NCBI GenBank assembly: GCA_020437805.1
Contig: JAGQVV010000079.1
Coordinates: 1-44,701 of the forward strand
DNA: 44,701 bases
Direction of reading: 5' to 3'
DNA from: Flavobacteriales bacterium
Lineage (GTDB): Bacteria > Bacteroidota > Bacteroidia > Flavobacteriales_F > PHOS-HE28
Part shown: positions 1-44,701 of the stretch, in pieces
Numbering within the stretch: position 1 is the stretch's first letter
Layout of the letters: each line of letters begins with the position of its first letter
Notes under the pieces: model-generated
What the model saw: the letters and a program-made list of their open reading frames with translations, nothing else
What the model was told of the DNA's origin: nothing
Databases searched by the model: none
Made by a program: the position numbers and the translations under genes

Positions 1-259
1 GCACGGCGTCGATCTTGTGCTTCTTGAGGATCTCCTCGATGCTCTGCGTGGTGAGCGGCTTCAGGTACACGTTGTCGGCCGTGACCGGGTCGGTCATGAT
101 GGTGGCCGGGTTGCTGTTGATCAGCGTGACCTCGATGCCTTCGGCACGAAGTGACTTGGCCGCTTGGGAGCCGGAATAATCGAATTCGCAGGCTTGACCG
201 ATAACGATCGGGCCGCTTCCGATAATGAGGACGGAGCGGATGGAGGTGTCTTTGGGCAT
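1..259 (-). CDS. carB: Carbamoyl-phosphate synthase large subunit (partial, N-terminus)
   Basis: Only the first 86 codons are in the window; the gene runs off the left edge. The translation starts [20 protein letters not shown] and continues through [19 protein letters not shown] and DNVYLKPLT, the characteristic start of the first ATP-grasp half of CarB. The enzyme makes carbamoyl phosphate from glutamine-derived ammonia, bicarbonate and two ATP, for pyrimidine and arginine synthesis in the cytoplasm. The ATG at 259-257 is the natural start. A TAnnTTTG-type box lies just upstream at 288-281. The neighbouring hydrolase is transcribed divergently. Identification is secure; completeness cannot be judged. 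Confidence 0.95.
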
Positions 260-280
260 GTCCGGTGGTTGACCGGGACG

Positions 281-288
281 CAAAGCTA
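281..288 (-). promoter_or_regulatory. Candidate -7 box for carB
   Basis: Reading the minus strand, TAGCTTTG matches the Bacteroidota -7 consensus TAnnTTTG, 21 bp upstream of the carB ATG. No convincing -33 TTTG was found at the usual spacing, so this is a half-site call. Confidence 0.4.
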
Positions 289-378
289 ACCGCGAGCCAA
301 CACCGTTCGGGCGATCGTGGATAAGGTTGGCGGATCGTGGAGAACCTTGATCGGACGATCGGTGGATCAGAAGATCAT

Positions 379-1287
379 ATGAATGCTCCAAGCCCCGAAC
401 TTCGCCGGGTATTTCCTTTCTCTGATCTTCCGATCATCACATTTACCGATCCACCTTTGCTCTCCTACTTCACCCACGGCGTCACTCTCGCGTACCGCAC
501 CTTCGGGAACGGACCTTCGCCCGTCTTGGCGTTGCATGGCTTCGGGCGCACGGGAGCCGATTTCGAGGTACTTGCGCCGGCCTTGGGGAAATACCACACC
601 ATCCACGCATTCGACCTTCATTTCCACGGTATGAGCCCAGGCTACCCGGAACGGGCCGAGGTTCCTTTCACTCCGCATGAGTTGGCGGTGTTCTTTGCCG
701 CTTTCCTGGACCACATCGGCTCAGAGAAGGCGTCCTTGTTGGGCTACAGCCTTGGCGGGCGCATCGCCATGAGCTTGTTGGAGACCATGCCCGAACGGAT
801 CGAACAGGTGTTCCTGGCCGCACCGGACGGCCTGAAACCGCGTCCTTGGTATCGCGGATTGGCCGCCACCTCGTTCGGCCGTTGGGCCTACCGGCGCTTC
901 GTGGAACATCCGCACAAGGTGCATGCGCTCATGGACCTGCTGGGCTCCATCGGCTTGCTGCGACCGAAGATGCTCCGCTTCCTGAGAGGCCAGACCGACA
1001 GCCAGGCCAAGCGCATCCTGTTACGCGATGTGTGGTTGAGCTACCGTTTGATCGAGCCGGACCTGGAAAGGGTGGCCCAGGCGGCACAGGGTCACACTAT
1101 TCCCATCCATCTCTTCTTCGGCGAAATGGACACGGTGATCAAGCCGGTACTGGGCGAGGACCTGCGCAGGCATGCACCGGAGGAGGTCAGCATCACCTTG
1201 CTCCCCTTCGGCCATGTGCTGCTGACCCCGGAACTGGGCCGAGCGATGCTCCGTACCCTGCCGAACGGTGCCGTGGAAACGGTATAG
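379..1287 (+). CDS. Alpha/beta fold hydrolase
   Basis: A 302-residue alpha/beta hydrolase. The oxyanion segment [10 protein letters not shown] is near residue 50, the nucleophile elbow GYSLGG places the catalytic Ser at about 124, the acid is probably the Asp of GEMDTV, and the His that of FGHVLL near the end. There is no signal peptide, so it is probably cytoplasmic. The substrate is unknown; relatives include esterases and C-C bond hydrolases. The frame is open upstream to a GTG at 337, which would add 14 polar residues. The ATG at 379 is preferred because AGAAG sits just before it and family similarity begins after it. It is divergent from carB and convergent with rpmH. Confidence 0.85.
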
Positions 1288-1290
1288 AAA

Positions 1291-1320
1291 TGCGAAAAGG
1301 CCACCCGACGGGCAGCCTTT
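1291..1320 (-). terminator. Terminator downstream of rpmH
   Basis: AAAGGC and GCCTTT arms (1296-1301 and 1315-1320) enclose a small inner CCC/GGG stem. On the minus strand the hairpin is followed by TTTTCGC, so it best serves rpmH, though it lies between two convergent genes and could act both ways. Confidence 0.6.
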
Positions 1321-1340
1321 CCATGGAATTCAATGGTAGC

Positions 1341-1496
1341 TTACTTGTGCGACGGCTCGTCGCTCGAAGAAAGCTTCTTGCGACCTGCTGCACGACGGCG
1401 GGCCAGAAGGGCGCGGCCAGCGGCGGACTTCATGCGCTTGCGGAAACCGTGCTTGTTGGTGCGCTTGCGCTTGCTGGGCTGGTAGGTACGTTTCAT
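1341..1496 (-). CDS. rpmH: 50S ribosomal protein L34
   Basis: A 51-residue, strongly basic protein. It begins [20 protein letters not shown] and contains [17 protein letters not shown], the universal L34 signature. It binds 23S rRNA in the large subunit. The last ten residues (SSSDEPSHK region) form a short acidic/polar tail beyond the conserved core. It stands alone, downstream of birA on the same strand, and has its own well-formed promoter at 1548-1578. The usual neighbour rnpA is not present. Start and stop are unambiguous. Confidence 0.97.
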
Positions 1497-1547
1497 GGCC
1501 GTGTGTCTTTCTTGCGGTCACCATCACCATTGTGGCGGATGGGGCGG

Positions 1548-1578
1548 CAAATGTAACGCTTTTCCCGTCCCCGCCAAA
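1548..1578 (-). promoter_or_regulatory. Promoter of rpmH
   Basis: On the minus strand TTTG (1578-1575) is followed after 19 bp by TACATTTG (1555-1548), a full match to the Bacteroidota TTTG / TAnnTTTG promoter pair. It lies about 50 bp upstream of the rpmH ATG and outside the birA coding region. It is the clearest promoter in the window. Confidence 0.7.
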
Positions 1579-1595
1579 CACTTGGTGAAGATCGT

Positions 1596-2333
1596 TCAAC
1601 GAGGCGCAAACCGCAGTTGGTCAAGGGAATACGCGTTAACGGCCCCACCTTCCAGTTCCACGATCAAGCGCCCGTGGCGATCCACTTCCATGGGGCGCGC
1701 GGTCACCGGGACGCCGTCCAGGACCATCGCCACCCATCGGCCCTTCGCCCATAGTGCACTGGCGTAGTCCTCCGCTTGCGCATCCCCGGCGACCCAGGCC
1801 TGCCAACGCTTGTCCAAGGCGCCACACAGGTCGGTCAACACATCCGTCAGGTCCACCCTCCCACCGGATTCCAGCAGCATGCTCGTGGCCATCAGGTCCT
1901 CAGGGAAGCCGGAACTGTTCACGTTGATGCCGATGCCCACCACGCTGCACGCGACCCGTTCACCCATCACGTCGTTCTCGATCAGGATCCCAGCGATCTT
2001 CCGCCGTCCCACAAGCACATCGTTGGGCCACTTCACGGCCACGGGCCCTCCGATCCATGTCCGTACGACGTCGGACACGGCCAATGCGGCCAGCTTGCTC
2101 AACACGAACTGGTCCTCGGCACGCAAGCCAGGAGGTTCCAACACGACGCTTACCGTCAGGTCCGCCCCCTTTTGAGCGACCCACACACGGTCCCGCTGGC
2201 CACGACCGGCTGTCTGCTCATTGGCCATAATGACAGCCCCGTGCTGCACCTTCGACAGACCGAACAGTTCGGCAGCCATTTTGTTGGTGCTTTCGAGCGA
2301 TTCGAAGGCGAGGACCGGTGCGCCGATACGCAT
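1596..2333 (-). CDS. birA: Biotin--[acetyl-CoA-carboxylase] ligase
   Basis: A 245-residue biotin protein ligase that activates biotin with ATP and transfers it to the biotin carboxyl carrier lysine of acetyl-CoA carboxylase. It carries the family motifs ESLESTNK (11-18), the biotin/ATP loop TAGRGQRDRVW (41-51) and KWPNDVLV (101-108) with the following GRRKIAGILIEN. There is no N-terminal DNA-binding domain, so it is a group I enzyme without repressor function. The frame is open to 2417, but that would overlap the divergent rsfS gene. The ATG at 2333 fits the normal family N-terminus. It is divergent from rsfS. Confidence 0.93.
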   Translation of the reverse strand: MRIGAPVLAFESLESTNKMAAELFGLSKVQHGAVIMANEQTAGRGQRDRVWVAQKGADLTVSVVLEPPGLRAEDQFVLSKLAALAVSDVVRTWIGGPVAVKWPNDVLVGRRKIAGILIENDVMGERVACSVVGIGINVNSSGFPEDLMATSMLLESGGRVDLTDVLTDLCGALDKRWQAWVAGDAQAEDYASALWAKGRWVAMVLDGVPVTARPMEVDRHGRLIVELEGGAVNAYSLDQLRFAPR

Positions 2334-2377
2334 GGGGGTGGAATGTCCGCCGAACGCAGGCGGGATGGGTAACTTCG

Positions 2378-2385
2378 TACCTTTG
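2378..2385 (+). promoter_or_regulatory. Candidate -7 box for the rsfS-ftsH run
   Basis: TACCTTTG matches TAnnTTTG exactly and ends 19 bp before the rsfS ATG, in the short gap between the divergent birA and rsfS genes. No clear -33 element was recognised. Confidence 0.5.
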
Positions 2386-2404
2386 AACGGACCAAGATAA
2401 CCGG

Positions 2405-2776
2405 ATGAAGAAAGCACAGGGCGCTGCGGCCCGTTTGGTGGATGCCGTTGTTGAGGGCATTCAGGAAGTAAAAGGCAAGGACATCGTTCATTTGGACCTG
2501 CGCGGCGTTCCCAATTCGGTGAGCGAGCATTTCATCATCTGTCACGGCGATTCATCCACACAGGTCGCATCGCTCACGCGGTCGGTGGAAAAGATCGTGG
2601 CGGAACGGACCGGTGAGAAGCCTTGGCATTCGGAAGGTGAGAACAATGGGGAATGGGTGCTGTTGGATTTCGTGAACGTGGTGGTGCACATCTTCCACCG
2701 GGACAAGCGTTCCTATTACGCGCTGGAGGACCTTTGGGCCGATGGCGCACGCAAAAGCTACGAGAACGTGGCGTGA
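2405..2776 (+). CDS. rsfS: Ribosomal silencing factor RsfS (iojap family)
   Basis: A 123-residue protein of the RsfS/YbeB/iojap family. The family core is visible as EHFIICHGDSSTQVASL (about 39-55), EGENNGEWVLLDF and VVVHIFHRDKRSYYALEDLW. RsfS binds L14 on the free 50S subunit and blocks joining with 30S under nutrient limitation. It heads the + strand run with ftsH, which starts 20 bp after its stop; this rsfS-ftsH order is familiar in Bacteroidota. It is divergent from birA, with a -7 box immediately upstream. Confidence 0.95.
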   Translation: MKKAQGAAARLVDAVVEGIQEVKGKDIVHLDLRGVPNSVSEHFIICHGDSSTQVASLTRSVEKIVAERTGEKPWHSEGENNGEWVLLDFVNVVVHIFHRDKRSYYALEDLWADGARKSYENVA

Positions 2777-2796
2777 ACGCATGAACATCTGAGATC

Positions 2797-4803
2797 GTGG
2801 AGAACAACGAGGAACGTAACGAGAAGCCCGGGAAGGAGAAGCCGAAAAGGTCGTTCAACTTCTACTGGATCTATGGCATCATCATCCTGGTGATCCTGTC
2901 CATCAACCTCTTCCAATATGGAGGGGGCATGGTGAAGATCTCCCCGACCGAATACCAGAAGATGCTGGAAGACGGGGATGTGCAACGGATCGTGGTGGTG
3001 AACGACCAGACGGTGAAGGTCTTCATCAAGAAGGACAAGCTGCAGGAGGAACCGCACAAGGACAAGATCAAGGGCTCCCCGATCAGTGGCGACAATGTGG
3101 TAGGCCCGCATTATGCCTTCAACATGGGCACATCGGATGTGATCAAGGACCGCATCGTGAAGGACGCCGAACGGATGAAGGTGCCGTACGAATACGAGAC
3201 CCAGGATAATTGGGGACGCGAGATCCTGAACTGGGTCATCTTCTTCGGCATCATGATCGCCATCTGGATCTTCGTCATGCGACGGATCGGTGGTGGCGGC
3301 GGACCGGGCGGTCAGATCTTCAACATCGGCAAGAGCCGAGCGCAGGTCTTCGAGGGCGGGAAGAGCACCAATGTCACGTTCAACGACGTGGCCGGTCTGG
3401 CAGAAGCGAAAGAGGAACTGCAGGAGATCGTGGACTTCCTGAAGACCCCGAAGAAATACACCGACCTCGGCGCCAAGATCCCGAAAGGAGCATTGCTCGT
3501 GGGCCCTCCGGGCACGGGTAAGACCTTGTTGGCCAAAGCGATCGCGGGCGAAGCCAACGTTCCCTTCTTCTCCCTGAGCGGATCGGACTTCGTGGAGATG
3601 TTCGTAGGCGTGGGAGCAAGTCGCGTCCGCGACCTCTTCAAACAGGCCAAGGAGAAAGCCCCTGCCATCATTTTCATCGACGAGATCGATGCGGTGGGCC
3701 GTGCCCGAGGCCGCGGTGTGAGCATGGGTGCCAACGATGAGCGCGAGAATACACTGAACCAGCTCCTGACCGAGATGGACGGCTTCGGCACCAACAGCGG
3801 TGTGATCCTGATCGGGGCCACCAACCGCGCCGACGTGCTGGACCGCGCCCTGCTCCGGGCGGGTCGATTCGACCGACAGATCTTCGTGGACATGCCCGAC
3901 CTGAACGAGCGCATGGCCATCTTCGAAGTGCACCTGAAGCCATTGAAACTGGACACCAGCAGTGTGGATGTGGAGTTCCTGGCCAAGCAAACGCCGGGCT
4001 TCAGCGGTGCCGACATCGCCAACATATGCAACGAAGCGGCCTTGATCGCCGCGCGGAAGAAGAAGCTGTCCGTGGAGAAGCAGGATTTCCTGGATGCCGT
4101 GGACCGAGTGATCGGAGGCTTGGAGAAGAAGAACAAGATCATCACCAAGGAGGAGAAGAACGCTATCGCCTACCACGAAGCGGGACATGCAACGGTAAGC
4201 TGGCTGGTGGAACACGCCTCGCCCCTGGTGAAAGTGACGATCGTGCCGCGTGGACGCTCCCTGGGTGCCGCTTGGTACCTTCCTGAGGAACGCCATTTGA
4301 CCACCACCGAGCAGATGGAGGATGAGATCTGTGCCGCGCTCGGGGGACGCGCCGCTGAGGATGTGATGTTCGGCAAGGTGAGCACCGGCGCACTGAGCGA
4401 TCTGGAAAAGGTGACCAAGCAGGCCTTCGCCATGGTGACCATGTACGGCCTTAACCCGCGCTTGGGGAACATCAGCTACTACGATAGCTCAGGCCAGAAC
4501 GAATACCAGTTCGGCAAACCGTACAGCGAGCGTACGGCACAAACGATCGATGAGGAAGTGAGCGGTATCGTGGAGGCACAATACCAACGGGCCAAGAGGA
4601 TCCTGACCGAGAACAAGGACAAGTTGACCGCCTTGGCGACCCAACTGCTCGTGAAGGAAGTGATCTTCAAAGAGGACCTGGAGAAGATCTTCGGGGACCG
4701 CCCGTTCGTGAAACCCGAAACCACGTCGACCACCCGGGCAAATGGCAACGGCGGTGCTGCTGAGCACGTATCCGAAGAGGGCACCAACGACGCCACGGTG
4801 TGA
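2797..4803 (+). CDS. ftsH: ATP-dependent zinc metalloprotease FtsH
   Basis: A 668-residue inner-membrane AAA+ protease that degrades misfolded membrane proteins and short-lived regulators. There are two membrane segments (about 24-40 and 144-161) flanking the periplasmic domain. These are followed by Walker A GPPGTGKT (236-243), Walker B FIDEID (293-298), the second region of homology with RAGRFDR, and the zinc site HEAGH (460-464). The probable third ligand is the Asp of GALSDLEKV. The start is GTG at 2797, because no in-frame ATG lies between the rsfS stop and the first membrane helix. The C-terminus is polar and low in complexity, as is common. Confidence 0.97.
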
Positions 4804-4813
4804 TCCATAACGC

Positions 4814-5020
4814 ATGGCCCATTGGACCCCGATCCATACCGCACGTGACCGTCACGAAGCGGAACTGGTGAGGGGTCTGTTGGAGGCGAACGACATCGAT
4901 GCGATGATCATGGACCAACGAAGTTCCGTCTATCCCATGATGGGCGTGATCGAGGTGCATGTGGACCGCGATGCGGTGCTGCGTGCATTGCACTTGATCC
5001 GGAACGAACACCGACCATGA
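4814..5020 (+). CDS. DUF2007-like small protein
   Basis: A 68-residue protein that starts 10 bp after ftsH and overlaps cdsA by 4 bp (ATGA). The pattern fits the DUF2007 (putative signal-transducing, PII-like fold) family: a short N-terminal strand, a helix with the EAELVRGLLEANDI segment, and a C-terminal IEVHVDRDAVLRALHLI segment. Its function is not established. It has no signal or membrane segment, so it is predicted to be cytosolic. Its position between a membrane protease and CDP-diacylglycerol synthase may only reflect operon packing. Confidence 0.8.
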   Translation: MAHWTPIHTARDRHEAELVRGLLEANDIDAMIMDQRSSVYPMMGVIEVHVDRDAVLRALHLIRNEHRP

Positions 5021-5820
5021 AAGAGCTCGGTCTTCGAGCCCTGACGGGTGCCGTGTATGTTGCACTCACGATCGGCGCGGCTTGGTCCGGGCCCTTCACC
5101 ACATTCCTGCTCTTCCTGCCGGTCTGTATGATCGCCATGCGTGAGTTCCACCTGCTCTATTGGGGGGTGGAAAGCGGACCGCCGATCGCGTGGAGCATGC
5201 TTCTCGGGGCCACCATCCATGTCTCGCTCGCCTTGGGGATCTTCGACCCGGACCTGAACATGGGATACTCCTTGGCCATAGGATGGATCCTGCTCCTGAT
5301 CTCGACCTCGTGGTTGTTGCTTCGCCATGACCCGATGCCCGGCAGGAGTTTCGGAGGACTCCTGACCATGATGATGCTGGTGGCCACCCCCTTCGGTCTG
5401 TTGGTGCATTTCTTCTCCTTTGGCACCTGGACCTTCCTGGGCTTCATGGTACTGCTTTGGACGAACGATACGGGTGCCTACCTGGTCGGTCGTGCGATCG
5501 GTCGCACCGCACTACTGCCCTCGGTATCGCCCAAAAAGACCGTGGAAGGTCTGATCGGCGGGATCGCCTTGGCCATGGGAGCGGGCTGGGGCCTAGCACG
5601 CATCGACCACTCCTTCTCGCTCGGTGAATGGTTGACCATCGCCGGTATCGTTGCATTGACCTCCACGCTGGGCGATCTGCTCGAATCGGCAATGAAACGG
5701 GAGCGCGGGGTGAAGGATTCCGGCACCATTCTGCCCGGGCACGGCGGTATCCTGGATCGATTCGATGGCTTCTTCCTTGCCGTACCGAGCGTGCTGCTCT
5801 ACCTGCACCTGCTCCGCTGA
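5017..5820 (+). CDS. cdsA: Phosphatidate cytidylyltransferase (CDP-diglyceride synthase)
   Basis: A 267-residue polytopic inner-membrane enzyme that makes CDP-diacylglycerol from phosphatidate and CTP. Most of the chain is hydrophobic helices. The family signature lies near the C-terminus: SPKKTVEG around residue 170, then GDLLESAMKRERGVKDSG and LPGHGGILDRFDG. Its ATG overlaps the stop of the DUF2007 gene. Psd follows 45 bp later, so two steps of phospholipid synthesis are grouped. PssA, needed between them, is not in the window. Confidence 0.95.
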   Translation: MKELGLRALTGAVYVALTIGAAWSGPFTTFLLFLPVCMIAMREFHLLYWGVESGPPIAWSMLLGATIHVSLALGIFDPDLNMGYSLAIGWILLLISTSWLLLRHDPMPGRSFGGLLTMMMLVATPFGLLVHFFSFGTWTFLGFMVLLWTNDTGAYLVGRAIGRTALLPSVSPKKTVEGLIGGIALAMGAGWGLARIDHSFSLGEWLTIAGIVALTSTLGDLLESAMKRERGVKDSGTILPGHGGILDRFDGFFLAVPSVLLYLHLLR

Positions 5821-5837
5821 TGCCATTGGCAGCCTTC

Positions 5838-5845
5838 TATCTTTG
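5838..5845 (+). promoter_or_regulatory. Possible internal -7 box before psd
   Basis: TATCTTTG fits TAnnTTTG and lies 20 bp before the psd ATG in the cdsA-psd gap. No partner -33 box is apparent, so chance occurrence is possible. Confidence 0.3.
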
Positions 5846-5865
5846 GCCGCAGACCACCACTCCTG

Positions 5866-6528
5866 ATGCGATTACACCGTGAAGGCACACCCACGCTGCT
5901 CCTCGTTCTTGCAGTGGTCTCCTTCGGCCTGTTCCTATTGGTGAAATGGCCCGTGATCCCAACGGCTCTTGCTGTGCTGATCGGATCAGCGCTGATCATG
6001 GTGCTTGGGATCGTGTTCTGGTTCTTCCGCGTCCCGAACCGTACCCCCACAGCGGATGACCAAGCTATACTCTCCCCATGCGACGGCAAGGTGGTGGTGA
6101 TCGAGGAGGTCGAAGAGACCGAGTACTTCAAGGATAAGCGCATACAGGTGTCGATCTTCATGAGCCCCTTGAACGTCCACATCAATTATCACCCCATTGG
6201 TGGCACCACATCCTACTACAAGTACCATCCCGGGAAGTACCTCGTGGCATGGCACCCGAAGAGCAGCACCGAGAACGAACGAAGTACCGTGGTGACCCGA
6301 CATCCAAAGCACGGAGAGGTCCTTTTCCGCCAGATCGCAGGCGCCATGGCACGGAGGATCTGCACCTACGCCGAAACCGGAAAACCTGCCATGCAGGGTG
6401 AGGAGTTCGGGTTCATCAAGTTCGGCTCGCGAGTGGACCTGCTGCTGCCCGTCGATGCCAAAGTGGCCGTCGCGCTCGGCCAGGTCGTGACCGGCTCCGA
6501 CACCATCATCGCCCACTTCAAGTCATAA
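5866..6528 (+). CDS. psd: Phosphatidylserine decarboxylase (short, PSD-A type)
   Basis: A 220-residue proenzyme that forms phosphatidylethanolamine from phosphatidylserine. Two hydrophobic helices lie at about 9-54. The conserved segments PCDGKVVVI (71-79) and SPLNVHINYHP (100-110) follow. The self-cleavage site is FGSRVDLLLP, where Ser188 would become the pyruvoyl group after cleavage of G187-S188. The length and GS site match the short decarboxylase branch common in Bacteroidota rather than the LGST-type E. coli enzyme. It follows cdsA in the same operon. Confidence 0.93.
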   Translation: MRLHREGTPTLLLVLAVVSFGLFLLVKWPVIPTALAVLIGSALIMVLGIVFWFFRVPNRTPTADDQAILSPCDGKVVVIEEVEETEYFKDKRIQVSIFMSPLNVHINYHPIGGTTSYYKYHPGKYLVAWHPKSSTENERSTVVTRHPKHGEVLFRQIAGAMARRICTYAETGKPAMQGEEFGFIKFGSRVDLLLPVDAKVAVALGQVVTGSDTIIAHFKS

Positions 6529-6535
6529 GTCCCTG

Positions 6536-7036
6536 ATGAAGAATCTGAAATTCGTACTTATCGCGATCATCGCTCTGGCGTGCCTCGCACTCGTGATCGG
6601 CAGATCCATGAACCCATCCACCAGTGGCCCTGCGGATCAAGCCTTGCCGGTGACCGTGACCGGTCCGTTCGAAGGGATGCCGATCCGCTTCGATGGGTAC
6701 TACCGCAACCAGTTGGGCGACCTGATCTACCTGATCCGCTTCTTCCCCGAGGGTCGTGTGGTCTCGGTGAACGGTACCACACAGGTGGAAAAGGACCTTC
6801 CCCAATACTTGATCCCGGAGACCAAGGGCAATCCGACCTTGGGTCTGTACAACGTTCCCGTGACCGTGGAAGGGGACAGCTTGATGTACACCACGCGGCC
6901 CGAAAAGGGAGAAATAGAATACCGAGGTACCGTCGTGAGCAACTCCATGGTGCGTCTTCTGCGGCACAGCCATATCACCGGGACCAAGCAGGTGATGGAG
7001 TATATCTTCTACCCGGACGAAACTCCTTCACAATAG
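6536..7036 (+). CDS. Hypothetical membrane-anchored or secreted protein
   Basis: 166 residues, no family recognised. The N-terminus (MKNLKFVLIAIIALACLALV) is a single hydrophobic segment: either a membrane anchor or a signal peptide. A lipobox-like ALAC is present but lies deep inside the hydrophobic stretch. The rest is a soluble, probably beta-rich domain of about 130 residues with motifs such as FDGYYRNQLGDLIYLIRFFPEGRVVSVN and repeated short strands, suggesting a small barrel facing the periplasm. It starts 7 bp after psd and is probably the last gene of that operon. Its 3' end overlaps the convergent HAD gene by 9 bp. Confidence 0.7.
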   Translation: MKNLKFVLIAIIALACLALVIGRSMNPSTSGPADQALPVTVTGPFEGMPIRFDGYYRNQLGDLIYLIRFFPEGRVVSVNGTTQVEKDLPQYLIPETKGNPTLGLYNVPVTVEGDSLMYTTRPEKGEIEYRGTVVSNSMVRLLRHSHITGTKQVMEYIFYPDETPSQ

Positions 7037-7723
7037 GATCCGTCGCAGGTCGTCCAAGCGCTGCAACCCATACGTGGCCTGCGGATCGTGCTCCTTGCCC
7101 GGTGCGAAATGGGCCTGGTCCCAACCCGCTGATCGCGCGCCTTGGATATCGGCCAGTATGCTATCGCCGATCATCAAGCTATTGGCCGCGGTGGCTTTGG
7201 CACGCTGCAAGGCCACTTCGAATATCCTCGGGTGCGGCTTGCGCGCTTGCGCTTGTTCGCTCGTAAGGACCACATCGAAGAACGGGCGGATCGCGCTATG
7301 GGCGAGCTTCACATGCTGCACCTCCTCGAATCCGTTCGTGATGATGTGCATTCGGTAATGTGCCTGCAGGTCCTCCAACAACGGTAAGGCCCCATCCATC
7401 AAGGCCGGCTTCTTAGGGCAAAGCTCGACATACGCCCGGCCCATGCGAACGGCCAACTTATTGTCCTTCACCCCGAATTGCAACAAGCTGTTCCTGAAAC
7501 GCAACACACGAAGTACCGCCTTGTCCAAATGGCCATTCTCGTACCGCTGCCACAAGCCTGAATTGACCTCCTCATAGACCTCTATGAAAGCATCGGCGTC
7601 AGGAACACCAAGATCCTCCAAGGCTTCGGATCCGTATAGTTCACGCAAGGTGGCGCGCGAATTCGCCTCGAAATCCCACAATGTGTGGTCCAGATCGAAG
7701 AAAAGGTGCGCGTACCTGTTCAT
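7028..7723 (-). CDS. HAD-family hydrolase, YjjG-like nucleotidase
   Basis: A 231-residue haloacid dehalogenase phosphatase. Motif I is FFDLDHTLWD, with the nucleophile Asp near residue 10. The helical cap follows, then motif II IITNGF, the motif III lysine in ARKPHPRIFE, and motif IV MIGDSILADIQGA. The layout matches the YjjG/noncanonical pyrimidine nucleotidase branch, which dephosphorylates nucleoside monophosphates. That fits its nearness to upp, but the substrate is inference. The ATG at 7723 overlaps the previous gene's stop (ATGA). An upstream in-frame start at 7738 is less likely. Confidence 0.85.
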   Translation of the reverse strand: MNRYAHLFFDLDHTLWDFEANSRATLRELYGSEALEDLGVPDADAFIEVYEEVNSGLWQRYENGHLDKAVLRVLRFRNSLLQFGVKDNKLAVRMGRAYVELCPKKPALMDGALPLLEDLQAHYRMHIITNGFEEVQHVKLAHSAIRPFFDVVLTSEQAQARKPHPRIFEVALQRAKATAANSLMIGDSILADIQGARSAGWDQAHFAPGKEHDPQATYGLQRLDDLRRILL

Positions 7724-8178
7724 CGGAAGAAGCCCCACATCGTTGTCAGGACGATCGACCAGATGCAGATGGAGCCTAGGAGGACCGGTAGGGTGCGACG
7801 CTCATGGCGGAAATATTTCGCAGCAAGCAGTGAGGTGATCGGAATGCTGAGGATCGGCGGGGCTATGGCGACAAGACCGACCACACCGTAGCGGTGCTTC
7901 ACTTTCACGATGGTCCTGTTCGTGCGCGTGAAGATCCTCCTCGGGGCGACCCCTTTTGCGATACGCGCTTCACGTTTACGCACATAGCGCTTCCGGAACC
8001 ATTCCAGTACCCGGGTACCAAGCATGTATATGCCCGTGGCACCGGCCATCCCGCCGATCATGGTGAACAGCAGTGTTTCCAGGTACGAGAACCCCATGCT
8101 GAACGAGTACAGACCGGTGATCAGGAACTTGAAGGTCGCCATGAAGAGGACCGACAGTGCTTGGAGCACGTACGCCAT
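7720..8178 (-). CDS. Small polytopic membrane protein, unknown function
   Basis: 152 residues with about three or four membrane helices. Two lie in the first 55 residues and the others near the C-terminus, separated by a very basic loop (RKRYVRKREARIAKG) and a segment HRYGVVGLVAIAPPI. The last part distantly recalls the small multidrug-export (PF06695-like) membrane family, but the similarity is too weak for a name. It starts 3 bp after the upp stop and is coupled to the HAD gene by an ATGA overlap, so it is co-transcribed with both. Confidence 0.65.
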   Translation of the reverse strand: MAYVLQALSVLFMATFKFLITGLYSFSMGFSYLETLLFTMIGGMAGATGIYMLGTRVLEWFRKRYVRKREARIAKGVAPRRIFTRTNRTIVKVKHRYGVVGLVAIAPPILSIPITSLLAAKYFRHERRTLPVLLGSICIWSIVLTTMWGFFR

Positions 8179-8181
8179 GGC

Positions 8182-8853
8182 TCACATCTTGGCCCCGTAC
8201 GCGAGATCGCCCGCGTCACCAAGGCCTGGGACGATGTATGCCTGTGCCGTCATCTCCTCATCGATCGCACCGATCCAGAATCGCGTGCCGGAAGGAAGGT
8301 GTCGCTTGGCATACTCCATACCCTCAGCACTGGCGATCGCCGCCACCACGTGCAAGGCTTTCGGTCTACCCAAGCGCAACAAGGCCTTTTGCACCAACAC
8401 CATGCTGCGGCCCGTGGCCAACATGGGATCGCAGAGCACCACCACGCGTCCCTCCAAGGAAGGACTGCTCAGGTACTCGACCTCGATATCGAAGGCATCC
8501 TCACCTTTCCGGTGCTTGCGATATGCGCTCACGAATGCACTGTCAGCGCGGTCGAAATAGTTCAGCATGCCTTGATGCAAAGGCAACCCCGCACGCAGGA
8601 TCGTGGCAAGAACCGGTTGCTCGCGCAGCGAATGCGTCTCCGCCACGCCCAAGGGGGTGGTCACCTCCGCGGTATCATACTCCATGGTGCGACTGATCTC
8701 CAACGCGACCACTTCACCGATACGCTCCAGGTTCCTGCGGAAACGCATGGGGTCCTTCTGCACTTCGATATCGCGCAATTCCGCGATGAAGTGGCTCACC
8801 ACGCTTCGTTGTTTCACCAGTTCCTGCACCATCGCTCCTATCGCTTGATCCAC
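8182..8853 (-). CDS. upp: Uracil phosphoribosyltransferase
   Basis: A 223-residue salvage enzyme that makes UMP from uracil and PRPP. The PRPP loop VVLCDPMLATGRSM is near residue 140, and the uracil-binding YIVPGLGDAGDLAYG is at the C-terminus. ILRAGLPLHQGM is the other conserved block. Its ATG lies 16 bp inside the end of the FemAB-like gene, so this housekeeping gene is embedded at the tail of the glycan-modification series. UMP supply for UDP-sugars is a possible link, but simple operon packing is equally likely. Confidence 0.95.
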   Translation of the reverse strand: MDQAIGAMVQELVKQRSVVSHFIAELRDIEVQKDPMRFRRNLERIGEVVALEISRTMEYDTAEVTTPLGVAETHSLREQPVLATILRAGLPLHQGMLNYFDRADSAFVSAYRKHRKGEDAFDIEVEYLSSPSLEGRVVVLCDPMLATGRSMVLVQKALLRLGRPKALHVVAAIASAEGMEYAKRHLPSGTRFWIGAIDEEMTAQAYIVPGLGDAGDLAYGAKM

Positions 8854-9749
8854 CGAAGTGGGAGCGGAAGTCGGTTCCGCGTCAGGTGTAAATATACCGA
8901 GGAGTGCGCACCGAATCCCCCATTGAAACGCGCGACGGAGGGTGTGTTGGATCCAGCGAAGTCCAACAGCAGGTCGCTTCCCGCCTTGGACGCGATATGA
9001 TGGTCCAGCAAATGGAACATCGCATGGCGTTCCTGTCCTCGCTCATCGTTAGCGGATTTCAGGAGTATGCTGCGGCCCTCCCACTCCATGAAGCAGACCG
9101 CGGCGATCGGTACTCCTTCCTCGCGCATGGCGAACATGGTGCACTGACCTTGTCGAGATGCTTCCTCCAACAACGCGCTCAGCAGTTCCAAACCCCCATC
9201 CGGTATCCCGCCGAATCGCGCTGCCGTGGTCCTTCGGAAAAGGGTGACGAACTCATCCGCACGCAGATCAGTGACGATATCAGGCGCCGCCACTCCGGCC
9301 TTTCTCAGGTTGCGGCGATGACCTTGTGAATACCCGGCACGAAGCTCCTCTACGGTTCCACTGAGCAGCAAGGTCTGGTTCGTGTTCTCTTCGACCGTTC
9401 CCTCTACAAGCCCAGCTGCCGATATCATGGCATTCAAATGGATATCCCAGAATCGGAAGCGCTTCGGGACCGCTTCGAAAAATGAGCGGCTCAATGCATC
9501 GGAAGGGACCTTCGCGAAGACCCCTTGCTGCTGAACGGCATACGGCTGAAAGAGATAATCGATGCCGAACCTCCTTCGCCATAGCAGGGGCATTATCGCT
9601 CCTTGGTCCTTGTCGATCAGACACTCCCACTCCGGGCAGCACCGATCAAGGACCCAGCTTTGCATGTACCAGATCCGGTCCGCACAGGACGTGTGCAGCC
9701 TATCCCATAGGCCCTTGTCGATCTCGCTATGCCGCAAATGCTCGATCAT
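8838..9749 (-). CDS. FemAB-like GNAT acyltransferase
   Basis: A 303-residue protein of the FemAB/GNAT-fold type. The N-terminal half has the WYMQSWVLDRCCPEW and LFQPYAVQQQGVF pattern seen in Bacteroidota FemAB-like proteins. The C-terminal half has SQGHRRNLRKA followed by LLLDFAGSNTPSVARFNGGFG, the usual end motif of this group. Relatives transfer amino acids from charged tRNA or acyl groups to glycans and peptides. Homologues also occur in polysaccharide loci linked to exosortases. It overlaps the deacetylase (4 bp) and upp (16 bp). Donor and acceptor are unknown; carrier-bound substrates from the neighbouring genes are a plausible inference. Confidence 0.75.
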   Translation of the reverse strand: MIEHLRHSEIDKGLWDRLHTSCADRIWYMQSWVLDRCCPEWECLIDKDQGAIMPLLWRRRFGIDYLFQPYAVQQQGVFAKVPSDALSRSFFEAVPKRFRFWDIHLNAMISAAGLVEGTVEENTNQTLLLSGTVEELRAGYSQGHRRNLRKAGVAAPDIVTDLRADEFVTLFRRTTAARFGGIPDGGLELLSALLEEASRQGQCTMFAMREEGVPIAAVCFMEWEGRSILLKSANDERGQERHAMFHLLDHHIASKAGSDLLLDFAGSNTPSVARFNGGFGAHSSVYLHLTRNRLPLPLRWIKR

Positions 9750-11035
9750 CGGCCGGCCTGTTGTACGACCTTTTCCATCACCTCAGGCCAAGCGCTGAAT
9801 TCTCCGTGCCCGCTCAAATACCGATCGTGCCATACCGAGACGAATGTGCCGTCCACCGACTTCACGGCATCAGCAATTTCCTGGAAGCGCGCCGCCGCTT
9901 GTTCCCGTGGAACACCCATCTGCTCATGCACCGCGCTGTCCATCGCCGCAAAAGGCCAAAGCATAAGGTCCGTTGCCTCATTGCGATCGAGGTCGAACCA
10001 CGGAAAAGGTGTGCATGTTCCTGCACGGAAACCGACGCGATCGGTGAAACCCAATGTGTGATCCTCGGTGAAGCCTTGGTCCGCAAGTGATCGTAACGTA
10101 CTCGGCAGGTCCCAACGCAGGAAATGTTGTCGATTGACCAGTACGCGAGACCCGCACAACACCTCCAGGTCCGTGCGCTCCTTCTCGCAACGACCTATAC
10201 GCTCGCTGGCATGGTAGGACGGGTGCAAACCCACCTCCGCATACTTCGAGACATCCTGCACAAGTGACCGGAACGCTGGATGCGTATGACCCGCAGCATG
10301 ATCGAACCTCCCTTGGCCCCGCATAAGGAAGAAGGCTATGGTACGATCAACGTGGGACCTTGCTCCGGCCAAACGTTCAGGCAGGATCATGTAGGGGTCG
10401 GACCTGGAACCGGAACGCACGGCCCAACGTTGGGCCACGGCTCCCGGACCATTCATGATAAGGTCCTTCACGGAGGCGCCGATCGCACGATGGAAAGGAC
10501 GCCCGATATATTTCAGACCATTGTCGACATCCACGGTGAGCACATGGCGAAAGCAACGCTTCGGCTCAGGAAGCTCAGGAAACCGAGCGCGCATCCTGCG
10601 AGCAAGATCGAGCACCCAGTGATCGACGATCGGAAGATGCTCCACATGATGCTCCACAATGGCAAGCGATGCCGCCGGGACCCGGCCATGGGCATCTCGA
10701 TCCCTGCTGCCTAACTCGTCCGTCAAGGCCAACAGATGGAAGATCGACGCGAACACATCCTGATCGTCACCTACCTGAAAGGTCTTGAAGCCTCGACCCT
10801 CACCTTGGCAATGCACCGGCCCGGTCGGTACACCCATCAACCGGAGCCACCCACTATCAGGTACATGGAAAGCATCGACCATCGGTTCCACGGCATGGAC
10901 CAGCTTGGGACCATCCGCAGCCTGGAACTCCGCCTCGCTGAGGACCCACTCCACGGGCCAGCCGAGCATGCGTGTGAAGACGTGCTCCACTACGTAGCGC
11001 AGACGTGCTGTAGGATGTTCACTATGGACGAGCAT
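9746..11035 (-). CDS. Polysaccharide deacetylase family protein
   Basis: 429 residues. The N-terminal ~130 residues are a separate domain of the DUF7033 type (FTRMLGWPVEWV, DAFHVPDSGWLRLMG). The C-terminal NodB-like part has the metal motif VLTVDVDNGL, the second motif EVGLHPSYHAS and the catalytic-arginine motif GFRAGTC. Enzymes of this group remove N-acetyl groups from surface glycans. The frame is open to 11242, but the extra 69 residues are Cys- and Arg-rich and unlike the family. The ATG at 11035 overlaps the AAC(3)-like gene by 14 bp and matches the normal start (MLVHSEHPTARLRYV). There is no signal peptide, so it would act in the cytoplasm. Confidence 0.83.
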   Translation of the reverse strand: MLVHSEHPTARLRYVVEHVFTRMLGWPVEWVLSEAEFQAADGPKLVHAVEPMVDAFHVPDSGWLRLMGVPTGPVHCQGEGRGFKTFQVGDDQDVFASIFHLLALTDELGSRDRDAHGRVPAASLAIVEHHVEHLPIVDHWVLDLARRMRARFPELPEPKRCFRHVLTVDVDNGLKYIGRPFHRAIGASVKDLIMNGPGAVAQRWAVRSGSRSDPYMILPERLAGARSHVDRTIAFFLMRGQGRFDHAAGHTHPAFRSLVQDVSKYAEVGLHPSYHASERIGRCEKERTDLEVLCGSRVLVNRQHFLRWDLPSTLRSLADQGFTEDHTLGFTDRVGFRAGTCTPFPWFDLDRNEATDLMLWPFAAMDSAVHEQMGVPREQAAARFQEIADAVKSVDGTFVSVWHDRYLSGHGEFSAWPEVMEKVVQQAGR

Positions 11036-11906
11036 GCACCTCGGACAGGAGTTGTTGGGAGCGGGATGGCAGACTGCTGGGCAATATCGTATGGTAGCAG
11101 TCGCGCAACCAGTTCTTCCATGTGAAACGCACGATACTCCGCGCTTCATTCGTTCGGATATCCTCTGCGATGACCTCATGCGCCTTGCGCAGGTCAACGT
11201 GCAGGAACGAAACACGATCGAGATGACCTGATACCATCGCACCCGCTACGGACAACAAGGGGATCAACCTGGAAAGCTCGTTCTCGTATCCCCAACGCTT
11301 CGCATAGATCTTGAACGTGCGTAGTGATGTCAGGCCTTGTGTATCGGTATAGCGGATAACCCGTTCCCGCCAACGGCGATATGGGACCCGCTCCAATTCC
11401 TCCACGTGATGGAAGTAGGACATGGCATGGTTCAGGTGCATATCGATACCGACCAGCGCAAAGCCCTCGCTTCGCAAGAGCGCGAACGGTGTGTCCTCCC
11501 CGAAACTTGTTCCGCTTTCCGCATTCACGAATGCCTGCTGCGCACACCCTGCCACCGCGAAGGAATGAAGGGGGTTTCCGGTCCGCACGAAAGCCGGGTG
11601 CTCCAAGGCGGCTTGGCCCAAGGCACCCGTGATCGTCGGGGATCGGTGGATGTCGAATTCCTCTCCGGAACGCAGATCGTAATTGAACGTGGGGACCACA
11701 ATGGCACCATCCGCCCCAACGCGATCAAGGAACGCATCCAGCAACATGGCGGGTACGCCCTTCACTCCTGACCTACGGAACAACCATGCGACCCTCGTGA
11801 CATCAGCGGTGAGCAGAACGCGGTCACCAGGGGCCACACCGATCCGCTCGGGCCATGAGGCAAGTTCCGATGGTACGCTCAAAGCTGTTTGCGGAGGTTG
11901 ATCCAT
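11022..11906 (-). CDS. AAC(3)-fold N-acyltransferase of the polysaccharide type
   Basis: 294 residues of the aminoglycoside 3-N-acetyltransferase superfamily. Conserved blocks are APGDRVLLTADV, GAIVVPTFNYDL, GNPLHSFAVAG, FGEDTPFALL and NHAMSYFHHVEE. The HP of drug-modifying enzymes is replaced by NP (GNPLHSF). This, together with the context, points to the branch found in O-antigen and capsule clusters that acylates amino sugars, not to drug resistance. The frame extends to 12005, but the ATG at 11906 (MDQPPQTAL) fits the family length and leaves a 28-bp overlap with the GNAT gene; a TTG a few codons further in is also possible. Confidence 0.75.
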   Translation of the reverse strand: MDQPPQTALSVPSELASWPERIGVAPGDRVLLTADVTRVAWLFRRSGVKGVPAMLLDAFLDRVGADGAIVVPTFNYDLRSGEEFDIHRSPTITGALGQAALEHPAFVRTGNPLHSFAVAGCAQQAFVNAESGTSFGEDTPFALLRSEGFALVGIDMHLNHAMSYFHHVEELERVPYRRWRERVIRYTDTQGLTSLRTFKIYAKRWGYENELSRLIPLLSVAGAMVSGHLDRVSFLHVDLRKAHEVIAEDIRTNEARSIVRFTWKNWLRDCYHTILPSSLPSRSQQLLSEVHARP

Positions 11907-12358
11907 TCCACCGTGTAGCCGAAGGACTCGGCGAAGGGCACCGAACTCGGGTGATCCCGCACCACTTGGGTCTCGATGCTCACAACGCCTTTCTCGGTGA
12001 ACCACTCATGCAAGCGCTCAGACATGGCACGGGAAACCCCGCCCCGACGGTGTTCCGCTGTGACGTATAGTTGCGTCCAATGACCAACGCGCTCACCTCC
12101 GAGGTATTCCGGCGCAAGCTTGACCGAACCACAGGTGAAACCAACGACCGTATCCCCATCCAACGCGAGCACCAACCGGCTGAAACGCTCCAACCCGGCC
12201 TTCATGCCATCCAACCAGATCCGGGCCCCGTTGGGCGCCAAGCGTTGCATCATACCGTGCTTGTGCATCACAGCATGCAGGTCGATGAACATCGGAACAA
12301 GCTGCTCCAATCGAGGATCGTCAGGATCCGATGCGACCACGATCCTGATCATGCTCAT
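11879..12358 (-). CDS. GNAT family N-acetyltransferase
   Basis: A 159-residue single-domain GNAT. Motif A is TQLYVTAEHRRGGVSRAM (about 95-112). It follows the acetyl-CoA pyrophosphate loop pattern, except that Ser109 replaces the usual final Gly/Ala. The C-terminal ETQVVRDHPSSVPFAESFGY supplies motif B. The acceptor is unknown. In its setting between an acyl carrier protein and an AAC(3)-like transferase it may acylate an amino sugar or use an acyl carrier as donor. Its ATG overlaps the carrier protein's stop (ATGA), so the two are translationally coupled. Confidence 0.8.
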   Translation of the reverse strand: MSMIRIVVASDPDDPRLEQLVPMFIDLHAVMHKHGMMQRLAPNGARIWLDGMKAGLERFSRLVLALDGDTVVGFTCGSVKLAPEYLGGERVGHWTQLYVTAEHRRGGVSRAMSERLHEWFTEKGVVSIETQVVRDHPSSVPFAESFGYTVEWINLRKQL

Positions 12359-12612
12359 TGGCCATTGAGGAATAGGTCGACCACGCCGCCGACGGTGGTC
12401 GCAGCGGGTCGATCGAAGGCTTTGTCCAGTTCCACTTGTCGACCAACGGCGGTCTCCAACTCGGTGATCAGGTCCACGAATCCCAAGGAATCCAGAACGC
12501 CTGAACGGACCAGGTCCAGATCCGAGGTGACCTCCGCGGCGGTGAGCCCCAATCGTTCAGGACGCTTGCCCAGCTTCTCCACGATCAACCCGAATATTGC
12601 CGACCTATCCAT
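12355..12612 (-). CDS. Stand-alone acyl/peptidyl carrier protein
   Basis: An 85-residue four-helix carrier protein. The phosphopantetheine site is SGVLDSLGFVDL with Ser42, and the third helix region is TTVGGVVDLFL. In sequence and size it resembles DltC and other discrete carriers serving a single adenylating enzyme, rather than fatty-acid AcpP (whose site is usually ADSLD). It overlaps the adenylating-enzyme gene by 8 bp, which makes that enzyme the likely loader. It would be cytoplasmic and require a 4'-phosphopantetheinyl transferase encoded elsewhere. Confidence 0.85.
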   Translation of the reverse strand: MDRSAIFGLIVEKLGKRPERLGLTAAEVTSDLDLVRSGVLDSLGFVDLITELETAVGRQVELDKAFDRPAATTVGGVVDLFLNGQ

Positions 12613-14065
12613 GCTTGGCCATTTCGATCAGTGCCTTGCGATCCACCTTTCCGTGGGCCGTAAGCGGGAAAGTGTCCACGAAAAGGATCCGTTCCGGAAC
12701 CATGTAGGGAGGCAGTTCCGAGCGCAACTCCTCAAGCAACCCTGATGTTTCCAATTCTTGGTCGATAAAAGTAACCAGCCGTGTGGTTCCGGACTCCGCC
12801 ATCGGGAGGGTCAGGATCGAGACATCGGGCAACAACGCTCGCAGCACCGAATCCACTTCGCCGGGTTCCACCCGATGACCCAGGACCTTCACTTGATCAT
12901 CCGAGCGTCCTATGAAGTGCAAGGTCCCTTCCTCCGCTTTGCGAACAAGGTCTCCAGTGCGGTACCAGATCCCGGGTTGGCCATCGATCTTCACGAATGC
13001 CTGCTCCGTGGATCCAGCGTCCTCAAGGTATCCAGAGGACACCTGGGGCCCCGAGAGCAGAAGCTCCCCTTCGTCGCGATCGGCAACGGGTACGACCAAG
13101 GTCCTGTTCGTTCCGATCGGAACGCCCAACGGCACCGTACCAATTCCTCCAGCAGCGCTTCGGACATCGAATGCGGTAATGGCGATGGTCGCCTCCGTTG
13201 GACCGTAGAGGTTCACCACGTTACTGTTCGGGGCCGCTTCGCACCAGGCCTTTGCCACATCCCACGGTAACGCCTCCCCGCAGAAGAAGGAATGCCTCAG
13301 CCTTGGGAATACGCCTGGTCGGAGCGACCTCATTCGCCGAAGCAACGCTGCGTGCGAGGGAACGCTGAACCAAGCGGTGATCTTTTGCCGTTCGACATAT
13401 GATGCAACGGTCAAGGCCCCTTGCTGCTCAGGCACGCAAAGGCAGCCTCCGCTTCCCCAGCACACGAACAGATCGTGCACGCTGAGGTCGAAGGTCAATG
13501 CGAAGATCTGGCTGAATCGCGCTTCCGGGCCATAGTCATATGCCGTCAGAAAGTGGCTCAAATAGGCCGCCACGTTGGCGCGGGAGATGGGCACCCCTTT
13601 CGGCCCTCCAGTACTGCCGCTCGTGAACATGACGTAGGCCTCGTTCCCCGAGCGCACCGCACCATGCTCTTCTTGCAGAGGGGAGTCCGGGACAGTGACA
13701 TGCACTTCATTCCGAAGCAACTCTTCCACCTCCCAACCAGCAATGCAGGCTACCGCTCCCGATCGCTCGATCACTGTGCGCCAGCGGGCCGGTGGGTGAT
13801 CGGGATGCAACGGAACATATGAGCGTCCGGAGCGCAATATTCCAAGGATGGCCGAGTAGGTGATCAGACTTTTTTGTCCATGAACGGCGATCCGAGCGCC
13901 TTCCGGAGTATAGCGCTCGCACCAACCTGCGATCGCTGAGGCATGCTCCTCCAGCTGTGCGTACGTCCACTCTTGCAGACCGATGGAAAGAGCGATACGA
14001 TCGGGATGGGTCCTTACCGAGGAGGCGAAGACGGCATAGGGATCGAACGACCGTGTGGCTTCCAT
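12605..14065 (-). CDS. Amino-acid-type adenylating enzyme (DltA-like AMP ligase)
   Basis: A 486-residue ANL-superfamily enzyme. Motifs: phosphate loop FTSGSTGGPKG (147-157), FDLS (192-195), YGPTE (287-291), YRTGD (368-372), the hinge GRSDDQVKVLGHRVE, and the C-terminal catalytic lysine in GKVDRKAL (Lys473). The Asp of FDLS holds the substrate amino group in NRPS A-domains and DltA. Its presence suggests an amino acid rather than a fatty acid, but the pocket cannot be read with certainty. It probably loads the overlapping carrier protein. A TTG at 14071 is in frame, but the ATG at 14065, two bases after the toroid gene's stop, is the better start. Confidence 0.85.
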   Translation of the reverse strand: MEATRSFDPYAVFASSVRTHPDRIALSIGLQEWTYAQLEEHASAIAGWCERYTPEGARIAVHGQKSLITYSAILGILRSGRSYVPLHPDHPPARWRTVIERSGAVACIAGWEVEELLRNEVHVTVPDSPLQEEHGAVRSGNEAYVMFTSGSTGGPKGVPISRANVAAYLSHFLTAYDYGPEARFSQIFALTFDLSVHDLFVCWGSGGCLCVPEQQGALTVASYVERQKITAWFSVPSHAALLRRMRSLRPGVFPRLRHSFFCGEALPWDVAKAWCEAAPNSNVVNLYGPTEATIAITAFDVRSAAGGIGTVPLGVPIGTNRTLVVPVADRDEGELLLSGPQVSSGYLEDAGSTEQAFVKIDGQPGIWYRTGDLVRKAEEGTLHFIGRSDDQVKVLGHRVEPGEVDSVLRALLPDVSILTLPMAESGTTRLVTFIDQELETSGLLEELRSELPPYMVPERILFVDTFPLTAHGKVDRKALIEMAKHG

Positions 14066-14067
14066 GC

Positions 14068-15240
14068 TCAAGCTTCTTCCACTGCGATCGCGCAGAGCAG
14101 TGCATCAGCGAAGTATTTCGTGGCCCAATTCGGAAAAGCGAACTTCTCATAACGCCCCCAAAGAGGATAGGTGCCCGGCATCGCCCCATGGACATCGGCC
14201 GGTCCGAACGCTGAGAGCTCCTGAACCGTTATCAGCGCGTCGGTCATACGAAGTAGCCCTTCTCGAAAACGCACATCCTTTGTGCGCTCATGCACCCGAG
14301 CCCAAGTGATGGCCAGTTGTGCACAGCCGGTCATGAGCGGGTATTCGCTACCCTTCCAATCCATATCGTAACGACCATGCAGCGTGCCCTCCATGAGAAA
14401 CCGATCCAACAATACTCGTGACACCCTACACCCTGCTGCCTCCAGGTCGCTACGCCCAAGAAGCTTCCCGCACTCAAGAAGCCCGTCGATCGTGTAGGCG
14501 ATGGTATGTGTAATGGGCCGGTCGTTGTGCTTCACGGTATTATCCGCGTTGGCGAACCAGCCGTTCGAGGCCTGTTGCGCGAGCACCCAATCCAGGTTCC
14601 GTGTTGCGGCATCCATCAACGAAGATCCGCCGGTAAGCGCGTGGACCGACAGCAGCGGGGCATCCACATAGGTGTCATATACTCGTGCCACTCCCATGAA
14701 ATTGCTCGATCGCCAGGCACCGTCGCTGTCCTGCCCGGACACGATCCACTCCGCTGCCCGAGCAGCGGATGCCGAATAACGCTCATCTCCCGTTAGTGCG
14801 TGCGCTTCCAACAACCCGCGGATGACCTGTGCGGTGTTGAACACGATGCTCGGCCTGCCCTCTCCTACCCGACCACCTTGCCATCCACCATCGGGCCGCT
14901 GGATGCTCAAGAGCCAATCCGCTGCTCTCATGGCCGCATCCAAGGCACCTTGTTGCTTCAGGAGTTTGCCCCCCGCGATCAATGTGGGAATGGCATAGCC
15001 GGTGGTTTCGGGGTATGAAGCACCCCACCCATGGACCAAATGATAACTGCCCATACCAGCATCAGCGCCGGGTTCTTGTGCACGTATGAGATAAGCCATC
15101 GCAGCGGACAGCGACTCCCTTCGCTCACCTGCCTTCCCCTCCCCGAATGGAGCCAGATGGGCTTTCATCAATGCCCTTGAAGGCGCATCGATGATGCCTT
15201 TCAGAAAGGACCTTCCGTAATCGACCGCAGATCGGATCAC
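14068..15240 (-). CDS. Alpha/alpha-toroid protein (squalene/prenyltransferase-like repeats)
   Basis: 390 residues built from helical repeats with QW-like motifs: SIQRPDGGWQGG, SGQDSDGAWRSS and AQQASNGWFANAD. The region HGWGASYPETTGYAIPTL comes before them. This indicates an (alpha/alpha)6 barrel as in terpene cyclases, prenyltransferase beta subunits and several glycan epimerases and lyases. The cyclase DxDD motif was not recognised, so terpene chemistry is doubtful. A glycan-acting role fits the neighbours. The start is GTG at 15240, overlapping the wecB stop (GTGA). Starting at the upstream in-frame ATG would add 65 residues that shadow wecB. Confidence 0.7.
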   Translation of the reverse strand: MIRSAVDYGRSFLKGIIDAPSRALMKAHLAPFGEGKAGERRESLSAAMAYLIRAQEPGADAGMGSYHLVHGWGASYPETTGYAIPTLIAGGKLLKQQGALDAAMRAADWLLSIQRPDGGWQGGRVGEGRPSIVFNTAQVIRGLLEAHALTGDERYSASAARAAEWIVSGQDSDGAWRSSNFMGVARVYDTYVDAPLLSVHALTGGSSLMDAATRNLDWVLAQQASNGWFANADNTVKHNDRPITHTIAYTIDGLLECGKLLGRSDLEAAGCRVSRVLLDRFLMEGTLHGRYDMDWKGSEYPLMTGCAQLAITWARVHERTKDVRFREGLLRMTDALITVQELSAFGPADVHGAMPGTYPLWGRYEKFAFPNWATKYFADALLCAIAVEEA

Positions 15241-16388
15241 AACGTTTCGATCAATTCGTGGCAGATGCGTTCGGCGGAATGCCCATCCCCGAATATCGCT
15301 GGACAATCCGGCGCACCTGATCCCAGAAAGCGGTCCACCGCAGTGCGGATGCGCTGCGGATCGGCATCGGCCAGGACGGCCTGGCCATGCGCCACAAGCT
15401 CGACCCATTCGGTCTCGGCCCGCAGCACTACGCATGGCCGATCGAAGAAATAGGCCTCCTTTTGTACCCCACCACTGTCGGTGACCACCAGCCGGGAAGC
15501 GGACTCCAACGCGATCATGTCGAAGAAACCCACGGGGTCGATCAAGTGGAACCCGGCCGCGGTCCGCAAGGATCGAAGAAGCTCGGGATCCATCAATTCG
15601 TCCATCATCTTCCGTGTTCTCGGATGCACCGGAACAACGAATGCCAGTCCTGTTTCCGTATGCACCTCCAGCAAGGTCCGGTAAATGGCGTTCAGGCGTT
15701 TCCGGTCGTCCGTGTTATTGTCCCGGTGCACGGTGACCAGAACGAATTCACCGACCCCTATGGACAGGTCCGCGAGGATCTTGGATCGCTCCTTGGCGAG
15801 TTCCCCGAAATACTGGCTGTTATCATACATCACGTCACCTGTCTGCACCACTTTCGGCCGATCGATATCCGCGCGGCCTGGATGGGTCGAGATACCTTCA
15901 TTGGCGAGGTTCCGAACGGCGGTATCCGTAGGACAGAACAGCCATGTGCTGGCATGGTCACAGAGAACGCGGTTCACCTCCTCCGGCATGCGTTTGTTGA
16001 AGGATCGGAGGCCGGCCTCGATATGCGCCACGGGAACATGCAGCTTGGACGCAGCCAAGGCTCCGGCCAAGGTGCTGTTCGTATCCCCATATACGACGAC
16101 CGCATCGTGGGCTTTCCGTTCCAATACCTGCTCGATCCCTTCGGTCATCCGCGCGGTCATAGCGCCATGTGACCCGCTACCGACACCCAGCTGGATATCG
16201 GCCGCAGGGATACCGAGTTCATCGAAGAACACTTGGCTCATATTGGCGTCATAGTGCTGTCCGGTGTGCAACAGGGTCTCTACGATACGACCGGCGAACC
16301 GTGTCCGTATCGCACGGCTCAGCGCCGCAGCCTTGATGATCTGTGGGCGCGCTCCGATGACCGTGAGCAGTCGCAAGGGTTCCGCCAT
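15237..16388 (-). CDS. wecB: UDP-N-acetylglucosamine 2-epimerase (non-hydrolysing)
   Basis: A 383-residue enzyme that converts UDP-GlcNAc to UDP-ManNAc. Family blocks: TVIGARPQIIKAA at the N-terminus, LLHTGQHYD, VVVYGDTNSTLAGALAA, HIEAGLRSFNKRMPEE, TVHRDNNTD, VTDSGGVQKEA and the C-terminal RICHELIE. The ATG at 16388 is 2 bp downstream of the radC stop. The 56-residue upstream extension is a radC shadow. UDP-ManNAc is the donor for WecG/TagA enzymes, one of which is encoded at 18889-19659. No WecC (ManNAcA dehydrogenase) was found here. Confidence 0.95.
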   Translation of the reverse strand: MAEPLRLLTVIGARPQIIKAAALSRAIRTRFAGRIVETLLHTGQHYDANMSQVFFDELGIPAADIQLGVGSGSHGAMTARMTEGIEQVLERKAHDAVVVYGDTNSTLAGALAASKLHVPVAHIEAGLRSFNKRMPEEVNRVLCDHASTWLFCPTDTAVRNLANEGISTHPGRADIDRPKVVQTGDVMYDNSQYFGELAKERSKILADLSIGVGEFVLVTVHRDNNTDDRKRLNAIYRTLLEVHTETGLAFVVPVHPRTRKMMDELMDPELLRSLRTAAGFHLIDPVGFFDMIALESASRLVVTDSGGVQKEAYFFDRPCVVLRAETEWVELVAHGQAVLADADPQRIRTAVDRFLGSGAPDCPAIFGDGHSAERICHELIETL

Positions 16389-16390
16389 GT

Positions 16391-17095
16391 TCAGTTCAAC
16401 TGTCCGTTGTCCGCGAAACTGTAATAACCCGTGGTGGCGATGATAAGATGGTCCTGGACCACTATATCCAGGAAACGCCCGCCCTCGACCAGCTTCCGGG
16501 TCAATCGAATGTCCTCTTCGCTGGGCCGCAATTGCCCACTGGGGTGATTGTGACACAGGATCACTGAGCTGGCACGCCGATCCAGAGCTTCCCGAAAGAT
16601 GAGCTTCGGGTCGGCGACCGTTCCGTGCATTCCACCCCTGCTGATACAGCCTTGGGAGAGCAATCGATTCCCGCGATCCAGGAACAGCAGCCAGAACTCC
16701 TCGTGGGGCAGATCCTCCACCAAGGGTCGAAGCACAGCGTACGCACTTTGGCTGCCGGCGATCAGTGGGCGCTCCGCCAAGCTCGTGTCCCTGCGACGTT
16801 GACCCAGTTCCAAAGCGGCCACGATGCTCATGGCTTTCGCTTCGCCAACCCCATGGAGCTTCATCAGTTCATTCGTACCCAGTCCGGCCAATTTGTGCAG
16901 GTCGTTACCGGCCTTGCTCAGGATCTTTCGGGCCAGGTCCAGTGCACTATCGGTGGTGGTGCCGCTGCGGATAAGGATCGCGACAAGTTCTGTATCGCTC
17001 AAAGCCTTGGGGCCGCGTGCCAACAAGCGTTCTCGCGGGCGGTCGTCCTTGGACCATTCGCGGATGCTCAGCTTACCATTCGAAGAAGGCTCCAT
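16391..17095 (-). CDS. radC: RadC family protein (JAB/MPN domain)
   Basis: A 234-residue protein with an N-terminal helix-hairpin-helix part (LSDTELVAILIRSGT, LMKLHGVGEAKAM) and a C-terminal JAMM-type metal site HNHPSGQLRPSEED. The domain order is normal for chromosomal RadC. Its role in DNA repair is disputed and the protein remains functionally unclear. The ATG at 17095 (MEPSSNGKLSI) is chosen over 17152, because the extension would run into the rpsT terminator. It is the first gene of the long minus-strand series that continues with wecB. Confidence 0.93.
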   Translation of the reverse strand: MEPSSNGKLSIREWSKDDRPRERLLARGPKALSDTELVAILIRSGTTTDSALDLARKILSKAGNDLHKLAGLGTNELMKLHGVGEAKAMSIVAALELGQRRRDTSLAERPLIAGSQSAYAVLRPLVEDLPHEEFWLLFLDRGNRLLSQGCISRGGMHGTVADPKLIFREALDRRASSVILCHNHPSGQLRPSEEDIRLTRKLVEGGRFLDIVVQDHLIIATTGYYSFADNGQLN

Positions 17096-17106
17096 GCCGG
17101 GGGTGG

Positions 17107-17138
17107 AAAAAGGAACAGGTCCCCGTTCGGAGGACCTG
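17107..17138 (-). terminator. Terminator of rpsT
   Basis: CAGGTCC/GGACCTG forms a 7-bp stem with a 9-nt loop (17116-17138). On the minus strand it is followed by TTCCTTTTT. It lies 25 bp after the rpsT stop and before the radC start. Confidence 0.75.
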
Positions 17139-17162
17139 CCCAAGATAACCATCGGTCAGTGC

Positions 17163-17420
17163 TTACTTCTTCAGCCCGTTCACGTGAAGCTTCAAGGAGG
17201 ACTTCAGGTTCGAGGCCTTGTTCTTATGGACCAGGTTCTTCTTTGCCAATTTGTCCAACATGCTGTTCACCTCGGGCAACAGCTTTTCCGCCTCGGCCTT
17301 GCTCTCCATGCCGCGCAATTTACGCACTGCATTGCGCGCGGTCTTGCTCTGGTAACGGTTACGCTCGTTGCGGGTCTCGGTTTGACGGACGCGCTTCAGG
17401 GAGGACTTGTGGTTGGCCAT
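17163..17420 (-). CDS. rpsT: 30S ribosomal protein S20
   Basis: 85 residues, basic and helical, beginning [20 protein letters not shown] with [15 protein letters not shown] and [10 protein letters not shown], matching S20. It binds 16S rRNA in the small subunit. It is a single-gene unit with its own promoter (17450-17476) and terminator (17107-17138), and it separates the glycan-modification series from the exopolysaccharide locus. Confidence 0.97.
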
Positions 17421-17449
17421 GACGTTGATCCCTTTTCCAAAAGGGAGGG

Positions 17450-17476
17450 CAAATATAAAGCTATCTTTCGATCAAC
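17450..17476 (-). promoter_or_regulatory. Promoter of rpsT
   Basis: On the minus strand TATATTTG (17457-17450) matches TAnnTTTG, with TTG at 17476-17474 upstream after a 16-bp spacer. It is 30 bp from the rpsT ATG. The spacer is shorter than the 19 bp seen at rpmH. Confidence 0.6.
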
Positions 17477-17487
17477 ACGCTGCTGAA

Positions 17488-17521
17488 GAAAGAAAAAGGG
17501 CCTGCTCTCGCAAGGCCCTTT
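17488..17521 (-). terminator. Terminator of the sugar-phosphate transferase gene
   Basis: AAAGGGCC and GGCCCTTT (17495-17502 and 17514-17521) form a strong 8-bp stem. On the minus strand it is followed by TTTTTCTTTC. It is 20 bp past the stop of the upstream gene and ends the exopolysaccharide locus. Confidence 0.8.
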
Positions 17522-17540
17522 GCTGTGAGATCCAGTTCCT

Positions 17541-18683
17541 TCAATAGGCGTTCGGGTCCTTTCCGAACATGTTCGTAACGGTCTTCACCACGATCCGGAG
17601 GTCCAACCAGAACGACCAGTTCTCCAAGTACCACACATCCAGCTCCACTCGTCGTTCCATCAATTCCGGAGTGCGGGTCTCACCGCGGAAGCCGTTCACC
17701 TGGGCCCAGCCCGTGATCCCGGGCCGTACGAAGTGCCGCACCATGTACTTGTCGATGATGTCCCTGTATTGATCATTGAGGCGCAACGGGTGTGGACGCG
17801 GCCCCACGATGCTCATATGACCAAATAGGACATTGATGAACTGCGGCATCTCATCGAGGTTGCTCTTTCGTAGAAAGCGTCCCACCGCGGTGACACGAGG
17901 ATCATTCTTGGTCGCCTGCTTCAGATCGGCCTCCATGTTCATTCGCATGCTACGGAACTTCCAACACACGAACTCCTCATTGTCCTTGCCCAGCCGCATC
18001 TGTTTGAAGAACACAGGTCCCCGGCTGCTCAGCTTTACCAGAAGGGCCAGGATCGGGAAGAGCCAAGTGAAGATGAGCAAGACCACGCCCAATGAGAAAA
18101 CGATATCGAAGGCCCGTTTCACGGCACGACCGAAAGCGCTGTCCAAGGGCTCGCGCCGGATCTTGCTCACGGGCACCGCTCCATGGAACTCCAATTGGGA
18201 CGTCTTCACCACCGGAATGAAGCTTTCGGCGCTCGGTATCACCCGGAATCGAATGGTGTTCCGCTCGCAGAATTCCATCAGGTCGGTGATGTCCGCACGA
18301 CGTGTGCCCGGCAGCGCACAGTAGAGTATGTCAATGCGATTCTGGATGGCATAGGCTTTGGCCGCCTCCACCCCACCGATGCGTCGATCGCCAAGATCCC
18401 CATCGATGGGCGCATCATTGAAGATCCCACAAAAGCGGTACCCGCGAACGGTCTGGTCCTCGCAATACTGATAGATCTCCTCAGCGGCCGGGCCCTCCCC
18501 TACAATGATGAGGTCCTTGACCGTGGTCAATGGTTCAAGTGCCAAAACCTTTGTGATCCCTGTTTGCACGTGGTGTAGTGATGTTCGCCCAGAACGGAGC
18601 AATGTAGACAGTTCCGCACTGATATCGGTTGCCGTTCCGATCGTTCCGGTAAGATCCTCCCCTGATGTAATGGTCTTTTCCAT
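17541..18683 (-). CDS. Polyprenyl sugar-phosphate transferase (priming glycosyltransferase) lacking the N-terminal membrane helices
   Basis: 380 residues. It begins with about 50 polar residues, then a Rossmann-like domain (LIIVGEGPAAEEI, 58-70), one hydrophobic segment (190-217) and the catalytic bacterial sugar-transferase domain: KFRSMRMNMEAD, LRKSNLDEMPQFINVLFGHM with the Asp-Glu pair at 277-278, IVGPRPHPL and PGITGWAQVNG. It should move a sugar 1-phosphate from a UDP-sugar to undecaprenyl phosphate and start the repeat unit. WcaJ/WbaP-type relatives normally carry four N-terminal membrane helices; these are absent and the upstream 205 bp is non-coding. It has its own promoter region and terminator. 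Confidence 0.88.
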   Translation of the reverse strand: MEKTITSGEDLTGTIGTATDISAELSTLLRSGRTSLHHVQTGITKVLALEPLTTVKDLIIVGEGPAAEEIYQYCEDQTVRGYRFCGIFNDAPIDGDLGDRRIGGVEAAKAYAIQNRIDILYCALPGTRRADITDLMEFCERNTIRFRVIPSAESFIPVVKTSQLEFHGAVPVSKIRREPLDSAFGRAVKRAFDIVFSLGVVLLIFTWLFPILALLVKLSSRGPVFFKQMRLGKDNEEFVCWKFRSMRMNMEADLKQATKNDPRVTAVGRFLRKSNLDEMPQFINVLFGHMSIVGPRPHPLRLNDQYRDIIDKYMVRHFVRPGITGWAQVNGFRGETRTPELMERRVELDVWYLENWSFWLDLRIVVKTVTNMFGKDPNAY

Positions 18684-18730
18684 CGATTATGTGGTGGCCA
18701 AGTTCCGGTCCTTGTCGTTCTGGAGTGTGC

Positions 18731-18763
18731 CAAATGTAACTCGTTCGTCGATGGTTTGTCAAA
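18731..18763 (-). promoter_or_regulatory. Promoter of the priming glycosyltransferase gene
   Basis: On the minus strand TTTG (18763-18760) and TACATTTG (18738-18731) are 21 bp apart, about 50 bp upstream of the ATG at 18683. The -33 element abuts one of the TTCGTCGA repeats. Confidence 0.55.
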
Positions 18764-18792
18764 TTCGTCGAGTGAATATATTCATTCGTCGA
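18744..18792. repeat. Three phased TTCGTCGA repeats with a palindrome (possible operator)
   Basis: TTCGTCGA occurs at 18744-18751, 18764-18771 and 18785-18792, that is every 20-21 bp, about two helical turns. A perfect 12-bp palindrome TGAATATATTCA (18773-18784) fills the space between the second and third copies. The array overlaps and extends upstream of the promoter of the priming glycosyltransferase gene. It lies in the 205-bp gap after the WecG/TagA gene; the remaining gap sequence shows nothing else. Confidence 0.55.
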
Positions 18793-18888
18793 TAAACGGA
18801 AGCTCCTGTAGTTGGATCCAGAGTACCTCAACATGGTGGGACCGTAGGGCATCGGGATCTTCTTGTCTAAAAGTGAAACGGACCCGCT

Positions 18889-19659
18889 TCAGGCCTTTCC
18901 AGACATCCGTCGGACCATTTCCTTCCCCATTAGGACGAGAAAGGCGGTATTCGTCACCACATAGCGCTTCCACAACCGACGTGGCTCCAACCACAGCCGA
19001 TAGGCCCATTCCAAGGAAAGGTCCCGCATCCATTTCGGTGCGCGCTTGTCGATCCCGGCATACAACAGGAAGGCTCCGCCCATGCCGAGCATCACGGCAT
19101 TGACCTTTCCCTTCATGGCTGCCATCCATTTCTCCTGTTTCGGACAACCCAAGGATACCAACACGATGTGCGCCCCGCTCGCATTGATGCGCGCAGCATC
19201 AAGGTCCAGGTCCATGGCCTCGATGGGTGCGAACGGCGGTGAGTGCCGCCCGGCGATACGCAATTCGGGCAGTTCTTTTCCTGCACGGTCCACGACCCGC
19301 AGTTGCACATCCTCCGTGGCTCCGATCAGATACACGCCAAGACCTTCGGATGCGGCCCTATCCAAGAGGGCTGGCATGATGTCGTTCCCTGCCACGCGTT
19401 CCTGGTCCACCTTGTGGAAGTACTGAAGGGCCCGTAACACGGGCATACCATCCGCCGTCGCCAGGTCGGCTTCGTTCACCACCCGTGCGAAAACCGGATC
19501 CTTCGCTTCAACGGTCATGTGCGCATTGACGCAACAGACGTATGAGGATCGATGTGTCGCACCCAATGCAACGATACGGTCGATGTGCGCCTTGAATGTG
19601 CCCATGGAAATGTCCACGGTGAGGACGCGTCGCTTGGGCAAGCCAGCTGTTCCCTTCAT
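18889..19659 (-). CDS. WecG/TagA/CpsF family glycosyltransferase (GT26)
   Basis: 256 residues with the GT26 pattern: YVCCVNAHMTVEAKDP, NEADLATADGMPVLRA (with the catalytic Asp region), VYLIGATEDV and VLVSLGCPKQEKWMA. The C-terminal tail is basic and hydrophobic (LWKRYVVTNTAFLVL), as expected for membrane association. Relatives add ManNAc or ManNAcA to a lipid-linked GlcNAc. UDP-ManNAc could come from WecB encoded at 15237-16388. Its ATG overlaps the epimerase stop (ATGA). It is the last gene of the GT4-epimerase-GT26 run. Confidence 0.9.
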   Translation of the reverse strand: MKGTAGLPKRRVLTVDISMGTFKAHIDRIVALGATHRSSYVCCVNAHMTVEAKDPVFARVVNEADLATADGMPVLRALQYFHKVDQERVAGNDIMPALLDRAASEGLGVYLIGATEDVQLRVVDRAGKELPELRIAGRHSPPFAPIEAMDLDLDAARINASGAHIVLVSLGCPKQEKWMAAMKGKVNAVMLGMGGAFLLYAGIDKRAPKWMRDLSLEWAYRLWLEPRRLWKRYVVTNTAFLVLMGKEMVRRMSGKA

Positions 19660-20681
19660 CGCTTCACCGCCGAACTGATGCGAACGTCCTTCTTTTTCGG
19701 AGCGATGATCCTCTCGCTCCCACCATCATACCACGCCACCATTTCGGCCACGCCTTGCTCCATGGAGAAGGGCGCCTCACCCAATCGGTCGATGGTCCTA
19801 TCCATGGGTGTGATATAGTCGCTGGTCATGCTTCGGAACCTGCCGCTCGTGATCGGGAACGGGATCCCTACCATTTTGAGCGCGTCACCACAGATAGCGA
19901 CCACCCGGATCAACCATGTTGGGATGTACCTGACCGGCCTTCCGACCAACTCCTTTGAAACCGCCTCCACCCATTCCTTCAGATCGAGCGGCGGATCGCC
20001 GACATAGAACACTTGGCCATCCATGACCTCCCGGGTCACTTGCAACATGCGATCCACTTGCCACACGACGTTCCCGACATAGCCATAGGAGCGAATGACC
20101 CTCCCCTTGCCCGGGTGGAAGTACAGACCCTTGCGCATCACCTTGAACATGACATCGCGGTACCGCAATGACCAAGGCCCCCATATGGTAGTGGGTCGAA
20201 TGATGCACCAGGCACATTGCAATTTCGCCTCTCGCGTCGCCAATTCCGTGAGCCTCTTGGACTCGCCGTATATGGTAAAGGGTTTGAAATCCAGATCATG
20301 CGCGGGTTGGTACCCGGCCTCGCAAACGAATTGCGTGCTCGTCACGACGATGCGTTCCACGTCAGGCAGCTTCTTTACGACCTCCAAGAGGATACGCGTT
20401 CCCTCATGGTTCTGGCGGTACGCATCCACATCCACCTTTTCTTCGGTGTCGGTGCGTGCGGCCAAGTGCACAACGTGGGTAGGTCGGAACTCGACCATGG
20501 CGGCTTCGAGCCTGGCCGTGTCCATCAGATCAACCTCCTTCCAATATGGCGTCTGCCCGGGGTCCAGCGGAGGGTTCCAATCCATGTTGAGCAAGGGAAT
20601 ACCCTTGTTGATATAGTGGGCCATCAAGTTCGTCCCGATGAAACCGGAGCCCCCGGTGACCAATAGTCGCATGCTGTTCAC
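19656..20681 (-). CDS. NAD-dependent epimerase/dehydratase
   Basis: A 341-residue extended short-chain dehydrogenase with the dinucleotide motif VTGGSGFIGTNL (8-19) and the catalytic FTIYGESKR (Tyr-xxx-Lys), preceded by TSTQFVCEAG. It probably makes or interconverts a nucleotide-sugar for the exopolysaccharide; the exact reaction (4-epimerase, dehydratase or reductase) cannot be told. The ATG at 20681 overlaps the GT4 stop (ATGA); Met4 is an alternative start. Confidence 0.88.
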   Translation of the reverse strand: MNSMRLLVTGGSGFIGTNLMAHYINKGIPLLNMDWNPPLDPGQTPYWKEVDLMDTARLEAAMVEFRPTHVVHLAARTDTEEKVDVDAYRQNHEGTRILLEVVKKLPDVERIVVTSTQFVCEAGYQPAHDLDFKPFTIYGESKRLTELATREAKLQCAWCIIRPTTIWGPWSLRYRDVMFKVMRKGLYFHPGKGRVIRSYGYVGNVVWQVDRMLQVTREVMDGQVFYVGDPPLDLKEWVEAVSKELVGRPVRYIPTWLIRVVAICGDALKMVGIPFPITSGRFRSMTSDYITPMDRTIDRLGEAPFSMEQGVAEMVAWYDGGSERIIAPKKKDVRISSAVKR

Positions 20682-21814
20682 TGCTGTTCGAAGAGGCCAA
20701 GAAGCTCGCGCTCCATGGCTTGGTGAAAGGCCTTCAACGTGAATTTCCGCTCAAAGATGCGTCTACCCTCCTCGCCCATTCGGTTCCGCAACCGTTGGTC
20801 CGCTCCGAGTTGTACAAGCTTTTCCGCCACAGCAGGAGGGTCATGAACGGGGACCAGATAGCCATTGCGCCCGTTCTCCACTACGGAAGGGATCCCGCGC
20901 CATTCCGTGCTTATCACTGGTTTGGCGAACTGCATGGCCTCCACCAGCACCAGCCCGAAACTCTCCGCTTCAAAGTAGGAAGGGAAGCAGAATATGTCGC
21001 ATGCGGCGAAGCGAACGGCTTTCTCCCGTCCACTCAGGACCCCAAGGAACACGACGCGTTCCTCCAGTCCGTTCATACGGATGAGATCCTCACATTCCGT
21101 CTTGAACGCGTGTTCGCCCCATTTGCCCATCAATTGTAACTCGGCATCAAGGCCTTGTTCCACGGCCATAGCGAATGCCTGGAGCAGGTCCCTGACCCCT
21201 TTACTGGGAATGAGCACACCGGTGAAGAGGATGACGAGGCGTTCGCCGATCCGGGCATTACGCTCAGGAACGGTGCCTCGTTCATCATCGATCCCGTTCG
21301 GAATGACCACGGAGCGCGATGCGCCGAGGGCCGAACCATCCTCCGGGTTCTGTGGGGCGGTCCGGATCGCCAGAGCAGGTTTCCGGTACGCGAAGTGGAA
21401 CAAGGGACGGAATACCGCGGGCAGCTCGCTTTCATAGGCGGACACCCCGCTTGCGTGGAAGTGGAACACGACCTTGGAGAAGAGCCAACGTGTGGCGCCG
21501 AGCAGGATCAGGTCGCGTAGCACGGGCACCTTGTTCGGACCGCTCGGCGGATAATACAACACCGGTGTTCGATAACGAAAACGTGCCCACCAGATGCGAA
21601 GGATGGTGACGAAGAGCACCCAAAGTTTTCGGGGCGCGAATTTCCCAACGCTCTCCATATCCTCGGAAAAAGCCATCCGAACATGGAAAAGCCGGATCTT
21701 GGTGCTGCGCAAGTCCAAAAAACGTTGGATCATCACCGCCTGCCCACCGAAGGGAGGCGGTGTTTGACCGACAACGAGGATGCGATACGGTTGTTTCAGC
21801 ACAGGATCGCCCAA
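20678..21814 (-). CDS. Glycosyltransferase family 4 protein
   Basis: A 378-residue GT-B enzyme. The N-terminus has VVGQTPPPFGGQAVMI, where the GG loop binds the acceptor/donor. The C-terminal half carries LFTGVLIPSKGVRDLLQA, then FPSYFEAESFGLVLVEAM (the E-x7-E motif) and GRNGYLVP. It would add one sugar of the exopolysaccharide repeat at the cytoplasmic face. It is the first gene of a three-gene coupled run and is divergent from the beta-helix gene. A one-mismatch -7 box (CATCTTTG, minus strand, 21939-21932) lies in the intergenic region. Confidence 0.92.
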   Translation of the reverse strand: MGDPVLKQPYRILVVGQTPPPFGGQAVMIQRFLDLRSTKIRLFHVRMAFSEDMESVGKFAPRKLWVLFVTILRIWWARFRYRTPVLYYPPSGPNKVPVLRDLILLGATRWLFSKVVFHFHASGVSAYESELPAVFRPLFHFAYRKPALAIRTAPQNPEDGSALGASRSVVIPNGIDDERGTVPERNARIGERLVILFTGVLIPSKGVRDLLQAFAMAVEQGLDAELQLMGKWGEHAFKTECEDLIRMNGLEERVVFLGVLSGREKAVRFAACDIFCFPSYFEAESFGLVLVEAMQFAKPVISTEWRGIPSVVENGRNGYLVPVHDPPAVAEKLVQLGADQRLRNRMGEEGRRIFERKFTLKAFHQAMERELLGLFEQQ

Positions 21815-21987
21815 AAGTACCTGCTGCTTCTTCCGCTACCGGGGAAGACCGGGCAGTCCCATCAACAAACCTGCGTGAATGCCCCAACCCTCGGCAGCGC
21901 CAACTCGTCGAAGGAAAAGGGGCCTTGGTCGCAAAGATGCAACCGTAGCGGCCTGGATAAGGTTCAATGGGCCAAGAACCGCCCCAC

Positions 21988-24729
21988 ATGCGCAACCCAT
22001 CGACCACATCCATCTCCGCTCTGGCCTTCGTTCTTCTAAGCCTGCAAGCGGTGGCCACCGACTATTTCGTTTCACCCTCGGGCAACGACAGCAACAACGG
22101 TACGAGCCAAGGCAGCGCGTGGCGCACGATCGCTCGCGTGCAGCAGCTCCAATACGTGCTTCAGCCCGGTGACCGCATCCTTTTCGAGAGGGGTGCATCA
22201 TATAGCGGGCAACTCGACATCAATTCCTCCGGTTCCGCAAGCCAGCCGATCGTGATCGGCGCCTATGGAAGCGGCAACCTACCGGTCATCTCCGGAGCGA
22301 CAACGGCCTCTACATGGACCCAACACCAAGGCAACATTTGGCGGGCCAGCGTTGCACAACCGGTGAAATATGTCCGCGTGAACGGTGAAGTGATGACCCT
22401 TGCTCGCTACCCCAACACGGGTTGGCTGCGTGTGAACACCTCCACCAACACCCAGTTGAACAGCACTTCGCTCGATCAGGCGAACGGCTATTGGAACGGA
22501 GCACGCTTGGTGGTCCGCAGCACGAACTGGTGCTATGAGAACGCCGAGATCTCCGGCTTCTCCAACGGTACCTTGAGCTTTCCGGCGATCACGTACAACC
22601 CGGGGAATTATGACTGGGGTTTCTTCGTGTGCAACAAGCTGAGCGAATTGGACGCCCCTGGCGAGTGGTTCCACGACGCGAACGCTGGTGTGCTCTACCT
22701 CTGGGCGCCGGGGAATGCCGATCCGAACACCTTGAACGTCCAGGCCTCCGTGCACGAGAACGGGATCAACGTGGGCTGGCAGAAGAGCCATGTCCGCATC
22801 GAGAACCTGCTGTTCCGCGGCCAGCGCTATGCAGGAGTGAACAATGGCGGTGCCAGCCATGTAACGATCACCGGCTGCACGTTCGAATGGTCCAACCACG
22901 CCATCCGGAGCTATGGCAACCACGACAACTACTCCAACAACATCGTCCGGAACACGTTCGCTTCCGGATTGGCACTGATCGACAACAACTCGACGATCGA
23001 GAACAACACCATCACCGATATCGCCCTGATCCCGGGACTTGGAGAGAGTTTCTGGGGCTACTACGGCATGTACGCATTGGGTGAGGACAATGTGATCCGC
23101 AACAACCGCATCACCAATACCGGCAATTCAGGCATGTTCCTCGAAGGCAGCCCCTTGGTGGAGAAGAACGTGATCCGAGCCCCCCTCGCCACGGTGAACG
23201 ATGGAGGAGGGATCTATTGGGACAACTCCGACGGGATGATCATCCAGGACAATATCATTGAGGACCTGGACGGTAACATGGAGAGCGTAGCGATGGACTA
23301 CCATGTGAACTATAAGATCGGCCACGGCATCTACTTCGGGAACGCCGTGATCAACAACACGATCGTCCGGCGCAATACGGTCTCCGGGTGTCGCGGTGCA
23401 GGGATCCATGTGGACCACACGATGGTCTCCAACGGCATCCAGGTGCGCGACAACGTGCTCTATGACAACGATATCCAATTGAGCCTCTCCGACTATTCCA
23501 ATTACAACGGTCCGGGAGCAACGCCACCCTACCATGTCCCGAGCTATAATTCGGTGTATTCAGGGAACACGCTGTACTGCATGGACAAGGACCAGCTGTG
23601 TGTGCAGCAATACCATGTTTACAGCAACAACCTGGTCGATTTCGGCACCTTCACGAACAACCGCCACTTCAACCCGTTCAACGAGCTCACCACCTTCATC
23701 ATCAAGCTTTACAGTGGAACCGTGAAGCATTATTCGCTCGAGCGCTGGCAAGCGGAACGTGGTGAGGAGACCGGCAGCACCCGCAGCCCGCATCGGCAGA
23801 ACAGCCATGAGGTGACCGGGCTGCTGAGCCCGAACCTCGTTTCGAACAGCACTTTCGACTACAACACCAACGGGTGGAGCGGCTGGCCGACCCAAGGGCA
23901 GATCCTGCGGGACAACACGATGCTCGACAACGGGGCCGCCAAGATCGTTTACGGGCAGAACAGTGGTTCGCCGGAATTCTACTTGCGCACCGATGCTACC
24001 ACCAACGTGCAGAACGGACAGTGGTACGAGATGCGCTTCAGCATGCAGAGCAACATGCACGGCGTGGTCCGCGCGGAGTTCAAAGGACAAAGCCAGGCCG
24101 CTGGCCCCAATGCGATCTTTTCCAAGAGCATTCCGTTCGACGCTCAACGCAGGGACATCTCGTTGGTGTTCCAAAGCACGCTCTCCGAGCCGGGCCTCTT
24201 CATCTTCGCGAACAATTTCAACGAAAGCACCTACTGGCTGGACAACGTGGAACTGTACCGCGTGACCGTGGACCCCGTGGACCCCTACACCAGGCACATT
24301 CTCCTCACGAACGAATCGAACGCCCCTGTGGATGTACCCTTGGTCGGTTGCTGGAGGGATGTCCAAGGTGCCTTGCACACGGTTTCGATACCGCTACCGG
24401 CCTATGGTTCCGTGGTATTGGCGAAAGAGGACGACGACCTGTGCGGGTTGACCACCGGCCAGGAAGAAGAAGATGGACCTATGGCCTCGAACGGTCCTTT
24501 GCCCTTCCCGAACCCTGTGGCCTCCGGGGCACCGTTGTTCCTGACCAGGGCTGTGGAAGCCGTCACGGAAATGGAGATCATGGATAGCGCCGGTCGGAGC
24601 ATCCAACGCGCGCGAATGGCGGGAGGTGCGACTGAACTACCGATCGGTGAACGTCTTCCCAGTGGGCACTACTTCATCCTCCTGCGCACCAATGGCTCGG
24701 TGGACCGCCATCGCGTGGTGGTGCAATAA
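21988..24729 (+). CDS. Secreted right-handed beta-helix protein with T9SS-type tail
   Basis: 913 residues. A signal peptide (TSISALAFVLLSLQAVAT) is followed by TDYFVSPSGNDSNNGTSQGS, typical of beta-helix polysaccharide lyases and hydrolases. About 500 residues of beta-helix coils with N-I/V-rich turns come next (NNIVRNTF, NNTITDI, NNRITNTGNSG). A jelly-roll-like region (about 625-760, STFDYNTNGWSGW to TYWLDNVELYRV) resembles CBM4/9-type modules. The C-terminus (LPFPNPVASG to SGHYFILLRTNGS, then HRVVV) resembles a type A sorting domain. It is the only + strand gene inside the polysaccharide locus. Start 21988 is preferred over 21967. It may be a lyase or hydrolase for the locus's own polymer. 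Confidence 0.85.
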   Translation: MRNPSTTSISALAFVLLSLQAVATDYFVSPSGNDSNNGTSQGSAWRTIARVQQLQYVLQPGDRILFERGASYSGQLDINSSGSASQPIVIGAYGSGNLPVISGATTASTWTQHQGNIWRASVAQPVKYVRVNGEVMTLARYPNTGWLRVNTSTNTQLNSTSLDQANGYWNGARLVVRSTNWCYENAEISGFSNGTLSFPAITYNPGNYDWGFFVCNKLSELDAPGEWFHDANAGVLYLWAPGNADPNTLNVQASVHENGINVGWQKSHVRIENLLFRGQRYAGVNNGGASHVTITGCTFEWSNHAIRSYGNHDNYSNNIVRNTFASGLALIDNNSTIENNTITDIALIPGLGESFWGYYGMYALGEDNVIRNNRITNTGNSGMFLEGSPLVEKNVIRAPLATVNDGGGIYWDNSDGMIIQDNIIEDLDGNMESVAMDYHVNYKIGHGIYFGNAVINNTIVRRNTVSGCRGAGIHVDHTMVSNGIQVRDNVLYDNDIQLSLSDYSNYNGPGATPPYHVPSYNSVYSGNTLYCMDKDQLCVQQYHVYSNNLVDFGTFTNNRHFNPFNELTTFIIKLYSGTVKHYSLERWQAERGEETGSTRSPHRQNSHEVTGLLSPNLVSNSTFDYNTNGWSGWPTQGQILRDNTMLDNGAAKIVYGQNSGSPEFYLRTDATTNVQNGQWYEMRFSMQSNMHGVVRAEFKGQSQAAGPNAIFSKSIPFDAQRRDISLVFQSTLSEPGLFIFANNFNESTYWLDNVELYRVTVDPVDPYTRHILLTNESNAPVDVPLVGCWRDVQGALHTVSIPLPAYGSVVLAKEDDDLCGLTTGQEEEDGPMASNGPLPFPNPVASGAPLFLTRAVEAVTEMEIMDSAGRSIQRARMAGGATELPIGERLPSGHYFILLRTNGSVDRHRVVVQ

Positions 24730-24730
24730 C

Positions 24731-26038
24731 CTATTCGAGGAATTCGCCGCCCAAAGCCTTTGGCCTTCGCGTGATGTAGCGCGGATCGATCGCCACGGCG
24801 GAGAGGATACAGAAAACCAGCGGATTACCGAGATCGATGCCGTAACAGATGATATCGATCTGCCAAATGAAGAGCAGATATACGACCGCAGCGTAGAGGG
24901 GGGCCTGATCGGTCCCCTTCATGTATTCTGTTCGATAGTGCTTGTAGATGTACCACATCACCAGAATGAAGAGCACATAGCCCACAACGCCCTGGCTGAT
25001 CACGGTTTGTAGGAACGTACTGTGCATGTGGACATCGTACGAATGCCTGACCATGAAGATCTTCCCGATCGCCTCCCACCCCGGAAGCTTGTACTGCCCT
25101 TGATGTCCGTTGCCGAAGAAGAAGCCCCTTCGGTCGTCCAAGAGCCAATTCCACGCTTCCTCCCAAACGTAAGTGCGATTGTTGAACGTGGTCACATCCT
25201 CCTTGTCGACCCGTGAGACCACCGCGGCGAATATGGGCAGCGTAAGGATCCAGTAAACCAGCAAGGCAGCGTTCACCAGGATGGGCATCGTGAACAAGGA
25301 GATCGGGAACAACAGGCGCACGGTACGTATGATGCGGAAAAGGAACAGCACTGTAAGTACCAGGAACATGAGGAACGAAAGGCGACTGTTCACATTGACC
25401 ATCAACGCCAAGTTCACCATGTAGAAGGAGAGCGTAAGCAGGAATGCACCGGGCTTGCGCACGAAATCCTTCAAGTAGAAGAGCAACATCAGGTTGACCA
25501 CCGACATCAAGTGGGCCGCATCGTAGATCCCCCGCAGGAAAGGAAGGTTGATCCGCCCTTCGAACTTGTGCACCACGTTCTGCATCCCCAATGCCACACC
25601 GAGCAGGTTGAAGACGATCAAAAGCGACAGGCCCTTCAGGAGCAGTTTCGCGAAGTCGAAATCATCCTGGCCCCGGTTGCGGATCTGTACCACGATGGCC
25701 GCGTGGAACGGGGCGAGGTACAGGATCATATAGGCCACCATGTTCAGCATGTTGAGCCCAGGGAAGCCCTCCATGAAGGCGATCCACATGCTGGACACGA
25801 GCGAGAGCAGGAAAGCCAGGCCTACCCAATACACCCTGTTCACCATGGACCGGAATTGGCGTTGGTACATCAGGTCCAGGAGGTGCAAGGCCAGGATCAT
25901 GATGAACGGAAGGACCGCCACGATGAGCCCTTCGGAGAAGTTCCCCTTATAGCCGCGATACATGCCCAACCCGTAGAACGGGAAGGCAAGCACGAACAGG
26001 TTGTTGATAAGCTTCCGCTTGGACAGGAGCACGGGCAA
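24731..26038 (-). CDS. O-antigen ligase/polymerase-like protein (Wzy)
   Basis: 435 residues with roughly eleven membrane helices and a large loop near 290-350 that contains NNRTYVWEEAWNWLLDD and HMHSTFLQTVISQGVVGYVLF. The R-x3-W segment and the H-x-T-F/Y-L-Q pattern followed by a helix are typical of the O-antigen ligase/Wzy superfamily. In a locus with Wzx, Wzc and Wza, a polymerase role in the periplasmic face of the inner membrane is most likely. Its stop is one base from that of the convergent beta-helix gene, with no room for a terminator between them. Confidence 0.85.
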   Translation of the reverse strand: MPVLLSKRKLINNLFVLAFPFYGLGMYRGYKGNFSEGLIVAVLPFIMILALHLLDLMYQRQFRSMVNRVYWVGLAFLLSLVSSMWIAFMEGFPGLNMLNMVAYMILYLAPFHAAIVVQIRNRGQDDFDFAKLLLKGLSLLIVFNLLGVALGMQNVVHKFEGRINLPFLRGIYDAAHLMSVVNLMLLFYLKDFVRKPGAFLLTLSFYMVNLALMVNVNSRLSFLMFLVLTVLFLFRIIRTVRLLFPISLFTMPILVNAALLVYWILTLPIFAAVVSRVDKEDVTTFNNRTYVWEEAWNWLLDDRRGFFFGNGHQGQYKLPGWEAIGKIFMVRHSYDVHMHSTFLQTVISQGVVGYVLFILVMWYIYKHYRTEYMKGTDQAPLYAAVVYLLFIWQIDIICYGIDLGNPLVFCILSAVAIDPRYITRRPKALGGEFLE

Positions 26039-26072
26039 AGGGCGCTAAGAATGCCCCGCAAAGATGCGGTCT

Positions 26073-27071
26073 TCAAGTCAAGCCCAAGCGACGCTGCAAT
26101 TTGGAGAGGAACGGGGTGATCGCTTCGTCCACGGCGTCGGGCAGTAGGCCCTTGAGCGTGCTCTTGAACCTACGGAACAACGGAGGCCTGACATAGGCGT
26201 TGAAGTAGGCGAGGTTCCTTTCGGTATCCACGGTGATCTCCACTGGGTGTTCCAAGGGCCATTCCGCACTGTGCAAATGCTCCTGGTTCCGCGGATCACG
26301 GCGGTCCACCGAATGCGTGGCATCTTCTCCGAACCCGACGTTCCGGCAGAGATTCACGTTCGGGATGATATTGACCGCTCCCGCCTTCATCTTGGCATAG
26401 TCGAACTGGTAATCCCAAGCGCCAGCGATACGACCATCCCACGTTGCTTCGAGCAAGTGAAGGGCTTCCTTCCGCTCCCCGGAACTCAAGAACCAGGGAT
26501 CGAAACGTTTGGAATCCCGGACCTCCGGCCAATCCTTCATGTCCACATCGAAGCGCTCCCAAGACCTGCGCCAACCGGCCCAACCGGAATACGCCCCATA
26601 GCCATGCGCCATGAACCAGTATCCACGCGGATCCTTGACCTCCCCGCCCGTGGCGAGGTTGTTGCCGATGATCGCCCAGATCCGCTCGTCATCCCGGTAG
26701 CGTTCCAACAGCTCCTGCGCGAAGCGGAAGAAACTTTGGTCAGGTACGATATCGTCCTCCAGGACAATGCCTTCGGCTTCCTGCGAGAAGAACCAATCCA
26801 TGTTCTCCACCATCCCATATTTGGTACCCTTGTTCTTTTCATGGAACAAGGTGTGCACCTCGCAAGGCCAATCAACGAGTTCGACCAAGGTGCGGACGCG
26901 GTCGGTCCGTTCCTTTTCGGCCTCGTTACGCGGTCCATCGCATGCGAAATAGAGGCGCGGGGGTCGGGCCGAACGCACCGCTTCCATGACAAGACGTGCC
27001 GTGTCATACCGTTTGAAGGCGGTGATCATCACGGCCGTGTGGTTCGGAGATGCGGGTATGGTCGAGTTCAT
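26073..27071 (-). CDS. GT-A-type glycosyltransferase
   Basis: A 332-residue protein. It begins TAVMITAFKRYDTARLVME, the nucleotide-sugar binding strand-loop of GT-A glycosyltransferases. GIVLEDDIVPDQSFF provides the metal-binding acidic cluster. GYGAYSGWAGWRRSWERFD and the W-rich middle resemble the GNT-I/GT13-like branch (Pfam nucleotide-diphospho-sugar transferases) often found in bacterial capsule loci. It would act at the cytoplasmic membrane. It sits between wzx and wzy with short gaps on each side. Confidence 0.82.
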   Translation of the reverse strand: MNSTIPASPNHTAVMITAFKRYDTARLVMEAVRSARPPRLYFACDGPRNEAEKERTDRVRTLVELVDWPCEVHTLFHEKNKGTKYGMVENMDWFFSQEAEGIVLEDDIVPDQSFFRFAQELLERYRDDERIWAIIGNNLATGGEVKDPRGYWFMAHGYGAYSGWAGWRRSWERFDVDMKDWPEVRDSKRFDPWFLSSGERKEALHLLEATWDGRIAGAWDYQFDYAKMKAGAVNIIPNVNLCRNVGFGEDATHSVDRRDPRNQEHLHSAEWPLEHPVEITVDTERNLAYFNAYVRPPLFRRFKSTLKGLLPDAVDEAITPFLSKLQRRLGLT

Positions 27072-27099
27072 AGTGATCCTTGATCGCCTGGTTCCAAGC

Positions 27100-28419
27100 T
27101 CATCTCACGCCCCGGATCCTCCAGAACGAAAGCACACCTTGGGTCATCATTTTGAAGTTGATACGTGTTCGGGGGTGGAAAAGATCCACGAGGTATACGC
27201 TCACGAAGAAACTGACCAACGTGGCCCAGATCGCTCCATCGGACCGCATCGTGGGGATGAGCGCCAGATTCAATCCGATGTTGATGGCGGCACCGATCAC
27301 CGTGGTGACCAAGGAGAACTTGAACAAGCTCTCGTTCGTGATGAAGCTGTTCTTCGCCACCCCGATATAGGAGAACACCAGTCGCGCAGCGAAGATGGCC
27401 AGCAAGTGCCCTGCCAAACGGAACTCCTCCCCGTACAATAGAACGATCAAAGGCTCAGCCACGAAGTACAGGGGTATCGAGGTGGTGAGGTAGAGCAGGA
27501 ACATCAACCGGTACTGGTTCGTGAGCCGCTGTCTGTACAGCTCCACATCCTGGACCTTGGCCTTCGAAATGGCCGGCGCAAGCACGAGTTGGATGATGAC
27601 CGGAAGGAAAGCCGTGGCTTCGATCATCTTCACCGCCACGGAGTATTGACCGACCTCGATGTTGGCGGCTTCCTCGCCGATCGTTCCCCTGAGGATATCG
27701 AAGATCATGATCTGGTCGATCTTCAATTGCGCTTGAAGTGCGATGCCATAGATCAACAAAGGCCAGGACTGCTGGAGCAAACGGCCGATCATCCGTCGGG
27801 TCGGTCGCCAGTTCCTGATCCGCATGCCATGGTTGTGGTATGCGATGTACATGCTGATCGCGAACACCACCGTTTCCAGCGCATAGGCCGCCGCGAACCA
27901 GAGGATCGGTGCTTTCATTGCCACCAATACCAGTTTGTAGCCCGAACCCACAACGGTGGCAACAATGTTCACTTTCGCCGGAACTCGCCCTTGGACACGG
28001 GAAATGAAAAGGTATTCGATCACGCTGGACCACCGGAACAACTCCCCGGAAGCGGTGATCACGATCAACAGGACCGTCAGAGGGTCCAGGTCCTGCCACA
28101 GCGCGAATACCAACGCGAACAGGTTCAACAGGATCGCCCCGCACAATTTGATGACGAAGCCACTGCCCAGCAATTCATCCTTGCGTTCAGGGTGTTGCAC
28201 CAGATCACGCGAAATGATCTCGTTCATACCCATGGAGGTGAGCACCGCTCCGATGCTGACCACGGCCATGGCATAGTTCAGTTTGCCGAGGATTTCCGCA
28301 CCGAGATAGCGGGTCACGAATATGCCGGTCAGCAGCACCAACGCGAGCCGCACCACGCGGTCAGCGAACAGCCACGAGAAGCTCTGGAAATACTTCTTGA
28401 ACCCTTCGGACCCGATCAT
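27100..28419 (-). CDS. Oligosaccharide flippase (Wzx)
   Basis: A MATE/MOP-type transporter of 439 residues with about 12-14 membrane helices. FSWLFADRVVRLALVLLTG at the N-terminus and VGQYSVAVKMIEATAFLPVI (about 265-284) are typical of flippases. It would flip undecaprenyl-linked repeat units to the periplasmic side. An in-frame start two codons earlier (28425) is possible. It starts 10 bp after the wzc stop and is followed by a glycosyltransferase. Confidence 0.9.
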   Translation of the reverse strand: MIGSEGFKKYFQSFSWLFADRVVRLALVLLTGIFVTRYLGAEILGKLNYAMAVVSIGAVLTSMGMNEIISRDLVQHPERKDELLGSGFVIKLCGAILLNLFALVFALWQDLDPLTVLLIVITASGELFRWSSVIEYLFISRVQGRVPAKVNIVATVVGSGYKLVLVAMKAPILWFAAAYALETVVFAISMYIAYHNHGMRIRNWRPTRRMIGRLLQQSWPLLIYGIALQAQLKIDQIMIFDILRGTIGEEAANIEVGQYSVAVKMIEATAFLPVIIQLVLAPAISKAKVQDVELYRQRLTNQYRLMFLLYLTTSIPLYFVAEPLIVLLYGEEFRLAGHLLAIFAARLVFSYIGVAKNSFITNESLFKFSLVTTVIGAAINIGLNLALIPTMRSDGAIWATLVSFFVSVYLVDLFHPRTRINFKMMTQGVLSFWRIRGVR

Positions 28420-28429
28420 TGCCAAGGTC

Positions 28430-30763
28430 CTACTTGTTGTAGTACCCGTAGCCGTCGCTGCGGCTCTTCACATCGTTCAACAGCAGGTCCACGTGCTGCG
28501 CTTTGTTCTCAGCGACCATTTCATTGATCATCCGAAGCGCTCCCCGCTCGGTTCGCCCTTCACGTACCACATACAGGGTGACATCGACAAGCCTCATCAA
28601 CAGTACATATTCGCTCACCAAACCCAGAGGAGAGGCGTCGATGATGACATGGTCATATCGTGTCCGCAAGGTTCCGATCAACTCTGCCATCCGCGGGCTC
28701 TCGGCCAATTCCAACGGGTTCGGCGGGATCGGACCGGCACCGATGACGTCGAGGCCGGGGATATCCGTCTTCTTGATGAGCTGATCGATCCCCGCCTCCC
28801 CGATGAGCCAAGTGGAAAGACCCAGTTCATCCTTCATCCCAAGAGTGCGCATCACATTGGGGCGGCGCATGTCCGCGTCCAGCAGCAAGGTCCGTTTGTC
28901 AGCTTGGGCCATCACGGTGCTCAAATTCACCGCGCAGAAGGTCTTTCCCTCTCCGCTTGAAGAGGACGTCATACCGATCACTTGCCGCTCCGTATTGGGG
29001 TTGAGGTATTGCAGGTTCACACGCGCTGTGCGGAAGGATTCGGCCAACATGGATTTCGGCTCGTCAGGCAACACGCGCTTTCGCTTGCTGGCAGGAATGA
29101 CCGCTAGCACCGGCAGTTTGCTGAGACGCTTCAATTCGTCCAGGTCGTCGATCCGATCGCGGATCAGATCGCGGATGAAGATGAAGCCGATCGGCAACAA
29201 CAGGCCCAGCACGAACGCCCCGCCGAGTAGGATACCCTTCCGTGGGGCCACCGGTTTACGACCGCTCACATGGGCGGGGTCCACGACGGACTTGTCCACT
29301 TGATCACTGGCGATGGCGATCCCGGCCTCGGCCCGCTTCTCCATCAAGTAGTTGTAAAGGTTATCGCTCAATTTGAACTTCCGTTCGATGTTCACCAAAC
29401 GCCTTTCGTTCTCCGGAAGTTGGTTGAACTGGTAATTGATCGATCCCAAACGACGATTGACCTCATCCAGACTCATCTCCGCTTGCTCGACGAGGCTTTC
29501 GGCCGTTTGGGCAAGTGAGGCGGTGAGATTCTTGACCTTCCGCTCCATGGCGATGACGGTGGGGTTGCTGCGCGCACCGGTGGCCAGGTTCTGAGCGGCA
29601 AGATCCGCGGAAAGCCGTGTTATCTCAATGACCAGGTTGTTCAACACCGGATCGTCGATCCCCGAAGATGAAGGTGCCGGTACGTTCCGAAGGTCGGATG
29701 ACGAGCGGACCTTCTCCAGCACGGAAGCGCAATAATTCCGTCGACGCAGGACCAGGGAACGTTCGTCCTCCAGCCTGCTGCGCTCCTGGAACAAGGCATC
29801 GGATGTCGTGGAGGCGTTCATCATACCACCACTGACCCCACGAAAGCTCTCCATGGTGCTCTCGACCTTTTGCAGGGAATCGGACACGCTACCGATCTGG
29901 TCGTCAATGAACGCGATCGTCTTGATGCCCTTTTGTTGTTGCTTGTACAGTTCACCTTCGATGTAGGTCTCCATCAGCTTGTTCAGGAAGGTGACCTCTT
30001 TCGTGATCGCTTCACCTTGGATGGCGAGGTTCACGATATTGCTTTCCTTGCTCAATTGTGCCGCACCCGTACGATCCTGATAACTCGAGACCAGGTCCTC
30101 CAAGCTCTTCAACACGAAATGATATGTGGTCCCATCATCGTAGGTCCGATCCTCCGGAAAGGAGATCCGGAAGCTCAGGTGATCGCCCACGAACGGCGTA
30201 TCCACCGGCACCGTTTGTTCCAGCTTGTATTCCGGGATGTAATCGGCCAGGACCTCTTGCTTCTGAACATTGTACAGCCGAACGTTCTTCCCTTCGGCTT
30301 TAACCGTGTAGGTTCCTGCGGGAAGGTCAACGGAAACATGGATGGGGATATCGATGACCTGGACGGACACACTGTCCAATTTCACGATGAACGGTGGGTA
30401 ATCGAATTTCTCGGTGGTGAGGAAGTTCTTCGTTTCGAAGTAGCTCACCCCGAAATCGAGACGCTGGAGCGTCCGGGTCATATTGGTCGTTGAGGTCAGC
30501 ACCGTCAGTTTATCCTCCAGCTCCGTGCTATTGCTCAGGTACGCGGTGCCCTTGATGAACTCGTCATTCCCTCCGAACCCGGTGCGTTTCTCCTCACCAA
30601 GGAGCATGACCGCTTCGATCAGATACTCCTTCGGGGTGGTTTTGATGTACACCACACCAAGGGCCAAGCAAAAGGGTACCGATAGCATGAACCACCACCA
30701 TTTCGCGCGGATCTTCCTGAAGATCGCACGCAGATCGATGGTGTCGTTGGACGCGCTGCTCAT
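28430..30763 (-). CDS. Polysaccharide biosynthesis tyrosine autokinase (Wzc)
   Basis: A 777-residue fused chain-length regulator and BY-kinase. The N-terminal Wzz domain has one membrane helix (about 24-44), followed by a large periplasmic coiled-coil region and a second helix near 505-525. The cytoplasmic kinase has Walker A TSSSSGEGKT (about 598-608), Walker A' LLLDADMRRP and Walker B VIIDASP. The C-terminal tyrosine cluster is unusually short: only YGYYNK. The ATG at 30763 forms TGATG with the wza stop; a GTG one codon earlier is also possible. It controls polymer length together with Wza. Confidence 0.94.
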   Translation of the reverse strand: MSSASNDTIDLRAIFRKIRAKWWWFMLSVPFCLALGVVYIKTTPKEYLIEAVMLLGEEKRTGFGGNDEFIKGTAYLSNSTELEDKLTVLTSTTNMTRTLQRLDFGVSYFETKNFLTTEKFDYPPFIVKLDSVSVQVIDIPIHVSVDLPAGTYTVKAEGKNVRLYNVQKQEVLADYIPEYKLEQTVPVDTPFVGDHLSFRISFPEDRTYDDGTTYHFVLKSLEDLVSSYQDRTGAAQLSKESNIVNLAIQGEAITKEVTFLNKLMETYIEGELYKQQQKGIKTIAFIDDQIGSVSDSLQKVESTMESFRGVSGGMMNASTTSDALFQERSRLEDERSLVLRRRNYCASVLEKVRSSSDLRNVPAPSSSGIDDPVLNNLVIEITRLSADLAAQNLATGARSNPTVIAMERKVKNLTASLAQTAESLVEQAEMSLDEVNRRLGSINYQFNQLPENERRLVNIERKFKLSDNLYNYLMEKRAEAGIAIASDQVDKSVVDPAHVSGRKPVAPRKGILLGGAFVLGLLLPIGFIFIRDLIRDRIDDLDELKRLSKLPVLAVIPASKRKRVLPDEPKSMLAESFRTARVNLQYLNPNTERQVIGMTSSSSGEGKTFCAVNLSTVMAQADKRTLLLDADMRRPNVMRTLGMKDELGLSTWLIGEAGIDQLIKKTDIPGLDVIGAGPIPPNPLELAESPRMAELIGTLRTRYDHVIIDASPLGLVSEYVLLMRLVDVTLYVVREGRTERGALRMINEMVAENKAQHVDLLLNDVKSRSDGYGYYNK

Positions 30764-31545
30764 CACTGATTGGTGTTCTGGATCACAGAGAACACGACCG
30801 CGGCGGTGCTGATGGCACCCATGATCACCGCGAACACCTCCAAGTTCAACCTGCCCGGTCGCGCCTTGATCGTAGGCACGTATACAATGTCATTCGGAAG
30901 GAGGTAGTAGTACTCGGAACTGAGCACGTTCGTGTTGGACATGTCAACGTACAAGGCTTGTACCCCACGCTCGCTCTGCCGCAACAGCGTGACGTGGGTC
31001 TTGTCCGCGAATTCATTCGGCCCACCGGCCATGGCCAAGGCATCGAGAATGGTGATCTGGTTGTTGTAGACAACGTACGCACCGGGCCTGCTCACATCAC
31101 CCATTACACTGATCCTCCAATTCACCATCTTAAGGATCACCGTAGCATTGTTGAAGTACTCGTTGATCTTGCGCTGGACCAGTTCCTGTGCTTCGCCCAC
31201 GGTGAGTCCCTGCAACTTGATCTTGCCGACAGTGGGAAGCTGGACCTGGCCGTTCTTATCGATCGAATACCCGTTCACGTACAAGGCGGCATCACTCACA
31301 TTCTGGAAATTGCCTTGCTGCTCAACGTTGAAGAACTTGCTCGTTGCGTCATCCAAACCCATCACACGGATGCTGAGCACGTCGTTCACTTGGACGCGAT
31401 ATTCGAACTTCCTGTTCTCGAACAACTTGCTGGAGCCATTGCTCAGCGATGGATCGTTCAAGTAGTTGATGTTCTTGCGCCCAACGCACCCCCCCAATAG
31501 GAGGATCAGGAGCAGACCGAGGATTCCCGTGTTCCGTTTGTTCAT
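30763..31545 (-). CDS. Polysaccharide export lipoprotein (Wza)
   Basis: 260 residues beginning with a lipoprotein signal (ILGLLLILLLGGC, Cys20). It has the polysaccharide export segment EYRVQVNDVLSIRV, the SLBB-like repeats, and a C-terminal hydrophobic helix (VFAVIMGAISTAAVVFSVI), expected to cross the outer membrane. It forms the export pore for the polymer. The ATG at 31545 is chosen over 31632 and 31554, because the upstream residues are Arg/Cys-rich and only this start gives a normal lipoprotein signal. It is the first gene of the wza-wzc-wzx-GT-wzy operon. Confidence 0.92.
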   Translation of the reverse strand: MNKRNTGILGLLLILLLGGCVGRKNINYLNDPSLSNGSSKLFENRKFEYRVQVNDVLSIRVMGLDDATSKFFNVEQQGNFQNVSDAALYVNGYSIDKNGQVQLPTVGKIKLQGLTVGEAQELVQRKINEYFNNATVILKMVNWRISVMGDVSRPGAYVVYNNQITILDALAMAGGPNEFADKTHVTLLRQSERGVQALYVDMSNTNVLSSEYYYLLPNDIVYVPTIKARPGRLNLEVFAVIMGAISTAAVVFSVIQNTNQ

Positions 31546-31640
31546 CCGTTGCATGTTGGATGCATGGTACCCGCCACGGCACCACCCGGATCGGCAGGGA
31601 GATGCCACGGAAGTGCGCCTTGGGCACCACACAACAAGGC

Positions 31641-31648
31641 CAAAGATA
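31641..31648 (-). promoter_or_regulatory. Candidate -7 box of the wza operon
   Basis: TATCTTTG on the minus strand matches TAnnTTTG, about 95 bp upstream of the wza ATG. A TTG at 31674-31672 is 23 bp further upstream, at the edge of accepted spacing. The tRNA-Glu terminator lies just beyond. Confidence 0.45.
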
Positions 31649-31676
31649 CGCGGGCGACCTTGCTACGGTTACAATG

Positions 31677-31704
31677 AAAAAGCCCCCCTGCAACGCAGAG
31701 GGGC
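31677..31704 (-). terminator. Terminator of tRNA-Glu
   Basis: A 10-bp GC-rich stem (31682-31691 with 31695-31704) with a 3-nt loop is followed on the minus strand by TTTTTC. It lies 13 bp after the tRNA 3' end. Confidence 0.85.
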
Positions 31705-31716
31705 CTTTCAACCAAG

Positions 31717-31788
31717 TAGCCCGTAGGGGAATCGAACCCCTGTTTCATCCGTGAAAGGGACGCGTCCTAACCCCTAGACGAACGGGCC
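31717..31788 (-). tRNA. tRNA-Glu (anticodon UUC)
   Basis: A 72-nt cloverleaf read on the minus strand. The acceptor arms GGCCCGT and ACGGGCT pair with one G-U at the end. The D arm contains GTCTAGGGGTTAGGAC, the anticodon loop is CTTTCAC, and the T arm is AGGGG-TTCGATT-CCCCT. The discriminator base is A and CCA is not encoded. It has its own promoter and terminator and is not part of a tRNA cluster. Confidence 0.97.
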
Positions 31789-31829
31789 ACGATTTCAATT
31801 CCCCGCATGGGGGCCCGGTTAAGGGACGG

Positions 31830-31860
31830 CAAATGTAACCAGCGGATCGAATTCCCGCAA
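31830..31860 (-). promoter_or_regulatory. Promoter of tRNA-Glu
   Basis: On the minus strand TTG (31860-31858) and TACATTTG (31837-31830) are separated by 20 bp. The -7 box is 41 bp upstream of the tRNA 5' end. The same TACATTTG sequence is used at rpmH and at the priming glycosyltransferase gene. Confidence 0.6.
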
Positions 31861-31865
31861 CGGTA

Positions 31866-32570
31866 TCAATTCGGATCGTCGGTATCGGACTGGAAACGAA
31901 AGCCGAGCCGCTTTCCGGTGGCCATCTGCAAGTTGGCGTTGAGCTCGTTCATTTCGCTGACAGTGACCATGTTCACTTGATCATACGGCGGTACCAGCAG
32001 GTCGAATTCCAGCACATAGAGGATGATGGAATTGACAACCTCCTTCAACGTGGCCCGGTCCATTTCGCTTCCCGGCAGGTCGTTGTACAAGAACCCGAGT
32101 TGCCGTTTGCCTTGGAGGAAGAAGTGCCCATCCTTGTTCAGGAGAAGGCGTGCCACGAGATAGCCCAGATCCCGCTCCCGATTGAATTTGAACGAATCGC
32201 TGAGGAAGTTGTACACGTTGATCACGCCGAAATAACCCCGCAACTCGTCCTCCTCCAAGTAACTGTTCTTCCAATAGCTGTGGCTCTGGTCCAAACGGAA
32301 CACGTTGGAGTGCATCTGAAAAACGACCACATCCCCGGCCACCTTCAATTCACAGGCCATGGCCCCCTTGTCCATGAATGAGACCGCCAGCCGCTCGTCC
32401 TTCGCCCGAACCGCAGTACCCAATTCATCCGCCACCTCCTCCAAGACCTCCCTTAGCGTATTGAATAGAGCACCGATCCCCGCGAAGACGTCCTGCTTCA
32501 TCGCCGACTTGGAATGCAGCGCTTTCACGATCAGCTCATGGGCCGAGGGACGATGCTCCTTACCCTTCAT
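31866..32570 (-). CDS. Conserved hypothetical protein coupled to proS
   Basis: 234 residues, no domain name recognised. The first part is helical (VKALHSKSAMKQDVFAGIGALFNTLREVLEEVADEL). The middle resembles a mixed alpha/beta domain with VAGDVVVFQMHSNVFRLDQ and GYFGVINVYNFLSDSFKFNRERDLGYL. The end contains DQVNMVTVSEMNELNANLQMATGKRLGFRF. There is no signal peptide or membrane helix, so it is cytosolic. Its ATG shares a base with the proS stop (TGATG), so it is translationally coupled to proline-tRNA ligase. It may be a conserved Bacteroidota protein of unknown role. Confidence 0.75.
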   Translation of the reverse strand: MKGKEHRPSAHELIVKALHSKSAMKQDVFAGIGALFNTLREVLEEVADELGTAVRAKDERLAVSFMDKGAMACELKVAGDVVVFQMHSNVFRLDQSHSYWKNSYLEEDELRGYFGVINVYNFLSDSFKFNRERDLGYLVARLLLNKDGHFFLQGKRQLGFLYNDLPGSEMDRATLKEVVNSIILYVLEFDLLVPPYDQVNMVTVSEMNELNANLQMATGKRLGFRFQSDTDDPN

Positions 32571-34039
32571 CAGTACGCTCGAGCGAAGATGACCCGTTGC
32601 TTACTGGGAGCCCCTGTCACCATGCATTTTCCGGGGCTGATATCGCCTCCCATGGGAATGCATCGGATGGTGGCCTTGGTCTCCTGTTTCACCCTCTCCT
32701 CGGTTTCGGCAGTACCATCCCAATGGGCAAGGATGAACCCTCCCTTTTCAATGCTCTCCTTGAATTCCTCGTATGAATCCACTCCACGTGTGTAATTCTC
32801 CCGCATCGCCAGGGCCTTTTCGTAGAGATTCGACTGGATCGCGTCGAGCAGGTGATCCACCTTCTCGGCCAGGTCCGTGGTCTGGATCACCTGTTTTTCG
32901 AGGGTGTCCCTGCGGGCCACCTCAACAGTACCGTTCTCCATATCCCTTGGCCCGATCGCTATTCGCACCGGGTAGCCCTTGAACTCGTACTCAGCGAATT
33001 TCCAGCCGGGCTTCTTCTGGTCATCGTCATCGAACTTCACCGTGATCCCCCGTGCCCGCATCTGGGCCAAACTGGGGGCGAAATAGGTCTTGATGGCCTC
33101 CATTTGTTCCGCATTCTTGGCGATCGGGACAACAGCGACCTGCACCGGGGCAAGTTTTGGTGGAAGAACAAGGCCATTGTCATCACTGTGGGTCATGATC
33201 AACGCGCCCATCAACCGGGTGCTAACCCCCCAACTGGTGGCCCAAACATGTTCCTGTTTGTTCTCTTTGTTCGTGAAGAGCACGTCAAAGGCCTTGGCGA
33301 AGTTCTGGCCGAGGAAATGCGAAGTGCCCGCTTGCAGGGCCTTGCCATCCTGCATCATGGCCTCGATGCAATAGGTGTCAACGGCACCAGCGAACCGTTC
33401 GCTCGCCGATTTCACACCTTTGATGACCGGAATGGCCAACCATTCCTCAGCGAAACGGGCATAGACCCCAAGCATCCGCTCGGTCTCCTCAATGGCCTCC
33501 TGCTTGGTCGCGTGCGCGGTATGACCCTCCTGCCAGAGGAACTCGGCCGTGCGAAGGAACAGTCGGGTGCGCATCTCCCAACGCACCACATTGGCCCATT
33601 GATTGATCAACAAGGGCAGGTCCCGGTAGCTCTTTACCCAACCCCGATAGGTGTTCCAAATGATGGTCTCGCTGGTGGGGCGCACGATCAGCTCCTCCTC
33701 CAACCGGGCATCGGGATCCACGACCACACCATGCACCGGGTCGCTTTTCAACCGGTAATGCGTGACCACCGCGCATTCCTTGGCAAAGCCCTCCACGTGG
33801 CTGGCTTCCTTGGCCAGGTAGCTTTTCGGTATGAAAAGCGGGAAGTACGCGTTCACATGCCCGGTGGCCTTGAACATGCCGTCCAAGGCGCTTTGCATCT
33901 TCTCCCAAATGGCATAACCGTGCGGTTTGATCACCATGCATCCACGCACGTCGCTATGCTCGGCCAGGTCCGCTTTCAGAACAAGATCATTGTACCATTG
34001 GGCGTAGTCCTCCCCACGTTTCGTCAAAAGATCGGCCAT
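32570..34039 (-). CDS. proS: Proline--tRNA ligase (archaeal/eukaryotic-type)
   Basis: A 489-residue class II synthetase that charges tRNA-Pro. It begins with the [20 protein letters not shown] block, has [12 protein letters not shown] and [12 protein letters not shown] (motif 2 region), and [19 protein letters not shown] with [10 protein letters not shown] (motif 3). The chain ends in RVIFARAY, the C-terminal tyrosine of the short form that lacks the bacterial editing insertion. This type is usual in Bacteroidota. It is followed directly by the coupled unknown gene. Confidence 0.96.
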
Positions 34040-34055
34040 GCCCCCTGCTTGGTAT

Positions 34056-34063
34056 TATTTTTG
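34056..34063 (+). promoter_or_regulatory. Candidate -7 box before the lipoprotein gene
   Basis: TATTTTTG matches TAnnTTTG, 72 bp upstream of the ATG at 34136, in the intergenic space shared with divergent proS. No -33 partner was identified. Confidence 0.35.
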
Positions 34064-34135
34064 TTCTATATGGGCGGCTAAGGTAAACAACCCGGACAGG
34101 CGTTCTCGCGTTATCCGGGACAACACACGAACGCT

Positions 34136-35128
34136 ATGAAGAACTTCAAAGGCCACTTACCCCTGCTGCTCCCGGTCGCCCTTTTCCTCGGCTCGTGTGC
34201 CACCATGCAACCGACCGCCGAGGTCCGGGATGACGTCTATTTCCTTCCTCCCTACGGACCGGAACTCGCATCCACAGGGCCGGCCGTACCGCTGGATGGA
34301 CCGGAACCCGGAGGGGATGACTACTACGACCCCGGTACCGCGGAGTCCTACGGATCGGACCGTAACTTCTATGACCTCACCTACAACGACCCCTACTATT
34401 ACAACTACGACCGATTCGGGTTCGGCACGGGCTTGGGCTACAGCACCGGATACGGCTGGGGGCCCAATGGCATGATGATCGGTCTGGGCTATGGCTCCGG
34501 TGTGTACAGCGGATGGTCCTATGGCCTGTACGGAGGTAGTGCTTTCCCGTATGGCAACATCCGATGGAACGCCACTTACGGTTACAACAACTGTTTCGGC
34601 GGCCCCTCACCTTGGTGCAACCCATGCAATGGATGGGGAGGCGGATTCGGATACGGGTATGGTTATGGCAACTACTATGGACCATATGGGAACTGCCTCT
34701 CGTGCTACTCGCCGGTGATCATCGGGGCTGGAAGCAATGTGGTGGTAGGACACCGCCCTTCGATGGGTGCTGGAGGTGGCTCCCGAACCGACCCGGGTGC
34801 GAGCCGCTTGATCGCTCGTGATCCTGTTCGACTGAATACCACTGTTTCCGATCCGGGACGTTTGGTCGGTACACGACCGACCACGCGCACAGGTGGGCTG
34901 CAACCCGCGCGGGAGATCCGCAGCACCGGGACCCAACGACAAGGGACCTATTCCCCGAGCGACGGCGGAAGCCGCACTCGAGGTACAAGGTCTGTGGAGC
35001 GCAGCACTCCTCGCATGGGTGGCGGTGGTGGTGGTGAAATACGATCCACGAGCCCTTCTCGCAGTACTGGAGGAGGCAGCACCGGCGGTGGTGGTGGTGG
35101 CGTGCGGACCAGCCCTAACCGTCGCTGA
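34136..35128 (+). CDS. Gly/Tyr-rich lipoprotein, unknown function
   Basis: 330 residues. A lipoprotein signal (PLLLPVALFLGSC, Cys about 21) is followed by an acidic, Tyr-rich stretch (DDYYDPG, DPYYYNYDRFG). Next is a long Gly/Tyr/Asn/Ser region of short GYGYGYGNYYGPYGN-type repeats. The C-terminal third is basic and Ser/Arg/Gly-rich with runs of glycine (GGGGGGE, GGGGGGV). Disordered or amyloid-like surface material is a possible reading. It lies 3 bp before the FadL-like gene and is likely co-transcribed. No family name is supported. Confidence 0.75.
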   Translation: MKNFKGHLPLLLPVALFLGSCATMQPTAEVRDDVYFLPPYGPELASTGPAVPLDGPEPGGDDYYDPGTAESYGSDRNFYDLTYNDPYYYNYDRFGFGTGLGYSTGYGWGPNGMMIGLGYGSGVYSGWSYGLYGGSAFPYGNIRWNATYGYNNCFGGPSPWCNPCNGWGGGFGYGYGYGNYYGPYGNCLSCYSPVIIGAGSNVVVGHRPSMGAGGGSRTDPGASRLIARDPVRLNTTVSDPGRLVGTRPTTRTGGLQPAREIRSTGTQRQGTYSPSDGGSRTRGTRSVERSTPRMGGGGGGEIRSTSPSRSTGGGSTGGGGGGVRTSPNRR

Positions 35129-35131
35129 CCC

Positions 35132-36637
35132 ATGTGGACCCACCGACCAACCGGGCGGGCGGGAGCCCTTCTCCTGCTCATGCTCTGCGTACATATCGGG
35201 TGGGGACAGAACGAAGAGGACGCGTTGCGCTTGAGTTCCGTGAGCCCAGGTGGCACGGCACGTAGTATCGGTGTGGCGAACGCTTTCGGAGCATTGGGCG
35301 CCGACGCGGTGTCCATCGCGATAAACCCGGCCGGGCTCGGACTCTACCGGACCAGTGAGCTATCCCTGACACCTGGGCTCGAAGTGAACAGCGTGGCCAG
35401 TTCCTATCAAGGCAGCACAGCTTCGAATACGACCACACGAGCTTTCTTCAATAATCTGGCGCTCGCGATCAACAACCCGGGTCGGAGCGGGAGCGACTGG
35501 CGTAGCAGCACGTTCGGTGTGATCTATGACCGGCAGGCGACCCACCATTGGGACAGGCAGGCCGCTGGCTACGGTGTGCCCACTTCGATCCTCGACGCCT
35601 TCGCTTTGGATGCCGATGGCTATTTCCCCGACGAGTTGTTCGACGCCCTGCCTTTCACGTCCGGCTTGGCCTATGATGCCTATGGGATAGACCCCGCCGA
35701 CCCGTTGGACTCATTGGGCACAAGCTATGTCGCTGCCCTCCCCTTCGGTGCCAAGGTCGATCAGGTCCATACGATCGAATCGAAAGGCGCCACCTCCAAC
35801 ACCTCCTTCTTCTACAGCGCCAACTACATGGACCGCATGTACATCGGCATATCCTTGGGCATCATCGGGCATCGCCATTCAAGCACCACCTTGCATACCG
35901 AAACGACCCCGGACGAGAGCGTCGACCTTCAGACCGTGACGTATAGGGAGGACCTTGTGACATCGGGCAATGGAGTGGACCTGAAGATCGGGATGATCGG
36001 CAGGCTGACCGATAGACTCCGGGCCGGGGTGGCGTTCCATACCCCGATGTGGACGCAGCTGAATGACACCTACACCTCCGACGTGCGTACGAACTTCCGT
36101 ACACCGCGTCTGGACGGACGGACCGGATACAGCGCCGAATCGCCGGAAGGACTGTTCAGCTACCGGGTGAACACACCTTGGCGTACCGTGCTGAGCGCGG
36201 CGTACATAGCCGGCGGACATGGTCTGTTCAGCATTGATTACGAATACGCGGACTATCGGAAGATGCGAATGCGTGAAAGCAACAAGATCGTTGACGCGTA
36301 TGACTTCGCCACCGAGAACGCGGTGATCGAAGACAGTTTCCGACCTGTCCACAGCGTTCGCGTAGGCACCGAGTGGCGCAGCGGGAATTGGTACTATCGG
36401 ATGGGTTGGGGTCTTGCACCGAACGCCTACGAGAAGGACGAAACCCGGCATGCACAGGCAATGATGACCTATGCCGGTGGCTTGGGCTATCGAACCGACC
36501 ACTTCAGTTTGGACCTGGGGTTCAACTACCAGAGCAGTGGGGTCAAGTTCTATCAGTACAACCCGTCGCTGGCGGAGATAACGAGCGAGGATCGTGGTAC
36601 GTTCCGCTCGTTGGTCACAGTGGCTTTCCGGCCCTGA
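35132..36637 (+). CDS. FadL/OmpP1-like outer-membrane protein
   Basis: 501 residues. A signal peptide (ALLLLMLCVHIGWGQ) is followed by the typical Bacteroidota start of this family: GGTARSIGVANAFGALGADAV, then SIAINPAGLGLYR. The rest is alternating amphipathic strands of a beta-barrel, ending with an aromatic-rich C-terminal strand ending VTVAFRP. Relatives transport hydrophobic compounds across the outer membrane; the substrate here is unknown. It is paired with the preceding lipoprotein gene and followed by a strong bidirectional terminator. Confidence 0.88.
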   Translation: MWTHRPTGRAGALLLLMLCVHIGWGQNEEDALRLSSVSPGGTARSIGVANAFGALGADAVSIAINPAGLGLYRTSELSLTPGLEVNSVASSYQGSTASNTTTRAFFNNLALAINNPGRSGSDWRSSTFGVIYDRQATHHWDRQAAGYGVPTSILDAFALDADGYFPDELFDALPFTSGLAYDAYGIDPADPLDSLGTSYVAALPFGAKVDQVHTIESKGATSNTSFFYSANYMDRMYIGISLGIIGHRHSSTTLHTETTPDESVDLQTVTYREDLVTSGNGVDLKIGMIGRLTDRLRAGVAFHTPMWTQLNDTYTSDVRTNFRTPRLDGRTGYSAESPEGLFSYRVNTPWRTVLSAAYIAGGHGLFSIDYEYADYRKMRMRESNKIVDAYDFATENAVIEDSFRPVHSVRVGTEWRSGNWYYRMGWGLAPNAYEKDETRHAQAMMTYAGGLGYRTDHFSLDLGFNYQSSGVKFYQYNPSLAEITSEDRGTFRSLVTVAFRP

Positions 36638-36669
36638 TCCCGGTTCGTTCGAAGGACCACCCTTATGAA

Positions 36670-36703
36670 CGACGAAGGCCCCGGTTCCCCGGGGCCTTCG
36701 TCG
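36670..36703. terminator. Bidirectional terminator (15-bp perfect stem)
   Basis: A 15-bp uninterrupted stem (36670-36684 with 36689-36703) and a TTCC loop lie between the convergent FadL-like and zinc-ribbon genes. The flanking T-tracts are weak, but the stem is the longest in the window. Confidence 0.8.
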
Positions 36704-36717
36704 AATATCATCCGGGA

Positions 36718-37548
36718 TCACTTCTCCCCTGTCACACGCTCGACCACATAGTCGTCAACCAGGATCCGGCCGCAGTGCTCGCACACGATCAGTTTCTTGT
36801 GGCTGGCGATATCCAATTGGCGCTGAGGCGGAATAGCATTGAAGCAGCCTCCGCAGCTCCCACGCTCCACGGCCACCACGGCGAGCCCGTTGCGGGCGTT
36901 GCTGCGCACCCTGTGATAGGCCCCCAGCAAACGGGGGTCGATGAGCTTTGCCGCGGCCTCGCTCTTCTTGGCCAGTTCCTTCTCCTCCTTCTCGGTCTCG
37001 GCCACGATGGCGTCCAATTCCTTTCGCTTCTGCTCAAGGTCCTTCTTCCGCTCGTCGTAACGCTCTTTGCTGGCTTCCACCACCTCCTTCTTTCCGTCGA
37101 TCTGTGCCTTTGCCTCCTTGATACGCTTCTCGGCAAGTTGGATCTCCAGGTTCTGGAACTCCACTTCCTTGGTGAGGGAGTCATATTCCCTGTTATTGCG
37201 CACCTTGGCCTGCTGGCCTTCGTACTTCTTGATCTGGGCTTTGGCGTCCTTGATCAGGTTGTTCTTTTCGCTCACCTGACCTTCCATCTCCACGAGCTCA
37301 TCCTGGAGTTTCTTCATGCGGGTCTCCAAACCGGCCACTTCATCTTCGAGGTCCTCCACCTCCAAGGGCAGCTCCCCACGTTGGATCCGGATCTTATCGA
37401 CCTGTGAATCGATGTGTTGCAAGCGGTACAATTCAACAAGTTTCTCCGCCACCGTTACGTCCGCTTTCGCAGCTGTCTTGTTGCTCTTACCGTTGCTTTC
37501 AGCGGTCTTCGCCTTCTTCGTCGGAGCCTTCACGTCGCTCTTCGCCAT
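36718..37548 (-). CDS. Coiled-coil zinc-ribbon protein (CdsZ/C4-type)
   Basis: 276 residues. A Lys/Ala-rich N-terminus (about 35 residues) precedes a long coiled coil (about 40-205, heptad-like with many Glu/Lys). The C-terminal C4-type zinc ribbon has its four cysteines in CGGC and CEHC. The layout is that of the zf-RING_7 / CdsZ family. Its role is unclear; nucleic-acid binding and links to RNA decay have been proposed for relatives. It begins 2 bp after the nif3 stop, a pairing common in Bacteroidota, and may also have its own -7 box (37598-37605). Confidence 0.88.
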   Translation of the reverse strand: MAKSDVKAPTKKAKTAESNGKSNKTAAKADVTVAEKLVELYRLQHIDSQVDKIRIQRGELPLEVEDLEDEVAGLETRMKKLQDELVEMEGQVSEKNNLIKDAKAQIKKYEGQQAKVRNNREYDSLTKEVEFQNLEIQLAEKRIKEAKAQIDGKKEVVEASKERYDERKKDLEQKRKELDAIVAETEKEEKELAKKSEAAAKLIDPRLLGAYHRVRSNARNGLAVVAVERGSCGGCFNAIPPQRQLDIASHKKLIVCEHCGRILVDDYVVERVTGEK

Positions 37549-37550
37549 GG

Positions 37551-38645
37551 TCAGGAATGGGATATGGGATCCGTGACAATTTCTGTCAAACGGACCGCAA
37601 ATGTAGGGAAAAGTTCACCTAAACGGCGCTGGATCAGGTGCATGGTGAACCGCTCACTGCCGTAATGCCCGATATCGGCCAGCAGGAGCCGCCCATCGGC
37701 ATCGAAGAACTCGTGGTATTTGACATCGCCGGTTATGAAGGCATCGGCCTTGAGCGCTTTGGCCTTTCCGATCAGGAAAGCCCCGGAGCCACCACAGAGG
37801 GCGACCCGTTGGACCGGCTTGCCCAATGGGCGGGTATGCCGAACCATATGCAGACCAAAGACATTCTTCAGCATCCCCAGGAACTCGGTCTCGGACAGCG
37901 GGGTGTCCAATTCACCGACCATCCCGCTGCCCACTCCTTGGTGGTCGTTCACCAATGGAAAAATGTCAAAGGCCACCTCTTCATATGGGTGTGCGGTACG
38001 GACGGCATTGAGGACCACATGTTCGTTCGGCGTGTTCACCAGGAACTCGAGCTTCAGTTCGGATGCGACCTCGCGGACGCCAAGAGCTCCCACCACCGGC
38101 TTTGCCTTCGATCCAGGCCGAAAGGTCCCTTCGCCCTCGGAGGTGTAGCTGCACTCATCGTAATTCCCGATCCTACCAGCCCCGGCCTTGAACGCTGCGC
38201 TGCGTACGTCCTCTGCCGCATCCGGAGGTACGAAGACCACCAGCTTCCGGAGTTGTCCCGGCTTGGGATCCAACACACGCAGACCATTCAAGCCCAGTCG
38301 CGCCGCGATCTCCCCGTTCACGCCATCCATTACATTGTCCAGATTGGTGTGGATGGCGTACAAGGCGATGTTGTGCTTCAGCGCCAACAGCAAGGTCCGC
38401 TCAACATAGCTCTTCGCCACCAAGCTTTTCAGCCCTTTGAAGATGACCGGGTGATGGCTGATGATGAGCCCACAGCCCTTGGCGGCCGCCTCCTCCACTA
38501 CCTCTTCGGTACAATCCAAACATACCAAGGCCGAGGTGATCTCCGTTTCCGGGTCCCCTACTTGAAGTCCGCAGTTATCATAATTCTCTTGGAGCTGAGG
38601 CGGGGCCCAAGCCTCCAATGCCGTTGTCACGTCTTTGATGCGCAT
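37551..38645 (-). CDS. Nif3-like dinuclear metal-centre protein
   Basis: 364 residues of the Nif3/YbgI family. Motifs: ENYDNCGLQVGD near the N-terminus, LIISHHPVIFKGLKSL, YAIHTNLDNVMDGVN, and GDVKYHEFFDADGRLLLADIGHYGSE near the C-terminus. These carry the His/Asp/Glu metal ligands. About 120 residues of PII-like insert lie between the halves, as in other long Nif3 proteins. Relatives are hexamers, some with GTP cyclohydrolase I-like activity; the role here is unknown. The ATG at 38645 is normal; the extended frame to 39110 is antisense to lpxK. Only 12 bp separate it from divergent lpxK. Confidence 0.9.
   Translation of the reverse strand: MRIKDVTTALEAWAPPQLQENYDNCGLQVGDPETEITSALVCLDCTEEVVEEAAAKGCGLIISHHPVIFKGLKSLVAKSYVERTLLLALKHNIALYAIHTNLDNVMDGVNGEIAARLGLNGLRVLDPKPGQLRKLVVFVPPDAAEDVRSAAFKAGAGRIGNYDECSYTSEGEGTFRPGSKAKPVVGALGVREVASELKLEFLVNTPNEHVVLNAVRTAHPYEEVAFDIFPLVNDHQGVGSGMVGELDTPLSETEFLGMLKNVFGLHMVRHTRPLGKPVQRVALCGGSGAFLIGKAKALKADAFITGDVKYHEFFDADGRLLLADIGHYGSERFTMHLIQRRLGELFPTFAVRLTEIVTDPISHS
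37598..37605 (-). promoter_or_regulatory. Possible internal promoter for the zinc-ribbon gene
   Basis: TACATTTG on the minus strand lies inside the 3' end of nif3, 50 bp before the zinc-ribbon ATG. It is the same box as at rpmH and tRNA-Glu, but no -33 partner was seen. Confidence 0.35.
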
Positions 38646-38657
38646 CTTTCGCCTTGA

Positions 38658-39743
38658 ATGAAGGTTCCGGCAAAGTACGTGATGCTCCTGCGAAGGGTCC
38701 TCTTCTTTCCTTACACCATGTGGCACGGGTTGGTCCTTACCATCCGGCACGCCCTGTACGATCGTGGGTACCTGAAGACCACACGTCCCTCCGTTCCGAC
38801 CATTGCGGTCGGTAATTTGTCCCTTGGTGGTACGGGTAAGACCCCGATGCTGGAACTGGTGTTGCGAATTCTGGGGAACACACGACCCATTGCCGCATTG
38901 AGCCGAGGGTACGGGCGCAAGAGCACCGACATCCACGAAGTGGAAGCGACCGATACGGCCGAGATCAGCGGTGATGAACCGGTGCAGGTGAAGAAGAAGT
39001 TCCCCGATGTGTCCATTTTCGTGGGTGCCGACCGGGTGAAGGCGATCGAGCAGATCCACGCCACGATCCCGGAAATAAAGGCCGTGGTGCTGGACGATGC
39101 CCTTCAACACAGAAAGCTGAATGCTGGTATGAACATCCTACTGACCACCTGGGCCAGACCATTTTGCGATGACGCCCTGGTCCCGGCCGGCACATTGCGC
39201 GACCTGCGTTCGAGGGCCTGTGTGGCCGAGTTGGTGGTCGTAACGAAGTGTCCGGTCGTACCGAAAGCGGATGAACAAGGGAATTGGCGAACGCGGCTTG
39301 GGCTTCGAGGGTCGCAGGCTCTCTTCTTTGCCGGCATCGAATACGACGAACCGAAGTGGTACCCGGATCGGGAAGGACCTGTTCCAACAGGCCAGGACGT
39401 ATGTGCCTTGTTGTTCACCGGGATCGCCGACCCGGCCCCTTTGGTAATGCACGCCCGCTCCATGTTCGGGGCCGTGGAACACATGGCCTTCCCCGACCAC
39501 CACACCTTCAGCACCTTGGACCTCGGTGGCCTCGCAGCGCGATACGCTAATTTCGCACCCGGCCCGAAGATCTTGATCACCACGGAGAAGGATGCCGCAA
39601 GGCTCCGCACCGTGCTCGCCGGCAGCCCCATCGCGGACCTGCCCTTGGCGGTGATCGGCATGCGGGCCGTCATCTTGAACGAACCCGAACGCTTCGCCGA
39701 CATCATACGCCACCATGTTGAACCGCATCCAACGCATCGCTGA
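38658..39743 (+). CDS. lpxK: Tetraacyldisaccharide 4'-kinase
   Basis: A 361-residue inner-membrane enzyme of lipid A synthesis that phosphorylates the 4' position of the tetraacyl disaccharide. The P-loop is GNLSLGGTGKTPM (about 53-65). Other blocks are LSRGYGRKS, GDEPVQVKKKFP, VFVGADR-like SIFVGADRVKAIE, and VLDDALQHRKL. The first ~25 residues form the expected membrane helix region. Met9 (38682) is another possible start. It confirms a Gram-negative envelope. It overlaps the phosphorylase gene by 29 bp. Confidence 0.93.
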   Translation: MKVPAKYVMLLRRVLFFPYTMWHGLVLTIRHALYDRGYLKTTRPSVPTIAVGNLSLGGTGKTPMLELVLRILGNTRPIAALSRGYGRKSTDIHEVEATDTAEISGDEPVQVKKKFPDVSIFVGADRVKAIEQIHATIPEIKAVVLDDALQHRKLNAGMNILLTTWARPFCDDALVPAGTLRDLRSRACVAELVVVTKCPVVPKADEQGNWRTRLGLRGSQALFFAGIEYDEPKWYPDREGPVPTGQDVCALLFTGIADPAPLVMHARSMFGAVEHMAFPDHHTFSTLDLGGLAARYANFAPGPKILITTEKDAARLRTVLAGSPIADLPLAVIGMRAVILNEPERFADIIRHHVEPHPTHR

Positions 39744-40527
39744 CCACTTGAAAAAGGCCACCGGTGGCTTTGTTCCGGAAACCGGGATCATCCTGGGCAC
39801 GGGGTTGAGCGGTTTGGGCAAGGAGATCGACGTGGAACATGCGATCCCCTATAGCGACATACCTGAATTCCCGGTGAGCACCGTACAAGGGCACCCCGGC
39901 AAGTTGCTTTTCGGCATGCTTGGTGGGAAGCCCGTGGTGGCCATGCAAGGTCGTTTCCATTTCTACGAAGGCTGGACCATGGACGAGGTGATCCTACCGG
40001 TTCGTGTAATGAAGTTCCTCGGGATCAAGCGCCTGTTCGTGAGCAATGCGTGCGGTGGAGTGAACCCTGCACATGACACGGGTGACCTGATGATCCTGAA
40101 CGATCACATTTGTTTGTTCCCGAACCCGTTGATCGGGAAGAACATCGATGAGCTCGGCCCCCGGTTCCCGGACATGAGCGAACCCTACGACCACTCCCTC
40201 ATCGCCAAGGCCAAGGACATCGCTGCAGCCAATGATATCACGGTACGGGAAGGAACATACGTCGGGCTCACCGGCCCGACCCTGGAAACTCCTGCGGAGT
40301 ACCGATACGTGCGGAACATCGGGGGGGATGCCGTAGGTATGAGCACTGTGCCTGAAGTGATCGCGGCACGGCAGATGGGGATCCCCTGTTTCGCCATGAG
40401 CGTGATTACGGACATGGGCGTGGAAGGCCGCATCGAGAAGACCACGCATGAGATGGTGCAACGAGTGGCTGAAAAAGCGGAACCGAAGCTCACACTGATC
40501 ATGAAGGAACTCATCGCGTCATGCTGA
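39715..40527 (+). CDS. Purine-nucleoside phosphorylase (trimeric type)
   Basis: A 270-residue phosphorylase that cleaves purine nucleosides with phosphate. Family motifs: IILGTGLSGLG, VQGHPGKLLFGML, MQGRFHFYEGW, NACGGVNPAHDTGD, GLTGPTLETPAEYR and DAVGMSTVPEV. The length and motifs fit the trimeric PunA/PNP class II branch that prefers guanosine and inosine. The start overlaps lpxK by 29 bp; the ATG at 39715 gives the normal family N-terminus. The stop overlaps the next gene by 7 bp. Confidence 0.94.
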   Translation: MLNRIQRIADHLKKATGGFVPETGIILGTGLSGLGKEIDVEHAIPYSDIPEFPVSTVQGHPGKLLFGMLGGKPVVAMQGRFHFYEGWTMDEVILPVRVMKFLGIKRLFVSNACGGVNPAHDTGDLMILNDHICLFPNPLIGKNIDELGPRFPDMSEPYDHSLIAKAKDIAAANDITVREGTYVGLTGPTLETPAEYRYVRNIGGDAVGMSTVPEVIAARQMGIPCFAMSVITDMGVEGRIEKTTHEMVQRVAEKAEPKLTLIMKELIASC

Positions 40528-41900
40528 ACTGGCGGATCATTCTGTGCATCATTGGGCTTGGCACTTTCGTTGTGGACAGCCTCGCTCAGGACAGCTTGAA
40601 CGTCCGTCGACTATTCCATTGGGACGACCCTTCCATCCCTGCCACCTCAGCCTATTCGAACCAATACAACGAGGTGTGGGGCTACGCGGCTCAGGGCCGG
40701 GAATATGCGATCATCGGAAGCACTCTTGGCACCCACATCCTTGATGTCACGGACCCTGAGACCTCCACGGTGGTCGACTTCGTGGCCGGCCGGTTCCAGG
40801 GCACCGATGTGGTCCACCGTGACTACAAGACATACGCGCATCACCTGTATGCCGTTTGCGATGAGGGACAGAGCTCCCTCCAAGTGATGGACCTGAGCTA
40901 CTTGCCGGATTCCGTGCATGTGGTGTATGACAGCAACGAACTGCTCCGCCGTGCCCACAACATCCAGATCGATACCGTGGCTGGACGCATGTACACCTGC
41001 GGAGGGAGCACCCCGTTCGCGATCTACTCCCTCGAAAACCCCGCGGTGCCGACACTCTTGTCCGATACGGAGGCTGATGTTCCGTGGTGGTCGAGCACGG
41101 TAGGCTATGTACACGACTGCTTCGTTCGCGACAATATCGTTTGGTGCAATGATCAGGATGCGATGCATGTCCTGGATTTCACACAAGCCGATGCACCCGT
41201 GTTACTTGGTGCAATGACCAGTTATCCGGGGCAAGGCTACAACCATAGCGGCTGGCTGAACGAAGCTGGAACGCTCTACGCCATGGCGGATGAGACCCAC
41301 GGCTCTCCCTTGAAATTCATCGACGCCACGGACCTTGGCGACCTGGAGGTCGGCAGTTCCGTGACCAGTGGTGTCCACCCGACGTCCATCATCCACAATC
41401 CGTTCTTCACCGGGGACAATGTGCACGTGGCCTATTACTACGACGGTTACTGGCTATGGAACACGAGCGACCCACAACAACCGGTCCTGCTCGGCTATTA
41501 CGACACCAGCACCGAACCGAACGCGGACAATTATCGTGGAGCTTGGGGCGTGTATCCGTACTTGCCATCCGGCCGAGTTCTCGTGAGTGATATGCAGACC
41601 GGGTTGTGGGTGCTGGATATCGATCAAGCGACCAGTGTGATAATTGCAGAACAAACGCCCTCCTATCGGATCAGCCCTACGTTGACGAACGGCCCGGTTC
41701 GCGTAACCCCTATATCGGAGCGTGGAACAACGATGCATTTGGAAGTGCTGGACGCTTCCGGTAAGCGGATCCGTGCCTCGTCCCAACCGAATGCCAGCAT
41801 GGATATTGATCTGGGCCCATTGTCCGATGGCCTGTACTTGATTGTGGTGGACAATGGTATCTCGCGTTACAGCCAACGCATCATCAAGAGCAGCCGATGA
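40521..41900 (+). CDS. Choice-of-anchor B-like secreted protein with T9SS-type tail
   Basis: 459 residues. A signal peptide (IILCIIGLGTFVVDSLAQ) precedes a beta-propeller-like region of LVIVD-type repeats (WGYAAQGREYAIIGSTLGTHILDV, LQVMDLSYLPDSV, AHNIQIDTVAGRMYTCGG). This pattern matches the choice-of-anchor B family. The C-terminus (DGLYLIVVDNGISRYSQRI) resembles a type A sorting domain of the type IX secretion system. It is probably secreted or attached to the cell surface; the function is unknown. It overlaps gatB by 4 bp (ATGA), an odd pairing of a surface protein with a translation gene. Confidence 0.85.
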   Translation: MLNWRIILCIIGLGTFVVDSLAQDSLNVRRLFHWDDPSIPATSAYSNQYNEVWGYAAQGREYAIIGSTLGTHILDVTDPETSTVVDFVAGRFQGTDVVHRDYKTYAHHLYAVCDEGQSSLQVMDLSYLPDSVHVVYDSNELLRRAHNIQIDTVAGRMYTCGGSTPFAIYSLENPAVPTLLSDTEADVPWWSSTVGYVHDCFVRDNIVWCNDQDAMHVLDFTQADAPVLLGAMTSYPGQGYNHSGWLNEAGTLYAMADETHGSPLKFIDATDLGDLEVGSSVTSGVHPTSIIHNPFFTGDNVHVAYYYDGYWLWNTSDPQQPVLLGYYDTSTEPNADNYRGAWGVYPYLPSGRVLVSDMQTGLWVLDIDQATSVIIAEQTPSYRISPTLTNGPVRVTPISERGTTMHLEVLDASGKRIRASSQPNASMDIDLGPLSDGLYLIVVDNGISRYSQRIIKSSR

Positions 41901-43351
41901 CCCACTGGAGCGAGCGATACGACCTCGTCGTGGGCCTGGAGGTGCATGCCCAGCTGAACACGGCGAGCAAGGCGTACAGTAGCGACCCGAACGCCTATGG
42001 CGATCATCCGAACACGAACGTTAGCGTGGTGACCTTGGGACACCCAGGCACCCTGCCCGTGGTGAACAAGACGGTGGTGGAACATGCCGTGCGCATCGGA
42101 CTGGCCACGAACTGCACGATCGCGCCGTGGATGCACTACGCACGGAAGAACTACTTCTACCCGGACCTACCGAAGGGCTACCAGATCACGCAGGACAAGA
42201 CACCGATCTGCACGGATGGACATGTGATCATACCGATCGAAGGCGGTGAGAAGAAGATCGGGATCACGCGGATCCACATGGAAGAGGACGCTGGAAAGAG
42301 CATCCATGACGTGGACCCCTTCAATACGCTGGTGGACCTGAACCGCGCAGGAGTACCATTGGTGGAGATCGTGAGCGAACCCGACCTGCGCAGTGCCCAG
42401 GAAGCGTATGATTACTTGGTGGAGATCCGTCGACTGGTGCGCTATCTGGACATTTGTGATGGCAACATGGAAGAAGGCAGCTTGCGTTGCGACGCCAACA
42501 TCAGTATTCGACCGAAAGGCGTTGAGCAGTTCGGCACCCGTTGCGAGGTGAAGAACATGAACAGCTTCAAGAACGTGATGCGGGCCATCGAGTTCGAAGC
42601 ACAGCGCCAGAGCGAGGTCCTTTCCGCGGGTGGAGAGATCCATATGGAGACACGCACCTTCGACGCAGCGAAGGGCACCACCATGGGTATGCGTAGCAAG
42701 GAACAAGCCCACGATTACCGCTACTTCCCGGAACCCGACCTGCAGCCGATCACCGTGAGCGAAGAGCAGAAGGAGGCCATCCGTCGCTCGATGCCTCCGC
42801 TACCCCGCGAATTGCGCGCCAAATACACCACTACCCTGGGCCTGAGCGAATACGACGCTGCGATCCTCACCGATGACAAGGCGACGGCCCTCTACTACGA
42901 GGACCTCGTCTCACGCACGTCCAACTACAAGACCGCTGCGAATTGGGTGATGGGTGATGTGCGCAGCTGGATGAACGAGAACGGCTTGACAATGACAGAA
43001 TTCCCGATCAGCGCGGAACGTCTGGCAGGGATGATCGCCATGATCGACGGCGGCCAAGTGAGCCATAGCGTAGCAAGCCAAAAGCTATTCCCGCTGATGC
43101 TCATGAGCGTTGAAAAGAGTGCCCTTGAACTCGCCGAGGCGAACGACCTTTTGCAAGAGGACCGTTCCGACATGGTGGAGGCGATCATGCAGGAAGCAAT
43201 GGCCCGATACCCCGACAAGGTTGAAGCCTATCGAGCCGGCAACAAGGGGCTACTGGGCCTCTTCATGGGCGAGGTGATGAAAGGAACAAAGGGCAAGGCC
43301 GACCCGAAACGCGCCAACGAAGTGGTACGCAAACTCTTGGAAAGAACCTAG
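41897..43351 (+). CDS. gatB: Asp-tRNA(Asn)/Glu-tRNA(Gln) amidotransferase subunit B
   Basis: A 484-residue GatB subunit that holds the mischarged tRNA and performs the kinase step while GatA supplies ammonia. Motifs: GLEVHAQLNTASKAY, LGHPGTLPVVNK, ARKNYFYPDLPKGYQI, HMEEDAGKS, NRAGVPLVEIVSEPDL and GSLRCDANISI, ending in a GatB/YqeY tail. GatA and GatC are not in the window. The ATG at 41897 overlaps the preceding stop. Confidence 0.97.
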   Translation: MTHWSERYDLVVGLEVHAQLNTASKAYSSDPNAYGDHPNTNVSVVTLGHPGTLPVVNKTVVEHAVRIGLATNCTIAPWMHYARKNYFYPDLPKGYQITQDKTPICTDGHVIIPIEGGEKKIGITRIHMEEDAGKSIHDVDPFNTLVDLNRAGVPLVEIVSEPDLRSAQEAYDYLVEIRRLVRYLDICDGNMEEGSLRCDANISIRPKGVEQFGTRCEVKNMNSFKNVMRAIEFEAQRQSEVLSAGGEIHMETRTFDAAKGTTMGMRSKEQAHDYRYFPEPDLQPITVSEEQKEAIRRSMPPLPRELRAKYTTTLGLSEYDAAILTDDKATALYYEDLVSRTSNYKTAANWVMGDVRSWMNENGLTMTEFPISAERLAGMIAMIDGGQVSHSVASQKLFPLMLMSVEKSALELAEANDLLQEDRSDMVEAIMQEAMARYPDKVEAYRAGNKGLLGLFMGEVMKGTKGKADPKRANEVVRKLLERT

Positions 43352-43353
43352 GC

Positions 43354-44496
43354 ATGAACACGATGATCCGTTCCCTTATTCCGGCCTTTTACGGCCTGTT
43401 CTTGATCGCTTGTGGAGGATCCGGCGGCGGAAGGAGCATGGACCTCCGGATCGTGGGTGCCGGTGGGAGCACCGCCTATTTCGATCGATTCGAGAACAAC
43501 AGGCCCATACACGTGGACTCCGTAAAACTCGATGCCGAAGGCGACGGTACGATCCGAGTGCCATCGCTTCCGCTCGACTTCTACCGGATCAGCATTGGTC
43601 AGGAACAACTCATCGTGGCCTTGGACAGTGCCGAAAGCCTGAAAGTTGAAGCGAAGGCCGGGGAACTCAACAAGCCCAGCACCATCACCGGATCGACGCA
43701 TACGGATGCCCTTTATGCGTTCTATGCCAAGGCCAACGCCTACGACGAGGAACGCGAACGCCTCCGCACCGCCATAGCTGGTACGAACGACACCGCCTTG
43801 ATCGGCAAGTTCAATGCCATGAACGCCACGTTCTACGAGGAGTGCAAGGCCTTTGCAGAAACGCACGCCGGCTCGCCCGTTGCACTTACCGCGCTCGGAA
43901 AGCTGAACATGCAACAGGAACTACCCCTCTTCAAACAGGTGCGGGAAAGCCTTCGCAAGACCATGCCCAGCTCCGGCTTCTTCGCTATGTTCCGGGATCA
44001 GGTGGACCGCATGGAACAGCAGGAGATCGCCATCAAACTGCAGGAAGAGGAACAGAAGCGCCTCAGCAACCTGCTGCCCATCGGCACCGAGGCACCGGAG
44101 ATCCGTCAACAAACACCCGATGGTAAGACCATGGCCCTTACGGAACTTCGTGGGAAGGTGGTGCTCATCGACTTCTGGGCCAGCTGGTGCCGTCCGTGCC
44201 GCTTCGAGAACCCGAACGTGAAAAAGGTGTACAACAAGTACGCAAAAAAGGGCTTCGAGATCTTCGGTGTGTCCTTGGACCGCGATCACGCCTCTTGGGT
44301 GAAAGCGATCAAGGATGATGGGTTGCCGTGGAAGCAGGTGAGCGACCTTGGGTTCTGGAACAACGCTGCAGCGCAGGAATACGGCGTGAGCAGCATTCCC
44401 TTTACCGTACTGGTGGACCGGGAAGGGCGGATCATCGAGAAAGGGCTACGCGCTGAACAACTCGATGCCCGCCTCGCGGAACTCTTCGGTTCATGA
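43354..44496 (+). CDS. TlpA-like thioredoxin lipoprotein with DUF4369-like N-terminus
   Basis: 380 residues. A lipoprotein signal (AFYGLFLIACGG, Cys near 20) precedes a beta-rich domain of the DUF4369 type (about 28-110). A helical linker with a coiled coil (about 110-245) follows, and then a TlpA/ResA-like thioredoxin domain with the active site WASWCRPCRFENP and the cis-proline segment SSIPFTVLVD. It should act as a periplasm-facing thiol-disulfide oxidoreductase anchored in a membrane. It starts 2 bp after gatB and overlaps the peptidase gene by 4 bp. Confidence 0.9.
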   Translation: MNTMIRSLIPAFYGLFLIACGGSGGGRSMDLRIVGAGGSTAYFDRFENNRPIHVDSVKLDAEGDGTIRVPSLPLDFYRISIGQEQLIVALDSAESLKVEAKAGELNKPSTITGSTHTDALYAFYAKANAYDEERERLRTAIAGTNDTALIGKFNAMNATFYEECKAFAETHAGSPVALTALGKLNMQQELPLFKQVRESLRKTMPSSGFFAMFRDQVDRMEQQEIAIKLQEEEQKRLSNLLPIGTEAPEIRQQTPDGKTMALTELRGKVVLIDFWASWCRPCRFENPNVKKVYNKYAKKGFEIFGVSLDRDHASWVKAIKDDGLPWKQVSDLGFWNNAAAQEYGVSSIPFTVLVDREGRIIEKGLRAEQLDARLAELFGS

Positions 44497-44701
44497 ACCG
44501 CATCGAACGAACCATCATTCTGAGCGGGCTCTCCTTGGGCCCGCTCATGCTTTCCGCTCAGTCCTATTTCCAGCAACGTGTCGACCACACCATCACGGTG
44601 AACCTTGATGATATCCGACATGTGCTACATGGACAGGGATCCTTCACATATACCAACAATAGTCCTTCCACGCTGGACACACTTTGGATCCACTTGTGGC
44701 C
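44493..44701 (+). CDS. M1 family metallopeptidase (partial, N-terminus)
   Basis: Only 69 codons are present before the right edge. A signal peptide (IILSGLSLGPLMLSAQ) precedes QQRVDHTITVNLDDIRHVL and GQGSFTYTNNSPSTLDTLWI, then HLW. This is the start of the N-terminal beta domain of Bacteroidota M1 (aminopeptidase N-like) peptidases. The zinc-site HEXXH lies beyond the window. The ATG overlaps the TlpA gene stop (ATGA). Confidence 0.8.
   Translation, partial: MNRIERTIILSGLSLGPLMLSAQSYFQQRVDHTITVNLDDIRHVLHGQGSFTYTNNSPSTLDTLWIHLW

Follow-up and report, generated by a model that had tools for sequence, protein, structure and literature searches.

A run of eight consecutive genes in the genome of an uncultured Flavobacteriales bacterium consists of a core trio that is near-universal in its genus and a five-gene accessory module that has been gained or lost at this place. 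The reading that we prefer, and whose probability we judge to be evenly balanced, is that this is a Wbp/Vim-type locus for the linking sugar of the type IX secretion system (T9SS), into which a thiol-template module (adenylation plus carrier) has been inserted. It is possible, rather than probable, that the thiol-template route extends that sugar with an aminoacyl or N-acylaminoacyl unit, in which case the group for PorU attachment would be made partly by the module and not only by a VimA-type transferase. The predicted core chemistry is supported by homology, and we infer the T9SS linker as the product, the loaded amino acid and the acceptor amine.

Layout of the locus

We analyzed a stretch of 44,701 nucleotides (the window), which lies on a single contig of a genome of 3.21 Mb that is 85.6% complete. 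Gene families were assigned using HMM profiles with family cut-offs. The eight ORFs lie on the minus strand and span positions 8838-16388. They are listed below, along with a likely T9SS cargo gene.

15237..16388, minus strand: WbpI-type epimerase (originally called wecB); core gene
14068..15240, minus strand: (alpha/alpha) toroid protein, 390 aa; accessory
12605..14065, minus strand: discrete amino-acid adenylating enzyme, pocket DLHSFCLIAK; accessory
12355..12612, minus strand: discrete carrier protein, phosphopantetheine Ser42 in LDSL; accessory
11879..12358, minus strand: GNAT acyltransferase; accessory
11022..11906, minus strand: AAC(3)-fold N-acyltransferase; accessory
9746..11035, minus strand: VimE-like sugar deacetylase (DUF7033 / CE4-like); core gene
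8838..9749, minus strand: VimA-like FemAB-type aminoacyltransferase; core gene
21967..24729, plus strand: beta-helix protein with a T9SS type A sorting domain, likely cargo (TIGR04183, 24.1 bits, cut-off 23)

As originally predicted, the eight genes are consecutive and mostly overlapping. The same order is found in relatives. All junctions are overlaps of 4-28 bp save one: when the adenylating enzyme is read from its ATG, a gap of 2 bp precedes it. The starts of the toroid (15240), AAC(3) (11906) and deacetylase (11035) genes were set from orthologues. A longer toroid ORF starting at 15435 was rejected as spurious; the orthologues begin at the stop codon of the epimerase gene.

The gene radC lies 2 bp upstream of the eight genes and upp lies downstream with a 16-bp overlap, so the eight genes belong to a longer co-directional run. 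We detected no promoter or terminator signal at the locus beyond chance. Family HMMs identify WcaJ, WecG/TagA, GT4, Wzy, Wzx, Wzc-like and Wza-like genes in the surroundings, and two of the proteins encoded in the window carry a T9SS type A sorting domain.

A constant trio and a variable module

Our sample comprised 45 genomes (the source genome and 44 others), all of one genus, and 26 same-genus loci were read gene by gene. Among the relatives are the Flavobacteriales MAGs UBA7690 and Go_SlAct_bin_91. Since the gene order recurs in relatives at one chromosomal position, with protein identities of 38-77%, the arrangement is not a product of chance. The 26 loci have constant flanks (HAD, upp, radC, rpsT, WcaJ and WecG), and the trio of epimerase, VimE-like deacetylase and FemAB-like transferase keeps its position in every one of them. 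An orthologue of the VimE-like deacetylase is present in 44 of the 45 genomes.

The variable stretch is that between the epimerase and the deacetylase, where the accessory module (toroid, adenylating enzyme, carrier, GNAT and AAC(3)) is located. The toroid gene and the four-gene block running from the adenylating enzyme to AAC(3) are part of the locus in 18 of the 45 genomes, a count that includes genomes in which some block genes are unread and four (G016, G019, G026 and G036) in which contig breaks cut the block or separate it from the deacetylase. Seven genomes (G005, G006, G009, G012, G015, G028 and G041) retain the toroid gene at the locus but have the four-gene block elsewhere; the displaced block is intact in six of these and is cut by a contig end in the other (L307). 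Neither a toroid nor a close adenylating orthologue occurs in 17 genomes. In many species the trio functions with no module at all. On a tree of flanking proteins, module presence requires at least five changes, three of which are forced by supported branches.

The adenylating orthologue is always accompanied by the toroid, including in the seven genomes with a displaced block. A "perfect" co-occurrence of the two is refuted by genomes that have the toroid but not the adenylating orthologue: G027 and G031, whose locus reads epimerase-toroid-AAC(3)-deacetylase, and G037, whose toroid gene is 8.5 kb from the deacetylase. The loci of G027 and G031 point to a unit of AAC(3) and toroid that is usable with another donor. 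We further suggest that the adenylating enzyme, carrier and GNAT alter what AAC(3) transfers. Within the block, GNAT is always between the carrier and AAC(3).

The original prediction had described all eight genes as one cassette. The linkage of adenylating enzyme, carrier and acyltransferases stands, but the single cassette resolves into a core trio and five accessory genes. Its proposal of a discrete amino-acid-type adenylating enzyme, carrier and acyltransferases beside a sugar deacetylase is borne out as a conserved linked block. Scattered homologues without conserved linkage would have spoken against the prediction, and the linkage in 18 of 45 genomes favors it.

The core trio and its likeness to Vim

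The epimerase scores above the cut-off of TIGR00236, the wecB model. However, its nearest solved relatives (8sxv and others) are UDP-2,3-diacetamido-2,3-dideoxyglucuronate 2-epimerases, which it matches at 360 bits, versus 123 bits for E. coli WecB. The specificity of these epimerases comes from Trp307 in place of a conserved Arg, together with Ala18 and Tyr96 (PMC10622841). The corresponding residues in the window protein are Trp328, Ala20 and Tyr100, and the Trp is retained in all 26 of the genus relatives. Judged by its sequence, the protein that was predicted to be WecB is better named a putative WbpI-type UDP-2,3-diacetamido-glucuronate 2-epimerase.

In the source genome, wbpE and wbpD were found, followed by the end of the contig. 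Relatives have a complete WbpE-UGD-SDR-WbpD-WbpB-WbpA operon, whose products match solved structures at 329 bits (WbpE), 245 bits (WbpD, 3mqg) and 190 bits (WbpB, 3q2i, which we take to be WlbA). Counting this full operon of the relatives, a Wbp supply of the precursor sugar is predicted. The source genome also encodes PorU (NF033707, 1237 bits, cut-off 420). A link to the T9SS was not part of the original interpretation of this DNA.

The deacetylase covers most of the VimE equivalog model NF053580 and scores 130.7 bits, where the cut-off is 440. By homology, it appears to be a VimE relative below the level of the named equivalog. Bona fide VimE proteins (638-676 bits) occur in three genomes of one family. 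In these (L128, L328 and L329), the FemAB family HMM detects the neighbor of the true vimE at 66-77 bits, and in one of the three the FemAB, VimE and epimerase genes are consecutive. The trio is predicted to correspond to the vimA-vimE-epimerase loci of this family, a comparison made with the genes of L128, L328 and L329. In P. gingivalis and T. forsythia, VimE and VimA were proposed to finish the linking sugar by exchanging an acetyl group for Ser or Gly (PMC7468200).

The VimE-like gene was rejected as a T9SS marker: strong matches occur also in genomes without detected PorU, as do VimE-like genes that have no adjacent FemAB gene. Outside the genus, all eight deacetylase-FemAB pairs that were read are in PorU-positive genomes (background 257/395), an association that is suggestive only.

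The VimE-like genes in genomes without detected PorU would fit another explanation, namely that the product of the whole locus, including the trio, is a di-N-acyl mannuronic acid-type building block for an ordinary O-antigen or exopolysaccharide and that the T9SS link is coincidental. Indeed, O-antigens are known to contain ManNAc3NAcA (PMC10622841). We nevertheless consider this explanation distinctly unlikely, given that a deacetylase and a FemAB aminoacyltransferase beside the epimerase form the Vim arrangement, that nearly every genome of this T9SS-bearing genus has the trio whereas O-antigen genes vary, and that all eight pairs read outside the genus are in PorU-positive genomes.

The structural model of the FemAB-like protein (pLDDT 93) is closest in fold to the aminoacyl-tRNA-dependent enzymes Sba18 and Sbb17, which act on streptothrisamine, and then to FemX and FemA; identity to the Sba18, Sbb17 and FemX structures is only 11-16%. 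By analogy, its amino acid most likely comes from tRNA rather than from the carrier, because the fold relatives use tRNA and genomes that lack the carrier have the gene as well. The presence of both activities within one gene run could instead mean that the adenylating enzyme and carrier feed an amino acid to this protein in place of aminoacyl-tRNA, but the same two observations make that highly unlikely.

Enzymes of the accessory module

The adenylating enzyme is barely above the cut-off for amino-acid adenylation (TIGR01733, 318.3 bits versus 317.4). It is below the cut-offs of the DltA model (270.7 bits versus 559.85) and of the exosortase A ligase TIGR03098 (183.7 bits versus 592.35), and the carrier is below that of DltC (21.3 bits versus 52.35). 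Pfam models identify no DltB or MBOAT protein among the eight genes. These results agree with the original view that the locus is a copy of neither the Dlt nor the exosortase system.

We mapped the adenylation pocket onto GrsA by manual alignment. Ten linked orthologues, 46-62% identical to the window protein, all have the pocket DLHSFCLIAK, seven unlinked orthologues have DLHSACLIAK, and close variants occur in stand-alone adenylating enzymes of other phyla. Asp193, equivalent to GrsA Asp235, is invariant in both the linked and the unlinked set. Because this Asp binds the alpha-amino group, the substrate is likely an amino acid. We rejected the assignment of a specific amino acid, as the pocket has no certain match among known codes. 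That the residue is small is a guess, made because the pocket presumably resembles that of DltA and small-residue codes and because LgrA is the best solved relative by sequence.

The carrier is above the PF00550 cut-off and its Ser42 is invariant in 10 orthologues. The GNAT protein matches PF00583 at 39.1 bits. The AAC(3)-fold protein matches PF02522 at 69.8 bits and keeps the conserved His and Glu (e.g., HHVEE), which we take to be the active-site residues of the family. It was rejected as an antibiotic resistance gene (NF033082, 40.5 bits, cut-off 270), with which it shares the fold only. The AlphaFold model of the toroid (pLDDT 92) has a Z of about 32 to cellobiose 2-epimerase and to unsaturated glucuronyl hydrolase (GH88). 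Its reaction could not be assigned by structure search, which indicates only a fold shared by epimerases, GH88 and terpene cyclases. One toroid relative elsewhere is fused to a radical SAM/SPASM protein.

Adenylation domains such as this one are common in NRPS clusters, and the block might therefore make a small, stand-alone NRPS-like secondary metabolite with no role in glycans. This is extremely improbable, since the adenylation-carrier block has no condensation, reductase or thioesterase domain, its order is kept across the genus and it is tied to the toroid.

Proposed pathway

In the Wbp/Vim-type reading, the Wbp enzymes encoded elsewhere would produce UDP-GlcNAc3NAcA, which the WbpI-type epimerase would convert into UDP-ManNAc3NAcA. 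The VimE-like enzyme would strip one N-acetyl group from this product, and the VimA/FemAB-like enzyme would place an amino acid, taken from tRNA, onto the freed amine. The aminoacylated sugar would be the nucleophile when the PorU sortase joins cargo C-termini to it.

In the accessory part, the adenylating enzyme may activate a small alpha-amino acid and charge the carrier, by analogy with Dlt or NRPS loading. While the amino acid is on the carrier, it may be N-acylated by the GNAT protein. The AAC(3)-fold enzyme may pass the resulting (N-acyl)aminoacyl group on to an amine carried by that same sugar or glycan. The toroid might reshape the acceptor, a uronic acid. Known substituents of O-antigens include amino sugars bearing N-acetylated amino acids, which fits the position of GNAT between the carrier and AAC(3).

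Comparison with known systems

The module is like the Dlt system in that a discrete adenylating enzyme loads a discrete carrier, with a pocket that is presumably similar. In contrast to Dlt, the DltA and DltC cut-offs are missed, the cassette has no DltB or MBOAT and the acyltransferases have GNAT and AAC(3) folds. The RfbK/RfbL-type system of Vibrio cholerae O1 N-acylates amino sugars in a carrier-dependent way; a ligase, a carrier and an acyltransferase are encoded in the O-antigen locus, and a hydroxy acid (tetronate) is attached. Our module has the same three kinds of protein, but the pocket studied here keeps the amino-acid Asp.

Genes for an acyl ligase, a FemAB-like protein and a deacetylase also co-occur among the accessory genes of exosortase A (PEP-CTERM), and VimA is related to pep-cterm_femAB (PMC7468200). 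However, the ligase of our locus is far below the TIGR03098 cut-off and the sortase is PorU of the T9SS.

The closest comparison is with the Wbp/Vim T9SS pathway of P. gingivalis and T. forsythia (PMC7468200). Shared features are an adjacent epimerase, a VimE-type deacetylase and a VimA/FemAB-type transferase, as well as PorU; WbpE and WbpD are encoded in the source genome and the full set of Wbp enzymes in relatives. The locus differs in its deacetylase, which is below the VimE equivalog cut-off, and in the five extra genes between epimerase and deacetylase, as no such module appears in PMC7468200.

The literature that we found on T9SS cargo-linking sugars covers three oral species only, and our loci suggest that a Wbp/Vim-like trio reaches well beyond oral species. 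A 2025 paper on Prevotella intermedia (PMC11969387) states that several pathways may exist across Bacteroidota and that it is not known which biosynthesis explains how alanine is transferred to a deoxyhexose. If our reading is true, the locus is a concrete, testable set of genes by which an environmental lineage aminoacylates a surface anchor sugar with the help of a carrier, and the chemistry of making a surface-protein anchor in this way would be new. Natural relatives that carry the module, have it split or are free of it are available for comparison.

Relatives outside the genus

Outside the genus, no combination of the trio with the module was found in the 40 loci read across the phylum. 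In the open-licence literature, we found no description of T9SS glycosylation or O-antigen aminoacylation by an adenylation/carrier module. Close relatives of the four-gene block elsewhere are not beside vim genes, and with the block unlinked in seven genomes of the genus, the acceptor could be another sugar.

Accordingly, the module might decorate some other amino sugar of a surface polysaccharide or capsule, comparable to the N-acylated amino sugars found in O-antigens. It would then merely adjoin the vim-like trio within the polysaccharide supercluster and take no part in T9SS anchoring. Consistent with this idea, Wzx, Wzy, Wzc and glycosyltransferase genes are adjacent, relatives of the adenylating enzyme are in other glycan-type loci of Acidobacteria and Mucispirillum, and toroid relatives elsewhere adjoin glycosyltransferases. 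We regard it as rather unlikely, because in 18 genomes two trio genes directly enclose the module and the ORFs overlap, and because the toroid remains inside the trio when the other module genes move.

Counted against the T9SS-linker reading were the deacetylase score, the PorU-less genomes with VimE-like genes, the seven unlinked blocks, the module-free trios and the loci of G027 and G031.

The stand-alone adenylating enzymes with the pocket DLHSxCLIAK appear to constitute a family found in several phyla. In an Acidobacteria locus (L136), an adenylating enzyme, a carrier, an epimerase of the same family as ours, a GFO/IDH-type oxidoreductase and an aminotransferase are encoded together, a possible case of convergence.

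Adenylating enzyme and carrier genes in other phyla, and a toroid fusion

Adenylating enzymes occur together with carrier proteins in loci from Acidobacteria gp2 and Mucispirillum schaedleri:

L136:9887-18501 (Acidobacteria gp2), a single run comprising an adenylating enzyme, a carrier, an epimerase, a GFO/IDH-type oxidoreductase and an aminotransferase, plus one gene that matches the deacetylase weakly
L162:6127-9197 (Mucispirillum schaedleri), a fusion protein in which DUF4910/DUF2172 and a winged helix are joined to an AAC(3)-fold domain

The acidobacterial run is possibly an independent carrier-dependent diamino-uronic acid locus. In M. schaedleri, the carrier and adenylating enzyme genes lie near the fusion, and the adenylation pocket of the enzyme reads DLHSSCLIAK. 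A homologue of the toroid protein is also found in a fusion:

L302:7314-10718 (genome G397), an ORF of 1134 aa that encodes the toroid homologue together with a radical SAM/SPASM protein

Very long ORFs adjoin this one.

Deacetylase distribution and remaining ORFs

Strong VimE-like deacetylase genes are present in six genomes (G174, G178, G226, G242, G278 and G348) in which we detected no PorU, the T9SS sortase. Within the 45-genome genus sample, this deacetylase was undetectable solely in G042, where its absence may reflect an assembly gap; the adenylating enzyme of that genome is divergent (pocket DLMSLCVIFK).

Three ORFs of the window had no match in Pfam:

2758-4296 (-)
26073-27071 (-), between Wzy and Wzx
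34136-36637 (+)

For 35132-36637, the only match was PorV/PorQ-like and very weak (10.9 bits).

Adenylation domains also occur in large NRPS-like ORFs (~1300 and ~2200 aa), which are conserved in almost all genomes of the genus:

G000:C3:1025-10427, NRPS-like large ORFs with adenylation domains
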